In this document: in pieces, positions 1 through 41,484 of the stretch
Numbering within the stretch: the first letter of the stretch is position 1
Layout of the letters: each line of letters starts with the position of its first letter
From: Actinomycetes bacterium
GTDB lineage: Bacteria > Actinomycetota > Acidimicrobiia > Acidimicrobiales > SZUA-35
NCBI GenBank assembly: GCA_024280015.1
Contig: JAJRQY010000092.1
Coordinates: 1-41,484 of the forward strand
Reading direction: 5' to 3'
DNA length: 41,484 bases
Translations under genes and position numbers: made by a program
Notes under the pieces: model-generated
The model's input: the letters and a program-made list of their open reading frames with translations, nothing else
The model's database searches: none
Told to the model about the DNA's origin: nothing

Positions 1-750
1 AAGAGCTTGGAAAAGCTTTCTTCTGGGTTCCGAATCAATCGGGCAGGCGATGATGCTGCTGGGTTGGTTATTTCCCAGAAGTTGCGGGCTGAGGTCTCCG
101 GACTGAAGCAAGCGGCACGGAACTCCCAAGACGGCATCTCCTTCGTGCAAACCGCTGAAGGTGCCTTGGGTGAGGTTCACACCATGCTGAACCGCATGCG
201 TGACCTTTCGGTCCAGGCTGCCAACGACACCAACGATTCTGCCGCTCGTACCGCTATCGGGGCTGAAATGACAGCGCTGGTTTCGGAGATCGGGCGCATC
301 GGTGCCGATACAACCTTCGGAGGAGCATCTATCTTCAGCGGAACGGCCAAGAGTTTCCAGGTCGGTTCGGAAGGTAACGCTGGCAACGCGATTTCGGTGA
401 CTGTTGCCACCCTCACCACCGGTAGCGTTGGCGGTACAGATCTATCCGCCCTCGCCGTTGACAGTCACGCCAATGCTCGGACCTCGATCGAGGCCATCGA
501 CAGTGCCATTGCCGGAATCTCAACTGCTCGAGGCGACTTGGGTGCGACCCAGAACCGCCTTGAGTCAACGGTCCGTAACTTGCAGGTAACCAGCGAGAAC
601 CTGGCCGCTTCGGAGTCACGTATTCGTGACACCGACATGGCAGAAGAAATGGTCAACTTCACCAAGAGCCAGATCCTTCAGCAGGCTGGCACCGCAATGC
701 TTGGACAAGCCAACCAGATCCCACAGTCGGTTCTGCGACTGCTCGGCTAG
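1..750 (+). CDS. fliC: Flagellin (5' end cut by window edge)
   Basis: This is the filament subunit, secreted through the flagellar export gate and polymerised below the FliD cap. The reading frame is open from base 1 (first codons K-S-L-E-K). Compared with the complete flagellin that follows, about 24 N-terminal codons are missing off the left edge. The N-terminal D0/D1 region (SSGFRINRAGDDAAGLVIS) and the C-terminal D0 region (TDMAEEMVNFTKSQIL, then QIPQSVLRLLG) are canonical. The middle is very short, so domains D2 and D3 are essentially absent and the filament should be thin and smooth. The ends are almost identical in DNA to the next gene, while the centre (about residues 75-165) differs. 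A strong hairpin follows the stop codon. Confidence 0.96.
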   Translation, partial: KSLEKLSSGFRINRAGDDAAGLVISQKLRAEVSGLKQAARNSQDGISFVQTAEGALGEVHTMLNRMRDLSVQAANDTNDSAARTAIGAEMTALVSEIGRIGADTTFGGASIFSGTAKSFQVGSEGNAGNAISVTVATLTTGSVGGTDLSALAVDSHANARTSIEAIDSAIAGISTARGDLGATQNRLESTVRNLQVTSENLAASESRIRDTDMAEEMVNFTKSQILQQAGTAMLGQANQIPQSVLRLLG

Positions 751-802
751 CAAGCGGCTCAGTAGCGGCTCTCATCCGGGCCGGTCCAAACTGATCACAC
801 CC

Positions 803-834
803 ATAGCGGGGAGACTCCACCCTCTCCCTGCTAT
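803..834 (+). terminator. Hairpin terminator after first flagellin
   Basis: A 12-bp stem (803-814 with 823-834, one G-T wobble at 808/829) closes an 8-nt loop, about 50 bases after the flagellin stop. There is no clear T-run downstream, as is common in actinobacteria. It probably ends the flagellin transcript or stabilises its 3' end. Confidence 0.7.
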
Positions 835-1064
835 TGGCGCGTCCGGGAGTTGTGCGGCGAACCAGTGTCGGCTCGCAGATCATTGGTAGAAGCGATTTCC
901 GAAAAAATAACGTCAGAAACCCTCATACCAGGACCGGTGCTGTCGAGCCTAGGGGATGACCACTTTTGTGGTTGGACTGGACCACGGATTGGACCAGCCG
1001 CCGGAATCGCTTGCGCTCTCGGCTGACATATTCAAGATCTCTCACGGAAGGACCACGAGATCAA
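835..1064 (+). promoter_or_regulatory. Intergenic leader of second flagellin
   Basis: The whole 751-1064 gap has no gene. After the hairpin at 803-834 there is an A-rich run at 901-910 and a small hairpin ACCAC-tttt-GTGGT at 959-972. A purine-rich ribosome site GGAAGGA at 1046-1052 sits about 12 bases before the ATG at 1065. The second flagellin's promoter must lie here, but I see no clean sigma-28 or sigma-70 box. An open frame reaches back to 966 in frame with the flagellin, but canonical flagellins begin at the M-R-I-N-N-N encoded from 1065. Confidence 0.4.
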
Positions 1065-1913
1065 ATGCGAATCAATAACAATGTTATGGCGTTTAACGCC
1101 AACCGGAACCTGCAAGGTTCCAACGGACGCCTAGGTAAGAGCTTGGAAAAGCTTTCATCCGGGTTCCGAATCAATCGGGCAGGCGATGATGCTGCTGGGT
1201 TGGTTATTTCCCAGAAGTTGCGGGCTGAGGTCTCTGGACTGAAGCAAGCGGCACGGAACTCCCAAGACGGCATTTCTTTGGTGCAAACCGCTGAAGGTGC
1301 CTTGGGTGAGGTTCACACCATGCTGAACCGCATGCGTGATCTAACGGTTCAGGCCGCTAACGACACCAACGACACTGCTGCTCGTACCGCTATCAAGTCC
1401 GAGATGGATGCTCTGTCCTCAGAGATCGGTCGGATTGGTTCCGACACCACCTTCGGTGGCGCCGCTATCTTCAGCGCAACTCCGCTGAACTTCCAGGTTG
1501 GTTCCGAAGGCGATAGTGGCAACGCTATTTCTGTCACCGTCGGGACGTTGAGCGCAACCGCTCTTGGTGGGCTAAATCCGGACGGAACTGCCGCTGCGGT
1601 AAATCTCTCCACGCTGGCAGTCGATAGCCATGCCAATGCCCGGACATCAATCGAGGAGATCGACAAGGCCATTGCTGGAATCTCCAGCTCTCGAGGCAGC
1701 CTGGGTGCTACCCAGAACCGCCTTGAGTCAACGGTCCGTAACTTGCAGGTAACCAGCGAGAACCTGGCCGCTTCGGAGTCACGTATTCGTGACACCGACA
1801 TGGCAGAAGAAATGGTCAACTTCACCAAGAGCCAGATCCTCCAGCAGGCTGGCACCGCAATGCTTGGACAAGCCAACCAGATCCCACAGTCGGTCCTGCG
1901 ACTGCTCGGCTAA
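1065..1913 (+). CDS. fliC: Flagellin
   Basis: Complete 282-residue flagellin. It starts M-R-I-N-N-N, the usual flagellin N-terminus, with a GGAAGGA site upstream. The D0/D1 helices at both ends are well conserved and the hypervariable centre is only about 100 residues, so D2/D3 are lacking. It differs from the preceding flagellin mainly in the central segment (roughly bases 1335-1690), where it carries an extra stretch of about a dozen residues around N-P-D-G-T-A-A-A. The outer parts are almost base-for-base identical to the upstream copy, which suggests recent duplication or gene conversion. It is followed by a hairpin and then the fliD-fliS group. Confidence 0.97.
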   Translation: MRINNNVMAFNANRNLQGSNGRLGKSLEKLSSGFRINRAGDDAAGLVISQKLRAEVSGLKQAARNSQDGISLVQTAEGALGEVHTMLNRMRDLTVQAANDTNDTAARTAIKSEMDALSSEIGRIGSDTTFGGAAIFSATPLNFQVGSEGDSGNAISVTVGTLSATALGGLNPDGTAAAVNLSTLAVDSHANARTSIEEIDKAIAGISSSRGSLGATQNRLESTVRNLQVTSENLAASESRIRDTDMAEEMVNFTKSQILQQAGTAMLGQANQIPQSVLRLLG

Positions 1914-1920
1914 GGCCTCT

Positions 1921-1967
1921 GATGGAGTGGTGGGGTGAGGCCCACGGTCTGACCCCACCATCTCATC
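1921..1967 (+). terminator. Hairpin terminator after second flagellin
   Basis: A stem of about 16 bp (1921-1936 with 1952-1967; one mismatch and two wobbles by hand pairing) closes a 15-nt loop 8 bases after the stop. Its core GGTGGGGT/ACCCCACC is perfect. Each flagellin having its own hairpin suggests separate, abundant transcripts. Confidence 0.75.
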
Positions 1968-2063
1968 AACTCTCTGACAACCACACCTATTCGCTAACCC
2001 CTCTTTTTCCTCGCCCACCCTCTTTCCACCGTCGTATGTGATGAGTACAACAAGGACAAGCCA

Positions 2064-3965
2064 ATGAGTTTTGTAGACGGCCTCTCCAGTGGCCTCGATA
2101 CTTCCAACATCATTCGACAGCTGATGCAGATCGAACGTCTGCCTCAGAATCGTTTGGTGAATCAGCGGACCGCCGAGCGGTCAGCCCAAACTGAGTTGAA
2201 GGCCATTCGAGGTGATGTCAGCTCGCTCGGTGATCTTGCCTCTGACCTCCGACGCTCAACCCAGTGGCAGAAGCTGACAGCGACCAGTACCAACGAGTCA
2301 GTCACCCCTACCGCGGCTTCGGGCCAGTTCGAAGGAGCATTCTCCTTCAGCGTGAGCTCCCTGGCCACCGCCCACTCAGTCTATTCCAATGACGTCTACG
2401 CCGACCCCTCCGAAGTCGGCGGTGTCGGCGGCACCGGTTCGATATTCTCCTACCGAGATACAGCGGTGCTCGGCATCAGCAAGCTCGAGGCCAGCGGCTT
2501 GCCCATTGGTGACGTTGCCTTCGAAGTCACCCAGGCCTCGGCCGGTGCCACCATAAGCAGCGGCCCGATCCCGACGATCCCCGTCACCATCGATGCCACC
2601 AACGATCAGCTTGGTCTAGAAGTCAACGGTATTTCCTACCAGGTCTCTCTCGATCACGGCACCTATGACTCTGAGCAGGCATTGGCCAATGCTCTGGCAA
2701 CCGCCATTTCCTCCAATACTGACCTGGATGGCGTCGTAACTTCCAAACTCGACGATGCTGACCACCTTGTTCTCAGCACCGTGGCCGAAGGAAGTGCTCA
2801 TTCACTTCAGATCACCGGTGGAAATGGAGCCGACTCTCTTGGATTCGTTGCCGGAGCGGCAGTAGTTGGAACCGATGGAATTATTTCCATCAATGGCCAA
2901 ACCACGACGGTCAATGACACAACGCTTGGTCCGATCGCCATGCAGGCCACGGCTGACCCTGCTGGGCCTTCCATCACCGTCACCATCAATGGTGGCCTAC
3001 GAGCAGGAACGGCTGAAGCCGAACAAGTTGACTTTGCCAGCGGCTCGCTGACCGACATCGTCAACACCATCAATGACGCAAGCGGGCTGAACTATTCCGC
3101 CGCTGCCATCAATACTGGCAATGGCTATCGGCTGCAACTGATGTCGCGTGAAACTGGGGCTGATGCCACTATTGATGCCGATCTTGCGTCGATTGCTGGC
3201 GTATCTGGGTTCACAACTCTGACGGAGGGAACCGACGCAACGCTCACCGTTGAAGGACTGAACCCGTACACCATCACCTCATCGAACAATGACTTCAGTG
3301 ATGTTCTACCTGGCGTAGACATCACGGTTAGCGAGGTCACAGAGGACCCAGTTACCGTCACTGTTGCTCGTGATACTGGATTCATTGCCGAGAAGGTCGG
3401 GGCTCTGGTCTCCAAAGTCAATGAGCTGATTGGTCGAATTGGCGAGTCGACGAAGTCGACCCCGGACGGACCCCGAAGTGTGTTGCAGGGGCACCGGTCA
3501 GTCCGCACTGCCAGTGATCGGATCACCAACGCCATGATTCGTCCGGTGGAAGCCAGCAGCTTCGGCTCGCTTGGTTCCATTGGAATTGAGATCGAACGCT
3601 CGGGCAATCTGAAGTTCGATGAGGAGAAGTTCCTGGCAGCGTTGAAGGACAATCCTGCAGAAGTAACCCGACTCTTTGCCAAGTCCGTTGACGGGGCCGA
3701 GGAGGACGGCGTGTTGGACCGACTCGTTGCCGCTGCAGACGGAGCAGCATCATTTGGCGACGGCTACCTCTTTACCGCCTCGGAGTCCGCCGGCCGGAGA
3801 ATCGAAGCATTCACCGATCAGATCGATGCCTATGAGATCCGCCTCGAACTCCGTGAGTCCACCTACCGTCGAACCTACGCCAACCTCGAGGTCATGCTCG
3901 GCAGCTTGCAGTCCCAGTCAGCCAATCTCGGTGCTCAACTGAGCGGTCTTGGAGGCGGACTGTGA
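2064..3965 (+). CDS. fliD: Flagellar filament cap protein FliD
   Basis: FliD (HAP2) forms the cap at the filament tip that folds incoming flagellin. The 633-residue protein opens with DGLSSGLDTSNIIRQLMQIE, the FliD N-terminal signature. The C-terminal FliD domain, about residues 400-630, ends in a Ser/Gln-rich helix and a Gly-rich tail. The centre holds adhesion-like beta-rich repeats and makes the protein longer than the roughly 470 residues of enterobacterial FliD. An AAGGAC ribosome site precedes the ATG. The stop overlaps the fliS start by four bases (GTGA), so cap and flagellin chaperone are co-translated. Confidence 0.95.
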   Translation: MSFVDGLSSGLDTSNIIRQLMQIERLPQNRLVNQRTAERSAQTELKAIRGDVSSLGDLASDLRRSTQWQKLTATSTNESVTPTAASGQFEGAFSFSVSSLATAHSVYSNDVYADPSEVGGVGGTGSIFSYRDTAVLGISKLEASGLPIGDVAFEVTQASAGATISSGPIPTIPVTIDATNDQLGLEVNGISYQVSLDHGTYDSEQALANALATAISSNTDLDGVVTSKLDDADHLVLSTVAEGSAHSLQITGGNGADSLGFVAGAAVVGTDGIISINGQTTTVNDTTLGPIAMQATADPAGPSITVTINGGLRAGTAEAEQVDFASGSLTDIVNTINDASGLNYSAAAINTGNGYRLQLMSRETGADATIDADLASIAGVSGFTTLTEGTDATLTVEGLNPYTITSSNNDFSDVLPGVDITVSEVTEDPVTVTVARDTGFIAEKVGALVSKVNELIGRIGESTKSTPDGPRSVLQGHRSVRTASDRITNAMIRPVEASSFGSLGSIGIEIERSGNLKFDEEKFLAALKDNPAEVTRLFAKSVDGAEEDGVLDRLVAAADGAASFGDGYLFTASESAGRRIEAFTDQIDAYEIRLELRESTYRRTYANLEVMLGSLQSQSANLGAQLSGLGGGL

Positions 3966-4378
3966 ACGATCGTCGCAAGGCACAGCTTGCCAGCCGCTAC
4001 CAGAGTGATGGGATGGCAACGGCCTCTCCCCGGAAACTTCTGGTTCTTCTCTTTGATCGCATGGTCAAGGACCTCGACCAAGCTCGCGACGCCATTACTG
4101 GAGGCAGGGTCGAAGCTGCACATGATGCGCTGGTCCATGCCCAGGAGATCGTTCACGAACTTCGCCTGGCCCTTGACCCTGAGGTCTGGGACGGGGCGCA
4201 AGACCTGCTTGCGATCTATGACTATGTCTATGACCTGCTCATCCAAGCTAATCAGGACAAGGCGCTCGAGCCCTTAGAGGAGGGCTATCAACTGATCCTC
4301 CCGCTTCAAGAAGCTTGGACAGCTGCATACCAGGAAGTCCAGATGGGTCAGTCCGTGACTCTTGGTGCATCAGTGTGA
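3962..4378 (+). CDS. fliS: Flagellar export chaperone FliS
   Basis: FliS binds the C-terminal D0 segment of flagellin in the cytoplasm and keeps it from polymerising early. The 138-residue product has the all-helical FliS pattern: an N-terminal Y-Q-S-D-G-M-A-T-A-S-P segment, a first helix with LVLLFDRMVKDLDQA, and a final amphipathic helix L-P-L-Q-E-A-W. The length matches the family (about 130). The start is a GTG overlapping the fliD stop. It lies directly before a small FliT-position protein, the normal fliD-fliS-fliT order. Confidence 0.93.
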   Translation: MNDRRKAQLASRYQSDGMATASPRKLLVLLFDRMVKDLDQARDAITGGRVEAAHDALVHAQEIVHELRLALDPEVWDGAQDLLAIYDYVYDLLIQANQDKALEPLEEGYQLILPLQEAWTAAYQEVQMGQSVTLGASV

Positions 4379-4388
4379 TGGCGAACCA

Positions 4389-4700
4389 ATGACTGGCTGG
4401 GAAACTGCCCTCGATCTGTTTGAGAACAACTTGCAGGAAGCCAAGAAGCATCTTGCAGGAATCGACTCTGATCCCTTGGCTATCGACCCGCTTCCGACCT
4501 GGCCCCCGCCGGATCTGATTGACCAGCCTCTACCTGCCGCCTTGCGCAGCCGGGCCCAGCGACTCTTTGAGGAGTCTGAACAAGTTCAGAAGCGGTTGAT
4601 AGAGCTTCGTGACGCCATACCAAGCAATGACAACGCGCGGCGCCGGACTCATCATCCGCGTACTCGCCCTGCTAGCCAGCGGTTGGTTCGAGACCTGTAA
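4389..4700 (+). CDS. Small helical protein in the fliT position
   Basis: A 103-residue protein from the ATG at 4389 (an in-frame GTG at 4362 would overlap fliS). The N-terminus M-T-G-W-E-T-A-L-D-L-F-E is acidic and helical. A Pro-rich linker at about residues 35-50 (LPTWPPPDLIDQPLP) follows, then a helix A-Q-R-L-F-E-E-S-E-Q-V-Q-K-R-L and a basic tail. By position after fliS and by its two-helix layout it probably acts as a FliT-like chaperone for FliD or as an export accessory. I recognise no diagnostic motif, so the function is inferred from context only. Hairpins downstream separate it from flgB. Confidence 0.7.
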   Translation: MTGWETALDLFENNLQEAKKHLAGIDSDPLAIDPLPTWPPPDLIDQPLPAALRSRAQRLFEESEQVQKRLIELRDAIPSNDNARRRTHHPRTRPASQRLVRDL

Positions 4701-4752
4701 CGAGTGTTGCCCAACCGAAACCAGTTGCCTCATCTGAAATGGCGCTGACCTC

Positions 4753-4863
4753 CCGTCTTCGATCTTCAAATAAGACGGATGGCCCACTCATAGTGGCGGC
4801 GATCACTCCGAGTCTGCCCTTGAGCCGGATGCTCACTTCGTAAGATGCCCAAGGACGGGCATC
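4753..4863 (+). terminator. Two hairpins between fliT-like gene and flgB
   Basis: Two perfect inverted repeats lie in the 216-bp gap. One is CCGTCTT (4753-4759) with AAGACGG (4772-4778), loop 12. The other is GATGCCC (4844-4850) with GGGCATC (4857-4863), loop 6. They probably mark the end of the fliD operon and the boundary before the flgB operon, whose promoter must lie within or after them. No convincing -35/-10 pair is visible. Confidence 0.5.
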
Positions 4864-4916
4864 CAAGCAACACTCATCAACCTCTGGTTGGGGGCGTGTT
4901 TGCTTGACCCGTCTGA

Positions 4917-5276
4917 ATGGAGCAACTGGCGATGAATGTTGGCGGAAGCACCCTGGATTACCTCGCGTCTGCCCTTCGAGGCCTCGATGCGCAGCGCCAG
5001 GCCCATGAGCACAATATTGCCAACATCGAAACCCCAGGGTTCCGTGCTCGGCGAGTTTCCTTTGAGGACTCCCTCAAGCGGGCAATCAAAAACGGCGACT
5101 CCAGCGGAGTCAGTTACTCCACCACCCTCAGCAATCTTTCGACTCGGTGGGATGGCAACAATGTCCGCATCGATGACGAAATGACTGCCTTAGAAGAGAA
5201 TGCTCTCAAGCAGCAACTGGTAACCCGGGCAGTCAATGACCAATTCGGGCTGACCCGAGCAGCGTTGGGTCGTTGA
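4917..5276 (+). CDS. flgB: Flagellar proximal rod protein FlgB
   Basis: FlgB is a rod subunit placed just above the MS ring. The 119-residue product carries the rod/hook signature HEHNIANIETPGFRARRVSFE at about residues 36-56 (NIAN-x-x-TPG-[FY]) and the usual C-terminal helix ALEENALKQQLVTRAVNDQF. The start may be the ATG at 4917 or the in-frame ATG at 4932. It is the first gene of a long coupled operon that runs to flgE. One base separates its stop from flgC. Confidence 0.94.
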   Translation: MEQLAMNVGGSTLDYLASALRGLDAQRQAHEHNIANIETPGFRARRVSFEDSLKRAIKNGDSSGVSYSTTLSNLSTRWDGNNVRIDDEMTALEENALKQQLVTRAVNDQFGLTRAALGR

Positions 5277-5277
5277 C

Positions 5278-5670
5278 ATGAGCGGACCCTTTCAAAGCCT
5301 CTCCATTGCCAACTCCGGCATGGACGTCTACCAGACCTGGCTCGACGCCGTTGCCGACAACATCGCCAACATCAGCACCATTGCTTCCACCGATGAGGCC
5401 GCATTCCAAGAACGCTTCATCGTGGCAAAGGCCCGCCAAGACGGTGGGGCCAAGGTAGACCGGGTTGAGTTTGGAAACCCGCTCGGTCGCATCGTCTATG
5501 ACCCGGCCCACCCACTAGCCGACGAAGAAGGCTTCATCCGGACCCCGGACATGAACCTGTCTGACCAGATGACCCACATGATCGTGGCCCAACGTGCATA
5601 TCAGGCCAACGTTTCCGCCTTCAAGGCCGCTCGCTCGGCCTATGAAACTGCACTGACGATTGGACGTTGA
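5278..5670 (+). CDS. flgC: Flagellar proximal rod protein FlgC
   Basis: FlgC is the second proximal rod subunit. The 130-residue protein begins FQSLSIANSGMDVYQTWLDA, followed by the NIAN rod motif, and ends with the helix MIVAQRAYQANVSAFKAARS that packs in the rod core. The usual TPG after NIAN is replaced by S-T-I-A-S-T-D-E-A-A, a common FlgC variation. It is slightly shorter than the typical 135-150 residues. It overlaps fliE by four bases. Confidence 0.94.
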   Translation: MSGPFQSLSIANSGMDVYQTWLDAVADNIANISTIASTDEAAFQERFIVAKARQDGGAKVDRVEFGNPLGRIVYDPAHPLADEEGFIRTPDMNLSDQMTHMIVAQRAYQANVSAFKAARSAYETALTIGR

Positions 5671-6020
5671 TCGTGGTCGCACCGATTTCCGGCATAAGCA
5701 GTGCCGCTCTCAACATTTCCAGCATCAATACTGATTCTCTTCGTTCCGCCGAAGGCGCCACAGCCCAGCGGTCCCGCCAGTCCGAGCCGGCCGCGGAAGC
5801 GGCCGGCTTCGGTCAATCCATTTCTGATGCGCTGTCCAAATTGTCTGCCGGTGACTCCATGATGAGTCAGGCAGCTGAAGCGGCAGCAACCGGTGATCTG
5901 CAGTCAATCAATGACTACATGATCGCCGCCACCAGGGCTCAGCTCACAACCGAGATAACCGTCGCAGTTCGTGACCGTGCGATCTCGGCCTTCACCGACA
6001 TCATGAGGATGCAAGTCTGA
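5667..6020 (+). CDS. fliE: Hook-basal body protein FliE
   Basis: FliE links the MS ring to the rod and is the first exported subunit. The product is 117 residues from a TTG overlapping the flgC stop, or 115 from the GTG at 5673. The C-terminal half is conserved: GDLQSINDYMIAATRAQL, then V-A-V-R-D-R-A-I-S-A-F-T-D-I-M-R-M-Q-V, the classic FliE ending. The N-terminal 45 residues are low-complexity Ser/Ala-rich. The stop shares one base with the fliF start. Confidence 0.92.
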   Translation: MIVVAPISGISSAALNISSINTDSLRSAEGATAQRSRQSEPAAEAAGFGQSISDALSKLSAGDSMMSQAAEAAATGDLQSINDYMIAATRAQLTTEITVAVRDRAISAFTDIMRMQV

Positions 6021-7618
6021 TGGCAGGATTCGGCCTTGAGGCCGTCAAAACAAACGTCACCTCATCGGTGACCAGGATGACCAACGCTCAGCGGATGACC
6101 CTCGGGGCAGCCTTTCTGGCCGTTGCTGTTGCACTGTTCGCTGTGTCGAGAATCGCGGGAAGTGTTCCGATGCGTTCGGCTTACACCAATCTTGATCCGG
6201 CGGTAGCTTCGGACATTGTTGATCAAATCAAGGCTCAAGGCTATGAGTTTGACCTGGTCGACAATGGTCGAACAATCCGTGTTGCTGACGACAAGGTTGA
6301 CGCTGTTCGCCTCATCGTTGCCTCTCAAGGCATCGTTGTTGACGGACAAGATGGCTGGGGGATCCTTGATAGCCAAGGTCTCACATCCTCCAACTTCGAA
6401 CAACGTGTTGGCTTCCAACGAGCCATGCAAGGTGAGTTGGCCAAGACAATCGAGACCATCGACGGTGTGCTGTCGGCCAATGTCCATCTGGTTATGCCTG
6501 AGGATGACTTGTTCACCAATGACGACATTGCCGCATCTGCTTCCATTGTTGTCAACACGGGGAACGCAACATTGCACCCTGAGCAGGTCACCTCAATCGT
6601 GAACCTGGTCGCTTCTGGTGTCGAAGGCCTCACACCTGAACGGGTGGCCGTGAGCGACAGCCAGGGCCAAGTTCTCAAGGCCCCGGGTGATGAGCCACAG
6701 GTTGGTCTTGAAGGTGACGGCCAGCTTCGTATGACCCGCCAATGGGAAACCGCGTTGGAGCAAGACATTGAAGAGATGCTCAGCAAGGCTGTTGGCCCCA
6801 GCCGGGCCGTGGCCAACGTCACCGTCGATCTCGACTTCGACCAGGTCAACCAGGTCTCCGAAGTCTTCACCGAGAATGTCTCCGAAGATGGGTCACAAGT
6901 TGCAGTCAATGAACAGTCCCGTATTGAGCAGTATGGCGGGGACCAGGGACAAACCGAGGTTGGAGTTCTCACCGAGGAAGTGGCTGAGCAGGACTCGACC
7001 ACTTCCGCGGTCGACGGGGCCGACAGTGGATCCAACTACTCCTTGAACGAGATCGATACTCAGTACGCGGTGAACAAGACAATCACCGAGACTCGCCAAG
7101 CACCGGGACGGATCAAGGCACTGTCGGTTGCGGTTCTTCTGGACGAAGGGGCGGCAGATGCCGCGGTCCTATCCGAACTGGAAACCTTGATTTCTGGTAT
7201 CGCTGGTATCAATCCAGAACGTGGTGACCAGCTCAAGGTCAGCATCGTCCCCTTTGATCAAGCAGTTTCAGAGGCCATTGACTTGCAAGCATCCGCCGAG
7301 CCAGAAGCGGCAGCCTTAGACATTCTGGGAATAGCCCGGATGGCTGGCACTGTCCTGGTTGGTCTCGTCGTCCTCTTCCTTGGTTTGCGCTCGCTCAAAG
7401 CTGGGGCCAAGCGAGAGGTTCTTGATTCGGTTGATCTGAGGCAGCTTCCTGCTGGAGGATCACCTGCTCTGGGAGCCGGAGAAGAAGAGTTGGATGAAGA
7501 CGGCGAAGTCATCGAACGACCAAAACGCGAAGACAGCTTGAGCGAGTTGATCGCCAATCAGCCTGATGACGTTGCCGGCCTGCTTCGCTCCTGGCTCGAT
7601 GACGAGGTGACCGTCTGA
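6020..7618 (+). CDS. fliF: Flagellar MS-ring protein FliF
   Basis: FliF forms the membrane-embedded MS ring on which rod, rotor and export gate are built. The 532-residue protein has one transmembrane helix near the N-terminus (about 26-46, MTLGAAFLAVAVALFAVSRI) and one near residue 440-460 (MAGTVLVGLVVLFLGLRSL). Between them are the two ring-building motifs, with the YscJ/FliF-type segment NVHLVMPEDDLF at about 154-165. The C-terminal tail L-S-E-L-I-A-N-Q-P-D-D-V-A-G-L-L-R-S-W matches the FliG-binding tail. It is coupled to fliE and fliG by TGATG junctions. Confidence 0.96.
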   Translation: MAGFGLEAVKTNVTSSVTRMTNAQRMTLGAAFLAVAVALFAVSRIAGSVPMRSAYTNLDPAVASDIVDQIKAQGYEFDLVDNGRTIRVADDKVDAVRLIVASQGIVVDGQDGWGILDSQGLTSSNFEQRVGFQRAMQGELAKTIETIDGVLSANVHLVMPEDDLFTNDDIAASASIVVNTGNATLHPEQVTSIVNLVASGVEGLTPERVAVSDSQGQVLKAPGDEPQVGLEGDGQLRMTRQWETALEQDIEEMLSKAVGPSRAVANVTVDLDFDQVNQVSEVFTENVSEDGSQVAVNEQSRIEQYGGDQGQTEVGVLTEEVAEQDSTTSAVDGADSGSNYSLNEIDTQYAVNKTITETRQAPGRIKALSVAVLLDEGAADAAVLSELETLISGIAGINPERGDQLKVSIVPFDQAVSEAIDLQASAEPEAAALDILGIARMAGTVLVGLVVLFLGLRSLKAGAKREVLDSVDLRQLPAGGSPALGAGEEELDEDGEVIERPKREDSLSELIANQPDDVAGLLRSWLDDEVTV

Positions 7619-8625
7619 TGACTACCATCGACCAGCTATCCGGAAGCCGCCGAGCGGCCATTCTTGTCCTGCGGCTTGGAGTCGAGCGAGCAGGACCCCT
7701 GCTCAAGGGGCTTCACAAGGACGAGATCGCCAAGATCGTGGCCGAGGTTGCCAGCCTGGGCCAGGTTGACATCGACCTGGCCAATGAAGTCGTCGATCAG
7801 TTCTTGCTTGAGACGGAAAAGGAAGCCCTACCTACAGGCGACGTGACCCTGGCTCGTGAGTTTCTTGAGGCCGCCTTTGGTGGCCGGATCGCCCGCGAGA
7901 TCATGAGCAAGATAGATGAAACTGCTCCCTTGGTTCCGTTCCAATTCATGGATCACCTTGAGCCGGAAGACATTGCCGTCAATCTGTCGGTGGAACACCC
8001 ACAAACGATTGCCCTTGTCCTGTCTCACCTCACCTTTGATCGTTCAGCTGAGATCCTCGCCTTTCTGCCAAAGGAGCTTGTGCCAAGTGTTGGTGCCCGT
8101 CTGGCCACTCTCGATCGGGTGGCGAGCACGACTCTGCACGCGGTAGAAGAGGGACTGAAGACCCGCTTCGCCTCAACCTTGGAAGACCGATTCGGTGACA
8201 TGACTGGCGGTGTTGACTCGCTGGTCGAAGTACTGGGCCTGGTCGACAAGAACGTTGAGGAAATGATCTTTGATGGCCTAGGCGATCTGGATGCTGACCT
8301 GGTAGCGGAGATTCGGGCGAAGATGTTCATCTTCGATGACCTCATGCTTCTGGATGATCGTCAGATCCAACTGGTCCTGCGCTATGTGGACAGCAACCGC
8401 TTGCCGCTAGCCCTCAAGGGTGTGAAGAACGAACTCAAGGACAAGATTCTCGGAAACTTGTCGTCGCGTGCCCAGGAGAACCTGCGGGACGAAATGGACT
8501 TGCTGGGTTCGGTCCGAATGGTCGATGTCGAAGAAGCACAATCTGAGGTGTTGGCGTCCGTGCGCTCCCTCGAAGAATCCGGTGAACTCGTAATCAATAG
8601 GGGTGGCAATGACTTCGTTAGCTGA
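7618..8625 (+). CDS. fliG: Flagellar motor switch protein FliG
   Basis: FliG is the rotor protein that takes torque from the stator and sits under the MS ring. Its 335 residues are typical of the family. The N-terminal domain binds FliF. The middle domain has the EHPQTIALVLSHL motif at about residues 127-139. The C-terminal domain contains the torque helix region LLDDRQIQLVLRYVDSNRLP and a FliG ending R-D-E-M-D-L-L-G-S-V-R. The C-terminal part has charged residues like those that face MotA in other bacteria. motA and motB are not in this window. fliH begins inside its 3' end. Confidence 0.96.
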   Translation: MTTIDQLSGSRRAAILVLRLGVERAGPLLKGLHKDEIAKIVAEVASLGQVDIDLANEVVDQFLLETEKEALPTGDVTLAREFLEAAFGGRIAREIMSKIDETAPLVPFQFMDHLEPEDIAVNLSVEHPQTIALVLSHLTFDRSAEILAFLPKELVPSVGARLATLDRVASTTLHAVEEGLKTRFASTLEDRFGDMTGGVDSLVEVLGLVDKNVEEMIFDGLGDLDADLVAEIRAKMFIFDDLMLLDDRQIQLVLRYVDSNRLPLALKGVKNELKDKILGNLSSRAQENLRDEMDLLGSVRMVDVEEAQSEVLASVRSLEESGELVINRGGNDFVS

Positions 8626-9307
8626 TGAGAAGAACATGAATATGCAGGCAAAGAGCGTCGAGAGAGATCGCGGCAAAAGCGTTGGGCAAAACGGCGGCAG
8701 GCTGGTCCTTCTGAAGGGTGAAGCTGCTGCGGCCGCTGAGCCTGTGACGATGATCAGCCGCTCGGTTGCCGTGGTTGAAAGTACCGGTCCTTGGATCGCT
8801 GATCTTGATGAAGTCCGTGAGGAAGCTAAGAGATCTGGCTTTGCCCAGGGCCTTGGCGAGGGCCGTCAGGCGGGCCGGGTGGCAGCCGAAGAACAAGCCA
8901 ACGTCCGGGCATCAAATGCCATTTCGGCGTTGGATGAACTGATGGTCGCCATGGAACAGCGTGAAGAACAGTTGGGTACAGAGTTCTCCGACCATGTTGC
9001 TGAGCTTGCGGTCACCGTGGCTCAGGCGATCTTGTCTCGAGAGCTTTCCGTGTCCAGCGATCCAGGTAAGGAAGCAATCGCCCGTTGCCTGATTGACGCT
9101 CCGAAGGGGGGAGAGGTGATAGCCAACCTCAACCCGAAGGACATCGAGTCACTCGGCCACCTTGAGTCTGTCCTTGAAGGACGATCCGTCACGATCGTCC
9201 CCGATCTCACCTTGCTGCCCGGTGACGCCATGGTCCAGATTGGCGAAACTCGAATTGATGGCAGGCTTTCTGAAGCCATGGACCGGGTGCGAGAGGTTCT
9301 TCGGTGA
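8609..9307 (+). CDS. fliH: Flagellar export ATPase regulator FliH
   Basis: FliH is the peripheral stalk-like partner of the ATPase FliI. The product is about 232 residues from the ATG at 8609; a GTG at 8603 and an ATG at 8636 are also in frame. The centre has the Gly-rich pattern typical of FliH (RSGFAQGLGEGRQAGRVA, about 75-92), comparable to GxxxG repeats, followed by a long helix. The C-terminal part I-A-R-C-L-I-D-A-P-K-G-G-E-V-I-A-N-L-N-P-K-D matches the FliH/HrpE domain. The first 17 bases overlap the end of fliG in another frame, and the stop overlaps the fliI GTG by four bases. Confidence 0.87.
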   Translation: MTSLADEKNMNMQAKSVERDRGKSVGQNGGRLVLLKGEAAAAAEPVTMISRSVAVVESTGPWIADLDEVREEAKRSGFAQGLGEGRQAGRVAAEEQANVRASNAISALDELMVAMEQREEQLGTEFSDHVAELAVTVAQAILSRELSVSSDPGKEAIARCLIDAPKGGEVIANLNPKDIESLGHLESVLEGRSVTIVPDLTLLPGDAMVQIGETRIDGRLSEAMDRVREVLR

Positions 9308-10632
9308 CCCTTCGCCCCGTTCATCCCCAGCTGGTAGACGCAATGGTTGGCGCGGCGCGCCCACAGCACCTTGGTCAGTTGACCAAGGTGATTGGTCTCC
9401 ACGCGGAGATTTCGGGGCTTTCCGTTGGTGTTGGTGACCTGGTCATGATTGGTTCCAGCCACGACCAGGTTGCGGCCGAAGTGGTTGCGGTTTCACCAGA
9501 CCATGCGACCGTACTTCCCTATGGAACCCTCCACGGGCGACGGATTGGTGATGAAGTTCGAACCGGTGGCGATCAGCTTCGCATTCCCGTTGGGTCTGCC
9601 CTTCTTGGCCGAGTTCTTGACGGTCTTGGGCAGCCGATTGATGATGGCCCGAGTCTGAGCGGGGTCCCGCTTGTCGGCCTGCATAACTCGCCTCCGCCGC
9701 CGCTCAGCCGCCCACTTGTCCGCGAGCCGATGCATGTTGGTGTCCGCTCGATTGACACCATGTTGGCTTGTGGCCGCGGGCAACGCATTGGCATTCTTGC
9801 CGGGTCCGGTGTAGGCAAGTCGAGCCTGCTTTCCATGCTGGTCCGGGGGAGTGACGCTGACGTAACAGTGCTTGCTCTGGTCGGCGAGCGTGGCCGCGAG
9901 GTTCGTGAGTTCATTGAGAATGATCTTGGCCCAGAAGGATTGAAGCGTGCGGTTCTGGTTGTTGCCACATCGGATCAGCCTGCTCTTGTCCGTCGCAACT
10001 CCGCCTATGTCGCGACCCGAATCGCCGAATCATTTCGTGACGAAGGACTACACGTAAACCTGCTTATGGACAGTGTCACTCGTTTCGCCATGGCGCAGCG
10101 GGAAATTGGCCTAGCTGCCGGTGAGGTCCCAACTTCCCGGGGCTATCCGCCTTCAGTCTTTGGACTGCTCCCTTCCTTGTTGGAGCGAGCAGGAACTTCA
10201 AAGGATGGATCGATTACCGGCTTCTACACTGTCCTGGTCGAGGGTGACGATCTCAATGACCCAATTGGTGATTCGGTGAGATCAATCCTGGACGGGCATA
10301 TCTCCTTGACTCGTGATCTGGCCAACGCTGGCCACTTCCCAAGCATCGATATTCTTCAGTCAGCCTCACGGGTGGCCAATCACGTCACCAGTCCCGACCA
10401 GCAGCGTCTAGCGGCTGATGCCCGCAAGCTGCTGGCCAGCTATGACAGTGCCCGTGATCTGGTCGAGGTTGGGGCCTATTCGCCAGGAGCAGATCCCATC
10501 ATTGACCGTGCGGTTCTCCTGCATCCAGCCCTGCAACAGTTTCTTCAGCAAGACATCCATGACCTATCCGAGGCGAATCAGGCCTGGTCACAGCTGGAGC
10601 TTCTCCTCAGCCTTGAAACGGTGGCGGCATGA
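9304..10632 (+). CDS. fliI: Flagellum-specific export ATPase FliI
   Basis: FliI is the cytoplasmic ATPase of flagellar type III export, related to F1-beta. The 442-residue protein carries a Walker A G-S-G-V-G-K-S-S with Lys172 and the catalytic region LALVGERGREVREFIENDLG. Walker B is H-V-N-L-L-M-D-S-V-T-R-F-A-M-A-Q-R-E. The FliI signature GYPPSVFGLLPSLLERAG is also present. The length matches family members (about 440). The GTG start overlaps the fliH stop. It is followed without a gap by fliJ. Confidence 0.97.
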   Translation: MTLRPVHPQLVDAMVGAARPQHLGQLTKVIGLHAEISGLSVGVGDLVMIGSSHDQVAAEVVAVSPDHATVLPYGTLHGRRIGDEVRTGGDQLRIPVGSALLGRVLDGLGQPIDDGPSLSGVPLVGLHNSPPPPLSRPLVREPMHVGVRSIDTMLACGRGQRIGILAGSGVGKSSLLSMLVRGSDADVTVLALVGERGREVREFIENDLGPEGLKRAVLVVATSDQPALVRRNSAYVATRIAESFRDEGLHVNLLMDSVTRFAMAQREIGLAAGEVPTSRGYPPSVFGLLPSLLERAGTSKDGSITGFYTVLVEGDDLNDPIGDSVRSILDGHISLTRDLANAGHFPSIDILQSASRVANHVTSPDQQRLAADARKLLASYDSARDLVEVGAYSPGADPIIDRAVLLHPALQQFLQQDIHDLSEANQAWSQLELLLSLETVAA

Positions 10633-11108
10633 GTCGGCGTCGGCAGCGGGTCGTGAGACTGAGTGAAATCGTTGATCGTCAGGAGCTAACAGCACGCGCC
10701 GTCATGGCCCGGTCAGAGAATGAGCTGCGAGCAGCAATCACAACCAAGCAGCGAAGCAGCAACAGAACCGAGAACACGCTTCGCCAAGAACTGCCGCATG
10801 GGCTTCGTCAAGCTCTGCTTCTCGCATCGTCGAGGATTTCTGAACAACAAGATCAAGTGATTGAGCAACGCCAGACACAAGCCGAAGGCGATCACGCAAT
10901 CTGGTTGGAGCAACGGCGCCGGTCTGGATCAATCGGCAAGTTGCTTGATCGGATCATCCGTCGTGAGCAGTTGGCGGCTGACCGAGCTAATGAGCGCGAG
11001 CTCGCCGATCTCATCTCCAGTCGGACCGCACTGGCGATGACTCGAGACGCCGCCCCTGTAGCTGCCACCCCTGTAGCTGCTGGAAAACTATTGGAGGGTC
11101 CATCATGA
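10629..11108 (+). CDS. fliJ: FliJ-like export chaperone
   Basis: The 159-residue protein is strongly charged and predicted to be one long coiled-coil hairpin, rich in Arg, Gln and Glu (for example R-R-S-G-S-I-G-K-L-L-D-R-I-I-R-R-E-Q-L). FliJ sits in the centre of the FliI hexamer and couples it to the export gate, and fliJ normally follows fliI directly, as here. Sequence conservation in FliJ is weak, so the assignment depends on position and coiled-coil character. The C-terminal 30 residues are Ala/Pro-rich and look disordered. It overlaps both neighbours by four bases. Confidence 0.82.
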   Translation: MSRRRQRVVRLSEIVDRQELTARAVMARSENELRAAITTKQRSSNRTENTLRQELPHGLRQALLLASSRISEQQDQVIEQRQTQAEGDHAIWLEQRRRSGSIGKLLDRIIRREQLAADRANERELADLISSRTALAMTRDAAPVAATPVAAGKLLEGPS

Positions 11109-11797
11109 CAGTGAGTTCGATCCAAGCCAGGATGCAAATGATTGAGTCTCGATTCGAGCCGAAGTCTGGACCAGCTGGCTCCGTGAAAACGTCATTGGTC
11201 GCTGGTGCGGATTTCCGGGCCCTTCTCCAACAAGCTGACCAATCCCAAGATTGCCTTCAGGCCCTCGGAGCTGGCGCTCGAACCCGTCGCGGATCGAACA
11301 CGGCGGCGAGTAGCTCGACCTTTGCTCAGTTGTTTGACCAACAACTTGCCTCGGCCCGAGCTCAGATATCCGGGTTTCAAGCAACGACGGCCGCTCAAGG
11401 ACTTGCCAATGGGCCATCTGAGGTCCGGTATCGGGCATTGTTTGAGGAGGCTGGTCGACGTCACGGCATTGACCCCGCCCTGCTTGCTGCCGTCGCATCA
11501 GTCGAGTCAGGATTTGACCCGACGGCCCAGAGTTCTGCTGGGGCTCAAGGTCTGATGCAGTTCATGCCAGCGACTGCGTCGGAAATGGGTGTTGATCCCT
11601 TTGATCCGGCTTCCGCCATTGACGGGGCTGCCCGATATCTGAAGCGAGAAATTCAACGATTCGGGTCTGTCGAATTGGCAGCAGCCGCCTACAACGCTGG
11701 CGCCGGAGCAGTTTCTCGCCACGGCGGAATCCCTCCATTCACCGAAACCCAGAACTATGTCAAGGAGGTTCTCTCTGCTTATGGGGCTCGACGATGA
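11105..11797 (+). CDS. Flagellar lytic transglycosylase (SLT domain)
   Basis: A 230-residue peptidoglycan hydrolase that probably opens the wall for the rod, the job done by FlgJ in Proteobacteria. Residues 1-105 are a low-complexity targeting or linker region. From about 108 the soluble lytic transglycosylase domain follows. Catalytic Glu134 lies in ASVESGFDP, then G-A-Q-G-L-M-Q-F-M-P-A-T-A (147-159), and later A-A-A-Y-N-A-G-A-G-A-V. There is no signal peptide, so export through the flagellar apparatus itself is plausible. Placement between fliJ and fliK supports a flagellar role. Confidence 0.92.
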   Translation: MTVSSIQARMQMIESRFEPKSGPAGSVKTSLVAGADFRALLQQADQSQDCLQALGAGARTRRGSNTAASSSTFAQLFDQQLASARAQISGFQATTAAQGLANGPSEVRYRALFEEAGRRHGIDPALLAAVASVESGFDPTAQSSAGAQGLMQFMPATASEMGVDPFDPASAIDGAARYLKREIQRFGSVELAAAAYNAGAGAVSRHGGIPPFTETQNYVKEVLSAYGARR

Positions 11798-13473
11798 ATA
11801 ACCAGATTGCTCCCAAGCAGGCCACCATCAGTCACCTCGCTCCGAAGCCGGTGAATGACCCGGCCGGTTCGAGGACTCGCCGTGAGCATCGCTCGAGTAG
11901 ATCCGAGCGAACAGACTCCTTTGGAAGTGCTCTTCGACGACAGGTACAGAAGACTCGTGACGAGCGTGTCGTGACCAAGACTCGCGCGGAGCGCCGCTCA
12001 GCAGCCAATGATCGGACGCGAACTCGTGACCGTCGGACACAGCACCCTGAGCAGGTCAAGTCGTTTGACCGCTCGGACGACCGGGGCCCGGTTACGGAAA
12101 CAGCTTTGCCTGATGCTGATCAGATTGATGAAACGGCGAAGTCCGATGAGGTTGATTCGACCAATGGGCATGACCCTGCCGAGAGGTCTAACGGGCAAGA
12201 AGCGAAGGCAGATCCGGCAAGTGATCGTGTAGCGGAGTCGACTCTGAGTCTTCACGCCGGCGCGGGTCTGGCCGAGGTCGGCAAGGCTGGAGCTCTTGAG
12301 GTGGAAGCCGAAAGCCTCTCGACGGTTACTCATGAGTCAGCGCTTGAGGTTGAAGGGGCTGACGCTCAGCCAGCTTCGCCTGATCATGCCGACGAGGGAG
12401 CCGTCGACGCCCAAGAACTCGCGGTGAACCTGGCAACCACCATCAGTCTTGAAGACTCTGCGGTGAGTTCACAGGTCCCCAGCCCTGATCCGGTGTACGG
12501 CGAAGGTAAGCAAGGTGATCCATCGGAGACGGCTGATTTGTCCTTGGTCGACCGCCCGGGCGGGACCAAGTTCGAAGAGGTCTCCTTCGGAGAACCTGGC
12601 CAGAAGCAGCTGGATTCAACCGGCAAGAGTGGCTTGGCAGAACAAGCGGCCGTTCCTGCCACGACCGCAGACGCAGACGTCCTGACATCTGTTTCTGAGA
12701 CAAGCGGAGGGCCGGTGGATGATCTGGAAGCTCAGGGTGTCAGTCTTGATACGAAGAACTCGAGCGAGAGTCATTCCAGTGGGGAGCAGACAGCCAGTGA
12801 CTCGTCGTTGGGCGATGCGGCCCGCTCCATAGACGGACAGCCCGAAGCTGCTGGCCAAGCCAGTGGTCGAACCAGGCAAGATGGAAATGTGGTGGCCCAA
12901 CCAACAACGGCAATTAGCAGCGCCGTTGGCTCGACTCCCGTCGTTGATGCGGTGTCGGAGGCCAGCGCCGCCGACACCCAAGTGCTTCTGGCGGAGACGC
13001 CCTCAACCGATGGGCGCTCGGGTGATGCCGTGTGGCGTCAGGTTCAGCGAGCTATCGGAGCCATTCGAAATACTGGTGAGGGAGACCACGAGTTCAAGAT
13101 CCGTCTCACTCCCAAGGAGCTTGGCTCGGTCAGCATTGATATTCGATCTTCCGAAGGCGGTATCGCCATCGGGCTCGTGACCGAAACTAGGGCAGCATCG
13201 GATCGCTTGAACGAACAGCGTGACCAGCTTCTACAAGAGCTGGCCGATCGCGGGCTTGATTCTTCGTCAGTTGACATCTCCCAAGAGGGAGCCAACTCTG
13301 GTCTCGAGGGTAGAGGAGCGTGGGACGCCGAGGGGCGAGGCGTCCCCGGGTCTGAACCCGCCGGCCCAGTCAGCGCCGACCAACACCGAAGCGAACAACC
13401 CATCCAGTCACCTCGCCGTGCCTTGGGAGTGAACCAGCCCGATGGGTCCAGTCGACTGGACATGGCCTTATGA
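11794..13473 (+). CDS. fliK: Flagellar hook-length control protein FliK
   Basis: FliK is the secreted molecular ruler that measures hook length and switches export from hook to filament subunits. The 559-residue protein begins with a basic region (about 1-90, many Arg and Ser). A long acidic, low-complexity ruler follows (about 100-410, Ser/Asp/Glu/Ala). The C-terminal Flg_hook domain is at about 415-490 with F-K-I-R-L-T-P-K-E-L-G-S-V-S-I-D-I, the family hallmark. The tail is disordered. It is longer than the about 400 residues of Salmonella FliK. Its 3' end runs into the leader of flgD. Confidence 0.9.
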   Translation: MNNQIAPKQATISHLAPKPVNDPAGSRTRREHRSSRSERTDSFGSALRRQVQKTRDERVVTKTRAERRSAANDRTRTRDRRTQHPEQVKSFDRSDDRGPVTETALPDADQIDETAKSDEVDSTNGHDPAERSNGQEAKADPASDRVAESTLSLHAGAGLAEVGKAGALEVEAESLSTVTHESALEVEGADAQPASPDHADEGAVDAQELAVNLATTISLEDSAVSSQVPSPDPVYGEGKQGDPSETADLSLVDRPGGTKFEEVSFGEPGQKQLDSTGKSGLAEQAAVPATTADADVLTSVSETSGGPVDDLEAQGVSLDTKNSSESHSSGEQTASDSSLGDAARSIDGQPEAAGQASGRTRQDGNVVAQPTTAISSAVGSTPVVDAVSEASAADTQVLLAETPSTDGRSGDAVWRQVQRAIGAIRNTGEGDHEFKIRLTPKELGSVSIDIRSSEGGIAIGLVTETRAASDRLNEQRDQLLQELADRGLDSSSVDISQEGANSGLEGRGAWDAEGRGVPGSEPAGPVSADQHRSEQPIQSPRRALGVNQPDGSSRLDMAL

Positions 13474-13501
13474 GCGCAACAGCGGAAAAGGAGAACAAAC
13501 C

Positions 13502-14338
13502 ATGCCAGTAGCAGCAGTCGCTGGACAGGCCGCAACAACCGATCTGATCGGTGTGTACGGCAAGAAAGAGGAAAAGGACGAGGGCCCAGACAATTCGATG
13601 GGCAAGGACGCGTTCTTGAAACTTCTGGTTGCCCAGCTCAAATACCAAGATCCAATGAACCCCAGCAAGTCTGAGGACTTCATCGCAACCACTGCCCAAT
13701 TCACCATGGTGGAGAAGTTGGACGAGCTGACCGAACTCACTCGAGCCAACGCGACCACGGATTCGCTGACCACGGCATCGGCCTTGATTGGCAAAGAAGT
13801 GACGGTTACCGGGCCTGATGGTGGGCCGCAAACCTCGATTGTTCGACGTACCCAGCTCATTGGTGGCCAGGTGATGGTCATCACCGACCTTGGCACCGTT
13901 GCCCTCAACCAGATCATTGGCATCGGAGCGGTTGGAAGCAGCCAGCCTACAACCAGTCCAGCCACGAAGGCTGATCCAGTTACCGACACCGAACCGGAGG
14001 CAACTGCGGATCCGGTGACCGACACGACAACCATCGACACGACAACCACCGACACAACCGAAACCAGTACTGACAACACCGACAGCGACAGTACGAGAAC
14101 CCTAGGAGAGACCACACCAGACTTACCGACGGAAACCACCGGCACGGATGCCACTGAACCTGTCAATACAGCTAGCCAAGACCCAGCCACCCAGGACCCG
14201 GACACAACCAGTGACCAGGCCACCATTCAAGACACCAGTAGCAATCCACAAGCTGATCCACCAAGCACCGCACCTGTCGCAGAAAACGACGATGCAGCAG
14301 CCGTGACCATCACCCCAATTTCCATCGAGGAGTCATAA
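13502..14338 (+). CDS. flgD: Flagellar hook cap protein FlgD with long Thr/Asp tail
   Basis: FlgD is the scaffold that caps the growing hook. The start is ATG 13502, preceded by AAAGGAG; an upstream in-frame ATG at 13442 lies inside fliK. The N-terminal half is canonical, with DAFLKLLVAQLKYQDPMNP at about 35-53, F-I-A-T-T-A-Q-F-T-M-V-E-K-L and an ALIGKEVTV beta segment. The usual hook-cap fold is reduced and after about residue 155 comes an unusual tail of some 120 residues, very rich in Thr, Asp, Pro and Ser (many T-D-T-T, T-E-T-T units). The total is 278 residues. The tail looks disordered. Confidence 0.93.
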   Translation: MPVAAVAGQAATTDLIGVYGKKEEKDEGPDNSMGKDAFLKLLVAQLKYQDPMNPSKSEDFIATTAQFTMVEKLDELTELTRANATTDSLTTASALIGKEVTVTGPDGGPQTSIVRRTQLIGGQVMVITDLGTVALNQIIGIGAVGSSQPTTSPATKADPVTDTEPEATADPVTDTTTIDTTTTDTTETSTDNTDSDSTRTLGETTPDLPTETTGTDATEPVNTASQDPATQDPDTTSDQATIQDTSSNPQADPPSTAPVAENDDAAAVTITPISIEES

Positions 14339-14341
14339 CTC

Positions 14342-15580
14342 ATGATCCGATCCATGTACACCGCCGTCGCCGGCTTGCGAGCCCATCAAACAATGATGGA
14401 CGTCGTCGGTGACAATATTGCCAACGTCAATACCGCCGGCTTCAAAAAGAACCAGGTCGTATTTGCCGACATGCTCAGCCAGACTCTGAATGGAGCAGGA
14501 GCACCCCGAGAAAACCTCGGTGGAACGAACCCCGCTCAGGTTGGTCTTGGCGTCAAGGTCTCCTCAGTGGCTAAGAACTTTGGCCAGGGAGCCTTACAAC
14601 GCACTGGCCGAGATCTTGACATGTCCATCGAAGGCGACGGCTTCTTTGTTCTCCAGTTTGCGGGAGAACAGCACTTCACTCGTGCAGGCTCCTTCTTCCT
14701 TGATGCCGATGGACGGCTAACGACCAGCGACGGTGGCTTGGTCCAGGGTTGGCAGGCAGATGCACAAGGCGTTGTTGACCCGAGCGAAACAACCAGGGGA
14801 ATCAAGGTTGCTGTTGGCGATCAGATCACCCCAGTCCCGACCTCGGAGGTTTCCCTTGGTGGCAACTTGTCCTCTGAAGCACCGATCGGGACCGAAGCTT
14901 TTGCTGGGCTTGATGTATTCGACTTGCAGGGCAATCCAATCGCGGCCAGCTTGACCTTCACCAAGACAGCAGTCAATGAGTGGACTGTCTCTGGAACCTA
15001 TGGTGACAATGGCGACGTTCTGGCTCTGACGGACAATGTTCTGACCTTCGGCGTCGATGGTGAACTTACGGGCCCGGCTGACTCGACCATCAACTTTGCT
15101 GCTGGCGCGGTGCCAAATGCCGGAGCAGTCGAGATCTTCATCTCCGGAAACGGTGCTCGCCGATTCACCCAGTTCGGTGGTTCAACCTCCATCAACGCCA
15201 TCAACCAGAATGGTTCGGCCACTGGCACCCTTCAGTCGGTCAGCGTCGGACAGGACGGAACCCTGGTTGGAGCCTATTCCAATGGTCAGGTTCGCCCGAT
15301 CGCCCAGGTAGCGTTGGCCACCTTCTCCAATGCCGAGGGTCTGGAACGTGTCGGCGGCTCGGCCTTTCGTTCATCCATCAACTCGGGTCTAGCCCAGGTT
15401 GGACTCGCCGGATCTGGTGGCCGAGGCCTGATGGCCCCTGGCACGCTGGAAATGTCCAATGTTGACTTGGCCGAAGAATTCACCCAGCTCATTCGGGCCC
15501 AGCGTGGCTTTCAAGCGAACTCCCGGGTGGTCACTGCTTCTGATGAACTCCTGCAAGAGATTGTCAACCTGAAGCGTTAG
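14342..15580 (+). CDS. flgE: Flagellar hook protein FlgE
   Basis: FlgE polymerises into the hook, the universal joint. The 412-residue protein starts MIRSMYTAVAGLRAHQTMMD, then has the hook/rod motif DNIANVNTAGFKKNQ at about 24-38. The D1 domain contains G-D-G-F-F-V-L-Q and F-T-R-A-G-S-F, and the C-terminal helix has SNVDLAEEFTQLIRAQRGFQ and ends L-L-Q-E-I-V-N-L-K-R. FlgE is the last gene of the operon, and the perfect terminator downstream closes it. No flgF, flgG, flgK or flgL follows. Confidence 0.96.
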   Translation: MIRSMYTAVAGLRAHQTMMDVVGDNIANVNTAGFKKNQVVFADMLSQTLNGAGAPRENLGGTNPAQVGLGVKVSSVAKNFGQGALQRTGRDLDMSIEGDGFFVLQFAGEQHFTRAGSFFLDADGRLTTSDGGLVQGWQADAQGVVDPSETTRGIKVAVGDQITPVPTSEVSLGGNLSSEAPIGTEAFAGLDVFDLQGNPIAASLTFTKTAVNEWTVSGTYGDNGDVLALTDNVLTFGVDGELTGPADSTINFAAGAVPNAGAVEIFISGNGARRFTQFGGSTSINAINQNGSATGTLQSVSVGQDGTLVGAYSNGQVRPIAQVALATFSNAEGLERVGGSAFRSSINSGLAQVGLAGSGGRGLMAPGTLEMSNVDLAEEFTQLIRAQRGFQANSRVVTASDELLQEIVNLKR

Positions 15581-15661
15581 TAGCTGAGCGGTTTCCTATT
15601 CGCTAGCCCACTTGGGAGGCACGTTTTTGAAGATTCGCATTTGAAGTATCCAATCCGTGGT

Positions 15662-15687
15662 GAAGGGGACCCGAGAGGGTCCCCTTC
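15662..15687 (+). terminator. Strong terminator of the flagellar operon
   Basis: A perfect 11-bp stem, GAAGGGGACCC (15662-15672) with GGGTCCCCTTC (15677-15687), closes the tetraloop GAGA, 81 bases after flgE. The rest of the gap (15581-15853) has no gene; it ends with an inverted repeat TCGACT (15803-15808) / AGTCGA (15819-15824) just before the next gene. Confidence 0.88.
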
Positions 15688-15853
15688 CCGCGTCAACACA
15701 CAAGCCCCCATTCGACGCCGAATCTCCGGATCGAAGTCACGCCAGACCATTAGCCAGCCTTCCCTCATGAATCGTTCACTCTGACCGAGTCTGCCGCTAG
15801 ATCGACTTCAAGGATGGAGTCGACCAGATACGCAAGACCAAGGATGGTTCACC

Positions 15854-16432
15854 ATGTCACGGGAGTCTGATGGCTCAGATGTTTTCGAAGAGTTATTTGG
15901 GGACATACCCCCGGCTTCGTTGGCTTCTGAGCGCCACGACTTGCGTTCGTGGCAACCTCGAAGGCTGACTTCGGTGTTTGTGGTGAATCCTTCGGAGCTT
16001 GCCCAGCTTGGCTGGTACCACACCCTGTATCACGTGAGTGATTTCCTCTTGGTTGGTACTGGGAGTACTGCACAGGATGCGGTGTCCGCTATCAGCGACG
16101 GTTGGGCAGATCTGGTTCTGATTGATGAAGACACCGACACCCAGTCGGGTTTGGACATCGAGCAAGACCTCCTTCATCGACCGGTGAAGGCTCGGTACTT
16201 GTTCACCTCCGATCGGTCCGATCAGCGCTTAGCCCCCGGTCAGAACCTGCGGGGAACCGCCCCTTTCTTGCGTACCCAAGGCGGCGTGAAAGAGCTGGTC
16301 ATCGACCTTCGCTCGGCAGTTGACGCCATGTTCAACAACCACGAGGCCCTGCTTCAACAGCAAGGTCTCTCCCTGGGGTCCTATCCGGACCCCAGCCGTA
16401 TCGAAGCAAGAGCTAGAGGAATAGAACCATGA
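15854..16432 (+). CDS. Stand-alone degenerate receiver-like protein
   Basis: A 192-residue protein whose residues 38-155 follow the pattern of a LuxR-type response-regulator receiver: beta-1 TSVFVVNPSELAQLGWYHTL, the segment D-L-V-L-I-D-E-D-T-D-T-Q-S-G-L-D-I, and G-T-A-P-F-L-R-T-Q-G-G-V-K-E-L. The phospho-Asp site may be kept (L-I-D). The acidic pair of beta-1 is replaced by N-P-S-E and the conserved Lys by Arg, so normal phosphorylation looks unlikely. No DNA-binding domain follows. The stop overlaps the nhaA start by four bases. A ribosome site AAGGA precedes the ATG. The assignment is by pattern only; the function is unknown. Confidence 0.75.
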   Translation: MSRESDGSDVFEELFGDIPPASLASERHDLRSWQPRRLTSVFVVNPSELAQLGWYHTLYHVSDFLLVGTGSTAQDAVSAISDGWADLVLIDEDTDTQSGLDIEQDLLHRPVKARYLFTSDRSDQRLAPGQNLRGTAPFLRTQGGVKELVIDLRSAVDAMFNNHEALLQQQGLSLGSYPDPSRIEARARGIEP

Positions 16433-17892
16433 GCGCTCATTCAACATCGGATCGAAATCTTGATCCGCCCAGCCCGGTCGATCGTCTTCGCGATCCAATC
16501 CACCGGCTCATCCACCTGGAAAACATGTCGGGTATCGCCCTCATCGTTGGGGCGGCGATCGCGGTGGCGTTAGCCACCTCACCATTGGCCAACACCGTTG
16601 AGGAGTTCTGGCATACTCACCTGACTATCCAGGTCGGTTCCATCCATCTCAATGAGTCATTGCTCCACTGGGTCAATGATGGCCTGATGACGGTCTTCTT
16701 CCTTGTCGCTGGCCTGGAAATCAAGCGAGAGCTTGTCACCGGCGACCTGAAGAGTCCACGCAAGGCGGCTCTTCCAGTGGCTGCAGCAGCCGGTGGCATG
16801 ATCGTGCCGGCTCTCCTCTTCTTCGCCCTCGCTCGCGGAACGGACGTCGCTGGTGGTTGGGGCATTCCCATGGCCACCGATATTGCCTTCGCCGTCGGAA
16901 TCCTGACCCTGCTTGGTGATCGAGTTCCGACCAAGCTGAAGATGTTTCTCCTGACCCTGGCCATCGTTGATGACCTTGGGGCCATCGTTGTGATCGCCAT
17001 CTTCTACAGCTCCTCACTGAATATGACGTATCTCGGGATGGCAGCAGCGGGGCTGGCAACCATGGCACTGCTCAAGCAGCTTGGAATCTGGTGGACACCT
17101 GTCTACATCCTTCTTGGAATGGGAGTCTGGCTAGCCACTTTTGAGTCTGGCGTTCACGCCACGCTGGCTGGTGTTGCTTGTGGCCTTCTCGCCCCAGCTG
17201 TTCCACGTCGGCCGTCTCGAACATCTGGCAATGCTCGACCAGAGTCGACGGTTGATGAACTCAAGAGCATCATCTTTGACACTCGTGAAACTCGATCAGT
17301 TGCTGACCGACTGATCAATCAGCTCCATCCCTGGACTGCCTTGCTAATCATCCCGATCTTTGCCCTTGGTAACGCCGGAGTCAGTGTTGCTCCATCGGTT
17401 GTTGGTGAGGCGGCGACCACCGTCATCTTCCGTGCCGTTCTGGTCGGGCTAGTCATCGGCAAGCCAATCGGCATTGTCGGAGCCTGCTACCTGGCGGTAA
17501 AGAGTGGCCTGGCCGTCTTGCCAAAGGGTGTCGGTTGGAATCATATTGTTGGTGTCGGATTCCTCGGAGGAATCGGCTTCACCGTTTCCATCTTCATTAG
17601 CGGACTCGCCTATGAAGCCGAAAGCGTTGTTGGTCATTCCAAGATCGCCATCTTGTTTGCCTCCGTCATCGCCTCAGTCGTCGGAGCATCCATCTTGGCC
17701 AAGGCAGGTTCGGGAGCCGAGCTTGACTCCGAAGACGATTCTGTATCCGATGATGAGCTTGTAGATGACCAAGTGGCCGACGATGACGCCGCCGGGCTCG
17801 TCTCAACTGGATCGGCCCTTGAGAGTGCTGGTGTCAAATCAGAGCGAAAGCAATCCACAGGCACTCGCCAACGGGCCAACGTCCGTAGCTAA
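16429..17892 (+). CDS. nhaA: Na+/H+ antiporter NhaA
   Basis: NhaA exchanges external protons for internal sodium across the inner membrane, for pH and salt balance. The 487-residue protein has the hydrophobic helices of the family. It also has the functional residues: G-I-P-M-A-T-D-I-A-F-A-V-G-I-L for the Asp of TM4, and T-L-A-I-V-D-D-L-G-A-I-V-V-I for the two Asp of TM5. The N-terminal L-I-H-L-E-N-M-S-G segment is also typical. A tail of about 65 residues beyond the last helix is strongly acidic and then basic, and is absent from E. coli NhaA (388 residues). It is coupled to the receiver-like gene upstream. Confidence 0.95.
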   Translation: MSAHSTSDRNLDPPSPVDRLRDPIHRLIHLENMSGIALIVGAAIAVALATSPLANTVEEFWHTHLTIQVGSIHLNESLLHWVNDGLMTVFFLVAGLEIKRELVTGDLKSPRKAALPVAAAAGGMIVPALLFFALARGTDVAGGWGIPMATDIAFAVGILTLLGDRVPTKLKMFLLTLAIVDDLGAIVVIAIFYSSSLNMTYLGMAAAGLATMALLKQLGIWWTPVYILLGMGVWLATFESGVHATLAGVACGLLAPAVPRRPSRTSGNARPESTVDELKSIIFDTRETRSVADRLINQLHPWTALLIIPIFALGNAGVSVAPSVVGEAATTVIFRAVLVGLVIGKPIGIVGACYLAVKSGLAVLPKGVGWNHIVGVGFLGGIGFTVSIFISGLAYEAESVVGHSKIAILFASVIASVVGASILAKAGSGAELDSEDDSVSDDELVDDQVADDDAAGLVSTGSALESAGVKSERKQSTGTRQRANVRS

Positions 17893-17980
17893 CACGCGAG
17901 CCCTCGAATTCATCCAGTCATCCCTCACTACTCCACCTCACCCAAAACCACACTAACGCCGTCAACCAAGAAGGCTCGCC

Positions 17981-19612
17981 GTGCCCCCCATCTCCAAGCC
18001 GATTTTCTCGGACACAATCTCTTCAGAAACCAGTGATGCATACCCATTGGGCTCTGACACGCTCGCTGCAGGTCACCCTGTGGAAGGCTCTGAAGGCCCA
18101 TTGCTGGATATTTCGATTGAGGACCTGCTGGTCGATCCAGACGCCATACCTTCACCCCCAATGTTGGTGATGCAGATCATTCGCTTGGCTGATGACCCCG
18201 ATGTCTCAATTCCCAAGCTGTCCAGGCTGGTTGAGCAAGACGCGCCGCTGGCGGCGAAGTTCGTTCGAATGGCAAACTCCAGCCTCTTTAGCCCTTCCCG
18301 CGAGATCACGTCGGTTCAACGGGCCTTGGTTGTGGTCGGCTTGCGCTCGGTACGAATCCTGGCGCTTTCGACCTCAATGAAAAGCCTTCTGCCACCGACG
18401 GCTGGCGGGCTGGAATGCGAAGAGGCAAGGCGCCGCAGTCTGGTCAACGCCATTGGCTCCAAGATGTTCCTAGAACGATTGGACAAGGACACTGCGGAGC
18501 AAGCATTCCTGGCTGGCCTGCTTGGCCACATCGGCATGTTGGTCATCGCGGCTGAGGCCCCGGAGGTGTACGCAGCGGTGATTGAGGAAGATGGCGAATG
18601 GCCGAGCCCCGCTCGCCAGATGCAGGTTCTCGGGTTCACTGCCGATGAACTCACGGCCCGACTCACCACAAAATGGGGTTTGCCAGACTCGATCTCTGAT
18701 GGCATTCGTTGCCGAAGTGGCCTTGAGGTACTGGACAGTGGGGTCGAGGCAAGCACCAAGCTGATGCTCCGCGGCCTTGAAGCTGGCTGTGTTGCTGAGG
18801 AAGTCCTGTGTGGCCAGAACTCCGGTGAGGCACTTCGGGTACTAGCCGAGCTGGCTCACACGAGCTTTGGTATGGATCTTGATGCGGTAAGCCGGGTACT
18901 GCTTGACATTGAACCGGTCTTGGAGGAGACAGCGGGGCTTCTGAGCTTCGACCTTCCTACCGGGAATAGTCATGCTGAGCTGTTGGCTGAAGCAATGGGC
19001 AAGATGCAGAACATCTCGCTTGACGCGGTGTCAGCCTTTAGTCGGGAGACTCAGGCGGTTGAAGAGCTATCCCAGCGAAACCGAGCGCTTGAAACCGAGA
19101 ATAGACAAGATGACCTGACCGGCTTGTTGAATCGGCGTGGCTTTGATGCGGTCTTGTCCGACGAGATCGACAAGCGGCTGCAGGAACCTCAAGAAGATGC
19201 TCTTGGATTGTTGGTGTTTGACATCGACTTCTTCAAGAAGGTCAACGATACCTATGGTCATCAGGTTGGTGACGAGGTGCTTCGTGAGGTCGGGCATGCC
19301 TTCCGACGAGTCAGTCGAAAAGCCGAGTTTGTGGCCAGGCAAGGTGGCGAAGAATTCGCCCTGATCCTTCCTCACACCAACCTCGATGAGATGAAGCAGG
19401 CGGCAGAGCGGCTTCGCAATGAGGTAGCCGAGATCATGCTGAGCGCAGGGGGAGAAACCGTGTCGCTAACCATCAGTGCTGGTGGAGCCGCGGTTAATCA
19501 GGTCGGTGAGGATGGAGTTATCCAACGGCTCTACGAGCGAGCGGATCAGCTTCTCTATGAAGCCAAGCGGAACGGCCGAAACCGTAGCGTCATCGATGAC
19601 AGCCTGATCTAG
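17981..19612 (+). CDS. HDOD-GGDEF signalling protein (diguanylate cyclase)
   Basis: A 543-residue cytoplasmic protein from a GTG start. An HDOD domain covers about residues 45-270 (IPSPPMLVMQIIRLADDPDV; L-A-A-K-F-V-R-M-A-N-S). A helical linker follows at about 320-370, then a C-terminal GGDEF domain from DDLTGLLNRRGFDAVL, with D-I-D-F-F-K-K-V-N-D-T-Y-G-H and the active loop G-G-E-E-F at 455-459. The active site is intact, so it should make cyclic di-GMP. The inhibitory I-site is altered (R-K-A-E instead of RxxD), which may weaken feedback. Proximity to the flagellar genes suggests a role in the motile/sessile switch. The stop lies inside a 16-bp tandem repeat. Confidence 0.93.
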   Translation: MPPISKPIFSDTISSETSDAYPLGSDTLAAGHPVEGSEGPLLDISIEDLLVDPDAIPSPPMLVMQIIRLADDPDVSIPKLSRLVEQDAPLAAKFVRMANSSLFSPSREITSVQRALVVVGLRSVRILALSTSMKSLLPPTAGGLECEEARRRSLVNAIGSKMFLERLDKDTAEQAFLAGLLGHIGMLVIAAEAPEVYAAVIEEDGEWPSPARQMQVLGFTADELTARLTTKWGLPDSISDGIRCRSGLEVLDSGVEASTKLMLRGLEAGCVAEEVLCGQNSGEALRVLAELAHTSFGMDLDAVSRVLLDIEPVLEETAGLLSFDLPTGNSHAELLAEAMGKMQNISLDAVSAFSRETQAVEELSQRNRALETENRQDDLTGLLNRRGFDAVLSDEIDKRLQEPQEDALGLLVFDIDFFKKVNDTYGHQVGDEVLREVGHAFRRVSRKAEFVARQGGEEFALILPHTNLDEMKQAAERLRNEVAEIMLSAGGETVSLTISAGGAAVNQVGEDGVIQRLYERADQLLYEAKRNGRNRSVIDDSLI

Positions 19613-19668
19613 CAACAGCCTGATCTAGCAACAGCCTGATCTAGCAACAGCCTGATCTGACAGCAGCC
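19601..19668 (+). repeat. 16-bp tandem repeat spanning a stop codon
   Basis: The unit AGCCTGATCTAGCAAC occurs three times exactly (19601, 19617, 19633), then as a diverged copy at 19649 and a partial copy from 19665. The first unit encodes the last codons S-L-I and the TAG stop of the HDOD-GGDEF gene, and later units repeat the same end. Directly after it, GATCCAA (19670-19676) pairs with TTGGATC (19684-19690). Confidence 0.95.
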
Positions 19669-19740
19669 TGATCCAAGCGAGTATTGGATCCAGAAGATAC
19701 AACGTCGAGCCAGGGATTGGATCGTCATGACAAGGACATT

Positions 19741-19759
19741 GGTAGAGCATCCCTCTACC
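19741..19759 (+). promoter_or_regulatory. Inverted repeat upstream of unknown gene
   Basis: GGTAGAG (19741-19747) and CTCTACC (19753-19759) are a perfect 7-bp inverted repeat with a 5-nt spacer, ending 15 bases before the next start. It could be an operator or a leader hairpin. ATTGGATC also occurs twice just upstream (19683 and 19717). Confidence 0.45.
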
Positions 19760-19774
19760 CGGTAGTGCCCACGG

Positions 19775-20794
19775 ATGGGAGACATTCAGATGCAAACAGT
19801 TCAAGCCTTAGTGATGCCTGCATGGCTGGAGAGCGCTAGCAGCAGCCAACAGTTTTTTACCATGTCGCTACCGGTCTTGGTGGCAGCTTTGATGGTCTTT
19901 GCTGCCAGTGTGCTCTGGGAGCCAGATCCCCAGATGCAGGTCCAAGCCTTGATGTTGGCCGATCAACGCCAACTTGGCTATCGGCGATTCACGCCGGCCC
20001 GGCGCTGGTTTTCAGCGTTCACACGGTCACTTGTTGAGACCCAGTCTGTCGTGCAATCAGATCCTGCTGATGCCGATCTGATTGACTTGGAGACGCTGGA
20101 CGCAGAATCAGTGCTCCTGAACGAACTCGGTACCTATGCCGAGTCTGAAGAGGTTCGAAACCTTCAGGGCCTTGTCAAACACTTTCGCCGGGAAGTCCTC
20201 CTTGAGGCTGGTAACCAAGATCAGCCGGGTCTGGCCGAAACCTGGGTTGGCTATGGGGTACAGCGCGTGGTCGGAGTCGGCCCCTTAGCTGAGAGCGAGA
20301 CCCATCTTCGGATCTACAACGCCAACGATCTGGGGCATCAACTCATCGCTCGAACTATCACTCGTGGCATTGGCACCCGTGGCCTTGGTCTGGCCTCACT
20401 TGCCAGAACGGTGACAAAGCTACCGAGCTCGCGGAAATGGTCCGGCCAGGGTCCGGTCACTCGTTTCGAGCGACCAGTCGCCTTTCTCGCTGCCAGCGAT
20501 GATGAGCCAACAGCCAGTGAGCTTGAAGCGACCCTTGTCAGCCTGGCCAACATCCAATCTGCTGGTGAACGGCCAGAGCGGTTACTCCGAGCCCTGCTCG
20601 ACGCCGGCCAGAATAGGTCCGTTCAAGCAGCAACGTCTGAAGAACTCGTTGAGCGCATCCAGGAGCACAGCCGACACGTTGCCACTCGTGGTGAATCACG
20701 AGTTTGGAGTAGCGACGAACATCAGACTCACTGGCACCGCAGCTGGACCTCGACCACGGTTATCTCGGCCGGACGCGCCGCCGAGTTTGACTAG
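19775..20794 (+). CDS. Unknown one-helix membrane protein
   Basis: A 339-residue product from ATG 19775 (ATG 19790 is also in frame). I do not recognise a family. One hydrophobic segment at about residues 31-47 (LPVLVAALMVFAASVLW) would anchor it in the membrane. The rest is soluble and mostly cytoplasmic in appearance, with basic R-R-F-T-P-A-R-R-W just after the helix and an acidic stretch around 90-120. The centre has L-I-A-R-T-I-T-R-G-I-G-T-R-G-L-G-L, a Gly/Arg-rich motif. Codon use looks like that of its neighbours. It stands alone between the cyclic-di-GMP gene and the nucleotidase. Confidence 0.72.
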   Translation: MGDIQMQTVQALVMPAWLESASSSQQFFTMSLPVLVAALMVFAASVLWEPDPQMQVQALMLADQRQLGYRRFTPARRWFSAFTRSLVETQSVVQSDPADADLIDLETLDAESVLLNELGTYAESEEVRNLQGLVKHFRREVLLEAGNQDQPGLAETWVGYGVQRVVGVGPLAESETHLRIYNANDLGHQLIARTITRGIGTRGLGLASLARTVTKLPSSRKWSGQGPVTRFERPVAFLAASDDEPTASELEATLVSLANIQSAGERPERLLRALLDAGQNRSVQAATSEELVERIQEHSRHVATRGESRVWSSDEHQTHWHRSWTSTTVISAGRAAEFD

Positions 20795-20969
20795 ACGGCT
20801 TGACAAAGTCGGTCCGTTTATTGCCTGTTGGTGGCTAGCCAAGCGCCCTCCGTGAGATGTGGGGTGTATCTTGCAAGTTTTCTGTCACACCGCTGGCGCC
20901 GAACCTCTGTCCGTGTTAAATCTCATTGTTTCCGAATGTGGAGTTCTCGAAAGAATGGGGTAGTGCCTT

Positions 20970-23198
20970 ATGCGCGCGACAAGATTGGGGCGAGTCCGCT
21001 CGCTCATTCTCGCACTGACTTTGATGAGTGTCACGATTGTGGCATCACCAGGGGCAGCCGAAGCTCAAGACGAACCAGAGGCTCCCGTAGCCTTTGCTGT
21101 CAATGAAGATGTAGGCCGGATCGAACGCGCCTATCTCACGATCCTCGGGCGTGCTCCCGAAGCTGGTGGCCTCAACTATTGGCTTGAGCAGCAGGGCCAG
21201 GGTGTCAGCTATGACGCCATTGTCGAAGCGTTCCTAGCCTCACCAGAACGTGCCGCTCGCTTTGGGCCAAATCAAAGTGTCGGAGACTTCCTTGACCAGT
21301 TGTATCAGGACGCTTTCGGACGAGCCGCTGATCCGGCCGGAAAGCAGTACTGGACGGACCAGCTGGCCGCTGGCGCCACTCGGCGCTCGATCGTTCTGAA
21401 CTTCGCTGACTCGGTTGAGCAGCGTCGTCGTACCGAGCCGAGCGAGGAGTTCACTCTGAATGTCCTGCACATCAACGATCATCACTCCCACCTCAAACAA
21501 GACAAGGCAGACCTGAAGTTCGATGGGGTCAAGACCCGGGTAAAGCTTGGTGGTTTCCCCAGCTTGGTCACCAAGTTCAAAGAGCTTGAAACCGAGCTTG
21601 CGGGCCAAAACGTGGTCAAGCTGCATGCGGGCGATGCCATCTCCGGCACCCTGTTCTACAGCCTTTTCGAGGGTGAAGCCGATGCGGCCCTGATGAATGA
21701 GGTCTGCTTTGACTACTTCGCCCCCGGCAACCACGAATTCGACAACGGTGACGTTGGTCTGAAGCTATTCCTGGACTTCCTGGCCCAAGGGGACTGTGGA
21801 ACGCCTTCACTGGCGGCCAACGTCATCCCCGAGCTTGGCACGCCACTGAACCCAGTCATTGGTTCGCCATACCTTCGCCCCTACAGTGTCGCTCCCTACG
21901 GAGATGGCCAGTACGTCGGCTATATCGGTCTCGACATCGCCGACAAGACCAAGAACTCCTCCAGTCCGCTGGAGTCAACCCAGTTCTTGGACGAGGTTGC
22001 GACTGCACAGCGCTACGCCGATGCCCTGACCGGCGCCGGTGTGGACAAGATCGTACTGATCACTCACTACCAGTACGCCAGTGACCTCAAGCTTGCTTCC
22101 ATGGTCAGCAATGTCGACCTCATCATTGGTGGAGACAGCCACACCTTGCTTGGTGACTTCGACTCGGTCGGATTCAACTCATCTGGCCCGTACCCAACAA
22201 TGACCACCGACCGCAATGGCGTTCCGGTTTGTGTTGCTCAGGCCTGGCAGTACTCAGCCATCGTCGGCCAGCTCAAAGTGAGCTTCGATGAGTTCGGCCA
22301 CATTGCCGATTGTGGTGGTACTCCTCACATGATCCTTGGAGATTCCTTCCAACAGAAGGACTCCGAAGGCAATCGTCAAGAAATCACTGGAACCACTCGT
22401 GATGCGGTTTTGACGGCGATAGCTGCGAATCCGAACCTGTCAATCGTGACCCCCGATCCTGCAGCTCAAGCCATCTTGGATGTCTTTGATGAGCAGGTCG
22501 CAGAGCTCGAGCAGGTTGTCATCGCCAACGTGACTGAGGATCTGTGTCTGGAACGCATCCCGAATCAGGGTCGATCCTCCATCACCGGTTGTCAGGCACT
22601 AACCGCTCAACATGGTGGTGATATCCAGATGCTGGTTGCTGAGGCATTCCGTACTCGGAGCTTTGAATCAGACATTGCCATCCAGAATGCTGGTGGTGTT
22701 CGTATTGATGTTCCTGTTGGTCCATTCACCATTGCTGATGCCTACACCGTGCTTCCATTCGCCAATACCTTGGTGAACCTGGATCTGTCTGGTGCTGAGC
22801 TCAAGTCGGTTATCGAGGAAGGAACCGAGAACGCCATCCGCGAGGGTGGATCAACCGGGGCCTATCCCTACGCCGCTGGCTTGCGCTGGGACATGGACAT
22901 GACCGCAGCCAACGGCAGTCGAGTCAGCAACCTGGAGTACCAGGCCAAGGGCACGACGGCTTGGGTTGCTTTGGATCCGGCTGCTACCTACAAGGTCGTG
23001 ACCAACTCCTTCGCCGCTAGCGGTGGTGACGGTAACGACACCTTTAAGGCAGCATCTGATGCTGGTCGGGCCGTGGATACCAACCTGAACTACGCACAGA
23101 CGTTCATTGACTATGTGCAAGACGACTTAGGCGGATCAATTTCGAAGCTGCCAGTCGACTACTACTCGACTCAGGGCTTCGTGCCACTACCCGGCTAG
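20970..23198 (+). CDS. Secreted DUF4214 / 5'-nucleotidase fusion
   Basis: A 742-residue exported protein. A signal peptide (1-32, ending A-E-A-Q) is followed by a DUF4214 domain (about 45-150, ILGRAPEAGGLNYWLEQQ and FGRAADPAGKQYWTDQL). A UshA-type 5'-nucleotidase follows. Its metallophosphatase motifs are V-L-H-I-N-D-H-H-S-H, G-D-A-I-S-G, A-P-G-N-H-E-F-D-N-G, L-I-T-H-Y and G-G-D-S-H-T. The C-terminal substrate domain has I-Q-N-A-G-G-V-R and D-A-Y-T-V-L-P-F-A-N-T-L. It should hydrolyse nucleotides outside the cell to recover phosphate and nucleosides. DUF4214 may tether it to the surface. A UUCG-loop terminator follows. Confidence 0.93.
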   Translation: MRATRLGRVRSLILALTLMSVTIVASPGAAEAQDEPEAPVAFAVNEDVGRIERAYLTILGRAPEAGGLNYWLEQQGQGVSYDAIVEAFLASPERAARFGPNQSVGDFLDQLYQDAFGRAADPAGKQYWTDQLAAGATRRSIVLNFADSVEQRRRTEPSEEFTLNVLHINDHHSHLKQDKADLKFDGVKTRVKLGGFPSLVTKFKELETELAGQNVVKLHAGDAISGTLFYSLFEGEADAALMNEVCFDYFAPGNHEFDNGDVGLKLFLDFLAQGDCGTPSLAANVIPELGTPLNPVIGSPYLRPYSVAPYGDGQYVGYIGLDIADKTKNSSSPLESTQFLDEVATAQRYADALTGAGVDKIVLITHYQYASDLKLASMVSNVDLIIGGDSHTLLGDFDSVGFNSSGPYPTMTTDRNGVPVCVAQAWQYSAIVGQLKVSFDEFGHIADCGGTPHMILGDSFQQKDSEGNRQEITGTTRDAVLTAIAANPNLSIVTPDPAAQAILDVFDEQVAELEQVVIANVTEDLCLERIPNQGRSSITGCQALTAQHGGDIQMLVAEAFRTRSFESDIAIQNAGGVRIDVPVGPFTIADAYTVLPFANTLVNLDLSGAELKSVIEEGTENAIREGGSTGAYPYAAGLRWDMDMTAANGSRVSNLEYQAKGTTAWVALDPAATYKVVTNSFAASGGDGNDTFKAASDAGRAVDTNLNYAQTFIDYVQDDLGGSISKLPVDYYSTQGFVPLPG

Positions 23199-23257
23199 TA
23201 GAAAACCGCAAGAGGTCTGACCGGGCTGGACCCGGTTGGATCAAGATTGTGAAGCCG

Positions 23258-23285
23258 CTTGGCGGGGCCTTCGGGTCCCGCCAAG
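23258..23285 (+). terminator. UUCG tetraloop terminator
   Basis: CTTGGCGGGGCC (23258-23269) pairs with GGTCCCGCCAAG (23274-23285), a 12-bp stem with one wobble and the very stable TTCG loop. It lies between the ends of convergent genes and may act in both directions. A smaller stem ACCGGG/CCCGGT lies at 23220-23236. Confidence 0.88.
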
Positions 23286-23357
23286 TCGCGTCCAGCAGGC
23301 CGGTACTTGCCCAGTTGGTTGCGCCGCGCCGGGCTGAAGGAATCGCGACCAGCAGAT

Positions 23358-24251
23358 CTAGATATTGGGCCAGCGTTTCGTACCCGGTGATTTGCGCTTC
23401 TGGCCTGGCTTGGGACCCAAGGCCCAGCGTCGCCGCCATGCTCCAGCCTGAGGGCCACTGAGGTCGGGTGTCTTCTCTGCATGAGCCTTCTTTTTGGCCT
23501 CCCACCAGCCCGAAGAGAACTCATCGGCCAGTTCTTCTACTCGTCGCTCCACCCGCTTGGAAAAGACTCGGACATCCTCACCCTCGGCAAGTCGCATCGG
23601 TGAGCCGAAGGCGACGGCGCAGCGAGAGCGTCGCGGCCATGACTTTCCCTTGGGTAAGAGATTGCCGGTCCCTTCGATATAGATGGGAACGATTGGGACT
23701 CCGGCCAGCTTGGCAACAAAGGCTGCACCTGGGCGATGCTCCTGGCTCCATCCGTCTGGACTCCGACCCCCCTCGGGGAAGATCAAGAGGCTGTTGCCAG
23801 CCTCGATGGTTTCCACCGTATTGGTGATGGACAGTTTCGAAAGTCGTAACCGTTCAATGGGGACCGCCCCGATAAAGAGGGCAGAGACGGTGGCCATGAA
23901 CTTGTTGGTAAAGAAATAGTCCGCTCCCGCAGCCACCGAAAGGTCTCGACGTAGGTGGCCGGGCAAGGTTGTCAGCAGCAAGGTGGTATCGGCGTGGCTG
24001 TGATGATTGGCCACAAAGACGACGGGTCCCTTGACCGACTTCAGTCGATCAATCCCGATAACTCTGGGTGAGCCGTACAACTTCATGGCCGGCTTCATGA
24101 AGCCCCAGATGCCGGCGCGGCGGACCAGCTTGGCCACTGGTTGACGTGACCACTTGGTGTCGTAGTAGACCCCGACCTTGGAAGGGGGTACGCGTTTCTC
24201 GATTCCCTTCGGGGTAGATGGAGGGTCGACCAGGAAGCGCAGCCAGCTCAC
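23358..24251 (-). CDS. PlsC-like acyltransferase
   Basis: A 297-residue 1-acylglycerol-3-phosphate acyltransferase-type enzyme. Motif I is N-H-H-S-H-A-D-T (NHxSxxD variant of NHX4D), motif II is GAVPIERLRLS, motif III is L-L-I-F-P-E-G-G-R-S and motif IV is GVPIVPIYIEGTG. The first 60 residues and the Lys/Arg-rich C-terminal tail (about 255-297) are unlike plain PlsC. Its GTG start overlaps the stop of the LarA-like gene (GTGA), making it the last gene of a three-gene coupled operon. It may acylate a lysophospholipid or another alcohol made by the operon. Confidence 0.9.
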   Translation of the reverse strand: MSWLRFLVDPPSTPKGIEKRVPPSKVGVYYDTKWSRQPVAKLVRRAGIWGFMKPAMKLYGSPRVIGIDRLKSVKGPVVFVANHHSHADTTLLLTTLPGHLRRDLSVAAGADYFFTNKFMATVSALFIGAVPIERLRLSKLSITNTVETIEAGNSLLIFPEGGRSPDGWSQEHRPGAAFVAKLAGVPIVPIYIEGTGNLLPKGKSWPRRSRCAVAFGSPMRLAEGEDVRVFSKRVERRVEELADEFSSGWWEAKKKAHAEKTPDLSGPQAGAWRRRWALGPKPGQKRKSPGTKRWPNI

Positions 24252-25864
24252 GAGACGTCGGCCATGAGAACGGGCGGGTTGTGGAAGTGAGAGATTGTTG
24301 GTTGAGGACCAACAGTGTCTTCGGCCATCTCCAACGCATCCTGCAGGGTTGAGGCCGGTTTGAACCCGAGCCGTCGGACGGCTTTTGGGTCACCGCCAAC
24401 CACGATGACCGATCCGAGATACTCCAGTGCGTGTGAGCACCAGTACCACATGTAGAACGGGTGGACTCCGTGATACGCATTACTGGTCCGGTACAGGTGT
24501 CGATACCACTCGTCCTCGGCAAACTTCTTCTCGTACTTCTTGTGCATGACGACCGGGTCCCTGGTCTCGGTCAGCACCTGTTCGAAGAAGTCGATATAGC
24601 TCGGATGGTGTACCGGGTTGAACTCCCACGGAGTTGGGTGGCTCATGATGAGCACACCACCCTCCTTGACTACGGGCTTGCCTCGATACAAGTTGAAGAA
24701 GTATCCGAGGCCCAACACCGCAACCAGGACAGGGTTGAGCACCGCGTTCACGTTGTAGGGACTGAGGTAGGGGAGCCCCATGGTCATGATGTCGGTCTGA
24801 CCTTCGACCGGCACCATGTGTTGGGCGTAGACGTGTTCGATGGTCTTGTTGTGGACGGCATCAACTTCGCCTGCTTGGACCGATGTCATCTCATAGGGAG
24901 ACTTCCATGAGTGGAATATCTTCCGCTTCTGGGCCCCCGTCATGCGACTGAGACCAGCTTGCATCGTGGCGAACTTCGCCCGATCCTGGAAGTTCCATTC
25001 CCACTCACGCTTTTGCAGCATGGACAGAGGCCCGGTGTGGCCATAGGTGTTGGTGTTGACCGTGGTCTCGATTTGGAAGACCCGAGGGCCGTGTCTCTTG
25101 ATGATCTCGCCTTGACGCCAGTTTGACGCATGGAAGGCCGAGGTGTCCTTGTCCATGATGGACTTGGACTGGGTCAGGGTCTTTGGATTGTGATGAGACC
25201 TGACCCCGGCATAACCAGACAAGCCGGTTGCGGTACTTTTCCAACCGCCATTCATGCTGGTCAGATTGATGTTCACATAGATGAGCAGGTCACTCTCGGC
25301 TGCTCGGCGCTGCATCTGGACGGTGTCGCCCTGGTCGGACTCGCCGAGGATGACCATCTGCTCGGGATCCTCAGCATCGAGGTTGTAGAGCTGACCATGG
25401 GGGGCAAAGGCTTCATAGACCCGATCGCCGACTGCCTGCCGGAGTTCGGCTTCGGTCATTCGTCGGTGCAGAGCAAGGGCAGCGACCAGGTGGACATCGT
25501 CAACACCAGCAGCGGCGGCCATGTCGAGAACCGCTTCGATCACTCGTTGGCGCAGGTCAGGCTTGACCATGGCGGGAAGGGGCAAGGAAACATCGTCGAA
25601 GGCAATAGTGAGCTTCATTCCCGGTGTGAGCAGGGCCGGCAATGGATCGTCGTCCATTGGATTCAGGAGAGCATCAATGATGGCACCATCTGGATCCTTG
25701 ATGCCGTGAATTGGCTCGCCAGGGTAGATCACGCGGCTGCGACCAACCGGCAGCTTCTCCATCCGGAAACCCTCACCGTGATGGAACAAGATTGATGGTG
25801 TCTGGCGATCGACTTCCAGGACAAACCCAGGACGAGGGTTCGGTCGTGGTTTGGACTTAGACAT
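24248..25864 (-). CDS. LarA-like (DUF2088) protein
   Basis: A 538-residue protein related to the nickel-pincer lactate racemase LarA. The N-terminal domain shows I-A-F-D-D-V-S-L-P-L-P, comparable to the LarA DHTRP segment, and A-L-A-L-H-R-R-M-T-E-A-E-L, which would keep the catalytic His of LarA's THR-type motif. A segment G-G-W-K-S-T-A-T-G-L aligns with the cofactor-binding Lys (GGxKS). The LarA His just before it appears replaced by Asn (V-N-I-N-L). The protein is about 110 residues longer than LarA, with an extended C-terminal half rich in Trp, Tyr and His. The substrate is unknown; a sugar or lipid hydroxy acid is as likely as lactate. It is coupled to both neighbours. Confidence 0.82.
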   Translation of the reverse strand: MSKSKPRPNPRPGFVLEVDRQTPSILFHHGEGFRMEKLPVGRSRVIYPGEPIHGIKDPDGAIIDALLNPMDDDPLPALLTPGMKLTIAFDDVSLPLPAMVKPDLRQRVIEAVLDMAAAAGVDDVHLVAALALHRRMTEAELRQAVGDRVYEAFAPHGQLYNLDAEDPEQMVILGESDQGDTVQMQRRAAESDLLIYVNINLTSMNGGWKSTATGLSGYAGVRSHHNPKTLTQSKSIMDKDTSAFHASNWRQGEIIKRHGPRVFQIETTVNTNTYGHTGPLSMLQKREWEWNFQDRAKFATMQAGLSRMTGAQKRKIFHSWKSPYEMTSVQAGEVDAVHNKTIEHVYAQHMVPVEGQTDIMTMGLPYLSPYNVNAVLNPVLVAVLGLGYFFNLYRGKPVVKEGGVLIMSHPTPWEFNPVHHPSYIDFFEQVLTETRDPVVMHKKYEKKFAEDEWYRHLYRTSNAYHGVHPFYMWYWCSHALEYLGSVIVVGGDPKAVRRLGFKPASTLQDALEMAEDTVGPQPTISHFHNPPVLMADVS

Positions 25865-28221
25865 TATCGACGACTCTTTCGCAGGGATGGCAGGGGGCCA
25901 AGGGGGAGGATGCGTTCGCCGCTTCCATCTGACTTTGACCAGTACTCAACCAGCCAGCCCCGTTTGAGTGCGAGGGAAGCAAGGCGGGTTTCCGGGTTTA
26001 CAGCGACGGGGAATCCGACCGCATCCAGCAGCGGCAAGTCCGAGGACGAGTCGGCGTAGGCCACCGACTCAGACAGGTCGAAGTCGTTGGCGTCGGCATA
26101 GTCACGCAACGCTTGGGCTCGAACTTCTCCCGTGGGAGGAACCGACAGAAGCTCGCCGGTGTAGCGGCCATCCTTGATCGACATCTCGGCGCAAATGATG
26201 TCATCAAAGAGTGGCTTGAGCGGGTCGACCACGATATTGAGAGCACCGGTGATGAGGACGGTTCGGTGACCAAGCTCGCGATGCTTGCGTACCCGACGAA
26301 TTGCCGCCGGGAAGGCTTTGGTGAGAATGTGGTCAGCCAGCAGTTCGTGGCCAAGCTGCTCCATCTGGTCCACCGAAGCGCCGTCGTACCGCCGGTAGAA
26401 ATGGCGGAGGAAGTCGGTGCGATCTCGAGCATCCAGTGCAAGCAGAGCTGGGCCTTCCTGCAGGGTCTTGAGGGTGAACTTGATCCGATCGGCTGGCCCG
26501 AGGTTGCGCGTGGCCAACCAGGCATAGCTGAACACCACATTGCTGGCAATGATGGTGTTCTCGAGATCGAAGGCGGCCAGGTGCCGTTCTGAGGAAAGCA
26601 CACGCTTGCGCAGACGTTTCGAACGAGCATCGGGGTCTGAGGCTGTCGGCTTGGTTTTCACTCGAGCGTGTTCCACCACCGATGGGAGGTGAATGCCGGT
26701 GACATAGTGCTCCCAGTCGACAATGGCTGGATCACAAGCCATGGTGTTTTTGTCGTCTGGCTCCAGCTGGTCGTGCATGGCAACCAGGTTGTCGACACCG
26801 TAGAGAGCTTCGCACTCGGCGTAAGCGCCATAGATCTTGACGTAGGCCGCTGCACGGTCGACTTCTTCCTTCTTCTCTTCAACCTGCATGCTGAGCATGG
26901 CTTGCTTGCCCCGCAAGGGGAGCAACTTGAGGCCCCGATCAGCCCGATCCAATCCCTTTTGGGCCCAGCTCAGTTGACGTTCGACCGCGCCACGGCCGGG
27001 AAAGGTGAATTCGGCTACCGCAATGGGTTGGCCCTTCTTGTCATACAGCGGGTTCTGGGTGAACCAGCCATTGACCAATTCGACCAGGGTCCGATACTTG
27101 AGTGGATTACGGGTGCCTGAAGCGACCTGGGTGACCTTGATCGAGCCGTCCTCTGTTGGTCCGGCGGCGGCAACATTGATGATGGCGGCAACGACAATAT
27201 CGACGGGGATGACGTCGACAACACCTTCGGGGACCCCGGGGAATTCCTTGAGAAGGCCTTGGGCGTAGGAGATCAGGATCGGTTCGGCCATCCGAAAGCC
27301 CTTGATCCAACCCGGTTTTGGTTCGGCCCAAGCTGACTCGATGATTGCGGGCCGGACCAGGGAGACGGGAATATTGCCCTTCGATTCATCCAGTGCTCGT
27401 TCTCCCAGCGCCTTGGTGTACGCATAGGAGTCGGGCCAACCCAGGGATGCGGCTCGGGCCCGGCCAGCCTCGACCAGCTGCTCGCTGACCCAACGCTTCC
27501 GGTACTGCTCGGTTTTGGCTGAGATGAGAGGAGTGCCAGCGGCCCCAAGTTCGTTTCCGGCCCTTTTGCGAAATTCTTCCAAGCGGCCAGATGAACGGCT
27601 TTGGGCATCAAAGTCGGTGCGACAACGGCGGGCGAATTCGACTTCGGCTCGCCAGGAGATGTCGATATCGAAGGGGGAGTCAGACAAGAGTTGTTCCGCC
27701 GCGTGTCCGCGACGGTTGCCGGCGACATAGCAGGTGCTGATGGCGACCATGTGTGGCGCAACATCAAGGTTCTGTAGTGCCTCGGCAACTCGGGTCGGAC
27801 CGAGCAGGTTGACCTCGATTGCGCCGTCAAGGGGGGCATCAAAACTTACTGTTGCTGCCGAGTGGATCACGATGTCACAGGAGGCAAAGATGGAAGCGTC
27901 GGCTTCATCGAGCCCCAGGCCATCGGTGCTGACGTCGCCAGAGACAATGGTAACTCGACGCTCGATCTCGGCCCAGAACGAGTCGGCCTTGCGTGGGGTT
28001 TCGCCTCGCTCCTCGATGTTTCGGTGGAATACGTCGTTGCGGAAGATCTCCCGGCGGGCTCGTTCGGCCGGGGTTGAGCGCTTGCCTGGTCGCACAAGAA
28101 GGACGAGCTCGCAGTCGGGAACCTGGCGGATCAGTCGTTCAATGAGCGCAGTACCAAGAAAGCCGGTGCCACCGGTGATGGCGATGCGCTTTCCTGCAAG
28201 TTGTTCAGCGATTGTGACCAT
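25864..28221 (-). CDS. Acyl reductase (SDR/FAR)-HAD phosphatase fusion
   Basis: A 785-residue two-domain enzyme. Start ATG 28221 has GGGAAA upstream; the longer frame runs into the TetR gene. Residues about 1-400 are a NAD_binding_4 / fatty acyl reductase-type domain: I-T-G-G-T-G-F-L-G binds NADPH and S-Y-A-Y-T-K-A-L-G-E holds the YxxxK pair. Residues about 550-785 are a HAD-IB hydrolase: A-F-D-L-E-N-T-I-I (DxExT, where most HADs have DxDxT), L-I-T-G-A and A-D-S-S-S-D-L-P-L. It probably reduces an acyl thioester and acts on a phosphate ester in one pathway. The stop shares one base with the next start (TAATG). Confidence 0.9.
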   Translation of the reverse strand: MVTIAEQLAGKRIAITGGTGFLGTALIERLIRQVPDCELVLLVRPGKRSTPAERARREIFRNDVFHRNIEERGETPRKADSFWAEIERRVTIVSGDVSTDGLGLDEADASIFASCDIVIHSAATVSFDAPLDGAIEVNLLGPTRVAEALQNLDVAPHMVAISTCYVAGNRRGHAAEQLLSDSPFDIDISWRAEVEFARRCRTDFDAQSRSSGRLEEFRKRAGNELGAAGTPLISAKTEQYRKRWVSEQLVEAGRARAASLGWPDSYAYTKALGERALDESKGNIPVSLVRPAIIESAWAEPKPGWIKGFRMAEPILISYAQGLLKEFPGVPEGVVDVIPVDIVVAAIINVAAAGPTEDGSIKVTQVASGTRNPLKYRTLVELVNGWFTQNPLYDKKGQPIAVAEFTFPGRGAVERQLSWAQKGLDRADRGLKLLPLRGKQAMLSMQVEEKKEEVDRAAAYVKIYGAYAECEALYGVDNLVAMHDQLEPDDKNTMACDPAIVDWEHYVTGIHLPSVVEHARVKTKPTASDPDARSKRLRKRVLSSERHLAAFDLENTIIASNVVFSYAWLATRNLGPADRIKFTLKTLQEGPALLALDARDRTDFLRHFYRRYDGASVDQMEQLGHELLADHILTKAFPAAIRRVRKHRELGHRTVLITGALNIVVDPLKPLFDDIICAEMSIKDGRYTGELLSVPPTGEVRAQALRDYADANDFDLSESVAYADSSSDLPLLDAVGFPVAVNPETRLASLALKRGWLVEYWSKSDGSGERILPLGPLPSLRKSRR

Positions 28222-28238
28222 AGATTTCCCGAGTCGTC

Positions 28239-28250
28239 TACCATTTGGTA
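28239..28250 (+). promoter_or_regulatory. Palindrome between TetR and the lipid operon
   Basis: TACCA (28239-28243) and TGGTA (28246-28250) form a 5-bp inverted repeat with a 2-nt spacer, in a divergent gap of only 30 bp. TACCAT also fits a TANNNT -10 box ending seven bases before the TetR GTG, so that mRNA may be leaderless. This is a likely autoregulatory operator. Confidence 0.55.
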
Positions 28251-28251
28251 A

Positions 28252-28863
28252 GTGAACACCAAGCATAGGCTGATTGAGGCCGCATCCGCAGCATTCGTCG
28301 CTCGAGGAGTGGCCGGAACTTCTCTGGATGAAATTGCGCGCTCCACTGGTGTCACCAAGCAGACGATCCTCTATCACTTCAAGTCCAAGAATGGGCTACT
28401 GGAAGCTGTTCTGACAGAGGCAGCGGAGACGTTGAAGACTGAACTCGATCAAGCCGTTGCTCAAGTCGCTCCAGGATGGGAACAGGTCGAGGCTGTTGTC
28501 CGATCGGCCTTTGCTCTGGGTGTACGTCGACCGGAACTACTCGGCTTGCTGGGCGAAGTGTCCCGGCTCGGTCCGCCCCAGTCTGAACTGGTTCTGGCCG
28601 TCTTGCAGTCCACCATTGATCGGGCCATCGTTGCCTTGCAAGAGGGAATGGATGCCGGGGACTACCGCCAAAGTGATCCGCGGCTGGTTCTGTTGTCCAG
28701 CTACTCCGCCGTTACTGGTGTCGTCACCGATACCGCCGCGCTCCGGGGGGTTGGCCTCGAACTCGATCTGCGGGTTGCGGTCAAGTTACGCCAGTCCTTG
28801 CTGGACTTCCTTTGTGCCGCATTACTGGAGCGTAGACCGAGCACAGAACTGGACGGCGTCTAG
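28252..28863 (+). CDS. TetR-family regulator
   Basis: A 203-residue repressor-type protein. The N-terminal helix-turn-helix is typical: RLIEAASAAFVARGVAGTSL, then D-E-I-A-R-S-T-G-V-T-K-Q-T-I-L-Y-H-F-K-S-K. The C-terminal ligand domain is all-helical. It is transcribed divergently from the acyl reductase operon with a palindrome between, so it most likely controls that operon and itself in response to an acyl or lipid-like ligand. GTG start; no ribosome site fits in the short gap, consistent with leaderless translation. Confidence 0.92.
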   Translation: MNTKHRLIEAASAAFVARGVAGTSLDEIARSTGVTKQTILYHFKSKNGLLEAVLTEAAETLKTELDQAVAQVAPGWEQVEAVVRSAFALGVRRPELLGLLGEVSRLGPPQSELVLAVLQSTIDRAIVALQEGMDAGDYRQSDPRLVLLSSYSAVTGVVTDTAALRGVGLELDLRVAVKLRQSLLDFLCAALLERRPSTELDGV

Positions 28864-28881
28864 TACTCCGTCTGCAATCCG

Positions 28882-29220
28882 CTAGTCGTTAAAGACGTAG
28901 CCCGTGTTCTTGGCCAACAAGATGAGTTCTGTCATCGCCTTTGGTTGGCTGGCGAGTCGGGTGAGGTGGTTGGCCAATGTGGTCAGCGCGGCGCGGTCGG
29001 GGGAGTAAGCGTAGAAGCCTTGGCCATCGGGGTCGTATTGAATGTTGCCTTCAAGACTCGGTACTTCACCCTGCACCAGGATCTCAGCCACGCCTCGCCA
29101 GAAGTAGCCGCTTGGGTTGTGCTTAGCTTCACGAATGATCGGGATGGTGTCGGCCTCAATCACCTCAAATCCGAGTGCCCACTTCCCATCAGTTGAGCTA
29201 TGGATTGTCAGTGCTTGCAT
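28882..29220 (-). CDS. Orphan Imm51-like immunity protein
   Basis: A 112-residue protein from the ATG at 29220 (a longer frame to 29523 runs opposite the next gene and is not expected to be coding). It has H-N-P-S-G-Y-F-W-R-G-V-A-E-I-L-V, then Y-D-P-D-G-Q-G-F-Y-A-Y and A-A-L-T-T-L-A-N-H-L. This pattern is that of the Imm51 family of polymorphic-toxin immunity proteins. No toxin gene is adjacent. It may protect against a neighbour's toxin or be a relic of a toxin locus. The assignment is from remembered family pattern, not a search. Confidence 0.7.
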   Translation of the reverse strand: MQALTIHSSTDGKWALGFEVIEADTIPIIREAKHNPSGYFWRGVAEILVQGEVPSLEGNIQYDPDGQGFYAYSPDRAALTTLANHLTRLASQPKAMTELILLAKNTGYVFND

Positions 29221-29291
29221 GAATGGTGGCCTCACCTGGTAGTCAGGCCGGTTAGTCTCGCGTATCCGCCGGTGAGCTGTCACCAATCGTT

Positions 29292-29333
29292 GTGGAATGT
29301 TTCGTCGAGGAATGTTGGCAGTGGAATGCTTCG
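29292..29333 (+). repeat. Three short direct repeats upstream of TGA gene
   Basis: GTGGAATGTTTCG (29292-29304), GAGGAATGTTGGC (29307-29319) and GTGGAATGCTTCG (29321-29333) are imperfect direct repeats spaced 14-15 bp apart. They lie 26 bases before the start of the candidate selenoprotein. They may be regulator binding sites. Confidence 0.5.
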
Positions 29334-29358
29334 AGCCAGACAAGGGTTGAGAATCGTT

Positions 29359-29667
29359 ATGGAATTTGAGATTACCGAAGAGGCAATGGTCGCCATCCGA
29401 GCCAAGGGTGGTACGGCGGCGATCGATTTCATCACTCCCATCAATTGAGGCGGCGTTTCTGAGGTGTCGGTCGACACCTACCTCAAGGGCAAGAAGACCG
29501 CTGGCTATCGGCGGATGGAACAAGACGATGTGATGGTGCTCCTGGCCCCCTCACTCATGAAGTACGCAGACCGGGTCGAATTGGTCACCCGAAAGAAGCT
29601 GCTCTTTGGCCACAAGCTGGTCGCAATCGCCTATCAAGACGGAGCAAGCTGCCAGATTGGCGGCTAA
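29359..29667 (+). CDS. Candidate selenoprotein with in-frame TGA (CC/Se or HesB-like)
   Basis: One frame runs from ATG 29359 to TAA 29667 and is broken only by TGA at 29446-29448, codon 30. Read through, it gives 102 residues: M-E-F-E-I-T-E-E-A-M-V-A-I-R-A-K-G-G-T-A-A-I-D-F, four residues, Sec30 after N29, then G-G-V-S-E-V-S-V-D-T-Y-L-K. The second half has no ribosome site of its own. The N-terminal KGG and I-D-F pattern resembles the small CC/Se-motif and HesB-like (seleno)proteins, from memory. A Cys at 98 could partner Sec30. A hairpin starts 14 bases after the TGA. The alternative is a pseudogene with one nonsense mutation. Selenocysteine reading is an inference. Confidence 0.7.
29463..29478 (+). 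promoter_or_regulatory. Putative bacterial SECIS hairpin
   Basis: GGTGTC (29463-29468) and GACACC (29473-29478) form a perfect 6-bp stem with loop GGTC. The loop begins 20 bases after the TGA and starts with G. Known bacterial SECIS elements need a loop about 16-37 bases after UGA with a G in its first two positions, so this fits. Confidence 0.6.
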
Positions 29668-29687
29668 CGAGAACCCGCCCCCACCAG

Positions 29688-29739
29688 CGACTTGGCACCG
29701 CTAGCGATCCATATACGACATCTGGCCGGTGCCAAGTCG
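29688..29739. terminator. Bidirectional hairpin between convergent genes
   Basis: CGACTTGGCACCG (29688-29700) and CGGTGCCAAGTCG (29727-29739) form a perfect 13-bp inverted repeat with a 26-nt spacer. It lies between the end of the candidate selenoprotein and the end of ddl on the other strand, and probably ends both transcripts. Confidence 0.75.
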
Positions 29740-29742
29740 TAG

Positions 29743-30843
29743 TTAGTGGGTGGTGAGACGTTTCTTGACGCGTCGGGCATGTCGTTCGAGGGCCAGTTGC
29801 ACCAGCTTGTCGATGAGATCTGGATAGGCCAGGCCCGAAGCCTCCCAGAGTTTTGGGTACATCGAGATTGGCGTGAAGCCCGGAATCGTGTTGAGTTCGT
29901 TGAGCAATGCTCCTCGACCTGGCTTGCCGTCGCTATCGACCTCATAAAGGAAGTCGGCCCGAGCCATTCCTTCAACTCGTAGTGCCCGGTAGGCCAGTTT
30001 CGCTAGATCTTGAAGCTCATGCACCGTTCCCTCTGGTAGGTCAGACAGATCCGCGGGAATCTGCTGCCCGGCACCATCGTCGTACTTGTCCTCATAGTCA
30101 TAGAAATCGGCAGCTGGCATGATCTCACCCGGCAGGGAGACCTCCAGATCATGGTTGCCAAGCACCGCCAGCTCAATCTCGCGTCCGGCAATTCCCTCTT
30201 CAACGACCAGCCACTCGTCATAGCGCAAGGCAAGTTCGATCGCTGTTTCGAGCTCAGCGAGGTTGTTGGCTTTGCTAACCCCGATTGAGGAACCCATATT
30301 GGCTGGCTTCACGAAGCACGGGAAACCAAGCTCATCGGCTATCGCCTGGAGGTCCCCTGACCAATCCGGTTCGTGGATGGTTAACCACCGAGCCTGAGGA
30401 ATGCCAGCACTGGCCAAAACCTCCTTTGCCTTTGCCTTCTCCATGGTGAGAGCCGAACCAAGAACGCCAGCCCCGACATAGGGAACACCGGCCAGCTCCA
30501 GCATTCCCTGCACGGTGCCATCCTCACCCATTGGGCCGTGCAGGAGCGGGAGAACCACGACCTGCTGTCCAGGCTCAGGTGAAGTCACCGCCGGCAATAA
30601 GTCGGTGTGAGGGCCTGATGGATCCAGCTGTGGAGGAAGTGACCGGGTTGAGTCAGCCAGAATTGCTGCAGCTTCATTGGCCTGAACCCAATCTCCGTCG
30701 CGAGTAATGCCGATGGGGATGAGGTCATACCTGGACCGGTCAGCGGCGGCCAGAACATGGGTGGCCGTGGTGCAGGAAACGTCGTGTTCGGCAGACTGAC
30801 CACCAAAGATCACGATGAGGCGTATGCGTTGATTCGAAGTCAC
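29743..30843 (-). CDS. ddl: D-alanine-D-alanine ligase
   Basis: Ddl joins two D-Ala with ATP for the peptidoglycan stem peptide. The start is taken as GTG 30843 (366 residues), because the N-terminal F-G-G-Q-S-A-E-H-D-V-S motif follows 14 residues later; the longer frame to 30897 overlaps the divergent murF. ATP-grasp motifs are V-K-P-A-N-M-G-S-S-I-G-V, V-V-E-E-G-I-A-G-R-E-I-E and N-E-L-N-T-I-P-G-F-T. MurF, on the other strand, uses the product, so the pair shares a small 48-bp divergent control region. Confidence 0.95.
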   Translation of the reverse strand: MTSNQRIRLIVIFGGQSAEHDVSCTTATHVLAAADRSRYDLIPIGITRDGDWVQANEAAAILADSTRSLPPQLDPSGPHTDLLPAVTSPEPGQQVVVLPLLHGPMGEDGTVQGMLELAGVPYVGAGVLGSALTMEKAKAKEVLASAGIPQARWLTIHEPDWSGDLQAIADELGFPCFVKPANMGSSIGVSKANNLAELETAIELALRYDEWLVVEEGIAGREIELAVLGNHDLEVSLPGEIMPAADFYDYEDKYDDGAGQQIPADLSDLPEGTVHELQDLAKLAYRALRVEGMARADFLYEVDSDGKPGRGALLNELNTIPGFTPISMYPKLWEASGLAYPDLIDKLVQLALERHARRVKKRLTTH

Positions 30844-30891
30844 GGCGACACAGTAGACCCCAAGCGTCGCCAAGTCGGCTACACCTGTGTC

Positions 30892-32373
30892 GTGCATTTC
30901 ACCACAAGCGATATCGCGGACATTGTCGAAGGGGAGCTGATTGGTCCTGACCAGGTGATTGCTTCGGTCTCTATTGATAGTCGGTCCATCGATGCTGTTG
31001 TGCCTTTTGACCGACCGAGGAAAGCTGGTGCCGAGGAGAAGGTCAAGGGTTCCACAGGCCAGGCCGGGACACTATTTGTCCCCGTTGTCGCCGAACGTGA
31101 TGGCCATGACTTCATTCGCTCTGCCTTGGACAATGGAGCCGTCGCCTACCTCAGTTCACAAGAATCACCGTCGCCAGAGTCACAGTCATCAGGCTTGCGA
31201 CGCCCAGACGATGTGGCCACGATCCGGGTGGCTGACACGATGGCTGCTCTTGGGGCACTTGGAGCCGAAGCCCGGAATCGGTTGCCGGATCCGGTGATTG
31301 GTGTAACTGGAAGCGTCGGTAAGACGTCGGTGAAAGATCTCATTGCCGCGGCTTGCTCGGTTGCGGTTCCGACCCATGCCAACAAGGCTTCGTTCAACAA
31401 CGAGCTTGGTCTTCCTCTCACCCTGGTCAACGCTCCCGAGCAAACCCAGGTAACGGTTCTGGAAATGGGGGCGCGGGGCAGCGGCCATATTGCTGAGCTT
31501 TGTGCCATTGGCCGCCCAACCATCGGCGTGGTGACCCGTGTCGTTGCCGCCCACACCGAACTCTTTGGAACGTTGGACGGTGTCGCCGCAGCCAAGGGCG
31601 AGCTCATTGAAGCTTTGCCTTCGGACGGGACGGCAATCTTGAATGCCAACGACCCACTGGTCTTGGCCATGGCCAAGCGTTCGTCTTGCCGGGTTGTGAC
31701 CTATGGAGTCGAGTCGACGGCAGAGCAACTGGCATCAGGAACAGTCGCTGATTTTCTGGCAACCGATAGCAAGTTGGATGAACAGATTCGAGCCAGCTTT
31801 GTCTTGCAATCACCATTCGGGACGCACTCGGTCCAATTGCAAGTTGCTGGCGAGCACATGGTGGCCAACGCGACCGCCGCCATTGCCGCCGCTGTGTCTG
31901 CGGGAATCGATCTCGAGGCTGCAATCGCTGGCATCGAAGGAGCAACCATCTCTGGCCTACGAATGGAAGTCTTGAGGTCTGCAACCGGTCTTGTTCTGAT
32001 CAATGATGCCTACAACGCCAACCCAACCTCCATGCGGGCGGCGCTGAAAGGCCTTCAAGCTTTACCAGTCGAGCGTCGAATCGCGGTCTTGGGAGTCATG
32101 GCTGAGCTAGGAGAAGGGGGCGACGACGAACACAACCGAATCGCACAAGAATGCGCGGAGTCCGGTGTCCGAGTCATTGCCGTTGACGCAGCGGCCTATG
32201 GCGACAATGCCGAGCATGTCAGCGATGTTGCTGGTGTCGAAGCTGTTCTTGAAGACTTGCTTGGATCAGGTCCTTCGGAGACCGGGATTCTGGTGAAGGG
32301 CAGTCGCGTAGCTGAGCTTGAACGAGTTGCTCGCTGGCTCCAGCAGAGCCAGTTCTTTGCGGAGCTGTCGTGA
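30892..32373 (+). CDS. murF: UDP-MurNAc-tripeptide-D-Ala-D-Ala ligase MurF
   Basis: MurF adds D-Ala-D-Ala to UDP-MurNAc-tripeptide in the cytoplasm. The GTG at 30892 gives 493 residues and starts H-F-T-T-S-D-I-A-D, a normal Mur ligase N-terminus; the upstream frame would overlap ddl. Motifs are S-I-D-S-R-S-I for substrate binding, G-V-T-G-S-V-G-K-T-S with Lys144 for ATP, N-N-E-L-G-L-P-L, and D-A-Y-N-A-N-P-T-S-M, the MurF C-terminal signature. There is an inserted Ser/Pro-rich loop before the ATP domain (about residues 91-104). It is coupled to menA. Confidence 0.95.
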   Translation: MHFTTSDIADIVEGELIGPDQVIASVSIDSRSIDAVVPFDRPRKAGAEEKVKGSTGQAGTLFVPVVAERDGHDFIRSALDNGAVAYLSSQESPSPESQSSGLRRPDDVATIRVADTMAALGALGAEARNRLPDPVIGVTGSVGKTSVKDLIAAACSVAVPTHANKASFNNELGLPLTLVNAPEQTQVTVLEMGARGSGHIAELCAIGRPTIGVVTRVVAAHTELFGTLDGVAAAKGELIEALPSDGTAILNANDPLVLAMAKRSSCRVVTYGVESTAEQLASGTVADFLATDSKLDEQIRASFVLQSPFGTHSVQLQVAGEHMVANATAAIAAAVSAGIDLEAAIAGIEGATISGLRMEVLRSATGLVLINDAYNANPTSMRAALKGLQALPVERRIAVLGVMAELGEGGDDEHNRIAQECAESGVRVIAVDAAAYGDNAEHVSDVAGVEAVLEDLLGSGPSETGILVKGSRVAELERVARWLQQSQFFAELS

Positions 32374-33254
32374 TGAAAGAAACGGGAACGAATCGCTGGG
32401 TGCTTGGCGCCCGGCCTCGTACCCTTCCCGCTGCGGTCGTGCCCGTCGCCGTCGGATCGGCTTGCGCGGTTGGCGTAGCGGAATCCTTCCATTGGTGGCG
32501 TGCTATTGCGGCCCTCGTGGTTGCTGTCGCCCTTCAGGTGGCGACGAACTATGTGAATGACTATGCCGATGGCGAGCGCGGAACTGATGACGATCGGATT
32601 GGGCCCATTCGGCTGGTTGGATCCGGCTTGGCTTCAGCCAAGCAGGTCAAGGTCGCGGCTTTGGTTGCCTTTGGTGTCGCGGGAGTTGCGGGGGCAACGC
32701 TGGCCTTCGCTGTCGGGCCCGAACTGTTCATCGTTGGTGCAGCCTCGATGCTGGCGGGGTGGGCCTATACCGGTGGTCCAAAACCCTATGGCTACCTTGG
32801 CCTTGGTGAACTCTTTGTTTTTGTCTTCTTCGGAGTGGTTGCCACGGTCGGGTCTGGGTATGTGCAGACGGGATCAGTCACCTCACTGATGGTCATTGCT
32901 TCAGTTCCCGTTGGACTCTTGTCGGTTGCTTTGTTGGTGATCAACAACCTGCGGGACATCCCCGGTGATACCCAATCTGGCAAGCGGACCTTGGCGGTGA
33001 CCTTGGGTGATGGCAAAACTCGTTGGCTGTACCTCGGATTGTTTGGCCTAGTTGGGGTAACAATCATCGGATGTAGCCTTGTCCGGCCCCCGGCAATGGT
33101 GGCGATTCTGGGCTTGGGACTCGCCATTTCTCCCGTGCGAGCTGTCCTTTCTGGGTCAACAGACCGAGACCTGATACCAGTCCTTGGAGCGACGGGCAAA
33201 ACCCAACTGTTTACAGGGATCTTGCTCGCTTTCGGGCTTGCCTTAGGTGGCTAG
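32370..33254 (+). CDS. menA: 1,4-dihydroxy-2-naphthoate polyprenyltransferase MenA
   Basis: MenA attaches the polyprenyl chain to DHNA in menaquinone synthesis and is an integral membrane protein. The 294-residue product (GTG 32370, or ATG 32373) has the UbiA-type first Asp-rich motif N-Y-V-N-D-Y-A-D-G-E-R-G-T-D and the second NNLRDIPGDTQSGKRTLAV. The N-terminal A-R-P-R-T-L-P is also typical, and eight or nine hydrophobic segments can be seen. It overlaps murF, so wall and quinone genes share a transcript. Menaquinone as the quinone fits an actinomycete. Confidence 0.95.
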   Translation: MMKETGTNRWVLGARPRTLPAAVVPVAVGSACAVGVAESFHWWRAIAALVVAVALQVATNYVNDYADGERGTDDDRIGPIRLVGSGLASAKQVKVAALVAFGVAGVAGATLAFAVGPELFIVGAASMLAGWAYTGGPKPYGYLGLGELFVFVFFGVVATVGSGYVQTGSVTSLMVIASVPVGLLSVALLVINNLRDIPGDTQSGKRTLAVTLGDGKTRWLYLGLFGLVGVTIIGCSLVRPPAMVAILGLGLAISPVRAVLSGSTDRDLIPVLGATGKTQLFTGILLAFGLALGG

Positions 33255-33334
33255 ACGTTCGGTTTGGGAAGTCAAGGAGTTTGCGAAGGTGTTTCCCCGC
33301 TCAGGTTCTTGGGGTCGCGGCCGATATTCCCAGG

Positions 33335-34270
33335 GTGAACACTCGCGCCACAAGGACGGTCGCCGCGCCGTCTTCGGTTCGTAAAGCCCATCTTGGGCCT
33401 TCGCGCGTTGACAATGCCCGTCAGCAGCGAATTGCTCGCCTGATTGATGGTTACGAATCGACGATCACCTTGTCAGCGGTTACTCGTAGTGTCCTGCTGA
33501 TGTGGTTGATCCCAGCCAGCGGGATGATGTTTCTTGGAGTCCGAGCCTACGGAGTCCGGTCAGACCCAACGGCGCAAGGTTTTGCGCTAAGCAATGAATT
33601 CAGTTTGAGGCTCTTGTCAGCTATCCACGTCTCCAGTGCCCTACTGCTGGTGGTAACGGCGGCTGTTCTGCTGATGTGGACCATGCGTTCTTGGCTGAAC
33701 TTGGCCAGGATCGGCCCGAAACCAGCGATCTCGATCTGGCCAAAGCTTCGCCTGCACCTGCCAGGATTTGCCTTTGGAATGGTTGGTTTGTTGTCTCGGC
33801 CGGTATTGGGACCCGATTCGCGAATCTCTGGAGCATTGCTCGTGATTGGCCTCGTTGGAGGGTTGGCAATTGCCCCCATCCTTTTGATCGATACCTATCG
33901 GGCAATCTGGCAGCGATCAACAAGCCCCAAGTCCGGGTCAGAAGAGCTGCCAGCAAGCACGGTGATCCTCATATTTTCGCTGGCTGTGGTTGCCGCCATC
34001 GTTGTTCTCAAGAAGATTGTTGGTGGCGGGGTCATCAGCATGTCCCACGATGGGGCCTGGTTCTTAACCACCCTTCAAGGCCTAGGTATCATCTCTGCTA
34101 GCTGGACCGCGGCATCATTGGTTACCGAGATTGGCCGCCGACAAGATCTTCGCCTGGTGTACATCGTGGAATCTTCAGCCCAAGAGGCCGCCCAGTCTGG
34201 AATTGTGACTGATGCACAAATCGATTCGGAGTGGGCAGAGTCTGAGGGCATGATCGAGTTTGACCGGTAG
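33335..34270 (+). CDS. Unknown multi-pass membrane protein
   Basis: I recognise no family. From the GTG at 33335 the product is 311 residues (the frame is open from 33281). About 40 basic soluble residues lead into five or six hydrophobic segments, including SVLLMWLIPASGMMFLGV, SALLLVVTAAVLLMWTM, LLVIGLVGGLAIAPILLI and VILIFSLAVVAAIVVLKKIV. A charged C-terminal tail (about 275-311) follows. It may be cotranscribed with menA (80-bp gap from menA). No functional motif is seen. Confidence 0.72.
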   Translation: MNTRATRTVAAPSSVRKAHLGPSRVDNARQQRIARLIDGYESTITLSAVTRSVLLMWLIPASGMMFLGVRAYGVRSDPTAQGFALSNEFSLRLLSAIHVSSALLLVVTAAVLLMWTMRSWLNLARIGPKPAISIWPKLRLHLPGFAFGMVGLLSRPVLGPDSRISGALLVIGLVGGLAIAPILLIDTYRAIWQRSTSPKSGSEELPASTVILIFSLAVVAAIVVLKKIVGGGVISMSHDGAWFLTTLQGLGIISASWTAASLVTEIGRRQDLRLVYIVESSAQEAAQSGIVTDAQIDSEWAESEGMIEFDR

Positions 34271-34381
34271 TAAGACCTTGGGACGACGTAGACCTGAATC
34301 GTCGCCTTCATCTTGGTCCAGTACGATGCGTAGCTACGTCGTGCCCGAGCTGGGGCACCATTATCGCGAAGGGTTCTGGAT

Positions 34382-35083
34382 TTGGCCTCCCACTACGAAA
34401 CCCTGGATATTGCGCCAACGGCCTCCTACGACAAGATTCGGTCGGCCTATCACGATTGTGCCCGACGTTGGCACCCCGACCGATTCGTCGAGGCTGAGCC
34501 ACAGGAAGCTGAGGCCGCCGAGCTGGCCATGCGTCAAGCCAATGAAGCGTGGCGGGTTCTAGGCGATGAGGTAAGGCGTCGGGACTATGATCGGGGTTTG
34601 CGCGGCGGAGGGTCAGGTGTTGGGCATCATCAACAACAGACGTCGGGAGTCCGGGTCGATGATGGCGTAACTCGTATCGATCCCCGGCTTCTTAATCCTG
34701 AGTTTCTCGACAATCGTCGTCAACGACAGTTGGACGAGACGGCTTCGGTACATTCTCGTATCCTTCGCTTAGTGCCGCTCGTTGGCTTTGTTGGCTTGCT
34801 CATCGGGATTTTCGTTTTCTCCGCCTATGCCCGCGGAGACTCCGAACAGCTTCCGACCAGGGACACGGCACCGAACCCGCCCATCTCCATTCCGGCCAAT
34901 GCGTGCGTGCGCATCATTGAGGGACCCGAATTGATCAGTGTCCCTTGCACCGGACTCAATGATGGTCGCTTGATTGGGCAAATTGTTGGAGACGGAAGCT
35001 GTGAGGCTCTTGAAGGTGGCATCTTTACCGTACGTGAAGTGCCCCTTCCAAACGGGGTAATTGTTTGCCTCGGTAATGCCTGA
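34382..35083 (+). CDS. J-domain membrane protein with outside domain
   Basis: A 233-residue protein from a TTG start with GAAGGG upstream. Residues 1-75 are a J domain: HYETLDIAPTASYDKIRSAY, with the H-P-D triad at 31-33 that stimulates DnaK ATPase. A Gly-rich linker follows, then one transmembrane helix at about 122-142 (L-V-P-L-V-G-F-V-G-L-L-I-G-I-F-V-F-S). The final 65 residues face outward and have four Cys (N-A-C-V-R, S-V-P-C, G-S-C-E, V-I-V-C-L) and resemble the septum-formation/lipoprotein-like C-V-P-C domain. The chaperone domain would face the cytoplasm. The role is unknown. Confidence 0.85.
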   Translation: MASHYETLDIAPTASYDKIRSAYHDCARRWHPDRFVEAEPQEAEAAELAMRQANEAWRVLGDEVRRRDYDRGLRGGGSGVGHHQQQTSGVRVDDGVTRIDPRLLNPEFLDNRRQRQLDETASVHSRILRLVPLVGFVGLLIGIFVFSAYARGDSEQLPTRDTAPNPPISIPANACVRIIEGPELISVPCTGLNDGRLIGQIVGDGSCEALEGGIFTVREVPLPNGVIVCLGNA

Positions 35084-35086
35084 GCA

Positions 35087-36112
35087 CTACGAGCCGCAAC
35101 CGCCGCTCAGCACTCTTCTGGCACCAACCTGGTTGTTGATGAATTCCCAAACCGTGGTGCCTGCACCCTCGAAGCTCTGGTCGTTGATGATGATTTCTAG
35201 TTGACCATCACCGTTCAGGTCAGCAAAGGCCGAGACATCGAATGTGCGGACATCGGGGCTCTCACCATCCTTCAGGCTGGCACCATCGGCCTTGGTGAAA
35301 ATACTGTGCGACAAGAAGTACGTCTTCGCTACTTCATCGACGACTCGACGCAGTAAAACAACTGAGACCGCCGGGTAGGTAATCGACTCTTGCCCCGGCT
35401 GAAGACCCTGGCTCTTTGCACTCAGAACCACCTCGACGACACCGTCACCTTCTAGGTCGAGCTTGAACCACTGGGTGATTTCCAGCGGACCAACATCGAC
35501 GAGGCGTTCGGCAAAGAACTCTCGTACCGCATCAAAGTAGAAGGGGGTAGGGCTTCCAGCAATTGCAGGGCTGTAAGGCTGCACATCCCAAGCGGCTTGC
35601 ACCGCGATTGGATTGGCGCCACCCCACTCCGATGGGATTTCTGGACTGGTGAGGATGCCAATTGCTCCAGAATCGCAGACGAGACCAACCGATTCCATCG
35701 TTGTGTTCACCTGGCCGCCGTCCAGTTGAATGATGGAGAAGGTGTCACCGACGCTGGCTGGACCGGTGAAGTCGTCTGGCTGACCAAAGGTCGTCCAGTC
35801 CGTTCCATCCCATCCCCCGAGCGTGGCGAAGCGGGTGGCAACGATACTGGGAGAAGAACTGGGTGTCGGAGAGTCTGAAGGAGTCGGGACCTCTTCAATG
35901 CTCGAGCCACTGCCGGTCGCACCGGACCCCTCGCTTTCGGCGTCAGCCTGGTTGGGGTTTGCGGTTGTGGTCTGGCCAGAGGACGGGGCGGTGTCTTGCC
36001 CATCGTTGCTGCAGGCCCCAGTCGCGAGTGTTGCCAAAACAACGCAAAGCAATATGGTCACTCGAAGGCGAATTGATCTGCTTGAGAAAGGGTTAGGTAG
36101 CGGCCAGTACAT
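35087..36112 (-). CDS. Secreted lipoprotein with VCBS/FG-GAP-like calcium motif
   Basis: A 341-residue exported protein (ATG 36112; a GTG at 36121 is also in frame). An N-terminal helix V-T-I-L-L-C-V-V-L-A-T-L precedes the lipobox A-T-G-A-C, so it should be a lipid-anchored surface protein. A Ser/Thr/Pro-rich linker covers about 35-90. The rest is beta-rich, with D-L-E-G-D-G-V-V-E-V-V and D-L-N-G-D-G-Q-L-E-I-I, FG-GAP/VCBS-type calcium loops. The stop lies only 3 bases after that of the convergent DnaJ-like gene. Function unknown. Confidence 0.83.
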   Translation of the reverse strand: MYWPLPNPFSSRSIRLRVTILLCVVLATLATGACSNDGQDTAPSSGQTTTANPNQADAESEGSGATGSGSSIEEVPTPSDSPTPSSSPSIVATRFATLGGWDGTDWTTFGQPDDFTGPASVGDTFSIIQLDGGQVNTTMESVGLVCDSGAIGILTSPEIPSEWGGANPIAVQAAWDVQPYSPAIAGSPTPFYFDAVREFFAERLVDVGPLEITQWFKLDLEGDGVVEVVLSAKSQGLQPGQESITYPAVSVVLLRRVVDEVAKTYFLSHSIFTKADGASLKDGESPDVRTFDVSAFADLNGDGQLEIIINDQSFEGAGTTVWEFINNQVGARRVLSGGCGS

Positions 36113-36176
36113 TTGCACCACACTGCCAGATCTGAGGTGCTTGCCGGTGGCATCGCCGCTATCGTCACCCTCTCTC

Positions 36177-36250
36177 GGACCATTAGCTCAGCTGGCTAGA
36201 GCGCTCGCTTCACACGCGAGAGGTCACAAGTTCAAGTCTTGTATGGTCCA
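36177..36250 (+). tRNA. tRNA-Val (anticodon CAC)
   Basis: The 74-nt cloverleaf has acceptor GGACCAT (36177-36183) with ATGGTCC (36243-36249) and discriminator A36250. The anticodon stem CTCGC/GCGAG encloses TTCACAC, so the anticodon is CAC (Val). The T-arm ACAAG-TTCAAGT-CTTGT is intact. No CCA is encoded; it must be added later. Its 3' end is an insertion site for the integrative element that follows. Confidence 0.95.
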
Positions 36251-36265
36251 CGTCTCTCACCAGGG
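36213..36265 (+). repeat. Attachment-site copy in tRNA-Val 3' end
   Basis: The 3' half of tRNA-Val and about 15 bases beyond it (36213-36265) align without gaps with 36732-36784. My hand count gives about 42 matches in 53. This is a duplicated attachment-type sequence. The functional crossover core is not determined. Confidence 0.65.
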
Positions 36266-36316
36266 ATTATGTAAATCCGGCCGCCCGGAAAACCCTCAAA
36301 AAGGCCCCAAAAGTGG

Positions 36317-36460
36317 CTACTGGTGCCCTAAGTGGTGCCTTCCCGAATCAAAAACTTGTTTCGGAACGAGCAAAATAGTTTCCTCGGACGGCCGCTGATG
36401 AGTCTCCTCAGTCATCCTCACAGAGACACCAACATGATCAATCAGCCGCCAGTTCTCGGA
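36317..36460 (-). pseudogene. Remnant of an earlier tyrosine integrase
   Basis: The minus frame ends N-W-R-L-I-D-H-V-G-V-S-V-R-M-T-E-E-T-H and then V-F-D-S-G-R-H-H-L-G-H-Q. The intact integrase nearby ends N-W-Q-L-A-D-Y-A-G-T-S-V-R-M-I-E-E-T-Y and V-S-D-S-G-E-H-H-L-G-H-Q. The similarity fades in-frame above about 36460. The nucleophile Tyr is now His. It is the C-terminal relic of a related integrase lying at the same distance from its att copy. The stretch 36461-36731 holds no gene I can support. Confidence 0.75.
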
Positions 36461-36731
36461 TACCGAATCGTCGCGTAGCGGTTCGAAAACACTCAAGGAC
36501 CGCATGGCGCTTGGCGGCACAGTTGAGAGCGTCGCAGTCAGTGGGGACGATCCCGAGAAGTTGACGGCGTATCTGAGTGAACTTGCTCCCAGCGCCGGTC
36601 CGGTAAAGCGAGAGGATGCGAAGTTCGACCAAATCTGGTGGCCGAAGGCGTGACCTAGGTATGTGTGCAGGGCGTGGGGCGAGACGTCAGCGAGCATTGG
36701 CGAATGACCACGAACACCATCTGGTGCGTTG

Positions 36732-36784
36732 CACGCGAGCGGTCACAAGCCCAAACCCCGAACGGCCCAAGTCTCTCACCAGGG
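36732..36784 (+). repeat. Decayed second copy of tRNA 3' end
   Basis: This copy of the tRNA-Val 3' end lies just outside the intact integrase. It keeps C-A-C-G-C-G-A-G and G-G-T-C-A-C-A-A-G and ends in GTCTCTCACCAGGG, but the T-arm no longer pairs, with many T to C changes. It is the probable left junction (attL) of the current element, or the old right junction of the former one. Confidence 0.6.
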
Positions 36785-36835
36785 GTTACGCGAAAGTCGC
36801 TCGGACTCAGAACCCCAAAGGCGCCCCAAAAAGGG

Positions 36836-37990
36836 CTACTGGTGCCCTAAGTGGTGCTCTCCCGAATCAGAAACCTGGTTCAAAGTCAGCCGAACAATGC
36901 CTTCGGTGCGATGCCGATAGGTTTCCTCGATCATCCGTACTGAGGTTCCTGCATAATCAGCCAACTGCCAGTTCGTGTACCCGTCGTTGGCCAAGTTCGT
37001 GATCGCCGTGTGTCTCAGGTCATAGGGTCGCAGCGGAGGAACCGCAGCCTTGAACGCCCGGCTCTTCAATGCCCGCTTCATGTTGTCCTTGTTGATCGCG
37101 GTACCGAACCGGGTCGTAATGATCCGGTCGTCGTGATGCCATGCCGCACCAGCCCGAAGACGCTGCTCGGTCTGAACCTTCCGCCATTTGCGAAGTTCTG
37201 TGACGACTTCGTTTGGGACGGCGATTCTTCGACTGGCGTTCTTCGACTTAGGGTCGGTGGTGTTTGAGGCTTCGTCGAGTTGTTTGATGACGGTGAGGAC
37301 AGCGTCGTTTAGATCGATGTCTTTCCAGGTCAGTGCCCGTGATTCCGCTGGGCGGAGTGCGGCGATCCCGCTGAGCACAACAAGGCACCCAACGGACGTG
37401 CCCGTGGACCCAGCCAATAGTTGGGTGAGTTGTGCAGGAGTCAGCACGTAGCGTCTGCGGGGTTCGGAAGAATCGGATTTGGGCAGGACGCTGAGTTGTG
37501 CGACGTTTCGGGCCACGAGCCCCTCGCGTTCTGCGTTAGTAATGACCGCCCTGAGTTCGGATCGCAGACGGTTGAGGTGGTCTGGGCCGATTGGCTTTCG
37601 GTTGCCGACTCCTTTGGCGGCAATGCGGAGGAACTGGTCACATTCGGGCACGGTCAGATCGCTGAGTTTTCGGGTTCCGAGAACGTCTCTGATGATGCAG
37701 ATCATCCAGATGTGGGACCGGAGCGTTCCCTTGGTGAGGTCTTCACCTTCCTTGACTTCTAGGAAACGATCGCATGCTTCGGCGACAGTTATTCTGCCAT
37801 TGGACAGGATGCCAGTGGATTCCAATTCTGATTTGAATGCGCGTAGGGCTCGGATTGCTTCAGATTTAGATTTGGTGCGTCGGATACGTCGGGTTACCTG
37901 GCCTGTTAGCGGGTCCTGGCGTGTCAGGATGGCTTTCCAGCGGTCGCCGTCGCGTTGGATGGAGCCCTCTCCTGGCGATCGCCGGTTCAC
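36836..37990 (-). CDS. int: Tyrosine integrase
   Basis: A site-specific recombinase of the phage/ICE type, 384 residues from the GTG at 37990 (the frame is open to 38098). It starts N-R-R-S-P-G-E-G-S-I-Q-R-D-G, the AP2-like arm-binding motif of actinobacterial integrases. A SAM-like core-binding domain follows (about 70-165). The catalytic domain has Arg in A-A-L-R-P-A-E-S-R, D-L-R-H-T-A-I-T and the nucleophile Tyr in R-M-I-E-E-T-Y-R-H. Box II has Y-D-L-R where many have H-x-L-R. It lies next to the tRNA-Val att copies, as expected. The start overlaps the stop of a short leader frame. Confidence 0.94.
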   Translation of the reverse strand: MNRRSPGEGSIQRDGDRWKAILTRQDPLTGQVTRRIRRTKSKSEAIRALRAFKSELESTGILSNGRITVAEACDRFLEVKEGEDLTKGTLRSHIWMICIIRDVLGTRKLSDLTVPECDQFLRIAAKGVGNRKPIGPDHLNRLRSELRAVITNAEREGLVARNVAQLSVLPKSDSSEPRRRYVLTPAQLTQLLAGSTGTSVGCLVVLSGIAALRPAESRALTWKDIDLNDAVLTVIKQLDEASNTTDPKSKNASRRIAVPNEVVTELRKWRKVQTEQRLRAGAAWHHDDRIITTRFGTAINKDNMKRALKSRAFKAAVPPLRPYDLRHTAITNLANDGYTNWQLADYAGTSVRMIEETYRHRTEGIVRLTLNQVSDSGEHHLGHQ

Positions 37991-38034
37991 AGGCCCGACG
38001 TTTCTGTGGATGCTCTTGTTGGGGTGGGAGTCAT
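37987..38034 (-). CDS. Possible 15-residue leader peptide of integrase
   Basis: ATG 38034 with GAGAG five bases upstream encodes M-T-P-T-P-T-R-A-S-T-E-T-S-G-L. Its TGA overlaps the integrase GTG (GTGA). It could couple integrase translation to the leader. This rests on position and a start/stop overlap only. Confidence 0.35.
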   Translation of the reverse strand: MTPTPTRASTETSGL

Positions 38035-38466
38035 GTCGTCTCTCTTGAACGGTTGAGAGTCGTGCATGGAGGCGTCCCCGGGGGAACACAGATGCCAAGG
38101 GGAGTTCAGGTCGTTGTTGAGATGGAATTCCTCGTCAGCAAGCTCGTGGCTTGCTCACAGCGCGTCATCTCGTTGTCTGAACGCTTGGCTCCAGCACGCT
38201 GGAGAATCATGGCTCCCGTCAACACGACCACTGGTGAGGCGACTGGCTTTAGGCGAGCGAGTCTGTGTTGGTGAGCGAGCCGGTAACTGTACCGTCGTGT
38301 CGCAGTTCTTGGTGGTTAGGTGGGTGGCGTCGGGTTAACTAGAACGAGGAGTTTTGTGGGTGGGGGACCGATACAGATGGGAACCTTGTCAGCCGGCTTG
38401 CGCCGTGACTTGGTTGAGGCTGTGTACGGCGCTTTGGTGTGGTCAAAACAAGGCAACTTGCTGGTT
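38035..38466. other. Gene-poor stretch between int and xis
   Basis: About 430 bp without a supported gene. It holds small perfect hairpins AGCAAGC/GCTTGCT (38137-38155) and CTCCAG/CTGGAG (38189-38204). A 40-residue plus frame (GTG 38356 to 38478) with GAGGAG upstream overlaps the end of xis; I do not call it. The stretch probably holds the integrase promoter. Confidence 0.4.
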
Positions 38467-38640
38467 TCAGAAGGTTGACCTGGCGGAGAGAGTGTCGAGC
38501 CAGTCGGCCAGTGCCTGTTCAGGTATCAGACGGCGCCTACCGATCTTGACCGATCGCAAGCGGCCGCTGTTCATTTCTTCGTATAGGCGAGTTCGGCCAA
38601 GCCCTGTCCATTCGCAAACCTCAGAAACGCTTTTGAGCAT
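38467..38640 (-). CDS. xis: Excisionase / MerR-like HTH protein
   Basis: A 57-residue protein from the ATG at 38640, with AGGAGG ideally placed upstream; the longer frame to 38697 is not needed. It is a winged-helix excisionase of the HTH_17 type: L-K-S-V-S-E-V-C-E-W-T-G-L-G-R-T-R-L-Y-E-E, then G-R-L-R-S-V-K-I-G-R-R-R-L-I-P. It binds DNA near att sites and guides the integrase to excise the element. The start overlaps the end of the upstream gene, so it is co-translated. Confidence 0.9.
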   Translation of the reverse strand: MLKSVSEVCEWTGLGRTRLYEEMNSGRLRSVKIGRRRLIPEQALADWLDTLSARSTF

Positions 38641-39001
38641 TGGCACCTCCTGAGCCAGCAGGTGGCTGCCTGCTGGTCTTGTTCTCGTAGCGATCATTGA
38701 CGCGGACGTCTGATTGGTTAAGTAACCGGAGACGTTCCATAGCGAGCAAAGCCTGGGTGTTCAGAAGACGCGGCCCGTAGCTGACAAGAAGATTGATATC
38801 AGCCGCCGCACCAGGGTCAGGGTGCGGTCCGGCCTGATACAACAAGCCAATGATCCGGCGAAGTCTCGGGTGGCTAGGGTCATGCCCGGCGGTGTGGTCG
38901 TCATACCAAGTAATCAACGCGTCGATCGCCAATATCAGACCAACACGAACCGATTCGGACACAACAACCTCAGTGACATTCGGAGTCGGCTGATTCGCCA
39001 T
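38621..39001 (-). CDS. Unknown mobile-element protein
   Basis: A 126-residue protein from the ATG at 39001 (a GTG at 39007 is also possible and would overlap the upstream stop as GTGA). I recognise no family. It is mostly helical with V-G-L-I-L-A-I-D-A-L-I-T-W-Y-D-D-H and L-R-R-I-I-G-L-L-Y-Q-A-G. Its 3' end overlaps xis by 20 bases. Its place in the xis operon suggests a regulatory or maintenance role. Confidence 0.68.
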   Translation of the reverse strand: MANQPTPNVTEVVVSESVRVGLILAIDALITWYDDHTAGHDPSHPRLRRIIGLLYQAGPHPDPGAAADINLLVSYGPRLLNTQALLAMERLRLLNQSDVRVNDRYENKTSRQPPAGSGGANAQKRF

Positions 39002-39003
39002 TG

Positions 39004-39702
39004 TCACGCCACCTCCGCAAGCTCATGGGCGACCATCGCCCGGACCCGCTTGCGGTCGCGTGACAGTCGTTGGCGGTCCATTTGATTCAGCCCTGAGCGG
39101 GTGCCGTCATAGATCAGGGTGTCGAAATTGACCCGATGATTCGCCGCCGCTAGCCGGATCCGGAACTGGTCAAACTGGATGCTGGCGATAGCGGTCGCTT
39201 CACAATCCTGGCCATCAACAAAGACGGCATCCTCTGGCATCGGCTCGTGGTTCTCGTAGTAGTCCAGGTGCCGGTGGGTGTTGCGTTGCTCGCGGTTGGT
39301 TGCCTCATCTAAAAGAATGTGAATGGCATGGCGTCGCCCACCCATCCGAGGGCGCTGCGAAACCAGCAACGACAATTCTATGATCACATCGGCAATCCGA
39401 TGAGGCTGCCCCCGATGCTTGTGGATAAGTGTCGGGAGGAGGCCACGAACAATCACCAGGGTCGCAGTCTCATCCCCAGTAGGCGTTGCCATGAGGAAAC
39501 GGATAACCCGATCAGATTCCGGACCGAAACCAGGTACCGCGTTGACGACGCCAGCAATAGTCGGATAGTTGTCGAGCTCGGTGACCCAGGGGGTAGGGAT
39601 TGGTTTGTGTGCAACGCGATCTGTTGTCTTAGAGAGTTGATGGCCGAGGTCGAATCCTTGGTTGATGGATTCGGTACGTGTCTGGTTGTTCATGGCTGAC
39701 AT
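39004..39702 (-). CDS. Unknown mobile-element protein, first gene of minus operon
   Basis: A 232-residue protein from the ATG at 39702 (or 39693). The longer frame to 39975 reads through the iteron-like repeats and overlaps the divergent gene, so it is not used. The sequence is rich in Arg, His and Asp and partly helical. It includes M-A-T-P-T-G-D-E-T-A-T-L-V-I-V and a basic C-terminal D-R-Q-R-L-S-R-D-R-K-R-V-R. No family is recognised. It lies just beside the repeats, so it may bind them and regulate the element or its replication. Confidence 0.65.
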   Translation of the reverse strand: MSAMNNQTRTESINQGFDLGHQLSKTTDRVAHKPIPTPWVTELDNYPTIAGVVNAVPGFGPESDRVIRFLMATPTGDETATLVIVRGLLPTLIHKHRGQPHRIADVIIELSLLVSQRPRMGGRRHAIHILLDEATNREQRNTHRHLDYYENHEPMPEDAVFVDGQDCEATAIASIQFDQFRIRLAAANHRVNFDTLIYDGTRSGLNQMDRQRLSRDRKRVRAMVAHELAEVA

Positions 39703-39714
39703 GAGAGGAAACGT

Positions 39715-39885
39715 GACTCCTGGGACCACACCCGATATCACTCCCGACCCGAAACAATTCGTGTTTCCCCTGGTCACAACCCCAGGAAATAGCACTGGCC
39801 TGTATGTCGTTGGCACGGTTCTGGTTGCGGGTGTTGAAGATATTCTTTTCCGGGAGTGATCCCGGGAGCTATGCCGGGAGTCAGC
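39715..39885. repeat. Iteron-like repeats in both orientations
   Basis: Three tandem 12-bp units starting CCGGGAG lie at 39850, 39862 and 39874 (CCGGGAGTGATC, CCGGGAGCTATG, CCGGGAGTCAGC). On the other side of the gap, ATCACTCCCGA (39737-39747) is an inverted copy of the first and GTGACTCCTGG (39715-39725) a looser one. They lie between divergent genes, as operators or an iteron origin would. Confidence 0.65.
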
Positions 39886-39903
39886 ATCTTCATAATTGGT
39901 TGC

Positions 39904-41355
39904 ATGGTGATCCAGGCAGAACCGATCGAGTTTGAAGAAGACGACCCCCGGCCGTTGCTGAAACATCTTGACCAATGGGCCGCACTCGCGTTAGCGACAC
40001 CGGAGCAGTTCGCTGACATGGCACAACGGGCGGGGCAATGGGCGGACTACTCGCCTCGCAACCAGGTACTCCTCGCGTCCTACGGGATAGTGGGCCCAGT
40101 GGCCGGTGCATCAACGTGGACACAAGTCCCGTCTTTGGACAACAACCGTGAGTGTGCGGTCCGTAGTGGTGAGCATGCTTTGCAGGTTCGTGTCCCAGTC
40201 ACGACCGAAACCGGGGTCGGGTCTGCCCGGACAGCGGGGGATGGGTTCTCTTCTAGTGTGGCTGGTGGGTTTAGTTGGGAACCGGTTTTCGCTGTTGAGC
40301 AGCTTGCCCGCCGACCGCTCCCTGACGCGCTCGCCACCACGGTCGTGCCAGCGATGTCGGATCGTGAATGGGACGAAACTGTTCGTAAAGCGTCAACCGA
40401 AATCGTTGGTCGAAGACCAAGACGGATCGTGTCGGCGCAGGACCAGTTGGGGGTGCTCGCAGCGAGGGCACCGTTGTCAGCTAACCGTCACCCGCTACCA
40501 CCAGTGTTGGCTGAGCAAGCCGCATGGTTGGTTGCTGACCGGGTTGGTAGGGCAGTGGGTCCGATGCCTAGCTTCGATTCTTCTGGGTTGAAACCGAGGG
40601 AGCGGTGGCAACGGCTTGAAGATGTACGCAAAGCAACCGGCCGGGTGACCAGGGCGGTCTCCAACGTGTTGGATATCGATCTGGCTGCTTCACCTCTGCC
40701 TCGGTGGGCGGTGAGCGATGACCGTGATGTGGAGCCCGGCCGACGGAACTATTTGTCTCGCTCAGATGTCGCTGGTTTGCCGGACGGGTTGTGGTCTGAG
40801 GTCGGACCCTATTCACAACCGGAATGGGAATCGCGTGGCCGTCCAGAAGCAACCGGTCGTGCAGCGTTCCTGAAAGCAACCGCACGGTCCTACTTGGCGG
40901 TGTATGAAACCAGCCATGGCGCGCTCTGGAAGCTGGAGACCGCAGGCCGGGGCCGGCACCTCGGACTCGTTGGGGAGGGGACCGCGGATTCGATGGTTGA
41001 AGCCAAAGCCGACGCACGCACTGGGTTGCGGGAACGTTTCCCCGATGCCGCCCGTGCTGTTGACGCAACCGTGGCGGCACCGGTGTTGTCACCGGCATCG
41101 GGGTGGGTGGCATTAGAGAACGCTCGTGATGAACGCACCCTGAACCGGACCTTTGATGACCGAGTCGGGGCGGTGGTGGCTCCGGGACCGGGTGGCCGTT
41201 GGGGTGTCTGGTTGAGTGTCGACGGAAACCTAACCCAAGCCGAACAACTCACCGCCTCCCAGCCAGAAGCGGTCACCATGGCGGAGGGGTTGGTTAGGTC
41301 GGTGATGGTCGGCCACGCGGCGGAGAATCCGGCGAGGGCGGAATGGAGTGAGTAA
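39904..41355 (+). CDS. ArdC-like protein of the mobile element
   Basis: A 483-residue protein from the ATG at 39904 (the frame is open to 39856 through the repeats). The N-terminal domain, about 20-100, resembles the ssDNA-binding domain of ArdC antirestriction proteins: W-A-D-Y-S-P-R-N-Q-V-L-L-A-S-Y-G, then A-S-T-W-T-Q-V-P and A-V-R-S-G-E-H-A-L-Q-V-R-V-P. No HExxH metalloprotease motif is seen in the remainder, which is Arg/Ala-rich and otherwise unknown. ArdC-type proteins protect incoming ssDNA during transfer, so it may help element transfer. An IS element begins right after its stop. Confidence 0.75.
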   Translation: MVIQAEPIEFEEDDPRPLLKHLDQWAALALATPEQFADMAQRAGQWADYSPRNQVLLASYGIVGPVAGASTWTQVPSLDNNRECAVRSGEHALQVRVPVTTETGVGSARTAGDGFSSSVAGGFSWEPVFAVEQLARRPLPDALATTVVPAMSDREWDETVRKASTEIVGRRPRRIVSAQDQLGVLAARAPLSANRHPLPPVLAEQAAWLVADRVGRAVGPMPSFDSSGLKPRERWQRLEDVRKATGRVTRAVSNVLDIDLAASPLPRWAVSDDRDVEPGRRNYLSRSDVAGLPDGLWSEVGPYSQPEWESRGRPEATGRAAFLKATARSYLAVYETSHGALWKLETAGRGRHLGLVGEGTADSMVEAKADARTGLRERFPDAARAVDATVAAPVLSPASGWVALENARDERTLNRTFDDRVGAVVAPGPGGRWGVWLSVDGNLTQAEQLTASQPEAVTMAEGLVRSVMVGHAAENPARAEWSE

Positions 41356-41356
41356 C

Positions 41357-41484
41357 TGATTTCGCGGCATCAAGCCACTGCTAATAACTCGAACTCTTCA
41401 CGAACCGCTGCCGGTGAACGATACCCAACCACCGAATGCAACCTCCGCCGATTATACCAAACCTCAATAAAATTCCTGACCGCC
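41357..41484 (-). mobile_element. End of an IS3-family insertion sequence
   Basis: The DNA from about 41357 (TGATTTCGCGG) to the window end is the 3' end of an IS3-type element, whose remainder lies beyond the right edge. The exact inverted repeat cannot be set with only one end visible. It has landed two bases after the ArdC-like stop. Confidence 0.7.
41370..41484 (-). CDS. IS3-family transposase, C-terminal fragment
   Basis: The minus frame gives the last 37 residues of an integrase-core (rve) transposase: A-V-R-N-F-I-E-V-W-Y-N-R-R-R-L-H-S, then V-V-G-Y-R-S-P-A-A-V-R-E-E-F-E-L-L, ending at TGA 41370. The W-Y-N-x-R-R-L-H-S and G-Y-R-S-P pattern is the hallmark of IS3 OrfB C-termini. It is too short for the ORF length cutoffs and the 5' part lies outside the window. 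Confidence 0.92.
   Translation of the reverse strand, partial: AVRNFIEVWYNRRRLHSVVGYRSPAAVREEFELLAVA

Follow-up and report, generated by a model that had tools for sequence, protein, structure and literature searches.

A small reading frame in an actinobacterial genome (assembly GCA_024280015.1) carries a TGA at codon 30, and the question that the locus raises is whether this codon ends a gene or is read as selenocysteine (Sec). The window, i.e. the whole stretch of 41,484 nucleotides that was analysed, corresponds to contig 123 in a genome of 4.8 Mb, which is divided into 175 contigs and is 96.6% complete. We consider it very probable that the frame is a genuine selenoprotein gene, that its UGA codon 30 is decoded as selenocysteine and that its product has the fold of the A-type carriers. 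The features of the locus are collected in Table 1.

Reading frame, neighbourhood and selenocysteine machinery

Starting from the ATG at 29359, the TGA is the sole interruption of a frame that stays open until the TAA at 29665-29667. The two same-frame halves split by a single TGA that were described in an earlier note on this DNA are exact, and read-through yields a protein of 102 residues. The start given there for the first half (29359-29445) is backed by homology, which begins at 29359, and by an ATG at the matching residue in 24 of the 28 TGA-bearing rows of the alignment (own gene counted); the ORF of this half, however, remains open farther upstream (29200-29448). As standard translation ends at residue 29, the gene is easily mis-annotated.

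Table 1 Features of the putative selenoprotein locus (positions in the window)
Feature	Position	Strand	Basis or remark
Putative selenoprotein gene, 102 codons and TAA, TGA codon 30 read as selenocysteine	29359..29667	+	frame, homologs
TGA, predicted Sec30; Cys (TGT) aligned in the homologs of G005 and G015	29446..29448	+	alignment
Predicted bacterial SECIS apical hairpin; stem 29463-29468/29473-29478, outer pair A29462-T29479, loop 29469-29472	29462..29479	+	folding, comparison
Conserved Cys98 codon, possible partner of Sec30	29650..29652	+	alignment
Imm51-like immunity protein gene, not in a conserved unit	28885..29220	-	neighbour, just upstream
D-Ala-D-Ala ligase gene, convergent, not in a conserved unit	29743..30897	-	neighbour

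In a comparison of 40 stretches (positions 22000-38000 of the window and 39 loci, some of them representing one place twice), the only ORFs of the window that were matched at E <1e-10 were the selenoprotein gene and the ORF partly antisense to it (28885-29550). An Ogt-type methyltransferase, an Ada/AlkA protein or an IMP dehydrogenase lies near the homolog in 7 or 8 of the 40 stretches; these names were taken from one locus, L099, where the genes are on the opposite strand. No conserved neighbourhood with Fe-S genes was found in the 40 stretches, and we claim no operon. Upstream of the homologs, the promoter-like sequence TANNNT precedes the start by 4-9 nt in 13 of 30 loci (L030, L032-L034, L036-L042, L044 and L048), against a mean of 1.6 and a maximum of 7 with shuffled bases; it does not precede the window gene. 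Shine-Dalgarno-like sites were found in five of the 30 loci. These counts hint at leaderless mRNAs for the homologous genes.

The four genes whose presence the earlier note proposed to check, selA, selB, selC and selD, are all present in the genome, each over its cut-off. The tRNA-Sec scored 66.4 bits (family cut-off 47) and was given the anticodon tca by ARAGORN, selA (419.3 bits) and selB (271.1 bits) adjoin each other on contig 15, and selD scored 375.5 bits. When the same families were searched in 14 control genomes, tRNA-Sec exceeded the cut-off in five, selB and selD in two each and selA in one, so these families are not matched everywhere. The comparison supports the presence of the Sec machinery, and by gene content the organism is predicted to use selenocysteine. 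In the cell, SelA, SelB, tRNA-Sec and SelD would decode the UGA, SelB binding the hairpin 20 nt downstream and delivering the Sec-tRNA.

The selD gene has one in-frame TGA and appears to be a selenoprotein gene itself: the TGA is located in the motif GAGUGCK (L019 1501-2424; G000:C58:4240-5163), and a hairpin is predicted downstream of it, with the loop GGTCG 32 nt from the TGA.

Conservation of the TGA codon and of its hairpin

Matches to the window protein were found in 32 of 61 genomes, namely its own and 60 relatives. Twenty-nine of them have the in-frame TGA, one (G029) is a short fragment, and the remaining two, in G005 and G015, have no stop and encode Cys at the position of codon 30. 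selA was over the cut-off in 29 of the 29 TGA genomes and had no match in the two Cys genomes, a pairing that rests on the 61 genomes. Of the 29 genomes that lack a match to the window protein, 14 likewise have selA over the cut-off, so Sec use does not seem to need this protein. In an order-wide search of 397 genomes, 56 matched: 53 with TGA, two with Cys (again G005 and G015) and one cut near a contig end, where matches without a fetched locus were judged by internal stops only, save G042, G062 and G338. One of the 53 TGA matches, in G128, has an extra stop (TGA and TAG), and the TAA in G023 is that homolog's own end. Twelve of 396 genomes matched across the phylum, eight with TGA and four without a stop; these four, G537, G557, G576 and G736, bear Cys and lie outside the order. 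Among 36 pattern stretches from viral contigs no relative was found.

The residue at position 30, at which the earlier note expected Cys or Sec in homologs, was read in 53 distinct rows. These came from L001, L026-L054, L069-L081, L083-L094 and L098-L123; profile misses at E 1e-3 (e.g. the CC-type L083-L088), identical proteins, the repeat fetches L055-L068 and the loci L021-L025, which hold the genes of L030, L033, L040, L039 and L048, were left out. Forty-six rows have TGA, six have Cys and belong to the same subfamily, and one is a remote Cys row of the CC type; among the rows read, only TGA or TGT/TGC occupies this place and no other residue was seen. A tree of 52 rows, from which the remote L092 had been dropped beforehand, draws three Sec/Cys changes, only one of which is forced by well-supported branches, and gives them no direction.

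The hairpin of the window gene (GGTGTC, loop GGTC, GACACC) is inside the coding sequence, in the codons for EVSVDT. Its stem of 6-7 bp begins 14 bases after the TGA and its loop follows the TGA by 20 bases, as the earlier note had claimed; both distances were reproduced from the coordinates. The GGTC loop, which resembles the GGUC loop of E. coli fdhF, is present in all 46 distinct TGA rows, four of which are from outside the order, at a distance of 20 nt from the TGA in 41 and of 23 nt in five. The exact 16-base hairpin was found in 40 of the 46 TGA rows vs none of seven Cys rows. Elsewhere among the TGA rows, L080 and L109 have the outer G-C of the stem swapped to C-G, L030 has G-T in place of a stem G-C, and L033, L041 and L044 have a single G-A mismatch each. 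Loop, position of the G, stem and spacing also fit the limits for bacterial SECIS elements, as the earlier note had held; in the part of PMC13188914 available to us these are a loop of 3-9 nt with a G in its first two positions, a stem of 4-16 bp and 16-37 nt from TGA to loop, and such limits are likewise in the available part of PMC10778597.

Codon usage separates the hairpin from the rest of the gene. In a tabulation of positions at which at least 20 of the 28 TGA rows (own gene included) share the residue, the degenerate codons with the least variation are the six codons 35-40: GAG in 23/23, GTG in 28/28, TCG in 25/25, GTC in 28/28, GAC in 27/28 and ACC in 28/28 rows. The Cys genes retain one codon of this run each, GAG in L049 and GTG in L051, and their other codons differ, either synonymously or by Ser for Asp at residue 39. 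Mean pS is 0.008 in the hairpin codons vs 0.689 in codons 1-29 and 0.656 in codons 41-100, and pN/pS amounts to 0.43 upstream of the hairpin codons and to 0.50 downstream of them, so both halves are under similar selection (raw proportions without correction for multiple hits, from 27 pairwise comparisons against the window gene). The Sec codon, the SECIS element and selection on both halves are all supported by comparison of homologs.

Folding of the single sequence gave an ordinary energy (z -1.07; 32 of 200 shuffles fold equally well or better), so the lone hairpin by itself proves little and the comparison of homologs decides. RNAalifold returned four pairs from 28 rows, none of them changed on both sides, and the named stem of seven pairs scored no better than shuffles in a covariation test of the 28 rows; covariation is nearly absent from this alignment because the stem hardly varies. 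The Rfam model SECIS_1, presumably a eukaryotic-type element, had zero matches here and likewise zero in 14 control genomes, so that its silence carries no information. When positions 29300-29700 were scanned permissively against Rfam, four matches appeared, all far under the gathering scores. Gly precedes the Sec TGA in 25 rows, and 24 of them use the codon GGT for it, possibly a preference for a codon context of Sec decoding.

Two other readings of the TGA were weighed against these data. If it were a true stop, the locus would consist of a 29-residue remnant and a dead downstream half, the result of pseudogene formation or of a sequencing error. The standard code gives this reading, and the ordinary fold energy of the single sequence agrees with it; we nevertheless rejected it, and give it practically no weight, because 46 distinct homologs have a TGA at this very codon, because selection on the downstream half is much like that on the first, and because two relatives without selA have Cys. 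Decoding of the TGA as some other residue, by a Trp code or a suppressor tRNA, would leave an open frame that cannot be distinguished within one genome. Across genomes, however, Cys is the sole replacement in the homologs read, the exchange tracks selA in the genomes checked and the SECIS is present. In several homologs (e.g. L027 and L029), moreover, the frame ends with a TGA beyond the conserved C-terminal residues, which suggests that TGA does serve as a stop. An alternative code was rejected on these four points, and the chance that it is correct appears negligible. 

Sequence family and predicted fold

The protein had been likened in the earlier note to the small CC/Se-motif or HesB-like proteins. 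Its first 70-90 residues fall near the CC/Se motif family, NF041239, which was matched over this part by all 30 members of alignment A2. Members of both are small and have a start of the form ITxxA...KGG...DxI, followed by a Cys or Sec and then a Gly-rich stretch. The window protein itself scored 25.9 bits, under the cut-off of 40 that was passed by two of the 30 members, L041 (40.7 bits) and L044 (40.9 bits). Sec is preceded by Gly in 25 of the 28 TGA rows and by Asn in the window protein (NUGG); G-Sec/Cys-G-G was found in 16 of the 30 A2 rows, GUGG being the typical motif. An adjacent CC (or C and Sec), which we took from the name of NF041239 and from phylum matches as a mark of that family, is absent from the window protein. 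CCGG (GCCGG) occurs in four of the five phylum matches over the cut-off, four having been read in frame, whereas GUGG is typical here. In the part of PMC13188914 available to us, NF041239 is among the predicted selenoprotein families, as a hypothetical protein predicted in Moorella thermoacetica, with the motif CxxU, in contrast to the typical GUGG of the window subfamily.

Unlike NF041239, the window subfamily has a C-terminal part with a further conserved Cys, Cys98, which is kept in 26 of the 28 TGA rows and in both Cys rows (L049 and L051). An ending of the form HHxHxxxCxH, which looks metal-binding, is present in 14 of the 30 A2 rows and absent from the window protein. The homologs L050 (G016) and L052 (G006) have instead of the Cys98 ending an Asp/Glu-rich C-terminal tail of ~40 residues.

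Known models gave few other matches. An NCBIfam search up to E 10, in which HMMER filters discard most matches above about E 0.1, returned for the window protein neither TIGR01911 nor NF038090 (IscA/HesB). TIGR01911 is HesB-like by name, and the predicted model of the window protein has the IscA/SufA fold; the Sec motifs differ, that of TIGR01911 being UxGP in the part of PMC13188914 at hand. The hypothetical protein DG, NF049953, is entered with GUxG in the portion of the table of that paper available to us, a motif that would fit GUGG; only NF041239 was matched in NCBIfam (if NF049953 is included there), and DG was judged by its motif only. PF01521 was not matched up to E 10, and the sole Pfam match of the window protein was Menin at E 0.11; Fe-S_biosyn was matched at E 0.026 by one of the 30 members and ErpA at E 0.0068 by one of the 30. 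PHROGs gave two weak matches (best E 0.074). A profile search of PDB sequences found nothing up to E 10, and a search with the single protein found two matches, at E 0.21 and 0.89. The likeness drawn in the earlier note stands in so far as all 30 members match NF041239 and the predicted model matches IscA and SufA; it fails in that the score is below the cut-off, no model of a HesB-like selenoprotein was matched and Gly or Asn replaces the first Cys of the CC.

An AlphaFold2 model built from six sequences (pLDDT 87.1, pTM 0.77) points to the A-type carriers. In a Foldseek search, in which no match reached E 0.001 or below, ranks 1-7 were chains of IscA, SufA, HI1723 and AQ_1857 (1x0g at E 9.8e-3); HI1723 and AQ_1857 are presumably A-type carriers as well. 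VIA-align placed SufA 2d2a first (rmsd 2.8 over 85 residues) with a Z of 8.5, which by the tool's own note is near the level that unrelated models can attain. IscA 1x0g (Z 7.2, rmsd 3.9, 94 residues) and DsrR (Z 6.9) also scored, and Z fell to 4.0 in row 10 and to 2.2 in row 11, a polymerase. The predicted model has the fold of these carriers at a middling Z, and such proteins fill the first ranks; the likeness in predicted fold is supported by this comparison.

A-type carriers have three ligand cysteines, in the pattern C...CGC. With IscA, SufA and ErpA (PF01521) the window protein shares fold, size, a Cys or Sec in the middle and a Cys near the C-terminus. It differs from them in the missing PF01521 match and in having only Sec30 and Cys98 in place of the three ligand cysteines, which are seen in P0002, a separate ErpA-like carrier of the same genome with CSG and a C-terminal CGCG. 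A profile comparison aligned Sec30 with the Cys of CSG in the ErpA-like carrier, weakly (E 0.07, probability 0.8%).

Possible functions of Sec30 and Cys98

The probable place of Sec30 is the loop in which carriers have the first Cys that binds the cluster. Most likely, Sec30 and Cys98 would bind a metal or Fe-S unit and hand it on, or form a selenenylsulfide redox pair, with the role in metal or cluster binding marginally the likelier of the two. In the strict form of the metal or cluster reading, an Fe-S cluster or iron would have Sec30 as its natural selenolate ligand and the protein would be a second carrier beside the ErpA-like one, Se replacing the S ligand lineage-wide; this is tentative and on the whole unlikely. 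A metal-free redox enzyme, in which thioredoxin-type partners reduce a Sec30-Cys98 selenenylsulfide and the carrier fold is a mere scaffold, is a tenable alternative, if a somewhat doubtful one. One Sec with one nearly invariant distal Cys would suit such an enzyme, as would the lack in the window protein of the CGCG ending of P0002, and most uncharacterised selenoproteins are regarded as redox proteins in the part of PMC13188914 available to us. Against it, the best matches of the model are carriers of metals or clusters, and the metal-binding-looking HHxHxxxCxH end occurs in the subfamily, though outside the window protein.

A carrier of selenium or selenide that serves SelD, with no part in Fe-S chemistry, would account for the restriction of the Sec form to genomes with selA (29/29 in the 61 genomes), as is expected of any selenoprotein. 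However, two genomes in which selA had no match retain Cys forms, and since selA is over its cut-off in 14 genomes among the 29 that lack the protein, Sec synthesis seems independent of it; we consider this function very improbable.

Our best reading is a new Sec-containing subfamily with the A-type carrier fold. It apparently forms a widespread, undescribed branch of carrier-like proteins in this actinobacterial lineage, some genes of which may already be annotated in GenBank or RefSeq. In the portion of the PMC13188914 table available to us, no family is entered that combines GUGG with this fold, and of the few papers found that pair selenoproteins or selenocysteine with Acidimicrobi- names none is, by title and abstract, about such proteins. 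Actinobacteria are counted among the phyla rich in selenoprotein families in the part of PMC1794560 at hand. The locus adds a conserved selenoprotein subfamily to a lineage for which few papers on selenoproteins were found. The cysteines of the carrier fold are ligands of Fe-S clusters, and natural counterparts with Cys exist in two close relatives in which selA had no match, so the benefit of Sec in a carrier fold would be directly testable.
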